Position numbers and translations under genes: made by a program. This document shows positions 1 through 64,000 of a stretch of DNA of 64,000 nt, in pieces. Positions within the stretch are counted from its first letter, which is position 1, and every line of letters starts with the position of its first letter. The stretch comes from Jatrophihabitans endophyticus (GTDB taxonomy: Bacteria; Actinomycetota; Actinomycetes; Mycobacteriales; Jatrophihabitantaceae), in contig NZ_FQVU01000004.1 in the NCBI RefSeq assembly GCF_900129455.1, forward strand, positions 310,001-374,000. The letters run 5' to 3'. A model generated the notes under the pieces. The model was not told where the DNA came from, ran no database searches, and saw only the letters and a program-made list of their open reading frames with translations.

Positions 1-522
1 GAGGCGACGAGCGCGCTCGATCCCGAGACCACCCGCGAGGTGCTCGGCCTGCTGCGTCGCGTCAACCGCGAGCTCGGTGTGACCGTCGTGATCATCACCC
101 ACGAGATGGACGTCATCCGGGCCATCGCCGACCGCGTGGCCGTCCTGGACGACGGCCGCGTCGCCGAGGTCGGCACCGTCTACGACGTGTTCTCCCGCCC
201 GCAGACGACGGCGGCGGCCCGGTTCGTGGCCACCGCGCTGCAGGACCGGCCGTCGACCGCGACGCTCGAACGCCTCCGGCTCACCCACCCCGGGCGCATC
301 GTCACCGTCCGCGTGCGCGACCAGGCCGGGCTGCAGACCACACTGGCGCGGTCGTTCCTCGCCCACGGCGTCGTCGCCGAGATCGTGTTCGGCGGCATCA
401 GCGAGCTGCAGGATCGCCCGGTCGGCAGCCTGACCTACGAACTCACCGGCGACGACGCCGCGGTCGACGGCCTGCTCGCCGAGCTGCGCGACCGCGGGGT
501 CGACGTGACCGAAGAGCCCTGA
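1..522 (+). CDS. metN: Methionine ABC transporter ATP-binding protein MetN, 3' part
   Basis: This is the last 173 codons of an ATPase that powers methionine import; the start and Walker A lie outside the window. It opens at the D-loop (SALD, residues 4-7 of the visible part) and shows the H-loop His34 in IITHEMD. A nucleotide-binding-domain tail is followed by a C-terminal NIL domain (about residues 95-170), the methionine-sensing domain characteristic of MetN. The permease gene follows one base after the stop, which supports the assignment. The lipoprotein MetQ is not in the window, so it is presumably upstream. Confidence 0.9.
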   Translation, partial: EATSALDPETTREVLGLLRRVNRELGVTVVIITHEMDVIRAIADRVAVLDDGRVAEVGTVYDVFSRPQTTAAARFVATALQDRPSTATLERLRLTHPGRIVTVRVRDQAGLQTTLARSFLAHGVVAEIVFGGISELQDRPVGSLTYELTGDDAAVDGLLAELRDRGVDVTEEP

Positions 523-523
523 C

Positions 524-1183
524 GTGGACGAGTTCCTGGACAACCTCGCCGTCTTCCGTACCGCGATCGGGCAGACGTTCTACATCGTCACGGTCTCGGT
601 CGTCGTCGGCGGCCTGCTGGGGCTGGGGCTCGGGCTGACGCTCTACGCCACCCGGCCCGGCAACCTGCTGGGCAACCGGGCGGTGTTCGTCGTCGTCAAC
701 CTGCTCGTGAACCTGGTGCGTCCGATCCCGTTCGTCATCTTCCTGACCGCGATCCAGCCGCTCATGCTCCGCACGATCGGGACGACGATCGGCACCAACG
801 CGGTGACCTTCGCGCTGTCGCTGGCGGCGGCGTTCGCGGTGAGCCGCATCGTCGAGCAGAACCTGCTCACCGTCGAGCCGGGGGTCATCGAGGCGGCACG
901 GGCCGCGGGCGCGCGCCCCATCGGCATCCTGCTCACCGTGCTGGTGCCCGAGGCGCTCGGCCCGATCGTCCTCGGCTACACGTTCATCTTCGTGGCCGTG
1001 GTCGACATGTCGGCCCAGGCGGGGCTCTTCGGCGGCGGCGGCCTGGGCGACTTCGCCATCACCTACGGCTCGCAGCGCTACAACTGGTTCACCGTCTACG
1101 CGAGCGTCGCGACGATCGTCGTCATCGTGCAGGCCGGCCAGTTCCTCGGCAACTGGCTCGCGCGCCGCGCCCTGCGCCGCTGA
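524..1183 (+). CDS. metI: Methionine ABC transporter permease MetI
   Basis: This is a 219-residue integral membrane protein, the usual length for MetI, with about five hydrophobic segments. The EAA loop that docks on MetN is visible at about residues 121-145 (GVIEAARAAGARP). The GTG start lies one base after the metN stop, so the two genes are translationally coupled. MetI forms the channel through which MetN drives methionine uptake. The late segment rich in GGGGLGDF is typical of the family. Transcription ends in the hairpin at 1190-1234. Confidence 0.92.
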   Translation: MDEFLDNLAVFRTAIGQTFYIVTVSVVVGGLLGLGLGLTLYATRPGNLLGNRAVFVVVNLLVNLVRPIPFVIFLTAIQPLMLRTIGTTIGTNAVTFALSLAAAFAVSRIVEQNLLTVEPGVIEAARAAGARPIGILLTVLVPEALGPIVLGYTFIFVAVVDMSAQAGLFGGGGLGDFAITYGSQRYNWFTVYASVATIVVIVQAGQFLGNWLARRALRR

Positions 1184-1189
1184 GAAAAA

Positions 1190-1234
1190 CTCGTGGCGGC
1201 CGGCTCCGGGTGCACCGGGACCGGCCGCCACGAG
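1190..1234. terminator. Bidirectional terminator hairpin between metI and the Zn dehydrogenase gene
   Basis: Perfect 14-base arms (CTCGTGGCGGCCGG at 1190-1203, complement at 1221-1234) enclose a 17-base loop that itself holds a short CCGG pair. On the minus strand the hairpin is followed by GTTTTTC, a short U-tract, so it is a textbook intrinsic terminator for the leftward dehydrogenase gene. It also sits just after the metI stop. Confidence 0.8.
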
Positions 1235-1251
1235 TGCGGGGGCGGGAGCGG

Positions 1252-2370
1252 TCAGTCGAAGCGGACGACGCCGCGCAGGTTGGTGCCGTTCACGACGTCG
1301 GCGAACGCGTCGTTGACCTGGTCGAGCGTGTACTCGCGGGTGATGGCCTCGTCGAGCTTGAGCTGCCCGCTGCGGTACATGTCGAAGTACCGGGCGAAGT
1401 CCGCCTGCGGGATGCTCGCGCCGTAGAGCGAGCCGTAGAGGGTCTTGTGCAGGGCGACGAACATCGTCGGGTTCATCGGCACGCCGACGTGATCCATCTG
1501 CATCATGCCGATGATCGTCGTGGTGCCCGCCTTGGCGGTGGCCTCGATGGCCTGCCCGATGGTCTCCGGGGTGGAGATCACCTCGAAGGCGTGGTTGACG
1601 CCCTGACCGTCGCGGGTCAGCTCCTTGCACCGCTGGACGACGTCCTCGCGCTCGGTGTTGATGGTGTGCGTGGCGCCGAAGTGCAGCTTGGCCTGCTCGA
1701 GCTTGAAGTCGTTGCGGTCGGCGGCGATGATCGTCGTCGCGCCGGCGACGCGGGCGCCCTGCAGGGCGAACGAGCCGACGCCGCCGCAGCCGAGGACGAG
1801 CACGGACTGGCCGGGCTGCACCTTCGCCCGGTTGAACGGCGCGCCGAAGCCCGTCGCGCCACCGCAGGCGACCAGCGAGATCGGCGCGAACGGCAGGTCG
1901 TCGTCGACCTTGATGACCGACATCTCCGACAGCACGGCGTGCTCGCTCAGCGTGCCGAGGTAACACCACTGCCGGATGCCGTCGCCGTTGGCGTTGCGCA
2001 TGCGGAAGTCACCGCCGGGCAGGATGCCTTCCAGCGTTCCGGCCGACCAGTTGGCACACAGGTACGGGGTGCCGGTGAGGCAGTACTCGCAGGCGTTGCA
2101 GAACGGGTTGTAGACGGTGATGACGTGGTCGCCGGGCTTGACCTTGGTGACGGCGGAGCCGACCTTCTCGACGATGCCGGCGCCCTCGTGGCCGAGGGCC
2201 ATGGGCAGCGAGACCGGGAGCTCGGCCTTGATGGCGTGCAGGTCCGAGCCGCAGATGCCGTTGGCCATCATGCGGACGAGCACCTCGTTGGCCTTGGGCT
2301 CGTCCAGCTCGAGCTCCTCGACGCGGAGCGGCTTGTCGAAGTCGTACAGGACGGCGGCGCGGGTCTTCAT
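1252..2370 (-). CDS. Zinc-dependent alcohol dehydrogenase, NDMA-dependent/class III-like MDR family
   Basis: This is a 372-residue medium-chain dehydrogenase that probably oxidises an alcohol to an aldehyde or ketone. Catalytic-zinc candidates are Cys40, His61-Glu62 and Cys169; the structural zinc site is Cys91, Cys94, Cys97 and Cys105. The Rossmann motif GCGGVGS is at 194-200, with Asp218 as the likely NAD-selective acid. I chose the ATG at 2370 because GAGAGGA lies just upstream and the MDR fold starts directly after it. The overall sequence resembles nicotinoprotein (NDMA-dependent) alcohol dehydrogenases, which use mycofactocin as electron acceptor; a mycofactocin locus lies 32 kb away. 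That link is inference, and an ordinary NAD-linked enzyme is possible. Confidence 0.82.
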   Translation of the reverse strand: MKTRAAVLYDFDKPLRVEELELDEPKANEVLVRMMANGICGSDLHAIKAELPVSLPMALGHEGAGIVEKVGSAVTKVKPGDHVITVYNPFCNACEYCLTGTPYLCANWSAGTLEGILPGGDFRMRNANGDGIRQWCYLGTLSEHAVLSEMSVIKVDDDLPFAPISLVACGGATGFGAPFNRAKVQPGQSVLVLGCGGVGSFALQGARVAGATTIIAADRNDFKLEQAKLHFGATHTINTEREDVVQRCKELTRDGQGVNHAFEVISTPETIGQAIEATAKAGTTTIIGMMQMDHVGVPMNPTMFVALHKTLYGSLYGASIPQADFARYFDMYRSGQLKLDEAITREYTLDQVNDAFADVVNGTNLRGVVRFD

Positions 2371-2500
2371 GTGCAGGGTCCTCTCGGATGCGGCATCGGT
2401 GCTCGGACGAACACTGGAAGTTCGGTGGCGGGCTTGTCCAGGGTGGCGACGGGGCGGGATGTGCGATGCCACAACGACGTCGTCGGCACCGCGTCCGGCA

Positions 2501-3298
2501 TCAGGCCGGGGGGCCGGCGGACAGCACCGCCGACACCGTCCCCAGCGGCCCGAAGTCGGCGGCGACGACGCCGTCGGTGACGGGCACGGGCCCCGCCACC
2601 GCCCCCGAGGCGATGACCATGCCCTCGCGCAGCCGGCCGCTCACCCGGTGCACGCCGCGCGACAGCCAGCCGATCAGGCTCACCGGGTCGACCCGGATGA
2701 CCGCCGGCACCGAGCTGGAGTTGACCTCCTCGCCGTAGGTGAGGTCGACGGCGATGCGCGTGACGTCGATGTCGCGGGGGCTCACCTGCGCCCCGACGAC
2801 GAGCCGACCGCTGAACGCGTTGTCGGCGACGATGTCCTGCGGCGAGAACGACGTCATGGCCTGCGGCCAACCGGTCATCCGCGAGTCGGCCAGCTCGATG
2901 GCGGGCACGAGGGCCGTGCTCTCCAGCACCAGCTCCCGGCTGCAGAGCTCCGGCAGGTCCTGCAGGACGACGAAGGCCACCTCGGCCTCGGCCATGGGGC
3001 AGTGGAACACGCTGGTGTCGACCTGCGACCCGCTCGCGAGCACCTCGTCGGAGAACAGTGCGCCGATCAGCGGCTCGGGGATGCCGAGCGCGGCCTGGCT
3101 CGCCGGGCTCGTCGCCGACAGCTTGTACCCGGCCACGCTGCGCTCGCCCGTGCGGACGTAGGCGTCCACGAACCGGCGCTGCACGTAGTACGCACCCTGC
3201 AGGTCATAGGACCTCTCGCAGTGGGGCGGCTTCACCGGTCGCCCGGTGCTCCGCGACCGCACGAACATGTTCGCGATCTCGTCCGCCGACGCGCTCAT
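2501..3298 (-). CDS. 2-keto-4-pentenoate hydratase family protein (MhpD/FAH fold)
   Basis: This is a 265-residue cytosolic enzyme of the fumarylacetoacetate-hydrolase fold. The family signature GYKLSATSPASQAALGI (57-73) and the acidic metal-binding stretch AEAEVAF (103-109) are present. Relatives hydrate 2-hydroxypenta-2,4-dienoate or decarboxylate or hydrate 2-keto acids in meta-cleavage and related routes. It lies between the GAF-PucR regulator and the alcohol dehydrogenase on the same strand, 130 bases upstream of the latter. A palindrome-like site at 3352-3367 in front of it recurs before the second aldehyde dehydrogenase gene. The substrate cannot be read from sequence. Confidence 0.82.
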   Translation of the reverse strand: MSASADEIANMFVRSRSTGRPVKPPHCERSYDLQGAYYVQRRFVDAYVRTGERSVAGYKLSATSPASQAALGIPEPLIGALFSDEVLASGSQVDTSVFHCPMAEAEVAFVVLQDLPELCSRELVLESTALVPAIELADSRMTGWPQAMTSFSPQDIVADNAFSGRLVVGAQVSPRDIDVTRIAVDLTYGEEVNSSSVPAVIRVDPVSLIGWLSRGVHRVSGRLREGMVIASGAVAGPVPVTDGVVAADFGPLGTVSAVLSAGPPA

Positions 3299-3351
3299 GG
3301 GCCCACTGTGGACCAGCGATCACCAGAAACTGACGCCGGCCGGGGAGCCCC

Positions 3352-3367
3352 TTGTCGATTGCCACAA
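3352..3367. promoter_or_regulatory. Operator-like inverted repeat upstream of the hydratase gene
   Basis: The minus strand reads TTGTGGCAATCGACAA, with arms TTGTsG/CsACAA around four bases. It matches 13 of 16 positions of the site at 14314-14329. It lies 54 bases before the hydratase start codon, where a regulator of this leftward gene would bind. Confidence 0.45.
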
Positions 3368-3404
3368 CCGGGCGGTCGGCAAGATCGACTCGACCACGTG
3401 CGGG

Positions 3405-5282
3405 TCAGCCGGCGCCGGCCCCGGACGTCTCGACCAGATCGCGGATCTGCGTCGCGAGCAGCACCTGCGCGAGGGATTCGAGGCGCTCGGCCTTGATGCC
3501 GGCGATCTCGCGCACCTTGCCCAGCCGGTAGCGGACGGTGTTGTCGTGCACCCCCAGCTGCACGGCGGTCCGGCGCAGCTGCGCGTCGCACTTCACGAAG
3601 GTGCACAGCGTGCGTTCGAGCTCGGTGCCGTGGGAACGGTCGTACTCGGCGATCGGCGCGAGAACGTCTTCGGCGTACTCGACCGCCCCGACGATCCCGG
3701 TGCGCTGCCCGATGAGCCGGACGAGGTCGAAGCTACGGGCCGGGACGACGCGGGGCCGGACGACGCTCTTGCCCAGGGAGCCGGCGAGCTGTCGCGAGCG
3801 GCGCGCGGACGCCGCGACGTCGGCGAGCTCGCGGCAGATGTCGGACACGACGCAGAAGTGCGCGTCGAAGCGCTCGGCCAGCCCGTCGAGCACGGCGGCG
3901 ACGGACTCGGTGAGCAGGCCGTCGACGGCGTCGACCTGCTGGTCGCCCGGGGCGGTCTCGACCAGGACGAGCTCCGCACCCGGGATGCCGGTGCTGGCCA
4001 CGACCTTCGACCCGGCCGGCAGCGCCGCGCCGACGAGGTCGACCAGCGCCGTCCGGTCGGTGCCGACGTGCGGCCGCGCGCTCGACGCGCGGCGCTGGTA
4101 CTGCAGCAGCAGGACGGTGTGCCACTGCGCGGCGTCGACCCCGAAATCGCCGGCGCGGGCGATCAGGTCGGTGGTGTCGCGCCGGCCGTAGAGCAGGTCG
4201 GAGAAGTACAGCTCGCGCTCCTGGCGGTCGAGCGCCTCGCTGCGGTGCCGGGCGAGCATGCGCAGGGCCAGCGCCATCGCGGCCTGCTCGATCGCGCGCC
4301 GGTCGACCAGGGTGAACGGGGTGCCGCTCTCGCACAGTTCGAGGTAGCCGACGCAGTGGTGGTCGACGACCAGCGCGGCCAGCAGCCGGCGGAGCCGGAG
4401 CTCGCGGGTGGGCTGGATCATGAAGCTGGGCTCGCCGTCGGACAGCCCCTGCAGGGCCTCCAGGACGGGTGCGGAGCGGGCCTGGTCGCGGGTCATCGCC
4501 GGGCAGCTGCCGGTCACCGTGCCGTCGGGGGCCGCCCAGGCGTCGACCTCGAACTCGGGCGTGTAGAGCACGACGTGGCGGCGCAGCAACGACGCGGTCA
4601 GCGCGATGAGCTCCGAGACCTCGCTGCCCTCGAGCACCGCCTTCGTCACCCGGGTGTGGATGAGGCTGGACTCGCTGAGCACGGTGCGCTGCCGGTCGAT
4701 GACGTTCGCGTTGTCGCGCAACCGCGCCTGCATCCAGCTCTGCCGCACGACGATCGCGGCGAGCGCGGCGAAGGCCTGCGCCACCTGCGTGTCCTGGTCG
4801 GTGTAGTCGCGCCGGGCCCGCTCGTTGTCGACGTAGATGACGCCGATGACGTCGGTGTCGACGACCAGCGGCACGCCGAGCATCGAGCGCACCCCCCACC
4901 GCCGCATCGTGCGCTGGATCGTCCGCGGGTCGGAGACCGCCTCGGACACGATCACCGGCTTGGCGGTGCTGACGACCTCGGCGGTGAACTGGTCCGACGC
5001 GACGCCCGCGACCAGCTTGCGCACGGCGCCGTCGATGTCGCGGTCGGTGCAGTAGCCGAGCTGGCCGCGGAAGGTGCCGTCGCTCTGCCGCAGGTAGACC
5101 GAGCAGCGGTTGGAGCTGAGCAGCTCGCACAGCCGCCGGCCGACGAGGCGCAGGACGTCGTCCAGCTCGACGGTTCCGGACGTCGAGAGCAGCGAGACCT
5201 CCTCGAACGCCTCGAGAACCTGGGCATATCGCCCGTTCCACGAGTCACCGGTCGACGTGCCCAACAACTGAGCCAGCGCCAA
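3405..5282 (-). CDS. GAF domain-containing PucR-type transcriptional regulator
   Basis: This is a 625-residue regulator. The N-terminal part (about 25-175) is a GAF sensor domain; the middle resembles the CdaR/PucR GGDEF-like linker. The C-terminus (about 565-595, DAQLRRTAVQLGVHDNTVRYRLGKV) is the PucR-type helix-turn-helix. Such proteins usually control neighbouring catabolic genes in response to a small ligand bound by GAF. The start is a TTG at 5282, chosen because GAGGAG lies about seven bases upstream. It is divergent from the ABC importer lipoprotein gene across a 263-base intergenic region, so it is the obvious candidate regulator of the 1252-20567 cluster. Confidence 0.85.
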   Translation of the reverse strand: MALAQLLGTSTGDSWNGRYAQVLEAFEEVSLLSTSGTVELDDVLRLVGRRLCELLSSNRCSVYLRQSDGTFRGQLGYCTDRDIDGAVRKLVAGVASDQFTAEVVSTAKPVIVSEAVSDPRTIQRTMRRWGVRSMLGVPLVVDTDVIGVIYVDNERARRDYTDQDTQVAQAFAALAAIVVRQSWMQARLRDNANVIDRQRTVLSESSLIHTRVTKAVLEGSEVSELIALTASLLRRHVVLYTPEFEVDAWAAPDGTVTGSCPAMTRDQARSAPVLEALQGLSDGEPSFMIQPTRELRLRRLLAALVVDHHCVGYLELCESGTPFTLVDRRAIEQAAMALALRMLARHRSEALDRQERELYFSDLLYGRRDTTDLIARAGDFGVDAAQWHTVLLLQYQRRASSARPHVGTDRTALVDLVGAALPAGSKVVASTGIPGAELVLVETAPGDQQVDAVDGLLTESVAAVLDGLAERFDAHFCVVSDICRELADVAASARRSRQLAGSLGKSVVRPRVVPARSFDLVRLIGQRTGIVGAVEYAEDVLAPIAEYDRSHGTELERTLCTFVKCDAQLRRTAVQLGVHDNTVRYRLGKVREIAGIKAERLESLAQVLLATQIRDLVETSGAGAG

Positions 5283-5545
5283 TGCGGACTCCTCGACTAG
5301 GTGGGGTTATGGAAGTGAACAGATCGTGACACCAGCCCCCGTCCGAACGGAAGGGTCGCAGCTCCTGGGTCAGTTAGGCGTTTGCGCGTCCCCAGCCCAC
5401 CACTGCGCGCCGTCGCCGACGACCGTGCGGACGCACCCGCTCTGTGGAGAGACACAACGGCGGCGACGAGCGCGGGCGCGACGGTTGCGGTTGTGGTGCT
5501 TCTCTTGGCCACCGGCGCGACAGGGCGCGACTCGAAGGAGAGTTC
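5283..5545. promoter_or_regulatory. Divergent intergenic region between the PucR-type regulator and the importer operon
   Basis: These 263 bases must hold promoters for both directions. The only structure I can point to is a degenerate copy of the cluster's TTGTGG-type repeat at 5442-5457 (CTGTGGAGAGACACAA) and the clear ribosome site GAAGGAG at 5534-5540 for the lipoprotein gene. No confident -35/-10 pair was identified. Confidence 0.4.
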
Positions 5546-6811
5546 ATGAAGCGATCGATGCAGACCAGGGCGGTGACCGCGGTCCTGGCCGCGAGCTCCA
5601 TCGCCCTCGCGGCCTGTTCCAGCTCGGGGGGCGGGAGCGGGGACGACGGGTCGCAGGCCGGTTCGCCGGCAGCACAGGGGAAGAAGGCCACGGGGGCCCC
5701 GGTCACGATCGGTTACCTGATCCCGGACAGCGGCCCCGAGGCCAATCCGCAGGTCGCGCCCGGACTCAAGGCGGGCCTGGACTACATCAACAACCACGGC
5801 GGCATCAACGGCCGGCCGCTGCAGGCGCTGGAGTGCCACACCGACGCGTCGGCGGCCAAGGAGACCTCCTGCGCGAACAACTTCGTGCAGAAGAAGGTCG
5901 TGGCGGTGCTCGACGGCTTCGACCGCGGCATCGCCGACAGCCTGCCCGTCTACAAGGCGGCGAAGATCCCGGTCCTCGGCAACGTCGCGCAGAACGCCGT
6001 CGCCGACACCGACACGTCGGGCACCTACTACTCCCTCGGCCCGGCCAACGCGGTGTACGCCATCGCACCGCTCGTCGCGTTCAAGAAGCTGGGCAAGACC
6101 AAGATCGCGTACGGGCTGAACGACGTGCCGGCGCAGCACACCTACGCCGACAAGTTCCTGGTGCCGGTGGCCAAGCAGCTCGGCATCTCGATGAACGCCA
6201 TCTACTACAACGACACGAGCCCGAACTTCTCGGTCGTCGCGGCGACCGCGCAGTCCAGCGGCGCGCAGGTGCTCGGCGTCGTCAAGCTGACCACGCCGTC
6301 GCAGTGCCAGCAGTTCATCAACTCGTCGCGGCAGGCGGGCTTCAACGGCACCCTGCTCGCCGGCAACTGCGTGGGCGTCGAGCAGCTGGGGGCGAACTCC
6401 AAGGACGTGTACACGTACCAGAACAACTTCTTCCCGGCGATGAGCAAGTACCTCCCCGCCAACCTGCAGGCCGACGTGAAGGTCATGGACGAGGCGACGA
6501 AGGGCATCGCGTCGGACAAGAAGGGCTTCTTCACCTACGAGGACTTCGCGACGATGATGGACTTCGTCCGGATCACGTCGAAGCTCAAGACCATCGACGC
6601 CGCGACGGTGATGGCGGCGCTGAAGGGGCTGAAGGACTACCAGGGCTTCGCCGGGCCGAAGCTCACCTGCGGCGGCACCGTGTTCCCGGGCACCTCCGCG
6701 TGCAGCAACAAGCTCATCCTCTCGGTCTCCATGGGTGACGGCACGCTCAAGCCGACCGGCGCCGACGAGGGTGGCTTCACCGCGGTCGACCCGGGCCTCG
6801 TGCCCAAGTAG
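5546..6811 (+). CDS. Branched-chain amino acid-type ABC transporter substrate-binding lipoprotein
   Basis: This is a 421-residue periplasmic-binding-fold protein of the LivJ/K type (Peripla_BP_6 family). The signal peptide ends in a lipobox with Cys24 (IALAAC), so the protein is exported and lipid-anchored. The ATG at 5546 is chosen over an upstream in-frame GTG because GAAGGAG precedes it and the signal peptide begins there. Family members bind branched-chain amino acids but also aromatic and other carboxylic acids. The matching permease and ATPases are at 16047-19588, separated by eight intervening enzyme genes, which suggests uptake of the substrate those enzymes degrade. Confidence 0.9.
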   Translation: MKRSMQTRAVTAVLAASSIALAACSSSGGGSGDDGSQAGSPAAQGKKATGAPVTIGYLIPDSGPEANPQVAPGLKAGLDYINNHGGINGRPLQALECHTDASAAKETSCANNFVQKKVVAVLDGFDRGIADSLPVYKAAKIPVLGNVAQNAVADTDTSGTYYSLGPANAVYAIAPLVAFKKLGKTKIAYGLNDVPAQHTYADKFLVPVAKQLGISMNAIYYNDTSPNFSVVAATAQSSGAQVLGVVKLTTPSQCQQFINSSRQAGFNGTLLAGNCVGVEQLGANSKDVYTYQNNFFPAMSKYLPANLQADVKVMDEATKGIASDKKGFFTYEDFATMMDFVRITSKLKTIDAATVMAALKGLKDYQGFAGPKLTCGGTVFPGTSACSNKLILSVSMGDGTLKPTGADEGGFTAVDPGLVPK

Positions 6812-6898
6812 CCGCTCCCGACCCGGGTGGCAGCGAGTGCGTCACGCCTCGCTGCCACCCGCGCCCGTCCCGTCGAGTCACCCGAGCGTGGAGGACCC

Positions 6899-7309
6899 AT
6901 GCACCACATCAGGCACGAGATCGAGCTGGACGCCCCGCCGGACGAGGTCTGGGACGTCGTCGGCGACCCGGGCGCGATCGCGCGATGGCTGCCCGCCCTG
7001 GAGGACTCGCACATGGAGGGCGACGTGCGCGTCGGCACGATGCCTGGCGGCCTCGTGGCCAGGGAGCGCATCACGCACCGGTCGGACGCCGACCGCAGCT
7101 ACACCTATGTCTTGGAGGAGGCGCCGCTCGCGCTCGAGGGTTACGAGTCGACGATCACCGTGCAGGACCTGGCCGGCCGGTCCCACGTCGTCTGGGCGGC
7201 GCACTTCGACGCCGACGACGAGCTGCGGGCCGCCGTCGACGACATGTACCGGACCGGGCTGGACTCTCTCGCCGCCCACCTCGACGCGCGGACGCAGGAG
7301 CGGGCATGA
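6899..7309 (+). CDS. SRPBCC family protein (polyketide cyclase/START-like fold)
   Basis: This is a 136-residue protein of the SRPBCC superfamily, recognisable from the opening HHIRHEIELDAPPDEVWDVVGDPGAIARWLPAL pattern (paraphrased; residues 1-33) and the C-terminal long helix. The fold encloses a hydrophobic ligand pocket and serves in cyclases, hydrolases and binding proteins. The ATG at 6899 follows GGAGGA. Its stop overlaps the next gene's start (ATGA), so the two are coupled. No catalytic residue can be assigned; the role is probably substrate or intermediate handling in the cluster's pathway. Confidence 0.75.
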   Translation: MHHIRHEIELDAPPDEVWDVVGDPGAIARWLPALEDSHMEGDVRVGTMPGGLVARERITHRSDADRSYTYVLEEAPLALEGYESTITVQDLAGRSHVVWAAHFDADDELRAAVDDMYRTGLDSLAAHLDARTQERA

Positions 7310-8139
7310 CCAACAACCTCGAGGGCAAGGTCGCCCTCATCACCGGCGCCACGTCGGGCAACGGCCGTACGCTGACGCGCAACTTCCTGCGCCGCGGCGC
7401 CCGGGTCGTCGGCACCGGCCGTCGCGCCGAGCTGGGGGAGAAGATCGCCGAGGACCTCGGCGAGCTGGCGGCCAACTACCACTTCGTGGCCGGCGACGTC
7501 ACCTCGGTGGCCAGCTGCGAGGAGATGGTGCGCGGCGCCGTCGACCGGTTCGGCCGCCTCGACATCCTCGTCAACAACGCGGGCGTGCTCGGCGACCCCG
7601 GCCTCGTCGACTCGCACGAGGCGACCGAGGAGTGGTGGGACGCGATCATCGACACCAACCTCAAGGGCGCCTTCTTCTGCTCTAAGTACGCCCTGGCCCA
7701 GATGGTGGAGCAGCGCTCCGGCGTGATCGTCAACGTCGCGTCCATCAACGGGGCCACCAGCCCCATCGCCCGCATGGCGGCCTACAACGCGTCGAAGGCC
7801 GGCCTCGTGCAGCTCAGCAAGTCGCAGGCCATCGAGTACGCCGACCGGGGCATCCGGTCGCTGGTCGTGATCCTCGGCGGGGTCGACGGCGAGACGGGCA
7901 CGCAGGCGCGCGAGGCGCTCACCCGTTACGTGCGCGGTGCCGACGCCGTGATGCGGCAGGAGGACAGCAAGGACGTCGTCATGCCGAGCGAGGGTGTCGC
8001 CGACGCCATCGCGACGCTCGCGAGCGACGACTGCGCGCAGATCACCGGTGCCGAGGTGGCCGTCGACATGGGCGTCACCGCCGGCGCGCTGAACTCCACC
8101 TTCATCTACATGACCGCATCGGGCGTCTGGAAGGTCTGA
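7306..8139 (+). CDS. SDR family oxidoreductase
   Basis: This is a 277-residue classical short-chain dehydrogenase. It has the nucleotide-binding motif TGATSGNG (13-20), NNAG (90-93) and the catalytic set Ser146, Tyr160 and Lys164 (YNASK). It oxidises or reduces a hydroxyl/carbonyl pair with NAD(P). The gene starts inside the stop of the SRPBCC gene (ATGA) and is followed 29 bases later by the first enolase-superfamily gene. It therefore belongs to the same operon and presumably acts on a cluster intermediate. The final Gly of the first motif is preceded by Asn rather than the usual Ile/Leu. Confidence 0.87.
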   Translation: MTNNLEGKVALITGATSGNGRTLTRNFLRRGARVVGTGRRAELGEKIAEDLGELAANYHFVAGDVTSVASCEEMVRGAVDRFGRLDILVNNAGVLGDPGLVDSHEATEEWWDAIIDTNLKGAFFCSKYALAQMVEQRSGVIVNVASINGATSPIARMAAYNASKAGLVQLSKSQAIEYADRGIRSLVVILGGVDGETGTQAREALTRYVRGADAVMRQEDSKDVVMPSEGVADAIATLASDDCAQITGAEVAVDMGVTAGALNSTFIYMTASGVWKV

Positions 8140-8168
8140 CCACCCGCTATGTCGAAAGGGAACCACTC

Positions 8169-9278
8169 GTGAAGATCGAGGACGTCAAGCTGACCGTCTT
8201 CCGCCGACCCGACCCCGGGCACGGACGCGCCGCCATGATCAAGGGGCAGTCCACGATGAAGCTGCTGACCGAGATCGTGGCGGTGCAGATCACGACCGAC
8301 GAGGGCGTCACCGGTGAGACCTTCAGCCTCGGCGGCGGCATGGGGATGGCGCACTACCTGGCGTCGACGTTCAAGCCGGCGCTGATCGGCCGCGACCCCG
8401 CGGAGCGGGAGGCGATCTGGCAGGACCTGTGGGACATGAGCCGGCTGTGGTTCCCGCCGCTGTTCGCGCTCGGCACGATCGACGTCGCGCTCTGGGACCT
8501 CTACGCCAAGTCGGTCGGGTCGCCCATCCACGAGGTGCTCGGCACCTACCGCCGCAAGATCCCTGCCTACGCGAGCTCGATGACCAAGGAGAACGTCGGC
8601 GAGTTCGTCGAGGAGGCGCTCGCCTACAAGGAGCGCGGCTACCAGGGCTACAAGCTGCACGTGTGGGCCGACCCGGACCGCGACATCGAGGCGTGCCGGG
8701 CGGTGCGCGAGGCGGTCGGCGACGACTGGCCGCTGATGATCGACGTCGTCGCCGGTTACAACCAGCACGAGGCGCTGCGCGTCGGTCACGTGCTCGACGA
8801 GCTCAACTTCCTCTGGTACGAGGAGCCGCTGCGCGACTACGACATCCACGGCTACCGGATGCTCGCCGAGAACCTCGACGTCGCCATCTGCGGCGGCGAG
8901 ACCAACGAGGGCGGGCTCTACTCGCGGGCCGAGCTGATCTCGTCGCGCGCCGTCGACATCGTGCGCGGTGACCCGTCCTTCACCTACGGCATCGGGCACA
9001 CGCGCAAGATCGCGACGCTCGCCGAGGCGTTCGGCATCAACTTCGAGGTGCACACCAACCCGAACCCGATGATGGACGCGGCGGGACTGCAGGTCGCGCT
9101 GTCGGTGAAGAACACCTCGTTCTTCGAGCAGCTCGTGCCCGAGTCGCTCTACGACTTCGGCGTCGAGGAGCCGGTCTTCATCGACCACGAGGGGTTCGCT
9201 CACGCCCCCGAGGGCCCCGGGCTCGGTCTCCGGATCGACTGGGACTTCGTCGAGAAGTACAAGATCGCGGAGCTGTGA
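8169..9278 (+). CDS. Mandelate racemase/muconate lactonizing enzyme family protein, paralogue 1
   Basis: This is a 369-residue member of the enolase superfamily, whose enzymes abstract the proton next to a carboxylate (dehydratases, racemases, cycloisomerases). Mg ligands Asp192, Glu218 and Glu244 are spaced 26 and 26, exactly as in mandelate racemase. An Asp268-His295 pair 27 apart matches the racemase His-Asp dyad. The second-strand motif is K162-L-H164 rather than KxK, as in many acid-sugar dehydratases of the subgroup. The GTG start follows GAAAGGG. It has two close paralogues at 9322 and 12096, so it is probably a sugar-acid or hydroxy-acid dehydratase; the substrate is unknown. Confidence 0.88.
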   Translation: MKIEDVKLTVFRRPDPGHGRAAMIKGQSTMKLLTEIVAVQITTDEGVTGETFSLGGGMGMAHYLASTFKPALIGRDPAEREAIWQDLWDMSRLWFPPLFALGTIDVALWDLYAKSVGSPIHEVLGTYRRKIPAYASSMTKENVGEFVEEALAYKERGYQGYKLHVWADPDRDIEACRAVREAVGDDWPLMIDVVAGYNQHEALRVGHVLDELNFLWYEEPLRDYDIHGYRMLAENLDVAICGGETNEGGLYSRAELISSRAVDIVRGDPSFTYGIGHTRKIATLAEAFGINFEVHTNPNPMMDAAGLQVALSVKNTSFFEQLVPESLYDFGVEEPVFIDHEGFAHAPEGPGLGLRIDWDFVEKYKIAEL

Positions 9279-9321
9279 CGATGACCCGAAGCACCCCCGT
9301 CCCCCCGACCCGGACCGGCCG

Positions 9322-10482
9322 ATGCGGGTAGACGAGGTCGGCACCCTCGCCGCCGACGACCTCTCGCCCACCCGCATCGCCGACGTCCGGGTGGAGGTCT
9401 ACGACCGGCCGCACCCCACCACGCCGGCCGACACCATGATCGGCAGCGAGCCCATCGGGCACCTGCTCACCGAGTGCGTCGCCGTCCGCATCACCACCGC
9501 GGCCGGCGTGACCGGCGAGTCGCTGTCCCTCGGCGGCGGCCTCGGCCTGGGGCACTACATCGCGAAGTGGCTGCGGCCGTTCCTGATCGGGAAGGACCTG
9601 CGCTTCCTCGAGGCCATCTGGCAGGGCATGTGGTCGCGCAACCGGCTCTGGTTCCTGCCGCAGTTCGCCATCGGCACCGTGGACGTCGCGCTGTGGGACG
9701 CCTTCGCGCGGACGCTGGACCTGCCGCTGTGGCAGCTGCTCGGCGGCTACCGGGCCAGCCTGCCGACCTACGCGAGCTCGATGAGCCATCCGACCGTCGC
9801 CGAGTACGTCGACGAGGCGCTGCTCTACCAGCGTCGCAACTTCGCCGGCTACAAGCTGCACACCACCGGTGACGTCGCCTTCGACATCGACTGCTGCCGC
9901 GAGGTGCGCGCCGCCGTCGGCCCCGACATGGCGCTCATGGTGGACGCGGTCGGCGCCTACAGCCAGGTCGAGGCACTGCGGGTCGGCGCCGTGCTGCAGG
10001 AGCTCGACTACCACTGGTTCGAGGAGCCGCTGCACGACTGGGACGTCCACGGCCTGAAGTGGCTCGCGGACGAGCTCGCGGTGCCCATCGCCGCGCTGGA
10101 GACCAACGAGGGGTCGATGTTCTCGAGCCCGGAGCTGATCACGACGCGGGCCGTCGACATCGTGCGCTCGGACGTCTCGTTCAAGGGCGGGGTGACGCCG
10201 GTGAAGAAGACCGCGGCCCTGGCCGAGGCGTTCGGGATGAACCTGGAGGTGCACACCAACGCCGGCAACCCGCTGCTGGACGCGGCGAACCTCGCCGTCG
10301 CCCTGAGCATCAAGAACACCGAGTTCTACGAGCAGCTGGTCCCGGAGGAGGCGTTCTCCTACCCGGTGATCGGCTCGATCGACGTCGGCGAGGACGGCCG
10401 CGTCAGCGCACCCGACGGCTCCGGCCTGGGCGTGCGCGTCGACTGGGACCAGGTCGCCGAGTTCAGCGTGGGCGTGCTGTGA
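9322..10482 (+). CDS. Mandelate racemase/muconate lactonizing enzyme family protein, paralogue 2
   Basis: This 386-residue enolase-superfamily protein is clearly homologous to the neighbours at 8169 and 12096. It carries the same catalytic set: K178-L-H180, Mg ligands Asp208, Glu234 and Glu260, and the Asp284-His311 dyad. It has a roughly 18-residue N-terminal extension before the conserved barrel-capping domain. An upstream ATG at 9281 is closed by a stop, so 9322 is the first workable start. It lies 43 bases after paralogue 1 and 61 bases before the first aldehyde dehydrogenase gene. Retention of all active-site residues argues that it is functional and may differ in substrate or stereochemistry. 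Confidence 0.86.
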   Translation: MRVDEVGTLAADDLSPTRIADVRVEVYDRPHPTTPADTMIGSEPIGHLLTECVAVRITTAAGVTGESLSLGGGLGLGHYIAKWLRPFLIGKDLRFLEAIWQGMWSRNRLWFLPQFAIGTVDVALWDAFARTLDLPLWQLLGGYRASLPTYASSMSHPTVAEYVDEALLYQRRNFAGYKLHTTGDVAFDIDCCREVRAAVGPDMALMVDAVGAYSQVEALRVGAVLQELDYHWFEEPLHDWDVHGLKWLADELAVPIAALETNEGSMFSSPELITTRAVDIVRSDVSFKGGVTPVKKTAALAEAFGMNLEVHTNAGNPLLDAANLAVALSIKNTEFYEQLVPEEAFSYPVIGSIDVGEDGRVSAPDGSGLGVRVDWDQVAEFSVGVL

Positions 10483-10543
10483 CCGCCCGGCCCGTCCCCA
10501 CCACCACGACCGCCGCGACGGCACGGACAACCAGGAGGAACCG

Positions 10544-12016
10544 ATGAGCGAGACAGCAGCCACGACCCGGGACTACACGCAGCTCGTCGCGCGGACGGTG
10601 TCGCGCGACGGGGCGTTCGAGGCGGGCGAGGGCGCCGAGCTCAAGGTCGTCAACGGTGCCGACGAGGCCGTCGTCGCGTCCGTGCCGAGCGCGACCCCGG
10701 CGCAGGTCGACGCCGTGCTGCTCGCGGCCAAGGCCGCCCAGCGCACGTGGTGGCGCTCCGGGCCGACCGCCCGCGCGACGCTGATGCGCCAGATGGCGAC
10801 GGTGCTGCGCGACAACACCGACGCGTTGGCCGACGCGCTCACCGCGGAGTCGGGCAAGACGCGCACGATCACCGCCATCGAGGTCGAGCTGTCGGCGCAG
10901 TACCTGGAGCGCAACGCCGAGTGGGGCCTGCGGATCGAGGGCGAGATCCTGCCCAGCGACACCCCGACCGAGCAGATCCACATCCAGCGCGAGCCGATGG
11001 GCGTCGTCGCCGCCATCACCGCCTGGAACTGGCCGCTGGCGCTGCTGTGCCGCAAGCTCGGCCCCGCGTTGATCACCGGCAACGCCGTCGTGGTCAAGCC
11101 GAGCGAGGTGACGCCGCTCGCGACGATCATGGCGCTGCAGCTGTGGTACGAGAACCTGGACGTGCCGGCGGGCCTGCTCGGCCTCGTCACCGGGGACGGC
11201 TCGGTCGGGCAGGCGCTCGTGCGCAACCCCGTCACCAGCCTGGTGACGTTCACCGGGCACCGCGACACGGGCAAGCGGATCATGGCCGACGCCTCGGCCA
11301 ACCTCACCCGGGTCGCCCTCGAGCTCGGCGGCAAGGCGCCGGCCCTGGTGCTCGCCGACGCCGACCTGCAGCTGGCCGTGGACGGGCTGATCGCGGCCCG
11401 GTTCAGCTTCGCGGGGGAGACCTGCGGCGCCGCCGAGCGGATCCTGGTCGAGCGCCCGGTGTACGACCAGTTCACCCGGCTGTTCACCGAGAAGGCCGCG
11501 GCGCTGCGCGTCGGCGACCCCCGCGGCGACGTCGACTTCGGCCCGCTGGTCAACCGGGCGCAGCTGGAGAAGGTCTCCGCGGCCGTGTCGGCGGCGGTCG
11601 CCGAGGGCGCCACCGTCGTCACGGGCGGGTCGACGCCGACCGGAGCCGACTACGAGAAGGGGTTCTGGTTCGCCCCGACCGTCCTCACCGACGTCTCGCC
11701 CGACATGCAGGTCGCGCGCGAGGAGACGTTCGGGCCGGTCATCCCGATCATGCCGGTCGACTCGCTGGACGAGGCGCTCAGGATCGCGAACGACACCCGC
11801 TACGGGTTGGCCAGCTACGTCTACACGTCCTCCTACGCCTCGGCGATGACGGCGGCCCGCGAGCTGGACTTCGGCGAGATGTTCATCAACCGCGGGCCGG
11901 GCGAGGCGATGCACGCCCACCACGCCGGTTGGAAGGAATCGGGTCTGGGCGGCGAGGACGGCAAGCACGGCCTGCTGCACTACACCCAGCTCAAGGTCGT
12001 CTACCACAACTGGTGA
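10544..12016 (+). CDS. NAD(P)-dependent aldehyde dehydrogenase, copy 1
   Basis: This is a 490-residue aldehyde dehydrogenase oxidising an aldehyde to a carboxylate. Key residues are WNW (161-163), cofactor-binding Lys185, general base Glu260 in ELGGK, and nucleophile Cys294 in AGETCG. The ATG at 10544 follows AGGAGG. It is closely related to the enzyme at 14410: both share RIEGEILPSDTPTE and end in YTQLKVVYHNW. The two genes therefore arose by duplication within the cluster. It probably handles an aldehyde produced by the cluster's dehydrogenases. Confidence 0.92.
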   Translation: MSETAATTRDYTQLVARTVSRDGAFEAGEGAELKVVNGADEAVVASVPSATPAQVDAVLLAAKAAQRTWWRSGPTARATLMRQMATVLRDNTDALADALTAESGKTRTITAIEVELSAQYLERNAEWGLRIEGEILPSDTPTEQIHIQREPMGVVAAITAWNWPLALLCRKLGPALITGNAVVVKPSEVTPLATIMALQLWYENLDVPAGLLGLVTGDGSVGQALVRNPVTSLVTFTGHRDTGKRIMADASANLTRVALELGGKAPALVLADADLQLAVDGLIAARFSFAGETCGAAERILVERPVYDQFTRLFTEKAAALRVGDPRGDVDFGPLVNRAQLEKVSAAVSAAVAEGATVVTGGSTPTGADYEKGFWFAPTVLTDVSPDMQVAREETFGPVIPIMPVDSLDEALRIANDTRYGLASYVYTSSYASAMTAARELDFGEMFINRGPGEAMHAHHAGWKESGLGGEDGKHGLLHYTQLKVVYHNW

Positions 12017-12095
12017 CCGAGAGGCAGCAGTCCCCGGCAGGCGCAGCGACCCCGAGCCCTGCCGCACCCGCAGGTACCCGTACCCAGGAGAACGC

Positions 12096-13208
12096 GTGAT
12101 CATCAAGGACGTCCGTCTCGTTTCCTACCGTGCCGAGCTGCCCGCCGGCTACGAAGCGCCCACGCTCTACGGTGGCCAGTCCATCGCGCCCTACGTGACC
12201 GACTTCCTGGCCGTCCAGCTGGTCACCGACGAGGGCATCACCGGCGAGGTCGTCAGCGCCTACGGCGGGCTGAGCCTCGCGCACTCGATCGCCGACCGGC
12301 TGCGGCCGATCCTGGTCGGGCGCGACCCGGCGTACCGCGAGGCGATCTGGCAGGACATGTGGCGCCTGGACCGGCTCAACTACACCACGCAGTTCGCGAT
12401 CGGCACCGTCGACGTCGCGTTGTGGGACCTCTACGCGAAGAGCCTCGACGAGCCGCTGTACAAGCTGCTCGGCGCGGTGCGCGACAAGGTGCCGGTCTAC
12501 GCCAGCTCGATGGAGCACCCGACGGTGCAGCAGTTCGTCGACGAGGCGCTGCACTACAAGGAGATCGGCTACCAGGGTTACAAGCTGCACGTGTGGGGCG
12601 ACGCGCGCCGCGACATCGGGCTCGTCGCGGCGGTGCGCGACGCCGTCGGCCCGGACTACCCGCTCATGATCGACGTCGCCGGCAACTACCAGCAGCACGA
12701 GGCGCTCAAGGTCGGCCGGGTCCTCGAGGAGCTCGACTACCTCTGGTACGAGGAGCCGATCCGCGAGTACGACCTGCACGGCCAGCGGATGCTCGCCGAC
12801 AAGCTCGACATCCCGATCTGCGGCACCGAGGTCGCGCCGGGCGCGATGATCTCGGCGCCGGAGTACATCACCACCCGGGCCGTCGACATCGTCCGTGGCG
12901 ACGTGTCGTTCAAGGGCGGGGTGGGTCCGCTGAAGAAGATGGCGGGGCTCGCCGAGTCGTTCGGGATGAACATCGAGGTCCACACGAACGCCAGCACCAT
13001 CATCGACGCGGCCAACCTGCACGTCATCGCGTCCATCGCGAACACGACGTACTTCGAGCAGCTCGTCCCCGAGCAGCTGTTCACGCTCGGCGGGGTCGAG
13101 AAGATCCACATCGACGGCGAGGGATTCGCCCACGTCCCGGAGGGCCCCGGTATCGGCGCCCGCATCGACTGGGACATGGTCGAGCACAACAAAGTCGCCG
13201 AGATCTGA
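12096..13208 (+). CDS. Mandelate racemase/muconate lactonizing enzyme family protein, paralogue 3
   Basis: This 370-residue enolase-superfamily enzyme has the same active-site layout as its two upstream paralogues: K163-L-H165, Mg ligands Asp193, Glu219 and Glu245, and the Asp269-His296 dyad. The GTG start follows CAGGAG. One difference is TEVAPG after the third metal ligand, where paralogues 1 and 2 have ETNEG; this loop faces the substrate in the family, so specificity may differ. It lies between the first aldehyde dehydrogenase gene and the kinase-fold gene, eight bases before the latter. Confidence 0.88.
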   Translation: MIIKDVRLVSYRAELPAGYEAPTLYGGQSIAPYVTDFLAVQLVTDEGITGEVVSAYGGLSLAHSIADRLRPILVGRDPAYREAIWQDMWRLDRLNYTTQFAIGTVDVALWDLYAKSLDEPLYKLLGAVRDKVPVYASSMEHPTVQQFVDEALHYKEIGYQGYKLHVWGDARRDIGLVAAVRDAVGPDYPLMIDVAGNYQQHEALKVGRVLEELDYLWYEEPIREYDLHGQRMLADKLDIPICGTEVAPGAMISAPEYITTRAVDIVRGDVSFKGGVGPLKKMAGLAESFGMNIEVHTNASTIIDAANLHVIASIANTTYFEQLVPEQLFTLGGVEKIHIDGEGFAHVPEGPGIGARIDWDMVEHNKVAEI

Positions 13209-13215
13209 GACGGAC

Positions 13216-14271
13216 GTGGAAGCGCCGACCGAACGGGTCGACGCGGCGGCCACCCTCGACGATGACGCGCAGCGCTGGCCCGAGCTCGGGCCGTGGCTGG
13301 CGGGCGCCGGCGTCGAGGTGGCCGAGCCGCTCACCCCCACCCTCATCGTCGGCGGACGGTCGAACCTGACCTACCGCCTCGACGACGCCGCCGGCCGCCG
13401 GCTGGTCCTGCGGCGACCGCCCCTGCGCGACGTGCTCGAGACCGCGCACGACGTGGGCCGGGAGTACCGGATCATGGCGGCGGTCGCCGCGCAGGGGATC
13501 CCAGTGCCCGTCATGCGCGCGCTCTGCCCGGACCCAAGCGTCGTGGGTGCGCCGTTCTACGTGATGGACTTCGTCGACGGCACGATCCTCGCCAGCGACG
13601 CGGACGGTGCGGCGTGGCCGGCGACCGCCCGCGGTGCGGCCTCGCGCTGCCTCGTCGACGTGCTCGCGCGTATCCATGCCGTCGACGTGGACGCGGCCGG
13701 GCTCGGCGGGCTCGGCCGCCGGGAGAACTACATCGCCCGGCAGCTGGCGCGCTGGCAGCGGCAGTACTCGGAGTCCAGCACGCGGGACATCCCGACGATG
13801 AGCGAGCTGTACCGCACGCTCGTGGCGGCCGTGCCGGCGCAGCGCTTCACCGCGCTCGTCCACGGCGACTACCGCTTCGGCAACGTCATGATCGACGAGG
13901 CGGGGGACGTCCGCGCGGTGCTCGACTGGGAGCTCGCCGCCCTGGGCGACCCGCTCGCCGACCTGGGCTGGCTGCTCGCCACGTGGCGCGAGCCCGGCGA
14001 GCCCGAGGGCTTCGAATCGCCGACGGGCCAGCCGGGGTTCCTCAGCCGGGCCGAGGTCGTCCAGCGCTACGAAGCCGTCTCCGGCCGCGAGGTCGGGGAT
14101 GTCAGCTTCTACATGTGCTTCGCCCTGTGGCGACTGGCCTGCATCAGCGAGGGCGTCTTCGCCCGCTACCGCTCGGGCGCGATGGACGGCGCGGCGAGCC
14201 AGGGCCGGGTCTTCGGCGAGCTCGTCTACGACCTGTCCGAGGCCGCGCTGCACCTTATGAACGCATCGTGA
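13216..14271 (+). CDS. Phosphotransferase family protein (APH/choline kinase fold)
   Basis: This is a 351-residue protein of the aminoglycoside phosphotransferase superfamily. The Brenner motif HGDYRFGNVM (His216, Asp218, Asn223) and the Mg-binding Asp237 in LDWELAALGDP are intact. The family phosphorylates small-molecule hydroxyls. This actinobacterial subgroup resembles the kinase domain of mammalian ACAD10/11, which phosphorylates hydroxyacyl-CoA, rather than antibiotic-resistance enzymes. The GTG start lies eight bases after the enolase-superfamily gene. Kinase action on a hydroxylated pathway intermediate is inference from context. Confidence 0.8.
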   Translation: MEAPTERVDAAATLDDDAQRWPELGPWLAGAGVEVAEPLTPTLIVGGRSNLTYRLDDAAGRRLVLRRPPLRDVLETAHDVGREYRIMAAVAAQGIPVPVMRALCPDPSVVGAPFYVMDFVDGTILASDADGAAWPATARGAASRCLVDVLARIHAVDVDAAGLGGLGRRENYIARQLARWQRQYSESSTRDIPTMSELYRTLVAAVPAQRFTALVHGDYRFGNVMIDEAGDVRAVLDWELAALGDPLADLGWLLATWREPGEPEGFESPTGQPGFLSRAEVVQRYEAVSGREVGDVSFYMCFALWRLACISEGVFARYRSGAMDGAASQGRVFGELVYDLSEAALHLMNAS

Positions 14272-14313
14272 CGTCTGCGGGGTGCCGTCGTGGGGCGGTG
14301 ACCAGGGACGTCT

Positions 14314-14329
14314 TTGTGGTTAGCGACAA
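14314..14329. promoter_or_regulatory. Operator-like inverted repeat upstream of the second aldehyde dehydrogenase
   Basis: TTGTGGTTAGCGACAA lies in the 138-base gap before the aldehyde dehydrogenase start and is flanked by C/G that extend the symmetry (CTTTGT...ACAAAG). It shares 13 of 16 positions with the site at 3352-3367. It suggests that the genes from 14410 onward have their own regulated promoter. Confidence 0.45.
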
Positions 14330-14409
14330 AGGCCGGATTTTCCGCAGTGCCTGCTGGGTCACACCCGAGTGCAGTATTCGCAGGCACGGTCCGCAACGAG
14401 GAGGAACGC

Positions 14410-15915
14410 ATGGGTAACGACAGCGGCAGCGACAGCGGTGTCGACGACGGCATCCACGACATCGCGTCGGTGATCAAGGAATTCGCGGATCAGCCGATCT
14501 GGTACGGCGGTCAGCGGCACCCGGGCGAGGCGCCGGCCATCGCCGTCCGCAACCCCGCCAACGAGGACGTGCTGAGCGACCTCGCGAGCGCGTCCACCGA
14601 GCAGGTCGACGCGGCGCTGGCGGCGGCACGCGACGCGCAGTACGCGTGGAACCGCTCCGGGCCCTCGGCCCGCTCGACGCTCCTGCACGACATGGCGAAG
14701 GTGCTCCGCGACAACGCCGAGGTGCTGGCCGAGGTCGTGATGGCCGAGTCGGGCAAGACCTGGGAGATGTCGCACGCCGACGTCGAGGTCGGCGCCGTGA
14801 TGCTCGACCTCAACGCCGAGTGGGCCCTGCGCATCGAGGGCGAGATCCTGCCCAGCGACACCCCGACCGAGGAGATCACGATCCGGCGCGAGCCGCTCGG
14901 CGTGGTCGTCGCGATATGCCCGTGGAACTGGGCGCTCACCATCGCCTGCCGCAAGATCGGCCCGGCGCTGGTCACCGGCAACACCGTCGTGGTCAAGCCC
15001 AGCGAGGTGCCGCCGCTGTCGACGGTGCTGGCCATGAAGCTCTGGCACGAGAACCTGGAGATCCCGCCCGGCGTCCTGAACCTGGTGACCGGCGGCGGCG
15101 AGGTCGGCAAGGCGCTCGTCACGAACCCGATCTCGGCCATGGTGTCCTTCACCGGGCACCGCGACACCGGCAAGCGCATCATGGAGACCGCGTCGGGCAC
15201 GTTGACGCGGGTGGCGCTGGAACTCGGCAGCAAGGCCCCGGCCATCGTGCTGAAGGACGCCGACCTCGACAAGGCCGTCCCCACGCTCGTGCAGTCGCGC
15301 TTCTGGTGCGCCGGCGAGTTCTGCAACGCCACCGAGCGCATCCTCGTCGAGCGCCCGATCGTCGACGAGTTCATCAAGCGTTACACCGCCGCGGTGAGCG
15401 AGCTCAAGGTCGGCGACCCGCGCGAGAACCCGGACTTCGGTCCGCTGGCCAACGGCGCGCACTACGAGAAGGTCGACGGCGCGGTGCAGAAGGCGCGCAG
15501 CGAGGGCGCGACCGTCGCGACCGGCGGTGGCCGGCCCGAGGGCGCGGACTTCGAGAAGGGCTACTGGTACGCCCCGACCGTCATCACCGACGTCACCGAG
15601 GACATGTCGATCATGCGCGACGAGACCTTCGGACCGGTGGTGCCGGTGCTCGCCGTGGACTCGGCCGAGCACGCCATCGAGATCGCGAACAGCTCGCGCT
15701 ACGGGCTCGCGGCGTACCTGTGGACGTCGTCCTACGCCAGCGCCATGACCGTCTCGCGCGACCTGGAGGTCGGCGAGGTCTTCATCAACCGCGGCAGCGG
15801 CGAGGCGCTCCACGCGCACCACGGTGGCCACAAGGAGTCCGGCTACGGCGGCGAGGACGGCAAGCACGGCATGGTGAAGTACACGCAGCTCAAGGTCGTC
15901 TACCACAACTGGTGA
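14410..15915 (+). CDS. NAD(P)-dependent aldehyde dehydrogenase, copy 2
   Basis: This is a 501-residue aldehyde dehydrogenase with WNW at 172-174, Lys196, general base Glu271 (ELGSK) and nucleophile Cys305 (AGEFCN). It is the duplicate of the 10544 enzyme, with about 11 extra N-terminal residues. The start at 14410 is favoured by GAGGAGG just upstream. Differences close to the nucleophile (WCAGEFCNATER against FAGETCGAAER) suggest a changed substrate range. The gene heads a second transcription unit that continues into the ABC permease and ATPases. Confidence 0.92.
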   Translation: MGNDSGSDSGVDDGIHDIASVIKEFADQPIWYGGQRHPGEAPAIAVRNPANEDVLSDLASASTEQVDAALAAARDAQYAWNRSGPSARSTLLHDMAKVLRDNAEVLAEVVMAESGKTWEMSHADVEVGAVMLDLNAEWALRIEGEILPSDTPTEEITIRREPLGVVVAICPWNWALTIACRKIGPALVTGNTVVVKPSEVPPLSTVLAMKLWHENLEIPPGVLNLVTGGGEVGKALVTNPISAMVSFTGHRDTGKRIMETASGTLTRVALELGSKAPAIVLKDADLDKAVPTLVQSRFWCAGEFCNATERILVERPIVDEFIKRYTAAVSELKVGDPRENPDFGPLANGAHYEKVDGAVQKARSEGATVATGGGRPEGADFEKGYWYAPTVITDVTEDMSIMRDETFGPVVPVLAVDSAEHAIEIANSSRYGLAAYLWTSSYASAMTVSRDLEVGEVFINRGSGEALHAHHGGHKESGYGGEDGKHGMVKYTQLKVVYHNW

Positions 15916-16046
15916 GCGGCGGTCGGGGACCGGCCGACGGCCGGTCCCCGACGAAGCACGGGACGTGCTGAACCTCGGCGACGCGACCACCACCCGAGCG
16001 CGTCGGCCCGGCCTGCCCTGACGCGGCAGCAGAGAACGGAGCACCA

Positions 16047-18065
16047 GTGGTTGTCATCCAGTTGATCATTCTCGGCCTGGCGGCCGGTGCGGTCTACGCG
16101 GTGTTCGCCGACGGACTGATCGCGGTCTACCGGGCGACGGGCATCATCAACTTCGCCCACGGCGCCATGGCGATGTGGGGCGCGTACGTGATGTCGCAGC
16201 TGCACTCGGACAGCCGGCTGGTGTTCCCGGTGTGGTCGATCAGCCTCGGCGACGGGCCGATGGGGCTCTGGCCGGCCGCGCTGATCGGGCTCGTCAACGG
16301 GGTGCTGCTCACGCTGCTGTGCCACTACCTGGTGTTCCGGCCGCTGCGCAAGGCGCCGGCGCTGTCGCAGGTGGTCGCCTCGGTCGGCCTGCTGCTGTTC
16401 CTGCAGTCGCTCGTCGCGCTGCGTTTCGGGACGTTCACCATCACGATGGCGCCGCTGGTGCCCAACGAGAACGTGACCGTGGCCGGGGTCAGCGTCTCGG
16501 TCGTCTCGGCCACCGCGGTGGGTGCGGCCGCGGTCATCTGCCTGGCGCTGTGGGCCTACTTCCGGTTCACGAAGTACGGCATCGCGACCCGGGCAGGCGC
16601 GGAGGAGGAGCTCGGGCTGCGGCTGCTCGGCTTCTCGCCCGACCGGCTGGCGCTCATCATCTGGATCCTCGTCGGCTTCTCGAGCAACGTCATCGTCATC
16701 CTGGCCGGGACGCTCGTCGGGCTCGACCCGAACGTGTACACCTTCGCCGTCATCCCCGCGCTCGCGGTGGCGCTGGTGGGGCTGCTGAAGTCGTTCTGGG
16801 CCGGGTTCGCGGCCGGCATCGCGCTCGGCGGTTTCCAGGCCTACATCATGTACCTGGCCGCCAACACCTGGTGGCCGAAGTGGGCCAAGGTCGGCCTCAC
16901 CGACGCCGTCCCGTTCCTCGCGATCATCGTCATCCTCTTCCTGTTCGGGAAGGGCATCCCGGCCCGCGGGCGGATCACCGAGCCGCGGCTGTCGCCGGTG
17001 AAGGTCCCGGCCATCAAGCTGCCGGTTGCCGCGGTGGCGATCGTGGTCGCGGTGCTCGCGGTCACGCTCACGTCGGGCAACTACCGCTACGGCATCGTGA
17101 CGTCGATGATCCTGACGATCATGTCGCTGTCGTACACGGTGGTCACCGGCTACCTCGGCCAGATCTCGCTGGCGCAGACGGCGTTCGCCGGCACCGCCGG
17201 GTTCGCGCTCTCCAAGGTCGAGAACGAGCTCGGCGTGCCGTTCCCGCTCTCGATCGTGCTCGCCGTGATCGTCGCCGCGCTGCTCGGCATCGTCATCGGC
17301 ACGCCGGCCCTGCGAATCCGCGGCGCGCAGCTCGCCGTCATCACGCTGGCGGCGGCCATCGTGGTCCAGCAGTTCGTCTTCAACAACAACGTGTTCACGC
17401 CGCTGAAGGGCAATCCACTGTCCGGGCCGAAGATCTTCGGCCTCGACCTCAGCGTCCGCAGCGGCACCAACGTGTCGCGACTGCAGTTCGGGCTGTTCAC
17501 CCTCGTGGTGCTCGTCGCCGTGATGGTCGTCGTGGTGCTGCTGCTCTCCGGCCGTACCGGCCAGTCCTTCCTCGCCGTCCGGTCCAACGAGCGGGCGGCC
17601 GCGTCCATCGGCATCGACGTCTCGCGCACCAAGCTGCTGGGCTTCGCCATCTCGTCGGCCGTCGCCGGTCTCGGCGGCTGCATGCTCGCCTACAGCAGCG
17701 CGCAGGTGGAGCCGGGCTCGTTCACCGTGCTGGTGGGGTTGTCGCTGCTCGCGACCGTCTACCTGGGCGGCATCGGCAGCATGAGCGGCGCCGTGCTCGC
17801 CGGCATCATCGGCCCCGGCGGCATCGTCTACATGCTGCTCAACCAGGCTGTCGACCTCGGCACCTACTACCCGATGATCGCGGCCGCCCTGCTCGTCGTC
17901 ACGGCGATCCTCAACCCGCTCGGCATCGCGGGCGGCACCCGCATCATGGCCGACCAGGTCCTGGCGCGGCTGCGCGGCCCGGGCCGGCCACCGACCACCG
18001 GTGACGCGGCCGGCCCGGTTCTGCGCACCACCCGGGAGGAGCCGGCCCATGTCGACGCCCACTGA
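16047..18065 (+). CDS. Fused branched-chain amino acid-type ABC permease (LivH-LivM)
   Basis: This is a 672-residue membrane protein that joins two permease domains normally made as separate proteins. The LivH-like half spans about residues 1-290 and carries the family's INFAHGAMAMWGAY opening. The LivM-like half spans about 330-640. Fusion fixes a one-to-one stoichiometry. The GTG start is preceded by CGGAG. The 3' end overlaps the following ATPase gene by 17 bases. With the lipoprotein at 5546 and the ATPases at 18049 and 18881 it completes a five-part importer. Confidence 0.9.
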   Translation: MVVIQLIILGLAAGAVYAVFADGLIAVYRATGIINFAHGAMAMWGAYVMSQLHSDSRLVFPVWSISLGDGPMGLWPAALIGLVNGVLLTLLCHYLVFRPLRKAPALSQVVASVGLLLFLQSLVALRFGTFTITMAPLVPNENVTVAGVSVSVVSATAVGAAAVICLALWAYFRFTKYGIATRAGAEEELGLRLLGFSPDRLALIIWILVGFSSNVIVILAGTLVGLDPNVYTFAVIPALAVALVGLLKSFWAGFAAGIALGGFQAYIMYLAANTWWPKWAKVGLTDAVPFLAIIVILFLFGKGIPARGRITEPRLSPVKVPAIKLPVAAVAIVVAVLAVTLTSGNYRYGIVTSMILTIMSLSYTVVTGYLGQISLAQTAFAGTAGFALSKVENELGVPFPLSIVLAVIVAALLGIVIGTPALRIRGAQLAVITLAAAIVVQQFVFNNNVFTPLKGNPLSGPKIFGLDLSVRSGTNVSRLQFGLFTLVVLVAVMVVVVLLLSGRTGQSFLAVRSNERAAASIGIDVSRTKLLGFAISSAVAGLGGCMLAYSSAQVEPGSFTVLVGLSLLATVYLGGIGSMSGAVLAGIIGPGGIVYMLLNQAVDLGTYYPMIAAALLVVTAILNPLGIAGGTRIMADQVLARLRGPGRPPTTGDAAGPVLRTTREEPAHVDAH

Positions 18066-18880
18066 CGACGCCCGACCGCTCGTGGTCGAGTCGTCCGACA
18101 TCCCCGAGCGCGCGGCGCCGGTGCTCGAGACCACCGGGCTGAGCGTCCACTACGGCGGTGTCGCCGCCAACCGGGACGTCTCCATCAGCGTCCGTCCCGG
18201 GGAGGTGGTCGGCCTCATCGGCCCGAACGGCGCCGGCAAGACCAGCTTCGTGGACGCCGTCACCGGGTTCGCCTCGTACTCGGGGTCGGTGCGGCTCGCC
18301 GGCGAGGTGATCGACGGCCTGCCGAGCTACGCACGGCGGCGGGCCGGTCTCGCCCGCACGTGGCAGGCGGGGGAGCTGTTCGACCAGCTGACCGTCGCCG
18401 AGAACCTCGAGCTGGTGGTCGAGCCGGGCGGTATCGGCGCGGTGCTGCGCGACGTCCTCGGTCGGCGCAGCAGCCGGCGGCGCGTCACCGAGCAGGTGCG
18501 CGACGTGCTCGAGATGACCGAGCTGACCGACGTCGCCGACCGCGTGCCCTCCGAGCTCTCGCTCGGCCTGCAAAAGCTGGTCGGGGTCGCCCGGGCCGTG
18601 GCGTCGGACGCGAAGGTGCTGCTGCTGGACGAGCCGGCGGCCGGGCTGTCGTCGTCGGAGAGCCAGGAGTTCGGCCGGAGTCTGCAGAAGTTCGTCGACC
18701 GCGGCATCGGGATCCTCATGATCGACCACGACATGGACCTGATCATGAACTACACGCACCGGCTGTTCGTCCTCAACTTCGGGTCGATCATCGCCGAGGG
18801 CGATCCGGCGCAGATCCGTGACGATCCGGCCGTCATCAGCGCCTACCTGGGCGCCACCGAGTCCGAGGAGCAACGTCACC

Positions 18881-18888
<8 letters not shown>
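18049..18888 (+). CDS. Branched-chain amino acid-type ABC transporter ATP-binding protein (LivG-like)
   Basis: This 279-residue ATPase has Walker A GPNGAGKT at 58-65 and Walker B VLLLDEP, followed by the GLSSSE D-loop region. The signature motif reads LSLGLQ instead of LSGGQ, as in many LivG proteins. The ATG at 18049 follows GGGAGGA and lies inside the end of the permease gene. A 25-residue acidic N-terminal leader precedes the ABC core. It pairs with the LivF-like ATPase whose gene overlaps its stop. Confidence 0.9.
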
Positions 18889-19588
<700 letters not shown>

Positions 19589-19625
19589 CCTTTCCCTGTC
19601 CGCCCGGCCTCCGGAGGTTCTGATC

Positions 19626-20567
19626 GTGCGTGCGATTCGTTTCGGCAGCGCTGGCGTGACGCTCGAGGACGCGGCCGAGCCGGTGCCCGACCCGGGGCGG
19701 ACCCAACGGGTGCGCATCGTCTCGGCCGGCATCTGCGGCAGCGATCTCGGCTTCATCGCCCAGGGCGGCGTCCCGGTCGTCCCCGGGCACGAGATGGCCG
19801 GGCTCACCGACGACGGCCGACCCGTGGCGGTGCAGCCGAACGCCGCGTGCAGTGACTGCCCACTCTGCGCGTCGGGGCGGGCCAACCTGTGCCCGAGCTC
19901 CATGGCGAACTTCTCCGGCATGGCCGGGGTCGACGGCGGCTTCGCCGACTACGTGCTCGCGCGTCCCGAGCAGCTGCACGAGCTGCCCGCCTCCTTGCCG
20001 GTCGAGCTCGGCGCCCTCGTCGAGCCGGCCGCGGTCGCGCGGCACGCCCTCGTGCGCCTCGCCGCGCCGGCCGGCGCCGAGGTGCTGGTCGTCGGGGCAG
20101 GCACGATCGGCCTGCTCGCCGCCGCCATGCTGACGCCGACCCACTCGGTCTCGCTCGCGACCCGGCACCCGCACCAGCGCGCGGCGGCCGAGGCGCTGGG
20201 CGTGCGCGCCGTGGACCCCGACGACGCCTTCGCCGCCGACGCCGTGCTCGACTCGGCCGGTGGGCAGTCCTCGCTCGAGCTCGCCATCGACGCCGCCCGT
20301 CCCGGTGCCGGCATCGTCACGCTCGGCGCGGCGACCTGGCAGCCGAAGCTGACGGAGACGATCCTCTACAAGGAGCTCGACCTGCGGCTCTCACTCATCT
20401 ACACCGGCGACGACTTCCGCGACGCGCTCACGTTCCTCGCCGGGCGTCCCGACATCGCGCCCACGCTCGTCACGCACCACTTCGCGCTCGCCGACGCCGA
20501 ACACGCCTTCGCCGCCGCCGGCGCCCGCAGCGGCCAGCGCAGCATCAAGGTGCTGATGCACCCGTAG
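19626..20567 (+). CDS. Zinc-binding MDR alcohol dehydrogenase
   Basis: This is a 313-residue medium-chain dehydrogenase, shorter than the usual 340-380. Catalytic-zinc motif GICGSD and GHE (HEMAG) are present, as is a four-cysteine structural site (CSDCPLCASGRANLC). The Rossmann motif is VGAGTIG. It probably oxidises a sugar alcohol or hydroxy acid. The GTG start lies 37 bases after the LivF-like gene, so it is the last gene of the importer unit. It converges on the UPF0303 gene, whose 3' end overlaps it by about 23 bases on the other strand. Confidence 0.83.
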   Translation: MRAIRFGSAGVTLEDAAEPVPDPGRTQRVRIVSAGICGSDLGFIAQGGVPVVPGHEMAGLTDDGRPVAVQPNAACSDCPLCASGRANLCPSSMANFSGMAGVDGGFADYVLARPEQLHELPASLPVELGALVEPAAVARHALVRLAAPAGAEVLVVGAGTIGLLAAAMLTPTHSVSLATRHPHQRAAAEALGVRAVDPDDAFAADAVLDSAGGQSSLELAIDAARPGAGIVTLGAATWQPKLTETILYKELDLRLSLIYTGDDFRDALTFLAGRPDIAPTLVTHHFALADAEHAFAAAGARSGQRSIKVLMHP

Positions 20568-21057
20568 GGGTGTCCCGGGTGGCGTGATCGCGCATGAGTC
20601 CTTCCATGCCTTCGACCACCAGGGCGTGATCCTGCACCTGCGGCAGTCCCGACACGGTCACGGTGCCGACGACTCCGACATCGCGGATGGTCACCGGCAC
20701 GCACCCGCCGTGCGCCGCGTACAGCGCCGGGTCGATCCCGAGCTCTTGATCGAGCTTCCGGCCCGACTCGGCCAGCCGCAGCCCTACCAGCAGCGAGGAC
20801 GCCGCGAAGCGGTTCACCACCCGGATCTTGCGCTCGATCCACGCGTCGTTCTCGGGCGTCGTCCCCGGCAGTGCCGCGTGGAACAGCTGCTGCCCGTGGC
20901 GGCGGATGTCGATCGTGACGGCCTGGGTCCGCGTCGTCGCCAGCTCGACCAGCGTGCATCCCAGCCGCCAGGCGTCGAGGTTGTCGAAGCGGTCGAACTG
21001 CAGGTGCCGCTGCTGCTCCTCGAGCTCGGCGATCGTGGGCGAGCCACTGTCGGTCAC
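20545..21057 (-). CDS. UPF0303 family protein (haem-degrading-domain fold)
   Basis: This is a 170-residue protein of the UPF0303/YBR137W family, annotated in databases as having a haem-degrading-like domain. Recognisable stretches are DIRRHGQQLFHAALPGTTPENDAWIERK in paraphrase (about 48-75) and the VGTVTVSGLPQVQDH segment near the end. The start is the GTG at 21057, chosen because AGGAGG lies six bases upstream; longer in-frame starts have none. Its biochemical role is not established. Context with the neighbouring HNH gene gives no functional hint. Confidence 0.8.
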   Translation of the reverse strand: MTDSGSPTIAELEEQQRHLQFDRFDNLDAWRLGCTLVELATTRTQAVTIDIRRHGQQLFHAALPGTTPENDAWIERKIRVVNRFAASSLLVGLRLAESGRKLDQELGIDPALYAAHGGCVPVTIRDVGVVGTVTVSGLPQVQDHALVVEGMEGLMRDHATRDTPTGASAP

Positions 21058-21189
21058 GGAGCCTCCTGGTACGAGCGGGTCGGACGAGTGGACGCTACCC
21101 ATCCCGCTAGGCCACCCGTCCGGCACGCCGTGGAATCCGAAGCGGGTCTCTGGTCGACGCCACGCAGAATGGGCGTTCTGAACGGCGGG

Positions 21190-21246
21190 TTGGCCCCATG
21201 CGGGCGCGGTGAGTTGAGCTCCGTGGGCGCGCTGGGTTGGGGCCAA
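21190..21246. repeat. Dispersed palindromic repeat, hairpin at the 3' end of the HNH gene
   Basis: It begins TTGGCCCCATGCGGGCGCGG and ends GGTTGGGGCCAA, forming a nine-base outer stem. The first half matches the two direct copies at 50710-50732 and 50742-50764 at about 21 of 23 positions. It lies just downstream of the leftward HNH gene and may act as its terminator. Confidence 0.6.
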
Positions 21247-21265
21247 GGGGCCGGTGTGGCGAGGG

Positions 21266-22510
21266 TCAGCCGGGGCGGGAGTTGCTGCGGGGCGTGCGGG
21301 TGGGGTCGAGCCAGGGTGGGGGGATCCAGGCGGGGCGGCCGTCTCGTATGACGGATCGCCAGCCTTGACGAGTGTGTTCGCGGTGGTGGCGGCCGCAGAC
21401 GAGGGCGCCGTTGGCGATGGTGGTCCGGCCGCCGTTCGCGTGGTCGATCACGTGGTGGGCTTGGCACCAGGCCGGGGGGACTTCGCAGCCGGGGAAGGTG
21501 CAGCCGCCGTCGCGGGCGATCATGGCGAGGCGCTGGGTCTCGGTGAACAGCCGTCGTGCATCGGTATGGCCGGTGACCGCGCCGTGCTCGTCGAGCTGAA
21601 TCGTCATCGCCCGGGTGTCGCCGCCGGCGATCCGGATCGCCTCCTGGGTCGGGACGATCGCGCCGTGACCGGTGGTCGCGACACCGTCACCGCTCGACCA
21701 GTTGTCGGTCGTCGTGGTGAGCAGCACGGTGGTCGAGATGCCCGCCACCGTGGGGAGCAGTTCAGCCCGCTGCACCAGGTCGAGCGAGTCGAGGAGCCCG
21801 TCGTGGCGGCGCTGCCCCGCGGTGCGCGGATCCCGCACCCCGCCTTCGGCCGGTCTCGGCGCGGCCAACGCGTCCAGCACGGTGAGCAGCCGTTCGGCGA
21901 GCTCGGCGGTGGCCTCGCCGCTGATCGACGCCGAGCCGTCCGGGCGCTGCCGGATCGTCAGGTCCCGGTGCCGCTCGCGGTAGGCGACGTCGCACAACGC
22001 ACCGTCCTGATCCAGCACGGCACGGATGCGGGCCGCGATCCTGCCCAGCTCGAACGGATCGAACTGGGTCGCGTAGTCGACCAACTCGGCCTCGACGCGG
22101 GCGCCGTGCTCGGCCTGCACCGCCTCGGGCAGCGCGTCGACGGTCTGCACGACGACGGCGGCGTGCCGGGGTGAGATCGACCCGGCGGCCTGCGCCGCCG
22201 CCACCACCGGGAACGGCGCCGGCACCGTCTCACCCGTCAGCGTCGTCATCGGCGCAGCGGCCGAGGCCGCCCGCACCCGCGCGACCGCCTCGTGCGGGTG
22301 CACTCGCAGCAGGCCCCGCACGAACGCGGCGATGTTCCGCGCGCCGTACGTGAACGGCAACCCCCGCCGCTCGGCCTCGGCGACGAACCGGTGCTCCATC
22401 GCCGCGAGCCGGTTGCGCGTGCGCTCCAACTCCCGCCACGACTCCAACAGGACGTCGTCGTCGCAGCGCGCCAGATCGACCGGCACCAGCTCGTCGACGA
22501 ATGTGTTCAC
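21266..22510 (-). CDS. DUF222 and HNH endonuclease domain protein
   Basis: This is a 414-residue protein with an N-terminal DUF222 region (about 20-290) and a C-terminal HNH nuclease motif: CTFPGCEVP, then WCQAHHVIDHANGG, then CGRHHREH, with two zinc-binding cysteine pairs. The family is multi-copy in actinobacteria (the mycobacterial 13E12-repeat family belongs here), and its function is unclear. The start is uncertain: I prefer GTG at 22510, which gives the usual family N-terminus; TTG at 22546 would add 12 residues. Intact motifs argue against a relic. No flanking target-site duplication was seen. Confidence 0.84.
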   Translation of the reverse strand: MNTFVDELVPVDLARCDDDVLLESWRELERTRNRLAAMEHRFVAEAERRGLPFTYGARNIAAFVRGLLRVHPHEAVARVRAASAAAPMTTLTGETVPAPFPVVAAAQAAGSISPRHAAVVVQTVDALPEAVQAEHGARVEAELVDYATQFDPFELGRIAARIRAVLDQDGALCDVAYRERHRDLTIRQRPDGSASISGEATAELAERLLTVLDALAAPRPAEGGVRDPRTAGQRRHDGLLDSLDLVQRAELLPTVAGISTTVLLTTTTDNWSSGDGVATTGHGAIVPTQEAIRIAGGDTRAMTIQLDEHGAVTGHTDARRLFTETQRLAMIARDGGCTFPGCEVPPAWCQAHHVIDHANGGRTTIANGALVCGRHHREHTRQGWRSVIRDGRPAWIPPPWLDPTRTPRSNSRPG

Positions 22511-22585
22511 GTGTTCGATTTTACGGCTGTGACCGACACCGGACAATCGTCAAACGCAGCCTGTGGACAACCGGGAACGAGGAGA

Positions 22586-23206
22586 TCAGCGACATCGCAG
22601 CGCGGCGATGCGGCCCGGGGCGGCGCCGACGGTGTGGGCGGCGATGTCGACGTAGTGCCGCGCGACGGTGCGGGCCGACATGCGGCCGCCGGGGCGGAAC
22701 CAGGTGGCGACCGCCTGGGTCATGCCGAGCAGCGCCCGGGCCGTCTCGGCCGGCGAGGTGACGTCGAAGTCGCCCGATGCGACGCCGTCCTCGATGCAGG
22801 TGACGAGCATGACCTCGACCTGGCGGCGCTTGGCGCCGTAGCGCCGGCGGTTCTGCGGGCCGAGGCTGCGGATCTCAGCGTCCATGGCGGCCAGCTTCTC
22901 GTTGGACGCGATGTAGAGGACGATGCACTCGATCAGCTGCAGGAAGCGATCGGCGGGCGCCGGGCCGGCGCACTCGAGCGCCGCCCGGCAACGCGCGATG
23001 ACCTCGGTGATCGACGTGTCGAGCAGTGCGTAGAGGAGCGCTTCCTTGTTCTCGTGGTGGTAGTACAGCGCAGGCACGGTGAGCCCGACGCGACGGGCGA
23101 TGTCGCGCACGCTGGTGCCGTGGTAGCCGGACTCGTAGAACAGGTCGAGGGCCGCGGACAGGATGGCGGTCAGCTCCGGCGACGGCGCGGTCGGCGGTGT
23201 GCTCAC
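22586..23206 (-). CDS. TetR family transcriptional regulator
   Basis: This is a 206-residue repressor. The N-terminal TetR helix-turn-helix lies at about 10-56 (ILSAALDLFYESGYHGTSVR, then VGLTVPALYYHHENKEALLY). The C-terminal ligand domain matches regulators of acyl-CoA catabolism. The start is the GTG at 23206. It is divergent from the dienoyl-CoA reductase operon, and a perfect 18-base palindrome (23342-23359) lies between. A related site fronts the acyl-CoA dehydrogenase gene at 29193. It probably represses both units until an acyl-CoA ligand binds; this is inference. Confidence 0.87.
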   Translation of the reverse strand: MSTPPTAPSPELTAILSAALDLFYESGYHGTSVRDIARRVGLTVPALYYHHENKEALLYALLDTSITEVIARCRAALECAGPAPADRFLQLIECIVLYIASNEKLAAMDAEIRSLGPQNRRRYGAKRRQVEVMLVTCIEDGVASGDFDVTSPAETARALLGMTQAVATWFRPGGRMSARTVARHYVDIAAHTVGAAPGRIAALRCR

Positions 23207-23341
23207 GTGTCGTCCCGGAGTCGCTCGGCTGGGCCGCGCACGGTGCGGCGCGGATCGCGATTGTCGCATGCTCCAGACGCCGGTCCGATCGACGCGACCG
23301 ACCCGTTGCGTCGCCCCGGGCTCTTTGGCATGCTCCCCATG

Positions 23342-23359
23342 ACTTAGCGATCGCTAAGT
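23342..23359. promoter_or_regulatory. Perfect 18-base palindrome, probable TetR operator
   Basis: ACTTAGCGATCGCTAAGT is a perfect inverted repeat in the regulator/operon intergenic region, just before the first reductase start candidates. A 15-of-18 match lies on the promoter at 29117-29134. The position fits autorepression plus repression of the operon by the adjacent TetR protein. Confidence 0.7.
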
Positions 23360-23381
23360 GCCGGTGAACGATTGGGAGTCG

Positions 23382-24221
23382 ATGACGCCGCCCCTGACGA
23401 GCCTGGTGAACGAGCGACTGCTGGCCGGGCGCACCGCGTTCGTCACCGGCGGCGGCAGCGGGGTCAACCTGGCGATCGCCACCGCCTTCGCCACCCTGGG
23501 CGCGGACGTGTCGATCTGCGGGCGGTCCGAGGAGCGGCTGCTCGGTGCCGCGGCCGGGCTGCGCGAACTCGGTGCCCGCGTCGTCACCTCGGTCGCCGAC
23601 GTCCGGGACCGCGCCGCGGTGCAGGCCGCGTTCGACCGGACGGCCGACGAGCTCGCGCCGTGCGACATCGTGGTGTGCGGCGCCGCCGGCAACTTCCTCG
23701 CGCCGGCGGAATCGCTGTCCAGCAACGGTTTCCGCGCGGTCGTCGACATCGACCTGCTCGGCTCGTTCCACGCCGCGCACGCGGCGTTCGAGCAGTTGCG
23801 ACAGACTCGTGGCTCGCTGCTCTTCGTCTCCGGCGGCCAATCGCTGATGCCCTTCGAGCTGCAGGCCCACGTCGGCGCAGCCAAGGCCGGTGTCGACAGC
23901 CTGATGCGCAGCCTCGCGCTGGAGTGGGGCCGGCACGGCATCCGCGTCAACTCGATCGTCCCCGGCCCGGTCGCCGGCACGGAGGGCATGGCGCGTCTGG
24001 CCGACCACACGGGCGAGGATCTGTGGAACGACATGGTGCCGCTCGGCCGCTTCGCGACCGCCGAGGAGATCGCGCAGCTGGCGGTGGTGCTGGTGTCGCC
24101 GCTGGCGTCCTACGTCTCCGGCGCCCAGGTCGTCGTCGACGGCGGGATGGCGCTGACCGGCACGGGCCGCTTCAACCAGGCGGTGCGCGCGGCGTTCACC
24201 GCGTCCGGGAACGGAGCGTGA
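23382..24221 (+). CDS. 2,4-dienoyl-CoA reductase-like SDR
   Basis: This 279-residue SDR has TGGGSGVN as its nucleotide motif. In place of YxxxK it has HVGAAKAGVDSL, followed by LEWGRHGIRVNSIVPGPVAGTEG. This arrangement (Lys retained, Tyr absent) is the hallmark of mitochondrial and peroxisomal 2,4-dienoyl-CoA reductases, which reduce dienoyl-CoA with NADPH during unsaturated fatty-acid oxidation. The start is uncertain: ATG 23382 follows GGGAG closely, while GTG 23358 and 23364 would overlap or abut the operator. It heads an operon of acyl-CoA genes. Confidence 0.84.
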   Translation: MTPPLTSLVNERLLAGRTAFVTGGGSGVNLAIATAFATLGADVSICGRSEERLLGAAAGLRELGARVVTSVADVRDRAAVQAAFDRTADELAPCDIVVCGAAGNFLAPAESLSSNGFRAVVDIDLLGSFHAAHAAFEQLRQTRGSLLFVSGGQSLMPFELQAHVGAAKAGVDSLMRSLALEWGRHGIRVNSIVPGPVAGTEGMARLADHTGEDLWNDMVPLGRFATAEEIAQLAVVLVSPLASYVSGAQVVVDGGMALTGTGRFNQAVRAAFTASGNGA

Positions 24222-24226
24222 CTGCG

Positions 24227-25057
24227 ATGACCACGACTACGGAGCCCGCCGCCGAGCCCACCGTCGCACTCGACACGCCCGCACCCGGGGTCACCCGGCT
24301 GACGCTGAACCGGCCCGGCTCGCTCAACGCGCTGAACGTGGACCTCGTCGCCGACCTGACCGCAGCCCTCGACACGGTCGAGTGCGACGAGACGTGCCGG
24401 GTCGTCGTGCTGACCGGCGCGGGACGCGGGTTCTGCGCCGGCCTCGACCTCAAGGGCTACGGCGACGACGACCTGATCGCCGAGCAGGGCGAGCTGCGGC
24501 GGACGCTCCGCCGGCAGGTGGAGATCGCCGACATCAGCCGCCGGCTGCACCACCTGCGGCAGCCGGTGATCGCGGCCGTCAACGGCCCCGCCGCCGGGGG
24601 CGGGCTCGCCTTCGCGCTGGCCAGCGACGTCCGCATCGCCGCGCGCAGCGCGTTCTTCGTCGCCGCGTTCCTGCAGGCGGGGTACTCCGCGTGCGACCTC
24701 GGCACCTCGTGGCTGCTGCCGCGCATCGTGGGCACCGGTCGGGCGCACGAGCTGCTGCTGACCGCCCGCAAGGTCGACGCCGACGAGGCGCTGCGGCTCG
24801 GGCTCGTCACCGACGTCGTGGACGACGCCCATCTCCTCGACACCGCGCTGCGCACGGCCGCGCTGATCACCCGCCACCCGCCGCTGTCGGTCGAGCTGAC
24901 CAAGCAGGGGATGTGGGCGGCGGTCGAGAACCCCGGCTTCGACGCCGCCGTGGAGTACGAGAACCGGCAACAGGTGGTCACGGCCTTCACCGAGGACCAG
25001 AAGGAGGCGACCCGCGCCTTCGTGGAGCGCCGGCAGCCTCGCTACCGCAACCGATGA
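24227..25057 (+). CDS. Enoyl-CoA hydratase/isomerase family protein, copy 1
   Basis: This is a 276-residue crotonase. Oxyanion-hole segments GFCAGLDLKGY and AVNGPAAGGGLAFALASD are present, followed by the active-site region ACDLGTSWLLPRIVG. It hydrates or isomerises enoyl-CoA. The ATG at 24227 is favoured by CGGAG ten bases upstream; a GTG at 24218 overlaps the reductase stop as an alternative. It sits between the reductase and the thiolase in an operon with gaps of only a few bases. Confidence 0.88.
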   Translation: MTTTTEPAAEPTVALDTPAPGVTRLTLNRPGSLNALNVDLVADLTAALDTVECDETCRVVVLTGAGRGFCAGLDLKGYGDDDLIAEQGELRRTLRRQVEIADISRRLHHLRQPVIAAVNGPAAGGGLAFALASDVRIAARSAFFVAAFLQAGYSACDLGTSWLLPRIVGTGRAHELLLTARKVDADEALRLGLVTDVVDDAHLLDTALRTAALITRHPPLSVELTKQGMWAAVENPGFDAAVEYENRQQVVTAFTEDQKEATRAFVERRQPRYRNR

Positions 25058-25069
25058 ACAGGAGTGCAG

Positions 25070-26248
25070 ATGCGTGACGCGGTGATCGTCGACATCGTCC
25101 GGACGGCCTCCGGGCGCGGCAAGCAGGGGGGCGCGCTGTCGGGCGTCCACCCCGTCGACCTGCTGGCCGAGACCCTGCGCGCGTTGGTCGTGCGCACCGG
25201 CATCGACCCGGGTCTGGTGGACGACGTCATCGTCGGCTGCGTGTCGCAGGTCGGTCAGCAGTCGGTCAACGTCGGGCGGCACGCCGTGCTCGCCGCCGGC
25301 TTCCCCGAGAGCGTGCCCGCCACCACCATCGACCGGCAGTGCGGGTCCAGCCAGCAGGCCGTGCACTTCGCGGCGCAGGGCATCGCGGCCGGTGCGTACG
25401 ACGTCGCGATCGCCTGCGGCGTCGAGTCGATGTCGCGGGTGCCGATGTTCTCCAACACGCAGGGCCAGGACTACCTGGGTGCCGGCGTCGCCGCCCGCTA
25501 CCCGGACGGCCTGGTGCCGCAGGGCGTCTCCGCCGAGCTGATCGCGCAGCGCTGGAAGTTCGACCGCGAGGCGTTGGACGAGTACTCGGCGACCTCGCAC
25601 GCACGGGCAGCCGCCGCAGCCGGCGCCGGGCAGTTCGCCGACGAGATCGTGCCCGTCACGACCGGGTCGGCACGTCACGAGGTCGACGAGACCGTCCGCC
25701 CGACGACCACGGTCGAAGGGCTGGCCGGCCTGCGCTCGTCGTTCCGCAGCGACGAGTACGTGCAGCGCTTCCCCGAGCTGGAATGGCACATCACGCCCGG
25801 CAACTCCTCGCCGCTGAGCGACGGCGCCTCTGCCGCGCTCGTCGTGGCCGCCGACGTCGCCGAACGGCTGGGGCTGCGGCCGCGGGCCCGGGTCCACGCG
25901 ACGGCCGTCTGCGGCGACGATCCGGTCCTCATGCTCATGGGCGTGGTGCCGGCGACCCGCAAGGCGCTCGACCGCGCCGGCCTGCAGCTCGACGACATCG
26001 ACGCCTACGAGGTCAACGAGGCGTTCGCGCCCGTGCCGCTCGCGTGGGCGCGCGAGGTCGGTGCCGACCCCGCCCGGCTCAACCCCCGCGGCGGGGCCAT
26101 CGCGCTCGGCCACCCGCTCGGCGCGTCCGGCACCCGGCTCATGGCCACGCTGCTCAACCACCTCGAGCAGACCGGCGGACGGTACGGGCTGCAGACCATG
26201 TGCGAGGGCGGCGGCATGGCCAACGCGACGATCGTCGAGCGGCTCTAA
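25070..26248 (+). CDS. Acetyl-CoA acyltransferase (thiolase)
   Basis: This 392-residue thiolase is of family length. Nucleophile Cys91 (DRQCGSSQQAVHF), His348 (GHPLGASG) and the second catalytic Cys378 (CEGGGMAN) are intact, and the NEAFAP segment is present. It cleaves 3-ketoacyl-CoA to acetyl-CoA plus a shortened acyl-CoA. The ATG at 25070 follows ACAGGAG by six bases. Its TAA stop overlaps the ATG of the HSD10-like gene. It supplies the last step of the degradation encoded by the operon. Confidence 0.93.
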   Translation: MRDAVIVDIVRTASGRGKQGGALSGVHPVDLLAETLRALVVRTGIDPGLVDDVIVGCVSQVGQQSVNVGRHAVLAAGFPESVPATTIDRQCGSSQQAVHFAAQGIAAGAYDVAIACGVESMSRVPMFSNTQGQDYLGAGVAARYPDGLVPQGVSAELIAQRWKFDREALDEYSATSHARAAAAAGAGQFADEIVPVTTGSARHEVDETVRPTTTVEGLAGLRSSFRSDEYVQRFPELEWHITPGNSSPLSDGASAALVVAADVAERLGLRPRARVHATAVCGDDPVLMLMGVVPATRKALDRAGLQLDDIDAYEVNEAFAPVPLAWAREVGADPARLNPRGGAIALGHPLGASGTRLMATLLNHLEQTGGRYGLQTMCEGGGMANATIVERL

Positions 26249-27012
26249 TGCGCCTGGACGCTGGCGCCGCGCTCGTCACCGGTGGCGCGTCGGGCCTCGG
26301 TCTCGCCACCGTCGAGCGGCTCGCCGCCGCCGGGGCCGACGTGGTGCTGCTCGACCTGCCGTCCTCCGCCGGTATCGAGGTCGCCGACCGGCTCGGCGAC
26401 CGGGTGCGGTTCGCCGCCGCCGACGTCACCGACGAGGCGGCCGTGACCGCCGCGCTCGACGCGGTCGCGGCCACCGGCCGGCCGCTGCGGGTCGTCGTCA
26501 ACTGCGCGGGCATCGGGCCGCCGGCGAAGGTCGTGAGCCGGCGCGGCCCGTATCCGCTCGAGCTGTTCCGTAAGATCGTCGAGGTCAACCTGATCGGCAC
26601 CTTCAACGTCGTCCGGCTCGCCGCGGAGCGCATCCTGGCCGAGGACCGCGACGGCGAGGAGCGCGGCGTCATCGTGAACACCGCGTCGGTGGCGGCCTTC
26701 GACGGCCAGATCGGGCAGGCCGGCTACTCGGCGTCCAAGGCCGGTATCGCCGGGATGACGCTGCCGATCGCGCGCGAGCTGGCCGAGCGGCAGGTGCGGG
26801 TCGTGACGATCGCGCCGGGGCTGTTCGAGACGCCGCTGCTCGCCTCCCTGCCCGACGAGGCCAAGGCGTCGCTGGCCGAGCAGGTGCCGCACCCGAGCCG
26901 GCTCGGCCGCCCCGACGAGTACGCGATGCTCGTCGAGCACATCGTCGCCAACCCGATGCTCAACGGCGAGGTCGTCCGGCTCGACGGGTCGATCCGGATG
27001 GGCGCGCGGTGA
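26248..27012 (+). CDS. HSD10-type 3-hydroxyacyl-CoA dehydrogenase (SDR)
   Basis: This 254-residue SDR matches type 2 3-hydroxyacyl-CoA dehydrogenase (HSD17B10) through most of its length, including NTASVAAFDGQIGQAGYSASKAG and the PSRLGRP...NGEVVRLDGSIRM ending (shortened). The catalytic set is Ser147, Tyr160 and Lys164. Family members oxidise 3-hydroxyacyl-CoA and 2-methyl-3-hydroxybutyryl-CoA with NAD, so it could serve isoleucine-type or branched acyl-CoA breakdown. The start overlaps the thiolase stop (TAATG). Confidence 0.9.
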   Translation: MRLDAGAALVTGGASGLGLATVERLAAAGADVVLLDLPSSAGIEVADRLGDRVRFAAADVTDEAAVTAALDAVAATGRPLRVVVNCAGIGPPAKVVSRRGPYPLELFRKIVEVNLIGTFNVVRLAAERILAEDRDGEERGVIVNTASVAAFDGQIGQAGYSASKAGIAGMTLPIARELAERQVRVVTIAPGLFETPLLASLPDEAKASLAEQVPHPSRLGRPDEYAMLVEHIVANPMLNGEVVRLDGSIRMGAR

Positions 27013-27878
27013 CCGGCGGGGCCGACCCCGCCGGCGGCTACGAGACGCTGCGCTACGCCGTCGCCGACGGCATCGCCACGGTGACGCTGCACCGGCCCGA
27101 CCGGCTCAACGCGTTCGTCGACCGGATGGGCGACGAGCTCATGCACGTCGCCGATCGCTTCGACGGTGACGACGACGTACGGGCCGTGGTGTTCACCGGC
27201 TCCGGTCGCGCGTACTGCGCGGGCGCCGACCTCGCCGGCGGCGGGGAGATCTTCGAGCGGCACGGCGGCGACGCCGGCTTCGACATGGAGCGCTTCGCCG
27301 ACTACGGCGGCACCATCACCCGCCGCTTCTTCGACGCCCGCAAGCCGCTCATCGCCGCGGTCAACGGCCCGGCCGTGGGGCTCGGGGTGACGATGACGCT
27401 GCCGATGGACATCCGGCTCGCCGCGGAGTCCGCCCGCTTCGGCTTCGTCTTCGCCCGGCGCGGCCTCGTGCCCGAGGCGTGCTCGTCGTGGTTCCTGCCG
27501 CGGCTCGTCGGGATCGCCCAGGCCGCCGAGTGGACGTACTCGGGCCGGGTCTTCGACGCCGCCGAGGCGCTGCGGGGCGGGCTGGTGCGCAGCGTGCATC
27601 CCGACGCCGAGCTGCTGCCCGCCGCCTACCGGCTGGCCGCCGAGCTCACCGAGCACAGCGCACCGGTCGCGGTGGCGCTGACGCGCCACATGATGTGGAC
27701 GATGCTGGGCGCGGCCTCGCCGGCGGAGGCGCACCTGCTGGACTCGCGCGGCATCTACCACCTGGGGACGAGTCGCGACGCCAAGGAGGGGGTGGCCGCG
27801 TTCGTCGAGAAGCGGGAGGCGCGCTTCCCCCTGCGGGTGTCCGGCGACGTCCCCGCCGTGTTCGACGACTGGAGCTGA
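27009..27878 (+). CDS. Enoyl-CoA hydratase/isomerase family protein, copy 2
   Basis: This is a 289-residue crotonase with oxyanion-hole segments GRAYCAGADL and AVNGPAVGLGVTMTLPMD and the region RRGLVPEACSSWFLPRLVG. The last is typical of isomerase-like or longer-chain hydratases. The GTG start overlaps the stop of the HSD10-like gene by four bases. A second crotonase beside copy 1 suggests two hydration or isomerisation steps, or a double-bond shift needed for the operon's substrate. Confidence 0.88.
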   Translation: MTGGADPAGGYETLRYAVADGIATVTLHRPDRLNAFVDRMGDELMHVADRFDGDDDVRAVVFTGSGRAYCAGADLAGGGEIFERHGGDAGFDMERFADYGGTITRRFFDARKPLIAAVNGPAVGLGVTMTLPMDIRLAAESARFGFVFARRGLVPEACSSWFLPRLVGIAQAAEWTYSGRVFDAAEALRGGLVRSVHPDAELLPAAYRLAAELTEHSAPVAVALTRHMMWTMLGAASPAEAHLLDSRGIYHLGTSRDAKEGVAAFVEKREARFPLRVSGDVPAVFDDWS

Positions 27879-27884
27879 CGCCCC

Positions 27885-29087
27885 GTGGACTTCGAGTACG
27901 ACGAGCGCACGCAGGAGCTCCGCGCCCGGCTGACCGACTTCATGGCCGAGTTCGTGTACCCGGCCGAGCCGCTGTTCGCCGACGACGCCACGAGCGGCTG
28001 GGAGCGGCCCGCGGTCATGGCCGAGCTGCGGGCGGCCGCAAGGGAACGCGGGCTCTGGAACCTCTTCCTGCCGCACCACTCGGACGGCGCGGGGCTCACG
28101 AACCTGCAGTACGCACCGCTGGCCGAGATCACCGGCCGCAGCCCCGAGATCGCGCCCGAGGTCTTCAACTGCAACCCGCCCGACACCGGCAACATGGAGT
28201 TGCTGAGCCTCTTCGGCACGCCGGCGCAGCAGGAACGCTGGCTGCGGCCGCTGCTCGCCGGTGAGATCAAGTCGGCGTTCTGCATGACCGAGCCCGACGT
28301 CTCGTCGTCGGATCCGGCGAACCTGGGCGCCCAGGCGGTGCGCGACGGCGACGAGTACGTCCTCACCGGCCGCAAGTGGTGGTCGACCGGTGGCATGAGC
28401 GAGGACTGCCGGGTGCTCGTCGTCATGTGCGTGACCGACCCGGACGCGTCGACGCGCGACCGCTTCAGCATGCTGCTCGTCCCGCGCGAGGCGGCCGGCG
28501 TGTCGGCCGTGCGCGGGTTGAGCATCTTCGGCTACGACCACCGCACCAGCGGCGGCCACGCGGAGATGTCCTTCGACGGGGTGCGGGTGCCCGCCGCGGA
28601 CGTCCTCGGCGAGGTCGGCAAGGGGTCGGCCATGGCGCAGGCGCGGCTCGGCCCCGGCCGCATCCACCACTGCATGCGGATGATCGGCATGGCCGAGCGG
28701 GCCGTGGACCTGATGTGCGAACGGGCCACCCGGCGCTCGACGTTCGGCCGGTTGCTCGGCGAGCACGGTGTGGTGCAGCAGTGGATCGCCGACGCCCGGG
28801 TGCAGATCGAGCAGCTGCGCCTGCTGGTCCTGCGCACCGCGTGGCTGATCGACACCCGCGGGGCCCGCGAGGCCCGTCGCGACATCTCGGCCATCAAGGT
28901 CGCCGCGCCGCAGGCCGTCGAGTCGATCCTGGACCGCGCCATCCAGATCCACGGTGCCGCAGGCATGACCGCCGACCTGCCGCTGGCCATGCTGTGGGCC
29001 CAGGCCCGCACGATGCGCTTCATCGACGGGCCGGACGAGGTGCACCGCATGGTGCTGGCGAAGCGCGAGCTCGCCCGCTTCGCCTGA
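27885..29087 (+). CDS. Acyl-CoA dehydrogenase, ACAD10/11-like
   Basis: This 400-residue flavoprotein has the ACAD N-terminal helical domain, the FAD-contact beta domain (CMTEPDVSSSDPANL, then GRKWWSTGG) and the C-terminal helical domain with QIHGAAGM. The sequence is closest in style to the ACAD10/11 group, which prefers branched or very long substrates. It oxidises acyl-CoA to 2-enoyl-CoA. The GTG start lies six bases after the crotonase stop. It is the last gene before the internal promoter at 29091-29119. Confidence 0.9.
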   Translation: MDFEYDERTQELRARLTDFMAEFVYPAEPLFADDATSGWERPAVMAELRAAARERGLWNLFLPHHSDGAGLTNLQYAPLAEITGRSPEIAPEVFNCNPPDTGNMELLSLFGTPAQQERWLRPLLAGEIKSAFCMTEPDVSSSDPANLGAQAVRDGDEYVLTGRKWWSTGGMSEDCRVLVVMCVTDPDASTRDRFSMLLVPREAAGVSAVRGLSIFGYDHRTSGGHAEMSFDGVRVPAADVLGEVGKGSAMAQARLGPGRIHHCMRMIGMAERAVDLMCERATRRSTFGRLLGEHGVVQQWIADARVQIEQLRLLVLRTAWLIDTRGAREARRDISAIKVAAPQAVESILDRAIQIHGAAGMTADLPLAMLWAQARTMRFIDGPDEVHRMVLAKRELARFA

Positions 29088-29090
29088 TCC

Positions 29091-29134
29091 TTGACCACCC
29101 CCGAGCGCCGACCTAGACTGAACGAGCGCTAAGT
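29091..29134 (+). promoter_or_regulatory. Promoter with overlapping TetR operator
   Basis: TTGACC (29091-29096) and TAGACT (29114-29119) are 17 bases apart, a good -35/-10 pair. ACTGAACGAGCGCTAAGT (29117-29134) overlaps the -10 and start region and matches 15 of 18 positions of the perfect palindrome at 23342-23359. It drives the acyl-CoA dehydrogenase and the ferredoxin oxidoreductase genes. Confidence 0.65.
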
Positions 29135-29192
29135 CGGTAGAGCCAGGGATCCGCCACCCGCTCCCGGCGCAGAATCGTCCGAAAGGTTGATC

Positions 29193-30350
29193 ATGCAGCG
29201 ACATCTCTACGAGCCCGACCACGACGCCTACCGCGAGGCCGTCCGCGAGTTCGTCGACCGCGAGGTCGTCGGCAACGTGGAGCACTGGGAGGAGCAGCGG
29301 CTCATCGACCGCTCGGTGTGGATGGCGGCCGGCAAGCAGGGCGTCATCGGGCTCAGTGCCCCCGAGGAGTTCGGCGGTGCGGGGCAGCTGCGCGACTACC
29401 GCTTCCGCAACGTGGTGATGGAGGAGCTGAGCCGGGTCGGCGCGACCGGGCTCGCGTCGAGCTTCTCGCTGCAGGACGACATCGCCATCCCCTACATCGC
29501 GTCACTGGGAACGCCCGAGCAGCGCGAGCGCTGGCTGCCGCGGATGGTGAGCGGCGAGCTCATCGGCGCCATCGCGATGACCGAGCCGGGCACGGGCAGC
29601 GACCTGCGCGGCATCCGCACCGCCGCCGTCGCCACCGACGGCGGCTGGCGGGTCTCCGGCGCGAAGACCTTCATCACCAGCGGCATCCAGTCCGACCTGG
29701 TGATCGTCGTGGCCCGGACGGGCGCGCCGGGGGAGCGGTCCGCGCACAGCCTGCTCGTGGTCGAGGAGGGCATGGCCGGCTTCAGCCGCGGCCGCAAGCT
29801 GCGCAAGATGGGGCTGCACTCGCAAGACACCGCCGAGCTGTTCTTCGACGACGTCTTCGTCCCCACCGAGAACCTGCTCGGCGAGCTCGGCGGCGGCCTC
29901 GACCAGCTCAAGAAGCACCTGCCCCTGGAACGGCTGTCGATCGCGGCCGCGGCGGTGGCCGGCTCGACGGCGGTGCTCGACGCGACGCTCGCCTACGTCC
30001 GCGAACGCGAGGCGTTCGGCCAGCGCATCGCCGACTTCCAGAACACCCGCTTCGTCCTCGCCGAGGTCGCGACCGAGCTCGACGTCACCCGCTCCTACGT
30101 CGACGACGTCATCCGCGCGTGGAACGACGGGACGCTCACCGTGGTCGACGCCGCCAAGGCGAAGTGGTGGGCGTCGGAGGTGCAGAACCGGCTCGTGGAT
30201 CGCTGCCTGCAGCTCTTCGGTGGCTACGGTTGGATGGAGGAGTACCCGGTCTCGCGCGCCTACCAGGACGCCCGCATCCAGAAGATCTTCGGCGGCACGA
30301 ACGAAATCATGAAGGAGATCATCGGCCGTGACCTTGTCGGGAAGCGCTGA
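29193..30350 (+). CDS. Acyl-CoA dehydrogenase
   Basis: This 385-residue acyl-CoA dehydrogenase has the motif AMTEPGTGSDLRGIRTAA, FITSGIQSDLVIVVART for flavin contact, and FGGYGWMEEYPVSRAYQDARI with IFGGTNEIMKE at the end. The MCAD catalytic Glu position in that last motif is Gly, so the base probably sits in the earlier helix, as in isovaleryl- and long-chain enzymes. ATG 29193 is preferred over TTG 29187 because GAAAGG is six bases before it. Electrons would pass to ETF. Confidence 0.92.
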   Translation: MQRHLYEPDHDAYREAVREFVDREVVGNVEHWEEQRLIDRSVWMAAGKQGVIGLSAPEEFGGAGQLRDYRFRNVVMEELSRVGATGLASSFSLQDDIAIPYIASLGTPEQRERWLPRMVSGELIGAIAMTEPGTGSDLRGIRTAAVATDGGWRVSGAKTFITSGIQSDLVIVVARTGAPGERSAHSLLVVEEGMAGFSRGRKLRKMGLHSQDTAELFFDDVFVPTENLLGELGGGLDQLKKHLPLERLSIAAAAVAGSTAVLDATLAYVREREAFGQRIADFQNTRFVLAEVATELDVTRSYVDDVIRAWNDGTLTVVDAAKAKWWASEVQNRLVDRCLQLFGGYGWMEEYPVSRAYQDARIQKIFGGTNEIMKEIIGRDLVGKR

Positions 30351-33300
30351 CCGGGTGAGCTCGCCGGCGAAGCCCGACCAGGCACGACGCGACGACACCG
30401 TGGCGACGACGGGTGGCGCCACGGGCGGCGCGACCCCGCCGCCTTTCTCGCTCGACGACCGGTTCGCCGTCGTCGAGGGCGAGGTCTACCTGACCGGCGT
30501 CCAGGCGCTGGTGCGGGTGCTGCTCGACCAGCGACGGCGCGACGCCCGCCTCGGGCTGCGCACCGCCGGCTTCGTCAGCGGCTACCCCGGCTCGCCGCTC
30601 GGCGGCGTCGACCTCGAGCTGAACCGCCGCGCCGCGCTGCTCGCCGAGCACGACATCCGCCACCAGCCCGGCCTGAACGAGGACCTCGCCGCCACCGCCA
30701 TCTGGGGCGCGCAGACCGCGGGGACGCTGCCCGCGCCGTTGTACGACGGCGTCTTCGGCATGTGGTATGGCAAGTCGCCCGGCGTCGACCGCACCGGCGA
30801 CGCGTTCCGGCACGGCAACATCGGCGGCGTCGCCGAGTACGGCGGTGTCCTCGCGGTGGCCGGCGACGACCCCGACGCGCGCTCGACGAACTTCCCGACC
30901 GACACCAACGGCGCGTTCCACGACTGGGCGATGCCGATCCTGTTCCCCGGCACCATGCAGGACGTCATCGACCTGGGGCTGCACGGCTACGCGCTGTCGC
31001 GCGCCGCCGGCGTGTGGGTCGCGTTCAAGATGGTCACCGACATCGCCGACGGCTCGGGGACGGCGCACGTCGGACCCGACCGCGTCGACCCGATCGTCCC
31101 GAGCGTCACCCTCGACGGCCGGCCGTTCCGGCCGCAGCTGCGCGTCGGCACCCCCGGCCCGCCCATGCGCGAGGCGGAGCGCGACCTGTTCTCCGCGCGC
31201 ACCGAGCTCGCCGCCCGCTACGTCGAGCTGAACGGGCTGAACCCGGTGGTCGTCGACCCGCCGGACGCCCGCATCGGCATCGTGGCCCCGGGCAAGGCGT
31301 ACACCGACCTCCGCGAGGCGCTCACCACCCTGGGGCTCGACCACGACGACCTGGTCCGCGCCGGCGTCCGCATCAAGAAGGTGTCCGCGCTGTCGCCGGT
31401 GGCCGCGTCCGAGTGGCGCGCGTTCGCCGCCGGACTGCAGGAGATCGTCGTCGTCGAGGAGAAGCGCCCGTTCCTGGAGCGCTTCCTGCGCGACGCGCTC
31501 TACGGGCAGCCCGCGGCGCCGGCCATCGTCGGCAAGCGCGACGAGCGCGACGAGGCCTTCCTGCCGATCTCCGGCGAGCTGACGGCGGCGCTCGTCGCCC
31601 GCGTCCTCGGGCCGCGACTGCACGACCGGTGGGGCCTCGACGTCCGGCTGCCGCAGGTGGCCCGGGAACGCACGCTGCTGCCGCTGTCGACGGCGCGTAC
31701 CCCGTACTTCTGCTCGGGCTGCCCCCACAACCGCTCGCTCGTCGTGCCCGAGGGCAGCCTGGTCGGCTCCGGCATCGGCTGCCACATCCTGCAGCTCGTC
31801 GTGCCGCGCCCCGAGTACGGCGAACTGGTCGGCTTCACGCAGATGGGCGCCGAGGGCGCGCAGTGGGTAGGCGCGTCGGCCTACACCGAGGCCGAGCACA
31901 TCTTCCAGAACATCGGCGACGGCACGTTCCACCACTCGGGCAGTCTCGGGCTGCGCTTCGCGGTGGCGAGCAAGGCCAACATCACCTACAAGCTGCTCTA
32001 CAACAGCGCGGTCGGCATGACCGGCGGCCAGGACGTCGAGGGCGCGATGACCGTGCCCGCGATCGCGGCGCTGCTCGAGGCCGAGGGCGTCGTGCGCACG
32101 ATCATCACCACCGACGACCCGAAGAAGTACCGCCGCACCAAGCTGCCGAAGAACGCGAGCGTGCGGCACCGCGACGACCTGGTCGAGGCGCAGGAGGAGC
32201 TCGCCGCGCTGACCGGCGTCACCGTGCTGATCCACGACCAGCAGTGCGCCGCCGAGAAGCGTCGGCTGCGCAAGCGGGCCAAGCAGGCCGAGCCCACGAC
32301 CCGCATCATGATCAACGACCGGGTGTGCGAGGGCTGCGGCGACTGCAACAGCAAGTCGCAGTGCCTGAGCGTGCAGCCCCTCGAGACCGAGTTCGGCCGC
32401 AAGACGACCATCCACCAGTCGTCGTGCAACCTCGACTACTCGTGCGCCAACGGCGACTGCCCCTCGTTCGTGTCCGTCGACGTCGAGAACGCGAAGAAGG
32501 CCGGCACGGCGGTACGGCTGCCGTCGGTGCCGCTGGTCGACCCGGTCGCGGTCGTGCCCACCGACGCGGTGAACATCCACATGACCGGCATCGGCGGCAC
32601 CGGTGTCGTCACCACCAGCCAGATCATGGCCACCGCCGCTGTGCTCGACGGGCACCAGGTGCGCAACCTCGACCTCACCGGGTCGTCGCAGAAGGCGGGG
32701 CCGGTCGTCTCGCAGCTGCAGCTGTTCACCGGCGACGTCGAGCCCGCGACGACCATCCCCGCCGGTGGCGCCGACGTCTTCCTCGCCTTCGACCTGCTGG
32801 CGTCGGTGAGCGAACCCAACCTCGCGAAGGGCGACCCGCAGCGCACCGTCGTGGTCGCGTCCTCGTCCGTCGCACCGACGGGCCAGATGGCCTACAACTC
32901 CGCGATCCCGCTGCCCTCCGTCGCCGAGCTGCGCACGATGCTCGACGGCGTCAGCCGGGCGACCGAGAACGTCTACGTCGACGCCGAGGCGCTGGCGCGG
33001 GCCGTCTTCGGCACCCACATGGTCGCCAACTCCATCCTGATCGGGGCCGCGCACCAGGCCGGCGCGCTGCCGCTGTCCACGTCGTCGCTCGAGCAGGCGA
33101 TCCGGCTCAACGGCACCGCGGTCGACAAGAACCTGGCCGCGTTCGCGTGGGGTCGGGCCGCCGTGCTCGACCCGGCGGGGACGGCGGAGGTCGTCGCGAA
33201 GGCCAAGGCCGCCGCGGCGCGGCAGGTGGCCGTCGACGAGCGCGCGGCCGCGCTGGCGGGCGGGGTCGAGGGCGTCGACGACGAGCTGCGGCGGTTGCTC

Positions 33301-33966
33301 ACCGTCCGCGTCGCCGACCTCATCGGCTTCCAGAACGAGCGGTACGCCCGCCGCTACCTGCGCGTGGTGCGCGCCGCGGTCGACGCCGAGCGGCGGGTGG
33401 CCGGGGCTCCCGGCGACCTCGCCCGCGCCGTCGCGGCGGGCCTGCACAAGCTGATGGCCTACAAGGACGAGTACGAGGTGGCCCGGCTGCACCTGCTCGA
33501 CTCCGCGCAGGACGCGGTGGTGACCGAGTTCGGCGAGGGCGCGGTCGCGTCGCTGCTGCTGCACCCGCCGGCGCTGCGTGCCCTCGGCATGAAGCGCAAG
33601 ATCAAGCTGGGACCGCGTTATACCCCGGTCATGCGGGGCCTGCGGGGCATGAAGGCCGTGCGTGGCACGCCGTTGGACGTCTTCGGGTACGCCGAGGTCC
33701 GGCGCGTCGAGCGGGCGCTCGTGCAGCAGTACACCGCGATGATCGAGTCCGGCCTGCGCGGCCTCACCGCCGAACGGCTGCCGGCGCTCACCGAGCTCGC
33801 GGCCGCGCCGCAGGACGTCCGCGGCTACGAGCACATCAAGCTGCGCAACGTCGCGGCCTACGTCGACCGCGTGCGCACGCTCAGCGCGGCGGCCGGGGCG
33901 GACCCGAGCCTGGGCGACGGGCCGCTCACGCGGCTCTCGGCCCGTCCGGCCGAGCAGCCGGGCTGA
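30328..33966 (+). CDS. Indolepyruvate ferredoxin oxidoreductase family protein (fused, TPP and Fe-S)
   Basis: This 1212-residue protein joins the TPP-dependent alpha part (about 1-640), an Fe-S segment with Cys667, Cys670, Cys673 and Cys679 and then Cys700, Cys706 and Cys711, the gamma-type domain (MTGIGGTGVVTTSQI, about 750-930) and a C-terminal DUF6537-like region. The family oxidatively decarboxylates 2-keto acids to acyl-CoA, passing electrons to ferredoxin. The GTG at 30328 overlaps the dehydrogenase gene by 23 bases and follows GAAGGAG; GTG 30355 is an alternative. Its place in an acyl-CoA operon suggests a 2-keto acid precursor or by-product, but the substrate is not evident. Confidence 0.9.
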   Translation: MTLSGSADRVSSPAKPDQARRDDTVATTGGATGGATPPPFSLDDRFAVVEGEVYLTGVQALVRVLLDQRRRDARLGLRTAGFVSGYPGSPLGGVDLELNRRAALLAEHDIRHQPGLNEDLAATAIWGAQTAGTLPAPLYDGVFGMWYGKSPGVDRTGDAFRHGNIGGVAEYGGVLAVAGDDPDARSTNFPTDTNGAFHDWAMPILFPGTMQDVIDLGLHGYALSRAAGVWVAFKMVTDIADGSGTAHVGPDRVDPIVPSVTLDGRPFRPQLRVGTPGPPMREAERDLFSARTELAARYVELNGLNPVVVDPPDARIGIVAPGKAYTDLREALTTLGLDHDDLVRAGVRIKKVSALSPVAASEWRAFAAGLQEIVVVEEKRPFLERFLRDALYGQPAAPAIVGKRDERDEAFLPISGELTAALVARVLGPRLHDRWGLDVRLPQVARERTLLPLSTARTPYFCSGCPHNRSLVVPEGSLVGSGIGCHILQLVVPRPEYGELVGFTQMGAEGAQWVGASAYTEAEHIFQNIGDGTFHHSGSLGLRFAVASKANITYKLLYNSAVGMTGGQDVEGAMTVPAIAALLEAEGVVRTIITTDDPKKYRRTKLPKNASVRHRDDLVEAQEELAALTGVTVLIHDQQCAAEKRRLRKRAKQAEPTTRIMINDRVCEGCGDCNSKSQCLSVQPLETEFGRKTTIHQSSCNLDYSCANGDCPSFVSVDVENAKKAGTAVRLPSVPLVDPVAVVPTDAVNIHMTGIGGTGVVTTSQIMATAAVLDGHQVRNLDLTGSSQKAGPVVSQLQLFTGDVEPATTIPAGGADVFLAFDLLASVSEPNLAKGDPQRTVVVASSSVAPTGQMAYNSAIPLPSVAELRTMLDGVSRATENVYVDAEALARAVFGTHMVANSILIGAAHQAGALPLSTSSLEQAIRLNGTAVDKNLAAFAWGRAAVLDPAGTAEVVAKAKAAAARQVAVDERAAALAGGVEGVDDELRRLLTVRVADLIGFQNERYARRYLRVVRAAVDAERRVAGAPGDLARAVAAGLHKLMAYKDEYEVARLHLLDSAQDAVVTEFGEGAVASLLLHPPALRALGMKRKIKLGPRYTPVMRGLRGMKAVRGTPLDVFGYAEVRRVERALVQQYTAMIESGLRGLTAERLPALTELAAAPQDVRGYEHIKLRNVAAYVDRVRTLSAAAGADPSLGDGPLTRLSARPAEQPG

Positions 33967-33979
33967 CCCCGCAAAACCA

Positions 33980-34029
33980 CCGCTTTTGGCGGCAGGACGC
34001 AGCATGCTGCGCCCTGCCGCCAAAAGCGG
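33980..34029. terminator. Long hairpin between the convergent IOR-type and mftD genes
   Basis: Perfect 17-base arms (CCGCTTTTGGCGGCAGG at 33980-33996, complement at 34013-34029) enclose a 16-base loop that itself contains the palindrome GCAGCATGCTGC. It lies between two convergent stops and serves as a bidirectional transcription terminator. The arms include TTTT/AAAA, so no separate U-tract is needed. Confidence 0.75.
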
Positions 34030-34030
34030 G

Positions 34031-35209
34031 TCAGGCCGGGACGCCCAGGGTGCGCGTGAAGCCGTCGGGCACCAGCACGTGCTCGGGCGTCAGCTCGGCG
34101 AGCGACGACACCCCGATGCCCATGAGCGCCGAGTCGATCCCCGAGCGCAGCACGTCGAGGACGTTCTCCACGCCGGCCTGGCCGTTGGCGCCGAGACCCC
34201 ACAGGTAGGCGCGGCCGATCATCACCGCGCGGGCTCCGAGCGCGAGGGCCTTGACGACGTCGCCGCCGCGGCGGACGCCGCCGTCGAGCAGCACCTCGAT
34301 GTCGTCGCCGACGGCCGCGGCGATCGAGGGCAGGACCCGGATGGTGGCCGGGGTGCCGTCGAGGTTGTTGCCGCCGTGGTTGGAGACCGACAGTGCGGTG
34401 GCACCGGCGTCGACGGCGCGCCGGGCCTCGTCCACCCGGGTGACGCCCTTGACCATGAACGGCCCGCCCCACTGCTCGCGCAGCCAGGCGACCTGCTCCC
34501 ACGTGGGCGGCGGCGTCTGCATCCACTCGCCGTAGACGCCGAAGAACGTCGGGGCGTCGGTACCGGGGTCCTGCATGTTCGGCACGGTGAGGTCCGGGAT
34601 GCGCTTGGTGCGCAGGAAGTCGCGCAGCCACCGCGGCCGGGTGAGGGCCTCGGGGGCGAAGCGCACGGCCTCCTTGAGGTCGATGCGCTCCGGGATGCGC
34701 GGGCTGCCCCAGTCGCGGCCCATCGAGAACGACCAGTCGAGCGTCGCGATGAGCCCGACCGCCCCGGCGGCGCGGGCGCGCTCCATGCGCTGGACGATCT
34801 GGTCCATGCTGCCCGACCAGTAGATCTGGAAGAACGTCTGCGGGTTGGCGGCGACGACCTCCTCGACCGGCTTGCTCGCGAAGCTGGACAGCCCCATCGC
34901 GGTGCCCCGGGCGGCGGCGGCCCGGGCCACCGCGACCTCGCCGTCGGGGTGGACGGCCTGCACGCCGGTGGGGGAGATGACGACGGGCAGCGCGATGTCC
35001 TGGCCCATGACGTGCGTGCCGAGGTCGCGGGTCGCGGACTGGCCCGCCGTGCGCGGGGCCCAGCCGAGCTCGCCGAAGGCGGCCGTGTTGTCCTCGATCG
35101 TGACGCCGCGCTCGGACCCGGCGACGAGCGCCGAGTAGACGGACCTGGGCAGCCGCTTCTGCGCGCGGCGCTGGGCCTCGGCGACGCTCTCGAACCACGG
35201 GTTGGCCAT
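34031..35209 (-). CDS. mftD: Mycofactocin maturase MftD, FMN-dependent alpha-hydroxy-acid dehydrogenase family
   Basis: This 392-residue flavoenzyme of the lactate dehydrogenase/glycolate oxidase family has Lys254, the catalytic His278 and the segment SNHGGNNLDGTPAT. GGNNLDG in place of the usual GGRQLD distinguishes MftD from lactate-oxidising relatives. In mycofactocin biosynthesis MftD oxidatively deaminates the MftE product to the redox-active alpha-keto amide (premycofactocin). Its ATG overlaps the mftF stop (TGATG). Here it is the last gene of the operon, whereas in mycobacteria it follows mftC. Confidence 0.92.
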   Translation of the reverse strand: MANPWFESVAEAQRRAQKRLPRSVYSALVAGSERGVTIEDNTAAFGELGWAPRTAGQSATRDLGTHVMGQDIALPVVISPTGVQAVHPDGEVAVARAAAARGTAMGLSSFASKPVEEVVAANPQTFFQIYWSGSMDQIVQRMERARAAGAVGLIATLDWSFSMGRDWGSPRIPERIDLKEAVRFAPEALTRPRWLRDFLRTKRIPDLTVPNMQDPGTDAPTFFGVYGEWMQTPPPTWEQVAWLREQWGGPFMVKGVTRVDEARRAVDAGATALSVSNHGGNNLDGTPATIRVLPSIAAAVGDDIEVLLDGGVRRGGDVVKALALGARAVMIGRAYLWGLGANGQAGVENVLDVLRSGIDSALMGIGVSSLAELTPEHVLVPDGFTRTLGVPA

Positions 35210-36687
35210 CAGGTGCTCCTTCGACGGGTGGGGACGGGCCGCGCCCGCACGGGCAGCAGCGGGGTGATCGTGCGGTGCCGGACGCAGCCGGCGACGACGC
35301 CGGCGCCGTACGCGCAGTCGTCGGCGACGGCGGCGGCGGCGAAGCGGACGGGGTCGAGCTCCGGGCGGCGGCGGCGCCACTCAGTGAGCGCCGGGGCGAG
35401 CAGCAGCGCGAGGGCGCTCGTCCTGGTCCGGCGGCGTGTGGTGGCGAGCAGCAGCGCGGGAGCGGCGAACTGCACCGCGTAGCGGGCCACGCCGAGCCCG
35501 GTCTGCCCGACGCCGCGGACGACGTGCGCGGGCCGGACGGCGGTCGCGGGCAGGCCGGCCGCCGCCACCGTCCTACGGGTCGCGACCAGCGCGCCGGCCG
35601 CGGCGCCGACGGCCGTCATCGGCCGGCGGGCGAGCAGGGCGACGACGGCCGTGGTGTACCAGGGGTGCACGACCAGGGGAGCCAGGTTGCGCGGATGCTT
35701 GCGTGCCAGCGGCGCCGCGGACGTGCCGTAGCGGAACCGGCGCGCGAGCAGGCCGCGCCAGGTGTGCGGATCGTGGTGGGTGACGGTCGTGGCGGGGCAG
35801 TAGCGCACCTGCCCGCCGTCGGCGAGCAGCCGCCACACGAGGTCGACGTCCTCGCCGTAGCGCAGCGCGGGGTCGAAGACGTGACCGGCGCGGGCGACGT
35901 CGCGCAGCGCCTCGGTGCGCGCGACGAGCACCGCGGTCGGCACGTAGGACACCGGCGTGTAGGGCGCGACCCGGGCGGGCTCGGGGCCGAGGTCGAGGCT
36001 GCCGCGGGCGCGGCTGTAGCGCGCCGACGCGCTCGCCCCGCTCTCGGCGCGGATGCGCGGTGCCGCCGCCGCGGTGAGCGGGTCGGCCAGCTGGGCGGCG
36101 AGCTCGTGCAGCGCCGCCGGTGTCGCCTCGGTGTCGCTGTCGACGAGCGCGACCAGCTCGGTGGCGACCGCGGCGAGGCCGGCGTTTCGGGCGGCTCCGG
36201 GGCCGCCGTTCACGGCGAGGCGCACCACGCGGGCGCCGTGGCGCGCGGCGACCCGCCGGACGGCCGCCGCGTCGGGCGAGGCATCGTCGACCACGACGAC
36301 GGGATGGACCCCGCCGAGCGCGGCGAGGGAGCGGTCGAGCTCGGCGGGCCGGTCGTGGACCGGGACCACGACCGTCAGCGACGGCACGCCGTCGCCCACC
36401 GGCGGTACGGGAGGCACCGGGTGCGCCATCCCAACGGCGACGAAGCGGCGGGCGACCAGCCCGCTCACCCGGCCCGCGACCGGCGCGCCGGAGCGCAGGT
36501 CCGCCCAGGCCTGCCGGCCGGCGGCCGAGAGCCGCAGCACGCGCGCCGGCTGTCCGCCGAACCACACCCCCGGCTCCACCTCCGTGGCGTCCGCGCCGGG
36601 GGTGACCCGGAACCCGTCGGGCAGCGGCACGTCCTCGACCGCGGGCCGGGCGGCGGTGGTGGTGGCCGCGGCCGCGGCGGTGCTCAC
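35209..36687 (-). CDS. mftF: Mycofactocin glycosyltransferase MftF
   Basis: This 492-residue family 2 glycosyltransferase has the opening strand LTVVVPVHDRP, the nucleotide-sugar residues VVDDASPD and the DxD-type LVDSDTE, and an acceptor region YGEDVDLVWRL. Hydrophobic C-terminal segments (about 365-470) suggest membrane association. A roughly 100-residue N-terminal domain with GVWFGGQPARVLRLS is typical of MftF. The enzyme adds glucose units to premycofactocin. The GTG start overlaps the SDR stop. Confidence 0.92.
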   Translation of the reverse strand: MSTAAAAATTTAARPAVEDVPLPDGFRVTPGADATEVEPGVWFGGQPARVLRLSAAGRQAWADLRSGAPVAGRVSGLVARRFVAVGMAHPVPPVPPVGDGVPSLTVVVPVHDRPAELDRSLAALGGVHPVVVVDDASPDAAAVRRVAARHGARVVRLAVNGGPGAARNAGLAAVATELVALVDSDTEATPAALHELAAQLADPLTAAAAPRIRAESGASASARYSRARGSLDLGPEPARVAPYTPVSYVPTAVLVARTEALRDVARAGHVFDPALRYGEDVDLVWRLLADGGQVRYCPATTVTHHDPHTWRGLLARRFRYGTSAAPLARKHPRNLAPLVVHPWYTTAVVALLARRPMTAVGAAAGALVATRRTVAAAGLPATAVRPAHVVRGVGQTGLGVARYAVQFAAPALLLATTRRRTRTSALALLLAPALTEWRRRRPELDPVRFAAAAVADDCAYGAGVVAGCVRHRTITPLLPVRARPVPTRRRST

Positions 36688-37466
36688 AGCGCCAACCCGC
36701 CGTCGACCGGCACGACGGCGCCCGTGGTGCCGCTCGCGGCCGGGCTCGCCAGGAAGGCCAGGACGGCCGCGACCTCGCCCGGGTCGAGCAGCCGTCCGAT
36801 GGGCTGCTGCGCGGCGAACGGGGTGGCGTCGGGCAGTGCGTAGAGTCGCGCGCTCTCGGCCAGGATGTCGGTGTCGGTCGAGCCCGGGCTCACGGCGTTG
36901 GCGGTGACGCCGGTCGGCCCCAGCTCGACGGCGAGCGCACGGATCGCGGCGGCGACGCCGGCCTTCGCGGCGCAGTAGGCCGCGAGCAGCGGGAGGCCGC
37001 GCGTCGCCGCCGCGGAGGCGACGGCGAGGAAGCGCCCGGAGCGCGGCGCGGGTCGCCGCAGCAGCGCGGGCACCGCGACGCGGGCGAGGTTGAGCGTGCC
37101 GGTCAGGTTGACGTCCACGACGGCACGTTCCTGCGCGAGCGGCACGTCGGGCTGCGGCACGCCCCCGGCGATGACGCCGGCGACGGCGACGGCCGCGTCC
37201 AGGCCGCCGAAGCGCTCCTCGGCCAGGGCGACGGCGGCGGCCAGCCCGTCGACGTCGCGGACGTCGGCCACGTGTGCGACGGCCTGCTCGCCGGCGGCGG
37301 CGACGACGGCGTCGAGTTGGGAGCGCGACGCCAGGGGATAGGGCAGGGCGGGATCGTCGGTGCACGCGTCGACCGCCACCACCTGCCAGCCCGCCGCGGC
37401 GAGGGCGGCGACGGTGGCCGCGCCGATGCCGCGGGCGGCGCCGGTGACCACCGCGACGCGGCTCAT
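36684..37466 (-). CDS. Mycofactocin-cluster SDR family oxidoreductase
   Basis: This 260-residue SDR has TGAARGIG at about 9-16, an altered NNAG region (VAVAGVIAGG) and an active site in SAAATRGLPLLAAYCAAKAG (YxxxK kept). It is embedded in the operon between mftE and mftF with ATGA-type overlaps on both sides, so it is co-translated with the biosynthetic enzymes. SDRs found inside mycofactocin loci are thought to be users or partners of the cofactor. Whether it takes part in biosynthesis or is a client cannot be told from sequence. Confidence 0.85.
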   Translation of the reverse strand: MSRVAVVTGAARGIGAATVAALAAAGWQVVAVDACTDDPALPYPLASRSQLDAVVAAAGEQAVAHVADVRDVDGLAAAVALAEERFGGLDAAVAVAGVIAGGVPQPDVPLAQERAVVDVNLTGTLNLARVAVPALLRRPAPRSGRFLAVASAAATRGLPLLAAYCAAKAGVAAAIRALAVELGPTGVTANAVSPGSTDTDILAESARLYALPDATPFAAQQPIGRLLDPGEVAAVLAFLASPAASGTTGAVVPVDGGLAL

Positions 37467-38224
37467 CCGGCTCGTCCGCTGGTGTGGATCGGGTCGTCGC
37501 GCGACCCGCTCGGGTCGGTGGCCCGTGGCCGGGCATCCGGCGCGAAGACCCGATCGACGAAGGCGACGAGCGCGCGTTCGAGACCGGCCAGCGTGGCCGC
37601 GCCCTCCTGCGCCGAGGCGCCGGTCGGGTCGCCGAGGACGCCGTTGGCACTCACCGCACGGACGCCGCCCGCGCGCAGCAGGGGCAGGACCTCGGCGATC
37701 GGTCGGGTGTCGCCCGGCCGTGCCGACGCGAGGTCGACGCGGCGGGCGTCCAACGCGAGCTGCAGGGACGTCTCGGTGCGGCCGGCGTGGGCGTCGACGT
37801 ACCCGGTGGGACTCCACGCCTGCACCACCCGCCCCTCCGCGCGCAGCAGCGTGACCGCGCGCGTCAGCGGGGCGGCGTTGCCGCCGTGCCCCGACACGAA
37901 CAGCAGCCGGCCGAACGTGAGCGACGCGGAGCGGCCGAGCTCGACGAGCAGGTGCTCCAGCGCGTCCTGACCCAGGGACAGCGTGCCGGCGAAGCCGTCG
38001 TGCTCGCCGCTGGAGCCGTAGGGGACGGCCGGTGCGACCACCACCGCCGGCCGCGCGGCGCCGAGCGCCGCGCACAGCGTCCCGGCGACGTCGGTGTCGG
38101 TCGACAGCGGCAGGTGCGGGCCGTGCTGCTCGGTGGCGCCGAGCGGCACCGCGAGGATCGACCCGGCCGCGGCGCGCTCGCGCACCTGCGGCCAGGTGAG
38201 GTCGCCGAGCAGCGTGGCGGTCAC
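37463..38224 (-). CDS. mftE: Mycofactocin precursor peptidase MftE (creatininase family)
   Basis: This 253-residue metal-dependent amidohydrolase has the creatininase motif GATEQHGPHLPLSTDT (29-44; Glu32, His34 and the Asp pair are metal ligands), then GSSGEHDGFAGTLS and SGHGGNAAPL. MftE cleaves the MftC-modified peptide to release the C-terminal Val-Tyr-derived cyclic product. The GTG start overlaps the mftC stop by three bases. The C-terminal 30 residues are a variable, charged extension. Confidence 0.93.
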   Translation of the reverse strand: MTATLLGDLTWPQVRERAAAGSILAVPLGATEQHGPHLPLSTDTDVAGTLCAALGAARPAVVVAPAVPYGSSGEHDGFAGTLSLGQDALEHLLVELGRSASLTFGRLLFVSGHGGNAAPLTRAVTLLRAEGRVVQAWSPTGYVDAHAGRTETSLQLALDARRVDLASARPGDTRPIAEVLPLLRAGGVRAVSANGVLGDPTGASAQEGAATLAGLERALVAFVDRVFAPDARPRATDPSGSRDDPIHTSGRAG

Positions 38225-39456
38225 GCCGGCCGGAAGCCCGCGAGCGGGTTCTCGTCGCACGCCCGGTCGGCCGCGGCCGGCGGGGTCAGCGGGCGCGACG
38301 TCGAGAGGGTCACCGTGACCGGGGTGCGCCGCGGCGTGCGGGTCGTGCGGTGCGAGTGGTCGAGCGACGGCTTCGGCGCACCGGTCCGGTCGACGAGGGT
38401 GAGCATGCGCTCGCCGTGGCCCTTGACGCACTCCGGGTCGGGGCCGTCGAGGGGCAGGCCGGTGAAGAACTTCGCGGCCATGCAGCCACCGCGGCACGAG
38501 TCGAAGGCCGAGCAGCTCGAGCACGCGCCGCCGGTCTGCGGCTGACGCAGCTCGGTGAACAGCTCGGAGGTCTGCCACACGCCGCGGAAGCCGTCGGTGT
38601 CGCGGACGTTGCCGGCGAGGAAGTTCTCGTGGATCGCGAACGGGCACGCGTACACGTCGCCGACGGGGTCGACGAGGCACACGACCCGCCCGGCGCCGCA
38701 CAGGTTGAGCCCGGGCATCGCGCCGTCGCCGAAACCGGCCAGGTGGAAGAAGGAGTCGCCGGTCAGCACGTTCTCGCCGTGCGCGACGAGCCAGTCGTAG
38801 AGCTCGCGCTGCTGCTCCGCGGTGACGTGCAGGTCGTCCCACACGTCGGCGCCGCGGCCCGACGGCCGCAGCCTGGTTATGCGCAGTTGTGCGTCATATC
38901 GGTCGGCGATCGCCTTGAAGGCGTCGAGCTGGCCCACGTTCTCACGCGTCATGACGACGGAGATCTTGAAGCCGCGAAAGCCCGCCGCCTTCAGATTCTC
39001 CATCGCGCGGATGGCCGTGTCGTAGGAACCGGGGCCGCGCACGACGTCGTTGATCTCGGCGGTGGCGCCGTCGAGGGAGATCTGGACGTCGACGTAGTCC
39101 GACGCGGCCAGCTGCGCCGCGACCGTCGGCGTGATCTTGACGCCGTTGGTGGAGAACTTGACCCCGACGTGGTGCTCGGTGGCGTAGTCGACGAGCTCCC
39201 AGAAGTCCGGCCGGACCGTGGGCTCGCCGCCGCCGATGTTGACGTAGAAGATCTGCATCCGCTCGAACTCGTCGATCAGCGCCTTGCACTCGGCGGTCGA
39301 CAGCTCGCGCGGGTCGCGGCGGCCCGAGGACGACAGGCAGTGCACGCACGAGAGGTTGCAGGCGTAGGTGAGCTCCCACGTCAGGCAGATGGGCGCGTCC
39401 AGGCCGAACTGGAACTGCTCGACGAGCGGGAGCGGGGCGTCGGACAGTGCGGTCAT
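38221..39456 (-). CDS. mftC: Mycofactocin radical SAM maturase MftC
   Basis: This 411-residue radical SAM enzyme has the cluster motif CNLSCVHC (Cys33, Cys37 and Cys40). A SPASM-type C-terminal domain carries further cysteines (CGAGRVVC, YACPF, then CSSCSAFDSCRGGC) for auxiliary Fe-S clusters. MftC decarboxylates the C-terminal Tyr of MftA and links it to the preceding Val. Its ATG overlaps the mftB stop. The last roughly 50 residues after the SPASM region are a low-complexity Thr/Arg/Pro tail that seems longer than usual. Confidence 0.95.
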   Translation of the reverse strand: MTALSDAPLPLVEQFQFGLDAPICLTWELTYACNLSCVHCLSSSGRRDPRELSTAECKALIDEFERMQIFYVNIGGGEPTVRPDFWELVDYATEHHVGVKFSTNGVKITPTVAAQLAASDYVDVQISLDGATAEINDVVRGPGSYDTAIRAMENLKAAGFRGFKISVVMTRENVGQLDAFKAIADRYDAQLRITRLRPSGRGADVWDDLHVTAEQQRELYDWLVAHGENVLTGDSFFHLAGFGDGAMPGLNLCGAGRVVCLVDPVGDVYACPFAIHENFLAGNVRDTDGFRGVWQTSELFTELRQPQTGGACSSCSAFDSCRGGCMAAKFFTGLPLDGPDPECVKGHGERMLTLVDRTGAPKPSLDHSHRTTRTPRRTPVTVTLSTSRPLTPPAAADRACDENPLAGFRPA

Positions 39457-39728
39457 GCGGGCGTCCTCTCGCAGATCATGCGTGACGTGGCGAGCGTGCC
39501 GAGGGCGGCGCGGTAGCGGGGGACCTCGGCGTCCGCGACCCCGGCGGCGACGCACGCGTCGCGGGCGGTGTCGAAGTCGGCGAGCCCCTGCAGCACGCGC
39601 AGCAGGGTGGGGTCCTTGAGGAAGGACAGCCGGCGGGTGCCGAAGTGGTACAGCAGCGCCCCGAAGCGTTCCGGGCGTACCGACACCTGGTCGTGCACCC
39701 GCCAGGCGGTGTCCAGGTCGAACGACAT
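39453..39728 (-). CDS. mftB: Mycofactocin peptide chaperone MftB
   Basis: This 91-residue protein matches the MftB family: MSFDLDTAWRVHDQVSVRPE at the start, GALLYHFGTRRLSFLKDPTLL in the middle. It is a RiPP-recognition-element protein that binds the MftA leader and presents it to MftC. It lies 12 bases after mftA and overlaps mftC by four bases. No strong ribosome site is visible, so translation may be coupled to mftA. Confidence 0.93.
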   Translation of the reverse strand: MSFDLDTAWRVHDQVSVRPERFGALLYHFGTRRLSFLKDPTLLRVLQGLADFDTARDACVAAGVADAEVPRYRAALGTLATSRMICERTPA

Positions 39729-39740
39729 CGGTCGTGCGGT

Positions 39741-39866
39741 CTAGTAGACGCCGCACATGCCGTCGATGGAGACCTCTTCGACGAGGACGTCCTCGACGGG
39801 TGCCTCGGGGACGGCCGCGGTCTCGGTGGTCTCGTCGGTGACGGTGGTGGTGGTCTCGTCGGTCAT
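39741..39866 (-). CDS. mftA: Mycofactocin precursor peptide MftA
   Basis: This is a 41-codon gene too short for routine calling. It begins MTDETTTTVTDET and ends IDGMCGVY, the conserved C-terminus of mycofactocin precursors; the final Val-Tyr is converted into the cofactor. The ATG at 39866 is preceded by AAGGGA at suitable distance. The leader is acidic and Thr-rich, suited to MftB binding. It is the first gene of the minus-strand operon, 12 bases before mftB. Confidence 0.95.
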   Translation of the reverse strand: MTDETTTTVTDETTETAAVPEAPVEDVLVEEVSIDGMCGVY

Positions 39867-39897
39867 CGTCTGGGTCCCTTCGGATCGGGCGGGGTGA

Positions 39898-39920
39898 GTT
39901 GCGGCACCCGGTGTCGCAAC
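39898..39920. promoter_or_regulatory. Operator-like palindrome 1 between mftA and mftR
   Basis: Arms GTTGCGGCACC and GGTGTCGCAAC surround a central C, an imperfect 23-base inverted repeat with one mismatched pair. It lies 32 bases upstream of the mftA start. With the second copy 39 bases away it is the probable binding site of the adjacent TetR-type MftR. Confidence 0.7.
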
Positions 39921-39936
39921 GTGGCAGCAGACTACG

Positions 39937-39959
39937 GTTGCGGCATCCGGTGCCGCAAT
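39937..39959. promoter_or_regulatory. Operator-like palindrome 2 between mftA and mftR
   Basis: GTTGCGGCATCC followed by GGTGCCGCAAT repeats the pattern of 39898-39920 (19 of 23 positions identical). The centre-to-centre distance is 39 bases. It lies 26 bases before the mftR start codon, so occupancy would block mftR as well as the mftA promoter. Confidence 0.7.
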
Positions 39960-39984
39960 AGGTCACGTCGGCTATCGTCGACCG

Positions 39985-40635
39985 GTGCCGGAGACGGGCC
40001 CCGCGAGGCCGGGCCGCAAGCCGACGACCAATCCCGAGGTCATCGAGGCGGCCGCCCTCCGGCTGTTCGCCGAGCACGGCTACGCGGCCACGACCGTCGA
40101 CATGATCGCGGCCGAGGCGGGCACCAGTCGCCGGACGTTCTTCCGCTGGTTCGACACCAAGGCCGGCACGCTGTGGCGCGAGTTCGACACCGAGGTCGCC
40201 AACCTGAGCGCGCAGCTCGCGGCGGTCCCGCAGGACGTGCCGGCCATGGCCGCGGTCCGCCGGGCGGTCGTCGCGGTCAACCACTACCGGGCCGCGGACG
40301 TCGGGGAGCTGCGGGCGCGGATGACGCTCATCGGCTCCGAGCCGGAGCTCGCGGCCAGTGCCGCGGTCCACTACGACGCGTGGGAGCGGGCGGTGAGCGA
40401 CTTCGTCGCCCGGCGCGCGGGGCTCGCCGCCGACTCGCTCTACCCGCTCGCCGTCGGTCGGGCGACGCTCGCGGCCTGCCGGGCCGCCTTCGACCGCTGG
40501 ATCGCCAACGCCGACGCCGACCTGACGGTCTACCTCGACGCCGCGCTGGCCGCCCTCGCCGACGGGTTCGCCGACGCGGTCCTCGTCGCGGAGCCGACCG
40601 GCCCGCGGCGGCGCCGTCGCGCCCCGCGCCGCTGA
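39985..40635 (+). CDS. mftR: Mycofactocin system TetR-type regulator MftR
   Basis: This 216-residue TetR-family repressor has the MftR-typical GRKPTTNPEVIEAAALRLF opening and a helix-turn-helix ending SRRTFFRWFDTKAGTLWREFD. It is divergent from mftA. The GTG start lacks a clear ribosome site and may be leaderless or nearly so. MftR proteins are known to repress the mft operon and to respond to long-chain acyl-CoA. The two palindromes in the intergenic region are the expected targets. The C-terminus is a basic Arg-rich tail. Confidence 0.9.
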   Translation: MPETGPARPGRKPTTNPEVIEAAALRLFAEHGYAATTVDMIAAEAGTSRRTFFRWFDTKAGTLWREFDTEVANLSAQLAAVPQDVPAMAAVRRAVVAVNHYRAADVGELRARMTLIGSEPELAASAAVHYDAWERAVSDFVARRAGLAADSLYPLAVGRATLAACRAAFDRWIANADADLTVYLDAALAALADGFADAVLVAEPTGPRRRRRAPRR

Positions 40636-40664
40636 CGCGAAGTCGAATCCCTCGCGCCGCCCTG

Positions 40665-40700
40665 TTGAAGTGACGCACGTCTCGTCCTATGGTCTGACCA
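40665..40700 (+). promoter_or_regulatory. Promoter of the hcm operon with overlapping FadR-type operator
   Basis: TTGAAG (40665-40670) and TATGGT (40688-40693) are 17 bases apart. TGGTCTGACCA (40690-40700) overlaps the -10 and fits the FadR-subfamily GntR consensus TNGTNNNACNA with full dyad symmetry around one base. The FadR-type regulator at 47257 is the natural candidate to bind it. Confidence 0.65.
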
Positions 40701-40733
40701 CAGCAAGGTTGACCGAAAAGCGAGGTGCAGGGG

Positions 40734-41174
40734 ATGACGGCAGTGCAGCAGCGGGCGGTCCCGATCCGCGTCATGCTGGCCAAGATCGGGCTCGACGGGC
40801 ACGACCGCGGGGTCAAGGTGGTCGCGCGGACGCTGCGTGACGCCGGCATGGAGGTCATCTACACCGGGCTGCACCGCAGCCCCGACCAGGTCGTCGACGC
40901 CGCCGTGCAGGAGGACGTCGACGTGCTCGGCGTCAGCCTGCTCTCCGGTGCGCACATGCCGATCTTCGGCCGGATCTTCGCCCTGCTCGACGAGCTGCCC
41001 GAGCCCCATCGCTTCGTGCTGCTGGCCGGCGGGGTCATGCCCGAGGAGGACGAGGCCGAGCTGCAGCGCCTGGGTGTCGCCGCCGTCCTCGGGCAGGACA
41101 CCACGCCCGAGACCATCGTCGCGACCGTGGAGCGGTTGGTCGACGAGCGCGCCGGCGAGAGCGCCGTGCGATGA
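40734..41174 (+). CDS. hcmB: 2-hydroxyisobutyryl-CoA mutase small, cobalamin-binding subunit
   Basis: This 146-residue B12-binding domain has the base-off motif DGHDRG (Asp21, His23, Gly26), with His23 the lower cobalt ligand, and later LLSGAHM and LLAGGVMPEED for the nucleotide tail. Its length fits the separate small subunits of isobutyryl-CoA and 2-hydroxyisobutyryl-CoA mutases. The ATG at 40734 is chosen; CGAGG lies eight bases upstream. Its stop overlaps the ligase ATG. The hcm assignment rests on the large subunit at 43649. Confidence 0.86.
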   Translation: MTAVQQRAVPIRVMLAKIGLDGHDRGVKVVARTLRDAGMEVIYTGLHRSPDQVVDAAVQEDVDVLGVSLLSGAHMPIFGRIFALLDELPEPHRFVLLAGGVMPEEDEAELQRLGVAAVLGQDTTPETIVATVERLVDERAGESAVR

Positions 41175-42628
41175 CGGTGACGGCGACCCGCATGGAGCAG
41201 TGGACGTGGCCGCCGGCCTACGACGACGACTACCGCCCGGCCGACGACGCGACGCACTGGTTCCCGGTGCGCGAGACCATGGCTCCCGACCGACGCGACG
41301 AGCTGCTGCTCGCCCGCATCCAGGAGGTCATGGCCTACGCCTGGAGCACGTCGCCGTTCTACCGCGCCAAGTGGGGCGCGGCCGGGCTGGAGCCCGGCGA
41401 CGTGCGCACCCTCGAGGACTTCGAGCGGGTCCCGGTCGTGCACAAGGACGAGCTGCGCGCCGACCAGGCCGAGCACGAGCCGTACGGCAGCTACCTGTGC
41501 GTGCCGCCGCGCGACGTCCGCCACGTCAACGGGACGTCGGGGACGACCGGGCGCCCCACCGCGTTCGGCGTGAACGGTCGCGACTGGCGCAGCATCGCCA
41601 ACGCGCATGCACGGGTCATGTGGGCCATGGGCATCCGGCCGAGCGACACCGTGCTGATCGGCTCGCCGCTGTCGCTCTACTGGGGCTCGTGGGGCGCCTA
41701 CATCGGCGCCGAACGCCTAGGGGCCACGGTCTTCCCGTTCGGCGCCGGCACGGCGGGACAGAGCTTGCGGACCGTCCACTGGATGCGGCAGATGGGCGTG
41801 ACGGTCTTCTACGGCACGCCGTCCTACGCGCTGCACCTGGCCGAGGTGGCCCGCGACGCGGGCATCGACCCGCGCCACCTCGGCGTGCGGCGGATGTTCT
41901 TCTCCGGCGAGCCCGGCGCGAGCGTGCCGTCGATCCGCGAGCGCATCGCGACCGTCTTCGACACCCGCGTCTACGACTCCGGCAGCATGGCCGAGGTCAG
42001 CCCGTGGATGCACCTCGGCGCCGGCTCCGACGAGCCGGGCGTGCTGTGCTGGCAGGACCTCGTCCACACCGACGTGTGCGACCCGACGACGCTGCGCCGA
42101 CTGCCCTACGGCAGCGAGGGCACGCCGGTCTACACGACGCTCGAACGCACGGCGCAGCCGATGATCCGGCTGCTGTCGAACGACCTCACCCGCTGGGAGG
42201 CGCCGTCGGCCGAGCGGGGCCGGACGTACCCGTTCCTGCCCCGCGGCATCTACGGCCGCATCGACGACATGTTCGTGGTCCGCGGCGAGAACATCTACCC
42301 GAGCGCGATCGACGAGGTCGTGATGCGTTCGGACAACTACGGTGGCGAGCACCGGATCGTCATCAGCCGCGACGGGGCGATGGACGAGCTCGTCGTGCAG
42401 GTCGAGCACGACGGCGGGCTCGGCGGCGAGGGCGGGCTGACGCAGTGGTGCGCGACGATCTCCGGCCGGCTGCGCACCGTCCTCGGGGTCGGCGCGAAGG
42501 TGCTGCCCGTCGCGCCGCAGACCTTCGCCCGCACCGAGTTCAAGGCCCGGCGGGTGATCGACGACCGCGACCTGTTCCGCTCGCTGGAGGCGAGCACAGC
42601 CGGGGCGAGCACGGACGGGGTGTCCTGA
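41171..42628 (+). CDS. Phenylacetate-CoA ligase-type acyl-CoA ligase, probable 2-hydroxyisobutyrate-CoA ligase
   Basis: This 485-residue AMP-forming ligase of the PaaK family has the phosphate-binding loop GTSGTTGRPT (121-130), YDSGSMAEVSPWMH around the adenine site, and GRIDDMFVVRGENIYPSAID as the hinge, followed by the small C-terminal domain with TEFKARR. It activates a carboxylate to its CoA thioester. It lies between the two mutase subunit genes, as ligases of this kind do in known 2-hydroxyisobutyrate operons. Substrate assignment is inference from that context. Confidence 0.83.
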   Translation: MTVTATRMEQWTWPPAYDDDYRPADDATHWFPVRETMAPDRRDELLLARIQEVMAYAWSTSPFYRAKWGAAGLEPGDVRTLEDFERVPVVHKDELRADQAEHEPYGSYLCVPPRDVRHVNGTSGTTGRPTAFGVNGRDWRSIANAHARVMWAMGIRPSDTVLIGSPLSLYWGSWGAYIGAERLGATVFPFGAGTAGQSLRTVHWMRQMGVTVFYGTPSYALHLAEVARDAGIDPRHLGVRRMFFSGEPGASVPSIRERIATVFDTRVYDSGSMAEVSPWMHLGAGSDEPGVLCWQDLVHTDVCDPTTLRRLPYGSEGTPVYTTLERTAQPMIRLLSNDLTRWEAPSAERGRTYPFLPRGIYGRIDDMFVVRGENIYPSAIDEVVMRSDNYGGEHRIVISRDGAMDELVVQVEHDGGLGGEGGLTQWCATISGRLRTVLGVGAKVLPVAPQTFARTEFKARRVIDDRDLFRSLEASTAGASTDGVS

Positions 42629-43593
42629 TGCCGGCCCCGACGCCCGCGGTCGCGGCGCCGTCGATCGAGGAGACGGTGACGCGCCTGCGACGCCGGGAGG
42701 CCGGGGCACTCGCGCGCGCGCTCACCGCGGTCGAGCGCCGCGCCCCCGGCGTCGACGACCTGCTCGCCCGGCTGCACCCCGACACCGGCCGCGCCCACGT
42801 GCTGGGCGTGACCGGCCCCGCCGGCAGCGGCAAGAGCACGCTCGTCACCCGGCTGACCCAGCAGTACCGGGCCCGGGGCCGGACGGTCGCGGTGCTCGCC
42901 GTCGACCCGTCCAGCACGTACAGCGGCGGCGCGATCCTCGGCGACCGCATCCGGATGTCGGACCTCTCCGGCGACGCGGGTGTCTACATCCGCTCCCTCG
43001 CCACCCGCGGGGCGATGGGCGGGCTGTCCCGCGCGGTGCTCGACGGCATCACCGTCCTCGACGCCGCCGGCTTCGACGCCGTCGTGCTGGAGACCGTCGG
43101 GGTCGGCCAGGCCGAGGTGGACGTCATCAGCGTCGCCCACACCGTCCTCGTCGTCAGCGTGCCCGGCCTCGGCGACGACGTGCAGGCGATCAAGGCCGGG
43201 CTGCTCGAGATCGCCGACGTGCACGTGGTGAACAAGGCCGACCGCCCCGGCGCCGACCAGACCTACGCCGAGCTGCGCGACATGCTGCGGCTGTCCCACC
43301 GCCGGCCGCGGCAGTGGAACGTGCCCATCGTCAGGACGACGTCGACCCGGGGCGAGGGCGTGGCCGAGCTCGCCGACGAGTGCGACACGCACCTGGCCTG
43401 GCTCGACGAGCACGGCGGCCGGGCCGAGCGGGAGAGACGCAACGCCGCGACCCGCGTCCGGTGGGCGGCCGAGGAGCTCGTGCTCGACCGGCTCCGCCCG
43501 GGGCACGGCGCCTTCGACGCGCACGTCGACGCCGTCGTCGCCCGCACCATCGATCCGCGCGCGGCCGCCGCCGAGCTCGTCCACCACCTGTGA
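42628..43593 (+). CDS. MeaB/ArgK-type G-protein chaperone of the acyl-CoA mutase
   Basis: This 321-residue G3E GTPase has Walker A GPAGSGKST (63-71), DPSSTYSGGAILGDRIRM, ETVGVGQAEVDV as the switch region and NKAD for guanine specificity. Such proteins load and protect adenosylcobalamin in partner mutases; the paralogue in 2-hydroxyisobutyrate operons is called MeaH. The ATG overlaps the ligase stop (TGATG). The large mutase subunit follows 55 bases later. Confidence 0.92.
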   Translation: MPAPTPAVAAPSIEETVTRLRRREAGALARALTAVERRAPGVDDLLARLHPDTGRAHVLGVTGPAGSGKSTLVTRLTQQYRARGRTVAVLAVDPSSTYSGGAILGDRIRMSDLSGDAGVYIRSLATRGAMGGLSRAVLDGITVLDAAGFDAVVLETVGVGQAEVDVISVAHTVLVVSVPGLGDDVQAIKAGLLEIADVHVVNKADRPGADQTYAELRDMLRLSHRRPRQWNVPIVRTTSTRGEGVAELADECDTHLAWLDEHGGRAERERRNAATRVRWAAEELVLDRLRPGHGAFDAHVDAVVARTIDPRAAAAELVHHL

Positions 43594-43648
43594 GCCGACC
43601 GCAGGCACCCCGCAGCATCCGCAGCACACCGCAACGAGAGAGGCACCC

Positions 43649-45364
43649 ATGGCAGAGGACGGCACGACCCCGGACCGTGACCGGCTGAGCAGCGACGAGC
43701 TCGTGGCGGCGGTCGCGGCCCAACTCACGGCGTGGGAGGCCGACGAGCTCGCCGGCTTCACGGCCCGCGCGCCGGAGAGTCGGACCGACTACGTGAGCGG
43801 CAGCGGCCTGCCCGTGCAACGCGTCTACACGCCGGCCGACCTGCCGGGGAGCTGGCAGGAGATCGGACTGCCCGGCCAGTACCCCTACACCCGCGGGCCG
43901 TACCCGACGATGTACCGCGGCCGGACCTGGACGATGCGCCAGATCGCCGGCTTCGGGCAGGCGGAGGAGACCAACGAGCGGTTCCGCTACCTCATCAAGC
44001 AGGGGCAGACGGGGCTGTCGGTCGACTTCGACATGCCGACGCTGATGGGGCTCGACAGCGACGACGCCATGAGCCTCGGCGAGGTCGGCCGCGAGGGCGT
44101 CGCCATCGACACGCTGCCCGACATGGCGGCGCTCTTCGACGGCATCGACCTGGAGCACATCTCGGTGTCGATGACGATCAACCCCTCGGCGTGGATCCTG
44201 CTCGCCATGTACGTGGCGGTCGCCGAGGACCGCGGGTACGACCTGGACAAGCTGTCCGGGACGGTGCAGAACGACATCCTCAAGGAGTACGTCGCCCAGA
44301 AGGAGTGGGTGTTCCCCGTGCACCCCAGCATGCGCATCGTGCGTGACTGCATCGTCTACTGCGCCGAGCACATGGCGCGCTACAACCCGGTCAACATCAG
44401 CGGCTACCACATCAGCGAGGCCGGCGCGAACGCCGTGCAGGAGGTCGCGTTCACGATGGCGATCACCCGGGCCTACGTCGAGGACGTCGTGGCGACCGGG
44501 GTGGACGTCGACGAGTTCGCGTCGCGGTTGTCGTTCTTCTTCGTCAGCCAGGCCGACTTCTTCGAGGAGGTCGCGAAGTTCCGGGCGGTGCGCCGCTACT
44601 ACGCGAAGATGATGCGCGAACGCTTCGGCGCCACGAAGCCGAACTCGATGCGGCTGCGGATGCACACCCAGACCGCGGCCGCGACGCTCACCAAGCCGCA
44701 GCCGATGAACAACATCATCCGCACGACGCTGCAGGCGCTGTCGGCCGTGCTCGGCGGCACGCAGTCGCTGCACACCAACGGCCTGGACGAGGCGTACACG
44801 ATCCCGAGCGAGCAGGCGATGAAGATCGCGCTGCGCACGCAGCAGATCATCGCCGACGAGACGAACGTGACGCAGGTGATCGATCCCCTCGGCGGCTCGT
44901 ACTACGTCGAGGCGCTGACCGACGAGATCGAGCGCGGCATCGAGGACTACATGACGCGTGTCGAGGAGATGGGCGGTGTCGAGGCCGCGATCGAGCAGGG
45001 CTTCTTCCAGCGCGAGATCTCCGACACCGCGTACGGCTACGCCAAGCGCAAGGCCAGTGGCGACCGTCCGGTCATCGGCGTCAACCGGTACGTGGACGAG
45101 GACCCGGGCGAGCCGATCGAGACCCACAAGCTCGACCCGGAGTCCGAGCAGCGCCAGATCAACCGCCTCAAGCAGACCCGCGAGGACCGCGACCAGGAGC
45201 GGGCCGGACGCGCCCGTGCCGAACTGCTGCGCGTCGCACGCGATCCCGCGGCCAACCTCATGCCGGCGACCATCGAGGCCGTCCGCGCGCACCTGTCGAT
45301 GGGCGAGATCACCGGCGCACTGCGGGAGGTGTTCGGCAGCTACACCGAGACCCCCGTCTTCTGA
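43649..45364 (+). CDS. hcmA: 2-hydroxyisobutyryl-CoA mutase large subunit
   Basis: This 571-residue TIM-barrel acyl-CoA mutase subunit lacks the B12 domain, which is encoded separately at 40734. Substrate-site residues distinguish it. Ile99 (WTMRQIAGFG) stands where methylmalonyl-CoA mutase has Tyr89 and isobutyryl-CoA mutase has Phe. Asp126 (GLSVDFDMPT) replaces the usual Ala. Gln217 (VAQKEW) replaces Arg207, and His254 is kept. The Ile/Asp pair, 27 apart, is the signature of HcmA (Ile90/Asp117). The enzyme interconverts 2-hydroxyisobutyryl-CoA and 3-hydroxybutyryl-CoA. The ATG start follows GAGAGAGG. Confidence 0.92.
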   Translation: MAEDGTTPDRDRLSSDELVAAVAAQLTAWEADELAGFTARAPESRTDYVSGSGLPVQRVYTPADLPGSWQEIGLPGQYPYTRGPYPTMYRGRTWTMRQIAGFGQAEETNERFRYLIKQGQTGLSVDFDMPTLMGLDSDDAMSLGEVGREGVAIDTLPDMAALFDGIDLEHISVSMTINPSAWILLAMYVAVAEDRGYDLDKLSGTVQNDILKEYVAQKEWVFPVHPSMRIVRDCIVYCAEHMARYNPVNISGYHISEAGANAVQEVAFTMAITRAYVEDVVATGVDVDEFASRLSFFFVSQADFFEEVAKFRAVRRYYAKMMRERFGATKPNSMRLRMHTQTAAATLTKPQPMNNIIRTTLQALSAVLGGTQSLHTNGLDEAYTIPSEQAMKIALRTQQIIADETNVTQVIDPLGGSYYVEALTDEIERGIEDYMTRVEEMGGVEAAIEQGFFQREISDTAYGYAKRKASGDRPVIGVNRYVDEDPGEPIETHKLDPESEQRQINRLKQTREDRDQERAGRARAELLRVARDPAANLMPATIEAVRAHLSMGEITGALREVFGSYTETPVF

Positions 45365-45480
45365 CCGGACGGCCGGATCTCCTCGCGTACCCGTTCCACC
45401 CGCACCACTCGCACAACCACCGCGGACCGGCGACCGCCGGCTCGTCAGTTCGTCGCGTCGTCGTGAGCCCGGGAGAACCC

Positions 45481-47172
45481 ATGTACAAGCAGATACTCGA
45501 TCCGATCGCGGACAGCCTCGGCTGGTCGGCCCTGCTCGCCGCCCTGCCGCTGGTGCTGCTGTTCGTCCTCCTCGGCGTGTTCCGCGTCCGGGCGTGGGCC
45601 GCGTCGCTGCTCGGTCTCGGCGCGGCGATCCTGGTCGCCGCGGTCGGCTACGGCATGCCGTGGGGGCAGGTGCTGCTCGCCGGCAGCGAGGGTGCGGCGT
45701 TCGGTCTCTTCCCGGCGATGTGGATCGTCGCCAATGCCATCTGGGTCTACGAGATGACCCGTCGTTCCGGTCACTTCGACGTGCTCAAGCGCAGCTTCTC
45801 CTCGATCAGCCCCGACCGCCGGATCCAGGGCATGATCATCGCGTTCTGCTTCGGCGCGCTGCTCGAGGCGCTCGCCGGGTTCGGGGCGCCGGTGGCGATC
45901 TGCTCGGTGATGCTGGTGGCGCTCGGGCTGAGCCCGCTCAAGGCCGCGACCACCGCACTGGTCGCCAACACGGCGCCGGTCGCGTACGGCGCCGTGGCGC
46001 TGCCGATCATCACGCTCGCGAAGGTGGCCGACCTGCCGACGCGCGACCTCGCGCAGATGACCGGCCGGCAGGTGCCGATCCTCGCCGTCGTGGTGCCGTT
46101 CCTGCTGCTGTTCCTGCTCGACGGCCGGCGCGGCCTGCGTCAGCTGTGGCCGGCCGGGCTGGTCTGTGGCCTGTCGTTCGCGATCGTGCAGTTCGCGATG
46201 GCGAACTACGGCCCGGTACAGCTCAGCGACATCGCGGCCTCGCTGGTGTCGGCGGCGGCCACGCTGCTGTTCCTGCGGTACTGGCGCACTCCGGAGGTCC
46301 TGCCCGTCGAGCTCGACGGTGACGACGCCGGCGCCGTGCCCGCGGGCGGCACCACGCCCGGCGCCGGCTCGGTCGGCACGCTGCCGCGCACCCGGCCGTC
46401 CGCCGCGGCGCGGGTCGCCGTGCAGCGCGACCCCGCCGTCGAGCAGCTCAAGGCCTTCGCGCCCTACATCGTGGTGGTGGCGCTGTTCAGCATCGTCGCG
46501 ATCCCCGCGGTGTCCGAGCAGCTGGCCAGGACCACCCGCATCGTGCAGTGGCCCGGGCTGCACCTGGTGAACTCCGCGGGCAAACCGCTGACGTTGACGT
46601 CCTACAAGCTCGACTGGCTCGTCGGCGGCGGGACGGTGCTGCTCGTCAGCGGCCTGATCACCGCGGCGATCCTGCGGCTGTCGCCCACGGTGGTGCTGCG
46701 CTGCTACGGCGCCGTCCTGCGCCAGGTCAGGGCGGCCGGCGTGACGGTGATGAGCGTGCTCGCGCTCTCCTACGTCATGAACGCCTCCGGCATGACCGTG
46801 ACGATGGCGGCGTGGTTGGCAGGGGCGGGCAGCGCCTTCGCGGTGCTGTCGCCCGTCCTCGGCTGGTTCGGCACCGCCGTGACCGGTTCGGACACGTCGT
46901 CCAACTCCCTGTTCGGTGCACTGCAGGTGCAGGCCGCGCAACGCACCGGGCTGGACCCGGTGCTGCTCGCCGCGGCCAACAGCTCCGGCGGTGTCCTCGG
47001 CAAGATGCTCAGCCCCCAGAACCTCGCCATCGGCGCCAGTGCGGTGGGACTCTCGGGTCGCGAGGGCGAGCTGTTCCGGCGCGTGCTCGCGGCGACGGCC
47101 ATCCTGCTGCCGCTGCTGTGCGTGGTCGTGGTGCTGCAGGCCACGTCGGTGCTGTCGTGGCTGGTGCCGTGA
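45481..47172 (+). CDS. L-lactate permease family transporter (LctP)
   Basis: This 563-residue polytopic protein has about 12-14 hydrophobic segments. It carries the family motifs ALLEALAGFGAPVAI (about 133-147), NTAPVAYGAVALPII and FGTAVTGSDTSSNSLFGALQ. The ATG at 45481 is preceded by GGGAG. LctP carriers import lactate and glycolate with protons. Since 2-hydroxyisobutyrate is 2-methyl-lactate, and the gene follows hcmA by 116 bases on the same strand, uptake of that acid is a reasonable inference; plain lactate transport is the alternative. A central linker (about 285-325) is Pro/Gly/Thr-rich. Confidence 0.88.
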   Translation: MYKQILDPIADSLGWSALLAALPLVLLFVLLGVFRVRAWAASLLGLGAAILVAAVGYGMPWGQVLLAGSEGAAFGLFPAMWIVANAIWVYEMTRRSGHFDVLKRSFSSISPDRRIQGMIIAFCFGALLEALAGFGAPVAICSVMLVALGLSPLKAATTALVANTAPVAYGAVALPIITLAKVADLPTRDLAQMTGRQVPILAVVVPFLLLFLLDGRRGLRQLWPAGLVCGLSFAIVQFAMANYGPVQLSDIAASLVSAAATLLFLRYWRTPEVLPVELDGDDAGAVPAGGTTPGAGSVGTLPRTRPSAAARVAVQRDPAVEQLKAFAPYIVVVALFSIVAIPAVSEQLARTTRIVQWPGLHLVNSAGKPLTLTSYKLDWLVGGGTVLLVSGLITAAILRLSPTVVLRCYGAVLRQVRAAGVTVMSVLALSYVMNASGMTVTMAAWLAGAGSAFAVLSPVLGWFGTAVTGSDTSSNSLFGALQVQAAQRTGLDPVLLAAANSSGGVLGKMLSPQNLAIGASAVGLSGREGELFRRVLAATAILLPLLCVVVVLQATSVLSWLVP

Positions 47173-47256
47173 CCGGGGCGCGCGGTACCCGGCAGTAGCG
47201 TGGTCCCCCGATGGTGCCGGTGCGGCGTGACGCCCCGGCCGAGGGGAGGCAGCGCG

Positions 47257-47994
47257 GTGGACGAGCCGCCGGTCGACTGGCAGCCGGTGCACCGGCAGCG
47301 CAGTCACGAGCAGGTGCTCGCGCAGATCGAGCAGCGCATCGTGCTCGGTCAGCTGCGTCCGGGGGACCGCCTGCCGCCGGAGCGGCAGCTCGCCGAGGTG
47401 CTCGGTGTCAGCCGCTCGGCGGTGCGCGAGGCGTTGCGGGTGCTGGAGTCGATGGGCGTGCTCGACGCGTCACCCGGTTCCGGGCCCGGTGCCGGGTCAC
47501 GCATCGTGGGCGGCGGCGGCCCGGCGCTGTCCACCCTGCTGCGGTTGCAGGTCGGGCTGTCGGCGTTCAGCCAGCGCGAGGTCATGGAGGTCCGCGTGCA
47601 GCTCGAGCGGTGGGCGGTGCGCGAGGCGGCCGGCCGCGTCACCGACGCCGACGTCGACCGGCTGCATCGGCTGATCGAGCGAATGCGCGACGAGCACATC
47701 GACGCCGACCGGTTCAACAGCCTGGACTCCGAGCTGCACGTCGCGATCGCCGAGGTCAGCGGCAACAGCCTGCTGGCGGCGTTGATGCGTGGCATCCGCG
47801 ACGCCGTGCACGCCGCGATGATCGTCGTCTTCGCCGGGCTCGAGGACGTCATGGCCGTGCGCACCGCGCTGTGCGACGAGCACGCCGCCATCGTGGCCGC
47901 GGTCGCCGAGGGCCGCGGCGAGGACGCCGCCACCCTGGTGCAGGCGCACATCGAGAGCTTCTACCGGACGGCCACGACCCGGCGACCCGGGTAG
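47257..47994 (+). CDS. FadR-subfamily GntR transcriptional regulator
   Basis: This 245-residue regulator has the GntR winged helix-turn-helix (about 15-75: LRPGDRLPPERQLAEVLGVS, then SRSAVREALRVLESMGVL) and an all-helical FCD ligand domain (about 100-235) with the metal-site pattern DSELHVAIAEVSGN. The GTG at 47257 follows GAGGGGAGG by seven bases. It closes the hcm-lctP gene run and is likely to bind the TNGTNNNACNA-type site at 40690-40700, with a hydroxy acid as effector. That target is inference. Confidence 0.87.
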   Translation: MDEPPVDWQPVHRQRSHEQVLAQIEQRIVLGQLRPGDRLPPERQLAEVLGVSRSAVREALRVLESMGVLDASPGSGPGAGSRIVGGGGPALSTLLRLQVGLSAFSQREVMEVRVQLERWAVREAAGRVTDADVDRLHRLIERMRDEHIDADRFNSLDSELHVAIAEVSGNSLLAALMRGIRDAVHAAMIVVFAGLEDVMAVRTALCDEHAAIVAAVAEGRGEDAATLVQAHIESFYRTATTRRPG

Positions 47995-47998
47995 CGGC

Positions 47999-48017
47999 GC
48001 CGGCCGGGGGAGCCGGC
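47999..48017. terminator. GC-rich hairpin between convergent genes
   Basis: GCCGGC (47999-48004) and GCCGGC (48012-48017) can pair around a GGGGGA-containing loop in the 37-base gap between two convergent stops. Position favours a terminator, but the stem is short and no U-tract follows. Confidence 0.35.
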
Positions 48018-48031
48018 CGGCCGCGCGACGG

Positions 48032-49069
48032 TCAGCGGTCGTCGGTGAAGTACGACGCGACCTGCGCGGCGGAGACCGCGGCGAGCCCGGTGACCGACCA
48101 CCGGGGCGTGCGGTCCTTGTCGACGACGGTGGCGCGGATGCCCTCGGGCAGGTCGGGACCGGCGAGGAACGCGCACGACAGCGCGTAGTCCTGGCGCAGG
48201 CACTGGGCGAGGTCGGTCATCGCCGCGGCCCGTCGCAGGCCGGCGAGGGTGACCGCGAGCGCGATCGGACTGCCCGACTCCATGGTGTCGGCGGCGGCGT
48301 GGGCGGCGGGCTCGGCCTCGGCCCGCAACCGGCGCACGATCTCCTCGGCGTCATCGCCGGTGAAGCAGCGCGGGATCCACGCCGGGGTCGGCGCAGCGTC
48401 CGGCGGGGTGGTCGCGGCCGCGGCGACCGCGACCGCGGCGTCGGTCGTGCGCAGCCGGTCGAGCAGGTCCGGCAGGTGGTCGGTCGGCACGAACGCCTCG
48501 GCCAGCCCCACCCGCAGCAACGTCGCCGCGTCGAGCCGGGCGCCGGTCAGCGCGGCGTGGGTGCCGAGCTCGTCGGGCAGCCGGGCGAGCAGGTACAGGC
48601 CGCCGACGTCCGGGGCCAGACCGATGGCGACCTCGGGCATCGCCAGCTGCGTCGTGGCGGTGACGACGCGGACCGGCCGGTGTGCACCGATGCCCACGCC
48701 GCCGCCGAGCACGAGGCCGTCCAGGAACGACACGACGGGCTTCGGGTAGCGGGCCAGCCGCAGGTCGAGGGTGTATTCGTGCCGCCACAGGGCGCGCGCG
48801 AGACGGTGGTCGCCCAGCGCGGAGTCGCGGACGGCCACGATGTCGCCGCCGGCGCAGAACGCCCGCGGCGACGCGGTGCTGTCGAGCACCACCGTGCGGA
48901 CGGCGTCGTCGTGGAGCCAGGCCCGGAGCGCGCGGTGCATGCCGTGCAGCATCGGCATCGTCAGCGCGTTGAGGGCCTTCGGCCGGTCGAGCGTGATGCG
49001 CCCGACCCGTCCCTCGACGCGAGCGTGCAGGTGCTCGGTACCGGTCTCGACCGTCCGGAGCGCGGTCAC
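48032..49069 (-). CDS. 3-hydroxyisobutyryl-CoA hydrolase
   Basis: This 345-residue crotonase-fold enzyme is longer than hydratases and matches HIBYL-CoA hydrolase. It has the oxyanion segment FCAGGDI (71-77), GGGVGIGAH (122-130) and the catalytic pair Glu146/Asp154 in AMPEVAIGLAPDVGG, spaced eight as in the human enzyme. It releases 3-hydroxyisobutyrate from its CoA ester in valine breakdown. The GTG start overlaps the stop of the small gene upstream. It faces the hcm unit from the opposite strand. Confidence 0.9.
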   Translation of the reverse strand: MTALRTVETGTEHLHARVEGRVGRITLDRPKALNALTMPMLHGMHRALRAWLHDDAVRTVVLDSTASPRAFCAGGDIVAVRDSALGDHRLARALWRHEYTLDLRLARYPKPVVSFLDGLVLGGGVGIGAHRPVRVVTATTQLAMPEVAIGLAPDVGGLYLLARLPDELGTHAALTGARLDAATLLRVGLAEAFVPTDHLPDLLDRLRTTDAAVAVAAAATTPPDAAPTPAWIPRCFTGDDAEEIVRRLRAEAEPAAHAAADTMESGSPIALAVTLAGLRRAAAMTDLAQCLRQDYALSCAFLAGPDLPEGIRATVVDKDRTPRWSVTGLAAVSAAQVASYFTDDR

Positions 49070-49365
49070 GGTCGTGGCCCGTCGCCGGCGGCGCGGGCGG
49101 CGCGGTCGAGCGCGGCCGTCCAGCCCGGGTCGTAGTCGCGGTGGCGGGTGTAGGCGAGCAGCAGCATCCGCACCGCGAACGGCGGCGGGGTGGCGCCGGC
49201 GTGCAGGTCGGCGATGACGTCACGCATCATGGCCAGGCCCGCCTGCGAGCGGCCGCCGGCCGCGGTCTCGTCGGCCAACCGGGCCTGCAGGAAGTCGAGC
49301 GCCGCCGGCGGGACGTCGATCGCGAGGCTCTCCCGGGTGGCGCGGGGCCGGCCCGTTCCCGTCAT
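49066..49365 (-). CDS. Small uncharacterised protein coupled to 3-hydroxyisobutyryl-CoA hydrolase
   Basis: This is a 99-codon gene with ATG at 49365, a GAGGGA ribosome site and a stop overlapping the hydrolase start (GTGA). The predicted protein is helical, without membrane segments, Cys or recognisable motifs; it contains ALDFLQARLADE and an Arg-rich middle. I do not recognise a family. Tight coupling and codon use like its neighbours argue that it is real, and co-production suggests a partner or accessory role. Confidence 0.6.
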   Translation of the reverse strand: MTGTGRPRATRESLAIDVPPAALDFLQARLADETAAGGRSQAGLAMMRDVIADLHAGATPPPFAVRMLLLAYTRHRDYDPGWTAALDRAARAAGDGPRP

Positions 49366-49513
49366 CGCGCATCCCTCGTCCGTCGAGCCGTCGGTCGGTC
49401 GGCGCCACCCTAACGACCGCCCGGACGTCAGCCGGACGTGACTCGGGGGTAGGTGATCTGACGTACGCGTCAGCGAGGCCGCGCGCGGGGCGCTGCGGCC
49501 GATGGGAGATTCC

Positions 49514-50698
49514 ATGAAGGCAGTGACCTGGCAGGGCAAGCGCGACGTGCAGGTGATCGACGTCCCGGACCCGGTCATCCAGGAGCCGACCGACGCCATC
49601 ATCAAGATCACGAGCACGAACATCTGCGGTTCCGACCTGCACCTGTACGAGACGCTGGGCACGTTCATGGATGCCGGCGACGTCCTGGGCCACGAGCCGA
49701 TGGGCATCGTCGAGGAGGTCGGTGCCGAGACCGGCGACCTGAAGGTCGGCGACCGGGTGGTCATCCCGTTCCAGATCTCGTGCGGCCACTGCTACATGTG
49801 CGACCAGACGCTCTACACGCAGTGCGAGACCACCCAGGTGCGCGATCAGGGGATGGGCGCGTCGCTGTTCGGCTTCTCCAAGCTGTACGGCCAGGTGCCG
49901 GGTGGTCAGGCGGAGTACCTGCGGGTGCCGCAGGCGCAGTTCACCCACATCAAGGTGCCGGCCGGCCCGGGGGACGAGCGGTACGTCTACCTCTCCGACG
50001 TGCTGCCGACCGCGTGGCAGTCGGTGCGTTACGCCGACGTGCCCGACGGCGGGTCGGTGACGGTGCTCGGGCTCGGCCCGATCGGGGACATGGCCGCGCG
50101 CATCGCGCAGCACGAGGGCAGGCGCGTGATCGCCGTCGACCTCGTCCCGGAGCGGCTCGCCCGCGCGAAGGACCGCGGCATCGAGACGATCGACCTGCGC
50201 GAGCACGAGAAGGATCTCGGCGACGCGATCCGCGATCTGACCGACGGCCGCGGCACCGACTCGGTCATCGACGCGGTCGGCATGGAGGCCCACGGCTCGC
50301 CGGTCGCGAAGGGGATCCTCAAGGCGGCGTCCGTGCTGCCCGACGCCCTCGCGGCGCCGGTGACCAAGGCAGCGGGCGTCGACCAGCTCGCCGCGGTCAA
50401 CTCCGCCATCGACATCGTGCGGCGCGGCGGCACCGTCTCGATCATCGGCGTCTACGCCGGCGCGGCCGATCCGTTCCCGCTGAACATCATGTTCGACAAG
50501 CAAATCCAGCTGCGCATGGGTCAGGCGAACGTCAAGAAGTGGGCGCCGGAGATCCTGGACAAGGTCCTGGGCGACGACGACCCGCTCGACGTGGAGTCGT
50601 TCGCGACGCATCGGCTGCCCCTCGCCGACGCCGCCCACGCGTACGACATCTTCCAGAAGAAGACCGACGGCGCGATCAAGGTCGTGCTGCAGCCCTAG
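49514..50698 (+). CDS. Zinc-dependent alcohol dehydrogenase, formaldehyde dehydrogenase-like MDR
   Basis: This 394-residue MDR enzyme has Cys38 (NICGSD), His60-Glu61 and a structural-zinc set Cys90, Cys93, Cys96 and Cys104. The Rossmann motif is GLGPIGD, followed by Asp in VDLVPERL. The inserted segments resemble the glutathione-independent formaldehyde dehydrogenase/threonine dehydrogenase-like branch common in actinobacteria. The ATG at 49514 follows GGGAGA. It is a single gene, divergent from the small-protein/hydrolase pair. Substrate unknown. Confidence 0.88.
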   Translation: MKAVTWQGKRDVQVIDVPDPVIQEPTDAIIKITSTNICGSDLHLYETLGTFMDAGDVLGHEPMGIVEEVGAETGDLKVGDRVVIPFQISCGHCYMCDQTLYTQCETTQVRDQGMGASLFGFSKLYGQVPGGQAEYLRVPQAQFTHIKVPAGPGDERYVYLSDVLPTAWQSVRYADVPDGGSVTVLGLGPIGDMAARIAQHEGRRVIAVDLVPERLARAKDRGIETIDLREHEKDLGDAIRDLTDGRGTDSVIDAVGMEAHGSPVAKGILKAASVLPDALAAPVTKAAGVDQLAAVNSAIDIVRRGGTVSIIGVYAGAADPFPLNIMFDKQIQLRMGQANVKKWAPEILDKVLGDDDPLDVESFATHRLPLADAAHAYDIFQKKTDGAIKVVLQP

Positions 50699-50709
50699 CG
50701 TCCGGCCGG

Positions 50710-50798
50710 CTGGCCCCATAGGGGCGCGGTCATCGCACCACCTGGCCCCATGCGGGCGCGGTCACGGAGTCGTCACGACCGCGCTGGCATGGGGCCAG
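50710..50798. repeat. Dispersed palindromic repeat: two direct copies and one inverted copy
   Basis: CTGGCCCCAT plus a GC-rich tail occurs at 50710-50732 and 50742-50764 (21 of 23 identical). An inverted copy at 50777-50798 pairs with the second over 22 bases with two mismatches and a 13-base loop. It lies between convergent stops and would terminate both genes. The same core recurs at 21190-21212. Confidence 0.7.
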
Positions 50799-50815
50799 CT
50801 TGCTGTCGGGTCAGG

Positions 50816-51325
50816 TCAGGCCGGGTCGCGGACGAGCCGCGGCGGGGCGTCGACGACGTCAGCGCCGTTGGCCAGCCCGACGACGGCTGCGTCGGCCCAG
50901 CGCACGAGGGCGGGGACGTCGATGCCGTACGGCGGCTCGGGCGCGCCGGCCGCGATGCGTTCGCGGCCGCGGGTCAGCAGGGCGACGGCGCCGGTCCGAT
51001 TGCCCCGGGCGGCGTGGGTCAGCCCGACCGCGAGCTGGGCCAGCCCCTGCCAGAGCTCGCGCTCCTCGGCCGGCGCCGCCTTCCACGCGCCCTCGAGCAC
51101 CTCGTGGGCGTGGAACGGCGCGCCCATGTCGAGCAGCCGCTGCGCCTCGACGAGGGCCCCGCGGGGTGGCCGGACGATCGTGTCGTCGGTGGTGGGCACG
51201 CCGGCCGACCCCCGGGGGAGCGGGCGACCCAACCCGTCGCGCGGCCGGGAGTTGCGCGCACGTCCCTGCTCGTCGCGGTCTCGTTCGGTCCCGGTGACTG
51301 TCCGTCGGGCGTCCTCCTCGGCCAT
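50816..51325 (-). CDS. DUF309 family protein
   Basis: This 169-residue protein has a C-terminal DUF309 domain (about 65-150) with the family's FHAHEVLEGAWKAAPAEER and LWQGLAQLAVGLTHAARGN segments. The N-terminal 45 residues are charged and probably disordered. ATG 51325 gives this form; an upstream ATG at 51379 would add 18 residues. DUF309 is an alpha-helical family of unknown function. It diverges from the diguanylate cyclase gene across 71 bases. Confidence 0.82.
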   Translation of the reverse strand: MAEEDARRTVTGTERDRDEQGRARNSRPRDGLGRPLPRGSAGVPTTDDTIVRPPRGALVEAQRLLDMGAPFHAHEVLEGAWKAAPAEERELWQGLAQLAVGLTHAARGNRTGAVALLTRGRERIAAGAPEPPYGIDVPALVRWADAAVVGLANGADVVDAPPRLVRDPA

Positions 51326-51396
51326 CCGACGATGGTGGCACCGATTCCGCCCGGATGTGGGCTCAACGATCGTGCGCACCGTCCGATGTAAGGGCC

Positions 51397-52470
51397 ATGG
51401 GTGGTAGTGCCGTGGGCGGGGACGCCTACGTGCCCCGCGACGTGGCGGTGGCGAAGCGACTGGTGGTCGTGCTGACGGCGGTGGCGACCGCCGTCTCGGT
51501 GCTGTTCGCCGTGCTCGTCCCGTCCTCGCAGAGCTTCGAGCTGACCCTGGTGTCGTTGGCCGGGCCGGTCCTCGTGCTCGGCCTGGCCACGGTGATCAGC
51601 GTGTCCCCCGAGCCGGCGGGGTGGGTGTGGCTCGCCTACCCCATGACCGCCACCGTCTCGATCGCCGTCAGCGACTTCGCGAGCGCGGACGCCTCGGTGA
51701 CCGGACAGCTGTTCTTCCTCTTCCCGATCCTGTTCGCGGGCTCCCAGCTGCGGCGCCGGCCCGCGGTCCTGCTGACCGTCGCCGCCTGTGCCTGCGAGGT
51801 GCTGGTCACCTTCAGCCTGCTGCCCGCCCGCAGTGCCGCGGTCGACGCCGGATACGTCTGCGCCAGCCTGGCCGCGACCGCCGGCATCCTCGCGTACGGC
51901 GCCGAGCGGGCCGACCGGCTCATCGAGCAGCTGCAGGAGCAGGCCGCCGTCGACTCGCTGACCGGGCTCTACACCCGCCGCATCCTCGACAGCGCGGCGG
52001 CGACGTCGCTGCACAGCGCCGGGAGCGACGGCGGCACGGCGTTGATCATCATCGACATCGACCGCTTCAAGCAGATCAACGACGAGCACGGCCACCTGGC
52101 CGGCGACATCGTGCTGCAGCGGATCGCCGACCTGCTGCGCGACAACAGCCGCCGCACCGATCTCGTCAGTCGCATGGGCGGCGACGAGCTCGCGGTACTG
52201 CTGCCCGGGTGCACGCTGCCCGATGCCGTCGAGCGGGCCGAGGAGCTGCTGCGCCGGGTCCGCGCGCTGCGCATCGATGTCGCGGCGGTGAGCATGTGCC
52301 GGACGGCGGACGGCTCGTCCCTGCGCGTCACCGCGTCGCTCGGGCTGGCGCACCTGCCCACCCACGCGACCGACGTGCACGACCTGTACCGGGCGGCCGA
52401 CCTGTCGCTCTACGCCGCCAAGCGCGGTGGGCGCGACCAGCTGGCCACCCCGCTGACCGCCCCGGTCTGA
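51397..52470 (+). CDS. Membrane-anchored GGDEF diguanylate cyclase
   Basis: This 357-residue protein has six or so N-terminal hydrophobic segments (about 20-168), a short coiled linker (RLIEQLQEQAAVDSLTGLYT) and a GGDEF domain. The active-site loop reads GGDEL (261-265), a conservative change from GGDEF. The inhibitory I-site RxxD (Arg252-Asp255) lies five residues before it, so it should make cyclic di-GMP with product control. ATG 51397 follows TAAGGG. The membrane part is not a named sensor domain. Confidence 0.88.
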   Translation: MGGSAVGGDAYVPRDVAVAKRLVVVLTAVATAVSVLFAVLVPSSQSFELTLVSLAGPVLVLGLATVISVSPEPAGWVWLAYPMTATVSIAVSDFASADASVTGQLFFLFPILFAGSQLRRRPAVLLTVAACACEVLVTFSLLPARSAAVDAGYVCASLAATAGILAYGAERADRLIEQLQEQAAVDSLTGLYTRRILDSAAATSLHSAGSDGGTALIIIDIDRFKQINDEHGHLAGDIVLQRIADLLRDNSRRTDLVSRMGGDELAVLLPGCTLPDAVERAEELLRRVRALRIDVAAVSMCRTADGSSLRVTASLGLAHLPTHATDVHDLYRAADLSLYAAKRGGRDQLATPLTAPV

Positions 52471-52557
52471 GCCGAGCGACGCGGATCGCGCACCGCCCCA
52501 TTGTCGCTACGTTCGATAGGAAAGCTAGAGTTATCGGACCGACTCCGGGAAGGTCCG

Positions 52558-53436
52558 ATGAGCAGCATGCCGCGTTACGCCGACCCCGCGGACGTCACGC
52601 GGTACGGCGAGTACCGGGTCGTGCGCGACGACCGGCCGCTGTACCGCTTCGCCGAGCGGGTCAGTGCCGACGGACGGACCGGGTTCCGCGCCGAGCCCGG
52701 TCGGTACCACGTCTACGCGGGCTGGTTCTGCCCGTGGTCGCAGCGGGTGACGATCGAGCTCGCCCTCAACGGGCTGACCGACGTGGTGTCGGTGTCCTAC
52801 GTCGACGGGGAGCGGGACGGTCGGGGCTGGGCGTTCCGGGAACGGCACGGCCCCGACTCGGTCAACGACTTCGCCCTGCTGCGCGAGGCCTACGACGCGA
52901 CCGAGCCGGGTTTCGACGGCCACGTCTCGGTTCCGACGCTGTGGGACCGCGCGACCGGTCGGGTGGTGAGCAACGACTACCGCACGATCGGGCTCGACCT
53001 CGCGACCGAGTTCGCCGCGCACGGCACGCCCGCCGACACCTACCCCGTCGCGCTGCGCGAGCGCATCGACCGCCTGGACGCGTGGCTCGGCCCCGCGGTC
53101 AACCACGGCGTCACGGCGGCGGCGACCGACCTGCCCGCCCGGGCCGAGCTGCTCGACGCGTTCGAGGGTCTCGACGACCTGCTCGGCCGGCAGCGCTACC
53201 TGACCGGGGACACCGTCACCGAGGCCGACGTCCGCCTCTGGGTGACGCTCGTGCGCTTCGACGCGCAGCACAACGCCGGTGGCGACATCCTGCCCGAGGG
53301 GCTGCCGACCTTCCCCGAGCTGTGGGACTACGCGCGCGACCTCTACCGGCAGCCGGCCTTCGCCGCCACCACCGACTTCGCCGCCTTCGCGGCGCCGGGG
53401 GCACGCTCGTTCGACTGGAGTGCACCCGAGCGCTGA
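52558..53436 (+). CDS. Xi-class GST-like reductase (glutathionyl/mycothionyl-hydroquinone reductase family)
   Basis: This 292-residue thioredoxin-fold enzyme of the Xi GST class has the catalytic motif FCPWSQR (Cys58), VPTLWDR with a cis-Pro and SNDYRTI. Members reduce S-conjugated hydroquinones. Actinobacteria use mycothiol instead of glutathione, so the thiol partner is probably mycothiol (inference). ATG 52558 follows GGGAAGG. It is a single gene; AT-rich bases at 52516-52534 (GATAGGAAAGCTAGAGTTAT) may hold its promoter. Confidence 0.87.
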   Translation: MSSMPRYADPADVTRYGEYRVVRDDRPLYRFAERVSADGRTGFRAEPGRYHVYAGWFCPWSQRVTIELALNGLTDVVSVSYVDGERDGRGWAFRERHGPDSVNDFALLREAYDATEPGFDGHVSVPTLWDRATGRVVSNDYRTIGLDLATEFAAHGTPADTYPVALRERIDRLDAWLGPAVNHGVTAAATDLPARAELLDAFEGLDDLLGRQRYLTGDTVTEADVRLWVTLVRFDAQHNAGGDILPEGLPTFPELWDYARDLYRQPAFAATTDFAAFAAPGARSFDWSAPER

Positions 53437-53540
53437 CCGCTCGCGGTCCGGTATAGCGCACATGTGCGCAAAGTTGCGCCGTCCGGCCGACGGTGACGTT
53501 TGGTGATCGTCCCGGACATGGTTTACAGTGCGGCCTGACA

Positions 53541-53562
53541 AAGGTTAGCCTTGCCTAACTTA
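53541..53562. promoter_or_regulatory. IdeR/DtxR-type iron box
   Basis: AGGTTAGCCTTGCCTAACTT (within 53541-53562) is an interrupted palindrome close to the IdeR/DtxR consensus TTAGGTTAGSCTAACCTAA. It lies 86 bases upstream of hmuT. It predicts repression of the haem uptake operon when iron is sufficient. Confidence 0.75.
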
Positions 53563-53647
53563 GCCGGATCGGAGCCCCTCCCACGGGTTCCGCGCCGCGC
53601 TTCGGCGCGCCCGGCGGACGGCACGGCGAGTACGACGGGGGTGGCCG

Positions 53648-54766
53648 GTGCAGGTCTGGCGAGCACGGCAGCGCGCCGCGCGCCTCGTCGTCGTGGCCAC
53701 GGCCGCCGTCGTGGCGCTGGCCGCGGCCGGGTGCGACGGTGCCGCGGCACCCGGCTCGTCGACCGGCGACCCGCGGGTGACCGAGCGCGCGCAACCGCTG
53801 TCCGCCCTCACCGCCGCGCCCGACGCGCGCGCGTTGACCGGGCCGACCACCGCGACGGTGGCCGACGCCGACATCGTGCCGATCACCCGCACGCCCCACC
53901 CCGTCCTCCCCGCGACGGTGACCGACGTGCAGGGCACCCGGGTAGCCGTGCGCAGCGCCGCGCGCATCCTCGCCCTGGACCTCTACGGCAGCCTCGCCGC
54001 CACCGTCGCCGGGCTCGGGCTCGGTGATCGGCTCGTCGGCCGGGACGTGTCGACCGGGTTCCCGAGCGCTCGTGCGCTCCCGGTGGTGACCACGAACGGC
54101 CATCAACTCAACGCCGAGGCGATCCTGGCGCTGCACCCGAGCGTGCTCATCACCGACACCACGCTCGGCCCGTGGGACGCCGTCCTGCAGGTCCGCGACG
54201 CCGGCATCCCCGTGGTCGTCGTCAGCGCGCAGCGCACGCTGGGCACCGTCGGCACGCTGGTCGGCGAGGTGGCCGCGGCGCTCGGCGTCCGGGCGGAGGG
54301 CCGGACGTTGACCTCGCGGCTGCACGGCGAGATCGCCCGCACCGAACAGCAGATCCGGCGGATCACGCCCCGCGACCCGGCGCGCCGTCCGCGCATCGTC
54401 TTCCTGTACGCCCGCGGGCAGAGCGGGGTCTACTACCTGTTCGGCAAGGGCTCGGGGGCGGACTCGCTCATCACGGCGATCGGCGGGATCGACGTCGCCA
54501 GCGAGAACGGCGTGCGCGGCTTCACCCCGCTCAACGCCGAGGCGCTCGCCAAGGCCAAGCCCGACGTGATCCTGATGATGACCAAGGGGCTCGAGTCGGT
54601 CGGCGGCGTCAGCGGCGCGCTGCAGCTGCCCGGTGTCGCGCAGAGCCCGGCCGGGCTGCACCGACGCATCGTCGACGCGAGCGACTACGAGGTCCTGTCC
54701 TTCGGCCCGCTGACGGCCCAGGTGCTCGCGGCGTTGGCGCGTGCCGTCTACGCGCCCGGCTCGTGA
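53648..54766 (+). CDS. hmuT: Haem ABC transporter substrate-binding lipoprotein HmuT
   Basis: This 372-residue lipoprotein has a signal peptide and lipobox Cys29 (LAAAGC). A Pro/Thr/Ala-rich linker leads to the two-lobed periplasmic-binding fold of the haem/siderophore type (about 90-365), with RILALDLYGSLAATVAGLGLGDRLVGRD and PDVILMMTKGLESVGG. HmuT takes haem from HtaA-type surface proteins and delivers it to HmuU. The GTG start opens the operon behind the iron box. Confidence 0.9.
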   Translation: MQVWRARQRAARLVVVATAAVVALAAAGCDGAAAPGSSTGDPRVTERAQPLSALTAAPDARALTGPTTATVADADIVPITRTPHPVLPATVTDVQGTRVAVRSAARILALDLYGSLAATVAGLGLGDRLVGRDVSTGFPSARALPVVTTNGHQLNAEAILALHPSVLITDTTLGPWDAVLQVRDAGIPVVVVSAQRTLGTVGTLVGEVAAALGVRAEGRTLTSRLHGEIARTEQQIRRITPRDPARRPRIVFLYARGQSGVYYLFGKGSGADSLITAIGGIDVASENGVRGFTPLNAEALAKAKPDVILMMTKGLESVGGVSGALQLPGVAQSPAGLHRRIVDASDYEVLSFGPLTAQVLAALARAVYAPGS

Positions 54767-54782
54767 CCAGGGACCGGCGGCC

Positions 54783-55907
54783 GTGACCACCCTGACCCGG
54801 GCCGGCAGGGACACCGCACCCGCACCCACACCCGCGACCGCTCCGGGCCGGCCCCGCGTGCGGGGCCTGCGCAGCCGGGTCGCGGTGCTGTTCCTCGTCC
54901 TGACCGCGGGCATCGTGACGGTGGCGCTGATCTCGGCGGCGCACGGCCAGTACGGCATCGGGCTGTCCGACGTCGCCGCCTCGATCGCGCACAAGTGGTC
55001 GGGGCCGCTGCACCTCGGCCATCCCGTCCACGACCGCTTCGCCGAGGCGACGCTGTGGCAGGTCCGCATGCCGCGGGTGATCATGTCGCTGCTCGTCGGC
55101 GCGGTGCTCGCCACCGCCGGCGCGGTCATGCAGGGCATCTTCGGCAATCCGCTCGCCGAGCCCGCGGTCGTCGGGGTGTCCTCGGGGGCAGCCGTCGGCG
55201 CGGCGATCGTGATCGTGGCCGGCATCGGCGTCCTCGGCCAGTTCACCGTGCCCGCCGCGGCCTTCGTCGGCGGCCTGGTCACGGTGCTCACGGTGTACGT
55301 CCTCTCCCGGTCGAACGGCCGCAGCGAGGTCGTCACGCTCGTCCTCACCGGGATCGCCGTGAACGCGGTGACCGGTGCGGGGCTCGCCTTCTGCCTGTTC
55401 TTCGGGTCGCAGACCGCGCGCGACCAGATCGTCTTCTGGCAGCTGGGCAGCCTGAACGGCAGCCGGTGGAGCTACGTCGCCATCGTGGCGCCGATGGCGG
55501 CGGTCGGCCTGGTCGGCGCCATGGTGCTGGCCCGCCGCCTCGACCTGCTCGCCCTCGGCGACCGCGCCGCGCGGCACCTCGGCGTGCACGTGGAGCGGTT
55601 GCGCCTGGTCAGCATCGTCCTGGTGACGTTCATGGTCGCCGCGGCCGTCGCCTTCAGCGGCATCATCGGCTTCGTCGGCCTCGTCGTGCCGCACCTCATC
55701 CGCATGGCGGTCGGGCCGGGGCACCGGGTGCTCGTCCCGGCCAGCCTGCTGGCCGGCGGCCTGCTGCTCGCCTGCGCCGACCTCGTCGCCCGGACGGCCA
55801 TCCACTACGCCGACCTGCCGATCGGCATGCTGACCGCCCTGGTCGGCGGGCCGTTCTTCTTCTGGCTGCTGCGCCGCACCCGCTCCCGCGCGGGCGGGTG
55901 GGCATGA
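54783..55907 (+). CDS. hmuU: Haem ABC transporter permease HmuU (FecCD family)
   Basis: This 374-residue permease has about ten hydrophobic segments. FecCD signatures MPRVIMSLLVGAVLATAGAVMQ, NPLAEPAVVGVSSGAAVGA and FSGIIGFVGLVVPHLIRM are present, the last carrying the ATPase-docking loop. The GTG at 54783 lies 17 bases after hmuT. It forms the haem channel with the ATPase whose gene overlaps its stop by four bases. Confidence 0.93.
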   Translation: MTTLTRAGRDTAPAPTPATAPGRPRVRGLRSRVAVLFLVLTAGIVTVALISAAHGQYGIGLSDVAASIAHKWSGPLHLGHPVHDRFAEATLWQVRMPRVIMSLLVGAVLATAGAVMQGIFGNPLAEPAVVGVSSGAAVGAAIVIVAGIGVLGQFTVPAAAFVGGLVTVLTVYVLSRSNGRSEVVTLVLTGIAVNAVTGAGLAFCLFFGSQTARDQIVFWQLGSLNGSRWSYVAIVAPMAAVGLVGAMVLARRLDLLALGDRAARHLGVHVERLRLVSIVLVTFMVAAAVAFSGIIGFVGLVVPHLIRMAVGPGHRVLVPASLLAGGLLLACADLVARTAIHYADLPIGMLTALVGGPFFFWLLRRTRSRAGGWA

Positions 55908-56890
55908 GCGCCGTGAGCAGTGCGGTGACCACCGCAGTCGGCGGTGCGGTCGACGCCGTGCGCCGCCTGGTGCGGGTCGACGCGACCGTGCCGCCGGTGC
56001 CGCGACCGGGCGAGACCGCGATGTCCGCGCGTGGACTGGGACTGCGCATCGGCGGCAGTTGGCTGCTGCGCGACGTCGACCTCGACCTGGTCGCCGGCGA
56101 GGTGCTCGTCGTCGTGGGGCCGAACGGCGCCGGGAAGTCGACCCTGCTCGCGCTGCTGGCCGGCGACCAGAGCCCGACGGCGGGCACGGTGACGCTGGGC
56201 GACGCGCCGGCCCGCGGCACCCACCCGACCTGGCTCGCGCGCCGTCGCGCGGTGCTGACCCAGCGCCCGGAGCTCGCGTTCCCCTTCACCGCGGCCACCG
56301 TCGTGGGCATGGGACGGGCGCCGTGGGCGGGCACCGACGCCGAGGACGAGGACGCCGAGGCCGTCGCCGAGGCCCTCGCGACGGCCGACGTCGAGCAGTT
56401 CGCGCAGCGCCGCTACCCGACGCTGTCCGGGGGCGAGCAGGCCCGCGTCTCGTTCGCGCGCGTCGTCGCCCAGCGCACCGGCGTGCTGCTGCTCGACGAG
56501 CCGACCGCCGCGCTCGACCTGCTGCACCAGGAACAGCTCATGGCGAGCGCGCGGCGCCACGCCGAGGGCGGGCGGGCCGTCCTCGTCGTCCTGCACGACC
56601 TGCAGCTCGCGGCGGCCTACGCCGACCGGATCGCCGTGCTCGCCGGCGGTGCGCTGCTGGCCGTGGGGACGCCCGCGCAGGTGCTCGACCAGGACCTGCT
56701 CGAGGGCGCCTACGGCCTGCCTATCGAGGTCCTCACCCACCCCGTCACCGGCGGCATCGTCGTCGGGCCCCGCCGGGCGGCGGTGTCCGCCGGTCCCGAG
56801 CCCGACCCTGTCGGTACCGGGCCCGCCGCCGAGTCCGTCGTCGAGTCCGCCGCCGAGTCCGTCGTCGAGTCCAGGAGGACGACCGTATGA
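55904..56890 (+). CDS. hmuV: Haem ABC transporter ATP-binding protein HmuV
   Basis: This 328-residue ATPase has Walker A GPNGAGKST (72-80), signature LSGGEQ and Walker B VLLLDEPTAALDL. It is longer than the typical 260-270 residues through a 40-residue N-terminal extension and a repetitive acidic tail (ESVVES/ESAAES). An internal ATG at codon 40 would remove the first. The ATGA overlap with hmuU favours 55904. Its own ATGA overlaps the next gene. Confidence 0.9.
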   Translation: MSAVSSAVTTAVGGAVDAVRRLVRVDATVPPVPRPGETAMSARGLGLRIGGSWLLRDVDLDLVAGEVLVVVGPNGAGKSTLLALLAGDQSPTAGTVTLGDAPARGTHPTWLARRRAVLTQRPELAFPFTAATVVGMGRAPWAGTDAEDEDAEAVAEALATADVEQFAQRRYPTLSGGEQARVSFARVVAQRTGVLLLDEPTAALDLLHQEQLMASARRHAEGGRAVLVVLHDLQLAAAYADRIAVLAGGALLAVGTPAQVLDQDLLEGAYGLPIEVLTHPVTGGIVVGPRRAAVSAGPEPDPVGTGPAAESVVESAAESVVESRRTTV

Positions 56891-57801
56891 CCCGCACCCG
56901 CACGTCCCGCCGCCGCGGTGTCGCCGCCGCGGCCCTGCTCGTCGCCCCCCTGCTCGCGGTGTCGGCCGGCGGGCTGGCACCCGCCCCGGCCGGCGCGGCC
57001 CCGGCGGCGCAGGTCTCCGTCGCCCCCGGGACCGCCGACCCGGACTACGCCACGACGCTGCACCTGCGCGGCACCCACTTCCAGTCGGTCAAGAACGGCT
57101 TCGGCGGGGTCTACGTGTTCTTCGGCGTCGTGCGGGGGACGTGGCGGCCGAGCCAGGGCGGCGTGAGCGGCACCAACTACGTCTACGTCCAGGACACCGA
57201 GCAGAAGGACAACCACGGCTACCAGCGCTTCGTCGCCTTCCCCGGCGACCCGACGGCCTACGCCGCCAACGGCGGCACCGTCTCGGCCAAGGGGCGCTGG
57301 AGCACCGACCTCGTCGTCCCGTCGGCGACGTTCCCCGCGCGCGGCCGCAGCGGCGGCGTCAGCACGATCGACTGCCGGCGCGAGCAGTGCGGCATCATCA
57401 CGATCGGCGCCCACGGCGTCGTGAACCCTCGCAACGAGACGTTCACGCCGGTCACCTTCGCCGCGCCGGCCGCGGCGACGTCCGCCGCGCCCCGACGGAC
57501 CCACTCCGCGGCCGCCGCACCGCGCACCACGTCCCGGCCACGCACCTCGGCGGCGCGACGCACCACGGCGACCACCAGCGCGGTCGCGACCACGAGCGCG
57601 GCCGCGACCGTCACGACCCCGGCGCCGCGGACCTCGCCGACCGTCGCCGGCCTCTCGGAATCGCCGGCCGCGGCGAGCACCGAGGAGACCGGCGGTGGCA
57701 ACGCCGGGCTCGTCGTCGGCCTCGTGGCCGCGGGGGCGCTGCTCGTCGCCGTCCCCACCGGCCTGCTGCTGCGCCGCCGTCGCACCGGCACCGCCGACTG
57801 A
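56887..57801 (+). CDS. Uncharacterised cell-surface protein of the haem operon
   Basis: This 304-residue exported protein has a signal peptide (about 1-38, ending near AGAAPA). A compact extracellular domain (about 40-195) is rich in aromatic residues (GGVYVFFGVVRGTW, TNYVYVQDTEQKDNHGYQRFV) and holds one Cys pair (DCRREQC). A Thr/Ala/Arg-rich stalk of about 70 residues is followed by a transmembrane helix (about 273-293) with an Arg-rich cytoplasmic end. It is not an HtaA or NEAT domain that I recognise. Coupling to hmuV and htaA suggests a membrane-tethered haem carrier or receptor. No sortase motif is seen. Confidence 0.75.
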   Translation: MTRTRTSRRRGVAAAALLVAPLLAVSAGGLAPAPAGAAPAAQVSVAPGTADPDYATTLHLRGTHFQSVKNGFGGVYVFFGVVRGTWRPSQGGVSGTNYVYVQDTEQKDNHGYQRFVAFPGDPTAYAANGGTVSAKGRWSTDLVVPSATFPARGRSGGVSTIDCRREQCGIITIGAHGVVNPRNETFTPVTFAAPAAATSAAPRRTHSAAAAPRTTSRPRTSAARRTTATTSAVATTSAAATVTTPAPRTSPTVAGLSESPAAASTEETGGGNAGLVVGLVAAGALLVAVPTGLLLRRRRTGTAD

Positions 57802-57821
57802 CCGTCCCACCCACCGACCCG

Positions 57822-57900
57822 CCCCACCCACGACCTGCCCCACCCACGACCTGCCCCACCCACGACCTGCCCCACCCAGACCTGCCCCACCCACGACCTG
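57822..57900 (+). repeat. Five-copy 16-base minisatellite between haem operon genes
   Basis: CCCCACCCACGACCTG is repeated head to tail at 57822, 57838, 57854, 57870 (one base deleted) and 57885. It fills most of the 145-base gap between the surface-protein gene and htaA. It is outside any plausible coding frame and is prone to slippage. Confidence 0.85.
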
Positions 57901-57946
57901 CCCAGCCCTGAACCACCCGGCCCAGCCCGAGATCGGAGCACCACCG

Positions 57947-59839
57947 ATGCGCAAGTCCCTCCACGTCCTGGCCGCAGGGGCGGTGGCCGTCGCCGCCGCC
58001 ACGGCGACCGTCACCCTCGCCACCGACGCCCATGCCAGCGAATCGCAGGTCACCGGGGTCTCGCTGGCCTGGGCGGTGTCCGACGAGCAGGGCGGGGGCG
58101 CGTTCTTCGGCGGCTGCAACTTCCTGTCCGCAGGCAAGGCCGGCAACACCGGTTCGTCGCGGTTGTGGACCCAGGCCGACGGCTTCTACTCCACCCGTGC
58201 CGGCAACGTGACCGTGGAGAAGCCGGACGCGGCCGGCACGTACGCCGAGCCCACCTGGAGCACCAAGTGCCAGGACGCGCAGGGCGCTGCGGTCAGTGCG
58301 GCCGCCACGACGTCGCTCACCCGCAACCGCGTGGTCCTGGCCGCGGGTCACGGCACGGTCGACCCGGCGAAGGGGACGGCCGATCTCGCCTGGACCGGGT
58401 CGTTCACCTCGGTGTTCTACGGCGGGCTGACCTACTGGTCGGCCACCGACCCGGCGCTGCACGTCGCCGCCGACGGCACCGGCACGCTCACCGCGACGGC
58501 CTCGGGGTACGGCGCCGACCGCGATGACACGTCCACGTGGGTGGCCATCAGCCCGCGGACGATCACGCTGGCCACGCTGCACGGTGTGCAGGTCACCGCC
58601 ACCGGCATCACGGCCCCGACCGACTACGTCGGCGTCGCCGTGACGACCCCGTCGGGCGCGACCGCGCAGACGGCCAAGACCACGCAGAACGCGTCGTACT
58701 GGGGCTCGTTCCCGCAGAGCTACGTCGACTTCCAGCAGCTGACGGGACAGTCGTCCTACTGGTTCGCCAGCGGCGGCTCGCGCGACGCCGCGAAGGTGGC
58801 CCGACCGCTGGACGTCACCTGGCCGGCCGTCACCGAACCGGATCCGACCGACACCACGACGACCCCGGTACCGGACCCGACCGACACGACCACCACCCCG
58901 GCACCGGACCCGACCGACACCACGACCACCCCGGCACCGGACCCGGCCGACACGACCACCACCCCGGGCACGGCCACCACCCCGGGCACGGCCACCCCGT
59001 CGTCGGACGCCCCGTCGAGCAGCGCGACGGGTCGGCTGGTCGACGGCGTCCAGGGCGGGTCCCTCACCTGGGGCATGAAGAAGAGCTTCCGGGCCTACGT
59101 GGCCGCACCGAGCGGCAACAGCATCGTCGCGAAGGACGGCGCGACCATCCTGGCGCAGGACCAGGCGGTCGCCGGCAAGGCGAACAGCGGCACCTACCGC
59201 TGGCCGTTCAGCACGCAGCAGAGCTACACGTCGCCGTCGCGCTTCGCCACGCAGTTCGGCGGCGCGGTCACCTTCAGCTACCCCGCGCACTACTTCACGC
59301 TCACCCTCGCCAACCCCGCGGTGACCGTGTCGGGCGACACCGGCGTGCTCTACGCCGACACCACGCTGCAGGTCGACGAGCCCGGCGCCCGTGCCCTCGC
59401 GGCCGCGCCGACCACGCGCAAGCACGTCGCCCTCGCCTCGCTCACCGTCGACCCCGCCGCCGGGAGCACGACGGCGAGCCGGCTGACGCGGGTCGCGCAC
59501 GTCGCGATCCGCGACACGTCCGCCTTCGAGTTCAACGGCACGAGCTTCTACCAGGTCGGCCAGGCGCTCGACGACGCGACGATCGTGCTGAGCGCGTCCG
59601 ACGCCGCCGGCACCACCGACCCCGACGCCGCGGCCGGCGCGGTCGACACCACCACCGCGACCGGCAGCGACGCCGCCGACCTCGTGCCCGACGCGGTGAC
59701 CAGGCCGGTCGCCGGCACGGCGGGGCTGGCCTCGACCGGGTCGGACCTGCGCGACGGCATCGTGCTCGCCGTGCTGCTCGGCGCCGCCGGGGCCGGCGCG
59801 CTCGCGCTCGGTCGCCGCACCCGCGGGACGCACCGATGA
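57947..59839 (+). CDS. htaA: HtaA-domain haem-binding surface protein with LAXTG anchor
   Basis: This 630-residue protein has a signal peptide (1-31), a first HtaA domain (about 35-275), a PDPTDTTTTP-repeat linker (about 298-341) and a second HtaA domain (about 360-525, SLTWGMKKSFRAYV). The C-terminus carries LASTG, a hydrophobic helix and RRTRGTHR. LASTG fits the LAXTG signal of class E sortases, implying covalent cell-wall anchoring. HtaA domains bind haem at the surface and pass it to HmuT. ATG 57947 follows CGGAG. Its stop overlaps the haem oxygenase start. Confidence 0.92.
   Translation: MRKSLHVLAAGAVAVAAATATVTLATDAHASESQVTGVSLAWAVSDEQGGGAFFGGCNFLSAGKAGNTGSSRLWTQADGFYSTRAGNVTVEKPDAAGTYAEPTWSTKCQDAQGAAVSAAATTSLTRNRVVLAAGHGTVDPAKGTADLAWTGSFTSVFYGGLTYWSATDPALHVAADGTGTLTATASGYGADRDDTSTWVAISPRTITLATLHGVQVTATGITAPTDYVGVAVTTPSGATAQTAKTTQNASYWGSFPQSYVDFQQLTGQSSYWFASGGSRDAAKVARPLDVTWPAVTEPDPTDTTTTPVPDPTDTTTTPAPDPTDTTTTPAPDPADTTTTPGTATTPGTATPSSDAPSSSATGRLVDGVQGGSLTWGMKKSFRAYVAAPSGNSIVAKDGATILAQDQAVAGKANSGTYRWPFSTQQSYTSPSRFATQFGGAVTFSYPAHYFTLTLANPAVTVSGDTGVLYADTTLQVDEPGARALAAAPTTRKHVALASLTVDPAAGSTTASRLTRVAHVAIRDTSAFEFNGTSFYQVGQALDDATIVLSASDAAGTTDPDAAAGAVDTTTATGSDAADLVPDAVTRPVAGTAGLASTGSDLRDGIVLAVLLGAAGAGALALGRRTRGTHR
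58838..58969 (+). repeat. Four tandem 33-base units coding the HtaA linker
   Basis: Four in-frame units encode PDPTDTTTTP plus V, A, A or G. The units differ at only a few bases, so they are recent duplications. They act as a flexible, extended spacer between the two HtaA domains. Confidence 0.85.
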
Positions 59840-60561
59840 CGGCGCCGGAGCGCACCGGCACGATCGGCACGGTCGATACCGTCGACACCGTGGCCGGCCC
59901 TCCCCTCACCGCCCGGCTGCGCGCCGCGACCCGCGACGCGCACGAGCGGGCCGAGACGACCCCGTTCGTCGCCGACCTCGTCGCCGGCCGGGTGCCGTTC
60001 CGCGGGTACGTCGCGCTCGTCGTCCAGAACTGGGCGATCTACCGGGCGCTCGAGGGGGTCGCCGAGCGGTGGGCCGCCGACCCGGTGGCCGGCGCGTTCG
60101 TGATCCCGGAGCTCATGCGGGTGCCGAGCATCGAACGCGACCTGGCCCACCTCGCGCCGCAGTGGCGCGAGGTCGCCGAGCGGCTGGTGCTGCCGGCGAC
60201 CACGACGTACGTCGCGCGGCTCGAGACGCACGCGGCCACCCGGCCCGAGGCGTACGTGGCGCACCATTACGTGCGCTACCTGGGCGACCTGTCCGGCGGA
60301 CAGGTCGTCGGCCGCAGCGTCGAGCGCGCCTACGGCGAGGACGGCGAGCGCTCCAGCTCGTTCTACCGCTTCGACGCGATCGCGAAGATCAAACCGTTCC
60401 GCGACGAGTACCGTCGCCGCCTCGACGACGCGCCGCTCACCGCCGCGCAGCGCGACGGTGTGGTGGCCGAGGCGGTCACCGCGTTCGAGCTCAACGTCGA
60501 CGTCCTGCGCGAGCTCGGCGCCGCCGGCCGCGACACGGCGACGGGGCCGCTGCCCGGCTGA
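59836..60561 (+). CDS. hmuO: Haem oxygenase (biliverdin-forming)
   Basis: This 241-residue enzyme of the HmuO/HO-1 family has the proximal His36 in RDAHERAE and the distal-helix glycine motif RYLGDLSGGQ. The C-terminal region FYRFDAIAKIKPFRDEYRRRLD binds the propionates. It opens haem to biliverdin, CO and Fe2+, releasing the imported iron. The ATG overlaps the htaA stop (ATGA), so surface capture and degradation are co-expressed. A Thr/Val/Asp-rich 20-residue leader precedes the fold. Confidence 0.93.
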   Translation: MTAPERTGTIGTVDTVDTVAGPPLTARLRAATRDAHERAETTPFVADLVAGRVPFRGYVALVVQNWAIYRALEGVAERWAADPVAGAFVIPELMRVPSIERDLAHLAPQWREVAERLVLPATTTYVARLETHAATRPEAYVAHHYVRYLGDLSGGQVVGRSVERAYGEDGERSSSFYRFDAIAKIKPFRDEYRRRLDDAPLTAAQRDGVVAEAVTAFELNVDVLRELGAAGRDTATGPLPG

Positions 60562-60598
60562 CGATCCCACGGCGCGGACGAGACGCGCCCCGCACGCC

Positions 60599-60631
60599 AA
60601 CGGGGCCGGGCATGCGACGCCCGGCCCCGTT
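60599..60631 (+). terminator. Terminator hairpin after hmuO
   Basis: AACGGGGCCGGGC (60599-60611) and its exact complement (60619-60631) enclose a seven-base loop. It separates the hmu-htaA-hmuO operon from the second HtaA gene, which begins 57 bases later. Confidence 0.75.
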
Positions 60632-60687
60632 GCCCGTGGCGTCGCCGACCGGCGGCGCCACAGATTCCTTGAGGAAGGAAGCCTCGA

Positions 60688-63138
60688 ATGTATCCCACCA
60701 GCGGGCGAACCCGCCCGGACCGGACAGGGCGCGGCCGCGGCCGCGCTCGTGGCGCCGGCGTAGGGCTGGCCGCCGCTCTCGGCCTGGCCACCCTGGCCGT
60801 CCCCGGCACCGCCGCCGCCGCGTCGCGCTCGATCGACCACGCGACCTTCGAATGGGGCGTCAACGCGGTGTGGCAGGGCGCCGCCGCCAACGGCTCGTGC
60901 AACCAGTTCGTCGCCGGCATCGGCGACGGGACCGAGTCGACCTACAAGACCGTCGACGGCAACCTGCACCTGATCAAGCGTGGCCTGGACGGCTCCGCCG
61001 TCACCGTGACCGCGGACGACCGCTGCGCCGAGATGGCGCCCGGCGACGCGGCCCAACGCGGCCTGTGGGTCGACGGCACCGGCACCACCGACCCCGACAC
61101 CGGCGCGACCACCGTGCAGTGGACGGGCGCCCTGACCGTCAACTCCTACGGCGGTGCGGTGCCCTGGTACGTCAAGGACCCGAAGCTCGTGACCGACGGC
61201 GACGGCACCGGCGCGATCTACGCCACCGTGGGTGGGTACACGTCCTCGCTGGCCGATCCCACGACGAAGACCCCGCTGCCGCCGCAGATCGGCGTGCGGG
61301 TGCTCGACCTGAAGGACGTCAGCATCAGCGGTGACGACATCGCCGCGACCCCGGTCTACGAGGGCGTGGACTACTACCCGCTCAACAAGCCCGACGACCC
61401 CGACTCGGGACGGCGTGCGACGTCGGTGATCACCGACGAGGTCAAGCAGGCGAACCCGCACTGGGGATCGTGGCCGACGCCGTTCGTCGACTTCCAGTAC
61501 CGCACCGGGCTCTCGTCCTACTGGCACAGCAGCGGGCTGTCGGCCGACCCCAAGAAGCCGCCGCTGCCGATCGAGCTCGGCCTCGCCGGTGCGCTCCCGG
61601 CCACGCAGCCGCTCGCGGACGCACCGAAGATCACCGCACAGCCGGTGGGCGTCGCCGCAGTCACGGGTGAGGACGCGACGTTCTCGGTGACCGCCACCGG
61701 CGACGACCTCCGGTACAGCTGGCAGCGCAGCCCCGCCGCGGCGCCGGACTGGAAGACGGTGGCCGGCGCCCACAGCTCGACGCTGACCGTGCCGACGGTG
61801 ACCGCCGCCGACTCCGACACCTCCTACCGGGCGGTCGTGACCAACGGGCAGCGGGGCACCTACTCCACGGGCGCCGGGCTCACCGTCGGCGACGCGAAAC
61901 CGCTCGCGGTGGCCAGCGGCACCTCCGCCACCACGGTGTTCGCCGGCAACGACGTCACCTTCGAGGCGTACTTCACCGGCTACCCGACGCCGAAGTACAA
62001 GCCGCAGCTCAGCACCGACGAGGGCAAGACCTGGACCGATCTCGCCGGCTTCGGCGACGAGTCGTACCACACGATTCTCGGCGTCACCGAGAAGCAGAAT
62101 GACGCACTTCTGCGCATTCTCGCCGACAACGGCCGCGAGAGGCTGGCCGGCACCCCGGGCGTGCTGCACGTGTTGCCGAAACCGACCACGCCGACCCTCG
62201 TCCGGCGGCCGAACGACCAGGACGCGCTGCCCGTCCTCGACGCCGCGAAGGGCTTCTCCGTGCTCGCGCTCGCCGGTGGCTACCCGGCACCGACGCCGGC
62301 CCACTACGACGCGGTCGTGCCGGCCGCGGTGTGGAGCGCGCGGGGCAGCAGCTACGACGGCACGGGTGCCGTCGCCGCCACCGAGGTGGACGGCTCCGGG
62401 TTCGACGCCGGCTACGGCTACGCGTACGTCGACGTCGCGGCGGGTGCGCTCGACCCCTCGGTGCGCTACGTCCTCGCCACCTACAGCACCGACCCGGCCG
62501 ACCGCAGCCTCGACGCCGCCGTGCCGCTCGTGCTGAGCGGCCAGGAGGTCGTGGCGTCCACGGCGAGGGTGACGCTGTCGCGTAGCTCCGCTGCGTTCGG
62601 AACCGCGCTGAAGGCGACCGTGGCCGTCACCAGGGCCGGCAAGGCCGCCGCGGGGAAGGTGACGGTCGGCATCGGTTCGCGCCGCTACGCAGCGACGTTG
62701 GACAAGGCCGGCCGCGCGTCGGTGGCCCTGCCGCGCACGCTGGGCGTCGGCACGTACCGCGTGAGCGCCGCCTACGCCGGCAACGGCACCACGAAGGCGT
62801 CGTCGGCCGCGACGACGCTGCGCATCGTGAAGGCGACGGCGAAGGCGCGGCTCGCGATCACGAAGAAGCCGACGTCGCACAAGACCGGCCGGGCCGCGGT
62901 GCGGGTCGTGCGGACGGCGTCGGGTCCGGTCGCCCCGACCGGCACGGTGCGGGTGTACTTCGTCCGCGGCGGGAAGACCGCCTCGGTCGCCGTCTCGGTG
63001 CGCAAGGCCGCGCTGCAGGCCCTCACCGTGCCGAAGCTCGCCAAGGGCACCTGGCGGCTGTACGTCCGCTACTCGGGCTCGGCGCAGTACCGGGCGATCG
63101 GCAAGACCGCGGCCGGCCGGCTGACCGTCACCCGGTAA
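60688..63138 (+). CDS. Secreted HtaA-domain protein with Ig-like repeats
   Basis: This 816-residue exported protein has a long Arg-rich signal peptide (1-46, AAAAS). One HtaA domain (about 48-305) has the same layout as domain 1 of the upstream HtaA (FEWGVNAVWQGAAANGSCNQF, NPHWGSWPTPFVDFQYRTGLSSYW). Ig-like modules follow at about 318-405 and 410-500, then a middle domain and two bacterial Ig-like repeats (about 630-816). No membrane anchor or sortase motif is present, so it is probably released or wall-associated. ATG 60688 follows GAGGAAGG. It may act as a haemophore. Confidence 0.87.
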   Translation: MYPTSGRTRPDRTGRGRGRARGAGVGLAAALGLATLAVPGTAAAASRSIDHATFEWGVNAVWQGAAANGSCNQFVAGIGDGTESTYKTVDGNLHLIKRGLDGSAVTVTADDRCAEMAPGDAAQRGLWVDGTGTTDPDTGATTVQWTGALTVNSYGGAVPWYVKDPKLVTDGDGTGAIYATVGGYTSSLADPTTKTPLPPQIGVRVLDLKDVSISGDDIAATPVYEGVDYYPLNKPDDPDSGRRATSVITDEVKQANPHWGSWPTPFVDFQYRTGLSSYWHSSGLSADPKKPPLPIELGLAGALPATQPLADAPKITAQPVGVAAVTGEDATFSVTATGDDLRYSWQRSPAAAPDWKTVAGAHSSTLTVPTVTAADSDTSYRAVVTNGQRGTYSTGAGLTVGDAKPLAVASGTSATTVFAGNDVTFEAYFTGYPTPKYKPQLSTDEGKTWTDLAGFGDESYHTILGVTEKQNDALLRILADNGRERLAGTPGVLHVLPKPTTPTLVRRPNDQDALPVLDAAKGFSVLALAGGYPAPTPAHYDAVVPAAVWSARGSSYDGTGAVAATEVDGSGFDAGYGYAYVDVAAGALDPSVRYVLATYSTDPADRSLDAAVPLVLSGQEVVASTARVTLSRSSAAFGTALKATVAVTRAGKAAAGKVTVGIGSRRYAATLDKAGRASVALPRTLGVGTYRVSAAYAGNGTTKASSAATTLRIVKATAKARLAITKKPTSHKTGRAAVRVVRTASGPVAPTGTVRVYFVRGGKTASVAVSVRKAALQALTVPKLAKGTWRLYVRYSGSAQYRAIGKTAAGRLTVTR

Positions 63139-63145
63139 CCCCTCG

Positions 63146-63190
63146 ATCGTGGACCGAACTGCTCGCATTCCGAGCGGTTCGGTCCACGAT
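63146..63190. terminator. Long hairpin between convergent genes
   Basis: ATCGTGGACCGAACTGCTCG (63146-63165) pairs with 63171-63190 with one mismatch around the five-base loop CATTC. It lies between the stop of the secreted HtaA gene and the stop of the leftward gene at 63198 and should terminate both. Confidence 0.8.
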
Positions 63191-63197
63191 CCGCCCG

Positions 63198-64000
63198 TCA
63201 GTGGGGGAGTGCCTCCCGCGCGTCGTGCCAGGTCGTGACGTCGGCCGGGTGGGGGACGAGGGTGACCGAGCGTGCCACGGCGAGCAGGTCGGCCCGTGAC
63301 AGCCGGAACCCGCCGCCGATGTCCTGCTCGGGCTGCTCCTCGATCGTGAGCACGGGGCCGTCGTAGTCGATCGACACCGCACGCGACGTCGAGGTGACGG
63401 TGACCGACGCGGTCCGGCCGTGGATCGTGACCTGGTCGGTGCCCGCACGACCAGGCAGGTCACGCGGCATCGCGTCCGCGGTGACGGTCAGCGAGGCCTT
63501 GCCCAGTCGCAGGTCGTAGAGCGCGCTCCACCCCGAGTACCCGTGCTGGCCGGCGTTGTGGGGGTCGTTGCCGAGCGAGGTCAGCCACGAGCCGGTCGTG
63601 AGACCGGAGCCGGGCGCGAAGAGCACCGGGGTGCGGACGACCGAGGGCCTGCCGACGCCGACGTCCTCGGCGAGGGCGATGCCCGCGCGGCGGCTGATCC
63701 CGGCATCGCTGCGGGCGACGCTCGCCCAGGCACCCGGCGCGTACTGCCAGGCCACGCCGCGCTGCGCGCCGACCGGGTCGGCGCGCAGTTGCGCGTACAC
63801 GCCGGGTCGGCCGTTGACCGTCACCGGCGTGGCCCCGGCGGTGGTGACGGGTGCCTTCGCGCCGTCGGGATAGACGCGCACGACGTACGAGCCGGCGGTG
63901 CCGACCAGCTGCAGGATCTGGACGTCGCGGTCGAGCAGGACGCCGGCGGGCCGCAGGCCGGGGTGGTCGACGGTGAAGGCCAGCGTGCGCCACGGCAGCG
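63198..64000 (-). CDS. Uncharacterised protein, 3' part
   Basis: The frame stays open to the window edge, so the 5' end is missing; about 266 codons are visible. The protein is rich in beta-type sequence with no membrane segment in this part. It contains VVRVYPDG, GRPGVYAQLRADPVG, and a C-terminal helix-like end DLLAVARSVTLVPHPADVTTWHDAREALPH. The periodic short strands and the lack of catalytic motifs resemble secreted or lipoprotein-type domains of actinobacteria, but I do not recognise a family. Its orientation separates it from the haem locus. Confidence 0.7.
   Translation of the reverse strand, partial: LPWRTLAFTVDHPGLRPAGVLLDRDVQILQLVGTAGSYVVRVYPDGAKAPVTTAGATPVTVNGRPGVYAQLRADPVGAQRGVAWQYAPGAWASVARSDAGISRRAGIALAEDVGVGRPSVVRTPVLFAPGSGLTTGSWLTSLGNDPHNAGQHGYSGWSALYDLRLGKASLTVTADAMPRDLPGRAGTDQVTIHGRTASVTVTSTSRAVSIDYDGPVLTIEEQPEQDIGGGFRLSRADLLAVARSVTLVPHPADVTTWHDAREALPH

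Follow-up and report, generated by a model that had tools for sequence, protein, structure and literature searches.

The window, a stretch of 64,000 nucleotides from Jatrophihabitans endophyticus, contains a locus of eight genes for mycofactocin (MFT), a bacterial cofactor that carries electrons. All eight pass their own NCBIfam cut-off in a profile scan of the window proteins (the versions of mftC and mftE used in the scan began one and two codons, respectively, inside the starts at the coordinates listed). mftR is divergent on the plus strand, and the genes A-B-C-E-SDR-F-D all lie on the minus strand.

39985..40635, plus strand: mftR, TetR-type regulator (TIGR03968, 225.8 > 224.9; Pfam TetR_C_14, "MftR C-terminal domain")
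39938..39958, plus strand: MftR operator-like dyad TTGCGGCA-N5-TGCCGCAA, including the exact published mycobacterial consensus
39899..39919, plus strand: second operator-like dyad, one mismatch against the longer dyad
39741..39866, minus strand: mftA, precursor peptide of 41 aa, C-terminus ...VSIDGMCGVY (TIGR03969, 47.4 > 25 bits; Pfam MftA)
39453..39728, minus strand: mftB, peptide chaperone (TIGR03967, 105.1 > 33 bits)
38221..39456, minus strand: mftC, radical SAM/SPASM maturase (TIGR03962, 657.3 > 265; Radical_SAM and SPASM domains)
37463..38224, minus strand: mftE, creatininase-type peptidase (TIGR03964, 277.4 > 172 bits)
36684..37466, minus strand: embedded mycofactocin-coupled SDR, 260 aa (TIGR04504, 340.3 > 250; NF040491, 305.5 > 265)
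35209..36687, minus strand: mftF, glycosyltransferase (TIGR03965, 341 > 280 bits)
34031..35209, minus strand: mftD, FMN-dependent pre-mycofactocin synthase, last gene (TIGR03966, 698.9 > 470.85 bits)
33980..34029, no strand assigned: 25-nt inverted repeat directly after mftD and before the convergent gene 30328-33966, arms 96% complementary

MftA, B, C, D, E and F are contiguous except for the embedded SDR and form an MFT biosynthetic cluster. The complete locus called in the first-pass annotation, with an mftA of 41 codons ending IDGMCGVY and a divergent mftR, is thus borne out, as is its gene order. The mftA match is the sole one in the genome at E <= 0.001, mftD has one match at E <= 1e-100, and mftR clears the TIGR03968 cut-off by only 0.9 bits. 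Every junction had been described as overlapping, and five of the six do: four bases are shared at B/C (ATGA), C/E (GTGA), E/SDR and SDR/F (GTGA) and one base at F/D, but mftA and mftB are separated by a gap of 12 bases.

The mycobacterial MftR operator consensus T-N2-GGCA-N5-TGCC-N2-A (excerpt of PMC8728441) is matched exactly at 39939-39957, a putative operator. The chance expectation in 64 kb is 0.03, for the consensus and for the longer dyad alike, and one other consensus match falls in the window, at 31768-31786, inside the gene 30328-33966. Judged from its sequence, the MFT operon is probably under MftR control. The window's dyad was seen in none of the other E-S-F-D loci (mftE-SDR-mftF-mftD) tried in a search for dyads with arms of at least 6, which gave different perfect dyads or none, so that the generality of the two window sites is unsupported. 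At the other end of the operon, the inverted repeat folds at -49.9 kcal/mol (z -7.6) and is a probable terminator.

Gene order in related genomes

The locus resembles the mycobacterial mft cluster (mftR, mftA-F, mftG) in all biosynthetic genes, in the divergent mftR and in the consensus operator-like site, but differs from it in having mftD last, an SDR between mftE and mftF, and no mftG over cut-off in the locus or genome. The mycobacterial type with mftG has the order A-B-C-D-E-F, and in a mycobacterium mftD directly follows mftC by locus-tag order (PMC5264612, in part); the window locus, A-B-C-E-SDR-F-D, falls outside this type. The first-pass annotation had taken the rearranged order to be novel and had proposed a comparison across actinobacterial genomes, in which a common occurrence in related genera would remove the novelty. 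That comparison, over 80 named loci (the best-ranked among 577 confirmed candidates) and 77 further stretches, rules out a novel gene order: the full C-E-SDR-F-D run is found in five of eight sampled mftC+ genomes of the same family and, among the matches listed, also in Amycolatopsis, Dactylosporangium, Nocardia and one Frankiaceae MAG. Because the 80 named loci were ranked by similarity to the window MftC, they give no population frequency. The layout is a conserved mftG-less type, present in several actinobacterial families. NCBI already models the family of the SDR as "mycofactocin-coupled SDR".

The SDR and the adjoining B12-mutase operon were also considered as one functional unit, a reading that finds no support, as the flanks are not common to other mft stretches. 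Among 158 stretches including the window, many of them short, the mutase had one match outside the window (L031, 494 bits, at the edge of the stretch), and the ligase, MeaB and B12-binding proteins had none.

The embedded SDR and its substrate loop

The embedded SDR passes the cut-offs of both SDR_subfam_2 (TIGR04504) and SDR_subfam_4 (NF040491, hereafter SDR4), and no tested feature sets it apart from them. By score it is not a TIGR03971 client SDR (183.8, under the cut-off of 300). The genome has another MFT-coupled SDR that reaches 339.5 bits with TIGR03971, so that the embedded SDR is not the sole candidate client. SDR genes of the TIGR03971 kind are often part of mft clusters (Haft 2011, PMC3023750; PMC5264612; both in excerpt). 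Our literature search found no functional study of TIGR04504 or NF040491 SDRs, and the part of PMC11852219 that mentions such a protein merely names it in a table.

The predicted model of the protein has a pLDDT of 92.3. Its top PDB sequence match is 3PGX, and the chains in the first nine Foldseek rows belong to four SDRs from mycobacteria (3S55, 3UVE, 5EJ2 and 3T7C), of a class described as NAD-locked (excerpt of PMC5264612); by VIA-align Z, ordinary SDRs lie within about 2 of the NAD-locked SDRs. With the TIGR03971 carveol-dehydrogenase-type nicotinoproteins (3PGX, 3S55) it shares the catalytic Ser-Tyr-Lys (Ser151-Tyr164-Lys168 by alignment), the fold and, apparently, the greater part of the insertion over NAD, but it scores below their cut-off and has a different and strongly conserved substrate loop. 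Its loop region over NAD is a few residues shorter than that of 3PGX, lacking one residue immediately ahead of Tyr43 and three beyond it, so that the covering loop may not be intact. The catalytic residues and the NAD-region residues D33 and Y43 are kept in 51 of 51 SDR4s; most other mft-locus SDRs also carry D33 (84/85) and Y43 (73/85). At equal NAD-region identity (0.55-0.65, with five intermediate-score SDRs left out), identity in the substrate loop 194-232 was 0.61 among the 51 SDR4s against 0.28 among the 85 other mft-locus SDRs, a control set that mixes paralogues, so that its loop divergence is inflated.

The SDR might simply serve MFT as an ordinary client, oxidising a single common alcohol and passing the electrons on to the cofactor, and be placed in the operon merely so that the cofactor and its main user are made together, with the absence of mftG unrelated. 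The closest solved relatives are indeed client-type carveol dehydrogenases, and SDRs that are TIGR03971-like (a label inferred from low SDR4-profile scores) adjoin mftC in other mft loci. We nevertheless find this account somewhat doubtful, given a substrate loop far more conserved than in other mft-locus SDRs and a constant partner that is mftF rather than the start or end of the cluster.

Distribution of SDR4 and its pairing with mftF

SDR4 was over cut-off in 34 of 80 mftC+ genomes and in 0 of 80 mftC- genomes (no mftC match at E <= 1e-75, with the mftC+ search as positive control; at most the best 28 first-look candidates per genome were scored for SDR4, so that a miss may not mean absence). 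A script placed the SDR immediately 5' of mftF in 41 of 47 loci, a count that rose to 43 of 47 once two cases had been read; these loci span five layouts (E-S-F-D, D-E-S-F, E-S-F, S-F-E and D-S-F-E), and the pairing recurs in four of four further loci. SDRs are very numerous in such genomes, with 20 matches listed in that of the window, which would suit a chance insertion with no mycofactocin link; the mftC+/mftC- counts and the conserved mftF pairing contradict this, and we consider it extremely improbable. The connection between the SDR and the cofactor genes put forward in the first-pass annotation holds, in that among the sampled genomes SDR4 occurs only with mftC and its pairing with mftF is constant. 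It is well supported that the SDR is one of the MFT-coupled SDRs, stays together with mftF and keeps a single conserved substrate loop. A substitute for MftD it is not, since MftD is over cut-off in 27 of the 34 SDR4+ genomes, that of the window included (best 20 first-look candidates per genome scored).

The SDRs of E-S-F-D loci form one clade over many families, and the MftFs of these loci form one clade except for one partial row (L007, 12% filled; five rows of the MftF tree are under half filled, mostly because one piece was kept of a split match). Unlike these two trees, the MftC tree (17 rows, 6 changes) did not recover the E-S-F-D group. The matching clades, the pairs in five layouts and the single fixed substrate loop would agree with an enzyme of biosynthesis or tailoring that acts alongside MftF and, for example, adjusts the aglycone's redox state either ahead of glycosylation or following it. 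In M. smegmatis, glycosylation takes place at an early stage and there is an interaction with the MftD step (excerpt of PMC7491314). However, M. smegmatis makes glycosylated MFT (same excerpt) and its cluster is drawn without an SDR (PMC11778925, in part), and SDR4 was found in 0 of 12 genomes of a family with mftG beside mftC, which we infer is probably Mycobacteriaceae. We judge a tailoring role unlikely.

SDR4, MftG and the MFT pool

The first-pass annotation had remarked on the missing mftG and proposed a search of the genome, which agrees with it: neither the locus nor the 98.5%-complete genome holds a match over the cut-off of TIGR03970, the one MftG model searched. The best TIGR03970 scorer (345.6 < 387.45) is a choline dehydrogenase (betA, 813.2 > 732.1). 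The two other MftG models, TIGR04542 and NF038210, are of the Gordonia and Dietzia forms.

Among the 80 mftC+ genomes, MftG was over cut-off in 0 of the 34 with SDR4. Among the named genomes, MftG was over cut-off in 0 of 16 with SDR4 (of which one is a duplicate), compared with 13 of 16 in which the mft stretch, the part examined for SDR4, holds none. Above-cut-off MftG is therefore found in none of 50 SDR4+ genome entries (34 + 16, at least one counted twice), although only the best 16 (80-genome set) or 34 (named set) candidates were scored, so that a miss may not mean absence. Neither SDR4 nor MftG was found in 17 of the 80 mftC+ genomes. In 10 of the 29 genomes with above-cut-off MftG the gene lies within about 13 kb of mftC, from the coordinates read; the calls in the remaining 19 might fall outside true MftG as the excerpted PMC11778925 defines it by clade, and a strict count on that basis again gives an overlap of 0 with SDR4.

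A Fisher test of the 2x2 table for SDR4 and MftG gives 3e-10, a value that ignores kinship. On the mftC tree, which took 75 of the 80 genomes (five without a fetched mftC left out), there are only three (starred branches) to six independent contrasts, and MftG is the same in most of the three. The exclusion follows lineages, with too few independent events, and proof by independent contrasts was thus not reached. There is nearly an even chance that it reflects mere replacement of cluster type, two mft locus types being exchanged between lineages with no function swapped. In favour of this, besides the few contrasts, the window's flanking genes are not common to other loci, and a single clade of E-S-F-D SDRs over many families is expected of a block moving as a unit. 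Three Nocardia, from two separate SDR clades, and three Streptomyces stand against such replacement, since they have SDR4 without above-cut-off MftG, whereas their congeners without SDR4 in the mft locus have MftG in five of five and three of three cases, respectively. This congener contrast suggests that something may make MftG dispensable.

Our preferred reading, to which we give a probability of roughly 0.5, is an mftG-less MFT operon whose SDR is a captive-NAD, MFT-dependent, house-keeping point of electron entry to or exit from the MFT pool. The SDR appears to keep the extra loop over NAD, which suggests that it would hold its own NAD; hydride would pass between substrate, bound NAD and MFT, in either direction, within the same pocket. 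A substrate loop alike in all lineages points to one fixed substrate, a common compound, and the enzyme would be typical of clusters that lack mftG. House-keeping electron entry or exit in MftG-less bacteria would then be the likeliest role, rather than that of a niche catabolic alcohol dehydrogenase. We think it improbable that SDR4 goes as far as to replace MftG functionally, as a captive-NAD MFT oxidoreductase that would oxidise the secondary alcohol MFTH2 with another common compound as acceptor. MftG, the mycofactocin dehydrogenase known to recycle the cofactor, is a GMC flavoenzyme of an unrelated family and cofactor and was never found together with the SDR over cut-off in the genomes examined; hypothetically, the SDR would be no more than its analogue in pathway position. 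SDR4 adjoins an mft ETF module in eight genomes, and this module is a possible second electron exit. In the literature available without subscription, we found no paper joining mycofactocin with MftG and SDR, or with "electron transfer flavoprotein" or Jatrophihabitans.

The main interest of the locus lies in the SDR, the gene order itself being of little weight. The excerpt of Graca et al. 2025 (PMC11778925) puts the share of mftC genomes without MftG at about 25% and leaves open whether another enzyme substitutes for it. The embedded SDR is a specific candidate marker of MftG-less mftC genomes, and if SDR4 does replace MftG, this would explain how this quarter of mftC genomes manages without it.

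The mycofactocin locus and its neighbours

In a model scan each protein of the mycofactocin locus scored above its NCBIfam cut-off, mftR with a margin of only 0.9 bits, and the first-pass annotation was correct in calling the locus complete. The gene map reads as follows.

39985-40635, + strand: mftR, divergent from mftA-B-C-E-SDR-F-D
39866 down to 34031, - strand: mftA-B-C-E-SDR-F-D, in that order

The genome has no second match to the mftA family. Five of the six junctions from A to D overlap, by 4, 4, 4, 4 and 1 bases; the earlier claim that every junction overlaps does not extend to mftA-mftB, where the genes lie 12 bases apart. The mftR-mftA intergenic region contains two dyads, predicted operators, of which one includes, at 39939-39957, an exact copy of the published mycobacterial MftR consensus T-N2-GGCA-N5-TGCC-N2-A (PMC8728441) and the second is 1 base off the longer dyad (chance expectation 0.03 in each case). 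A 25-nt inverted repeat 3' of mftD is probably a terminator. In a genome-wide search with the MftG profile TIGR03970 no protein reached the cut-off, and the best match was a choline dehydrogenase.

Three further features of the window are recorded here.

1252-2472, - strand: zinc alcohol dehydrogenase
30328-33966, + strand: indolepyruvate ferredoxin oxidoreductase family protein, convergent with mftD
40725-47172, + strand: operon of B12-binding subunit, PaaK-like CoA ligase, MeaB GTPase, mutase large subunit and LctP permease

The top model for the alcohol dehydrogenase is the NDMA-dependent family (TIGR03989, 392.6, below the cut-off of 440), and it is possibly a mycofactocin-dependent alcohol dehydrogenase. 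The mutase large subunit is far nearer to 2-hydroxyisobutyryl-CoA mutase (4R3U) than to methylmalonyl-CoA mutase, at 765 vs 446 bits, and the operon therefore probably degrades 2-hydroxyisobutyrate (context in PMC7176365).

Occurrence of the gene order

SDRs within mft clusters have already been published (PMC3023750, PMC5264612). The order had been proposed as novel, a claim that fails on cross-genome comparison: related and more distant genera share this variant of a known system. We mapped the mft genes in named loci, taking the best 80 of 577 ranked by similarity to the window's MftC, and found the full C-E-SDR-F-D order in 8, a share that is not a population frequency because of that ranking.

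Loci with the full order (best 80 of 577)
Amycolatopsis: 2
Nocardia: 2, with an extra 0.4-0.55 kb separating mftE from the SDR
Dactylosporangium: 1
Jatrophihabitans MAG: 1
Pseudonocardiales MAG: 1
Frankiaceae MAG: 1

Two more loci have the full order but for one unfound gene (mftE in L011, mftF in L014). Among eight sampled mftC-positive genomes of the window's family, five have the full order, two are cut by contig ends but consistent, and one is without an SDR_subfam_4 (SDR4, NF040491) match. A single clade (18 rows, SH-aLRT 99) unites the SDRs of every full-order locus and takes in L011, L014, a further locus (L065) and two cut stretches as well. Full-order hosts with a family name belong to Jatrophihabitantaceae, Pseudonocardiaceae, Micromonosporaceae, Nocardiaceae and Frankiaceae, and an incomplete run occurs in Streptomycetaceae (L014) and Streptosporangiaceae (L065). 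The layout looks to have a single origin and to move as a block. Unlike the SDR clade, the full-order group is not recovered in the MftC tree, and the window's flanking genes are not common to the other mft stretches compared.

The embedded SDR

The gene between mftE and mftF matches both SDR_subfam_2 (TIGR04504) and SDR4. SDR4 exceeded its cut-off in 34 of 80 mftC-positive genomes vs 0 of 80 mftC-negative genomes of the same taxonomic order, the former search serving as positive control, and in none of 14 control genomes. By script, 41/47 SDR4 loci have mftF as the mft gene that follows the SDR at a distance of no more than 250 bases, rising to 43/47 once two cases were read by eye; of the remaining four, one carries mftF on the other strand, and in three no mftF was found in the stretch covered. 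The pairing is kept across five layouts (E-S-F-D, D-E-S-F, E-S-F, S-F-E and D-S-F-E, where S is the SDR) and in all four loci added later. In three loci of family f3 (L125, L127 and L128, from genomes G019, G080 and G087) the mft cluster forms two divergent halves, and a diverged SDR (score 271-279) likewise lies directly 5' of mftF.

Identity in the substrate loop (194-232) is 0.61 among 51 SDR4 sequences vs 0.28 among 85 other mft-locus SDRs, for pairs matched at 0.55-0.65 identity of the NAD-binding part, a contrast exaggerated by the mixture of paralogues in the control set. P-G-S-T at 194-197, L202 and Y209 are present in 51/51. So are D33 and Y43, which also occur in 84/85 and 73/85 of the other SDRs. 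Aligned with 3PGX, the closest PDB sequence, the NAD-covering loop region is shorter by one residue ahead of Tyr43 and by three beyond it. The AlphaFold model is confident (pLDDT 92.3), and its first nine Foldseek rows are chains of four NAD-locked structures, a class with non-exchangeable NAD according to PMC5264612. In VIA-align the lead of the NAD-locked structures is under about 2 Z, too small for the fold alone to be decisive. The genome encodes a second mycofactocin-coupled SDR outside the mft locus (contig C4:247852-248661; TIGR03971, 339.5 bits).

MftG, ETF-bearing loci and a proposed role

Of the 80 mftC-positive genomes, 34 have SDR4 over cut-off and 29 have MftG; none has the two together, and 17 have neither. 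Counted by genus (n=42), the figures are 18, 17, 0 and 7. A second set comprised 32 named genomes, and in it MftG was over cut-off in 0/16 with SDR4 vs 13/16 without SDR4 in the available mft locus (Nocardia, 0/3 vs 5/5; Streptomyces, 0/3 vs 3/3). The SDR4 label in this named set is by the score of a custom profile, all 16 also matching NF040491 at E <= 1e-70, and one SDR4-positive genome is counted in both sets (L039, which is G125 of the 80). Two points weigh against a causal link between the two genes. Just three to six independent contrasts can be drawn on the mftC gene tree, with MftG unchanged in most of the three that are well supported, and exchange of whole mft clusters would produce the same pattern. 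That SDR4 truly replaces MftG we consider unlikely.

The mft_etfA family was over cut-off in 9/80 genomes, 0/9 with above-cut-off MftG and 8/9 with SDR4. The window's genome has none (best 144 bits, cut-off 240). SDR4 thus occurs both in genomes that have a second possible electron exit and in genomes that do not. In one locus (L101) several genes stand between mftC and E-SDR-F: mft OYE and both mft ETF subunits (alpha and beta), each scoring over cut-off, a FixC-like flavoprotein that falls below its cut-off, and a small protein rich in cysteine, with no family match, which we read as ferredoxin-like; another (L113) has the mft OYE in this gap. Four loci (L100, L101, L103 and L104, from G009, G061, G103 and G137, with family f9 relatives) combine SDR4 and ETF and have no MftD. 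An MftD match at E <= 1e-100 is absent genome-wide in 7/9 mft_etfA genomes, one of them 100% complete and two with some first-look candidates unscored, so pre-mycofactocin may be made there by another enzyme.

Conversion between secondary alcohol and ketone is the chemistry of Ser-Tyr-Lys SDRs. In reduced mycofactocin, lactam C-3 bears a hydroxyl in place of the amine (PMC7491314), which makes mycofactocin such an alcohol/ketone pair. An SDR with captive NAD has to bind both its substrate and mycofactocin at the same nicotinamide, and a substrate loop that is fixed over many families implies a common substrate. The embedded SDR would then be a house-keeping point of electron entry or exit for mycofactocin. 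We give this reading as a whole, captive NAD and common substrate included, even odds (about 0.5). What can be put to the test is how the embedded SDR serves bacteria that have no mftG.
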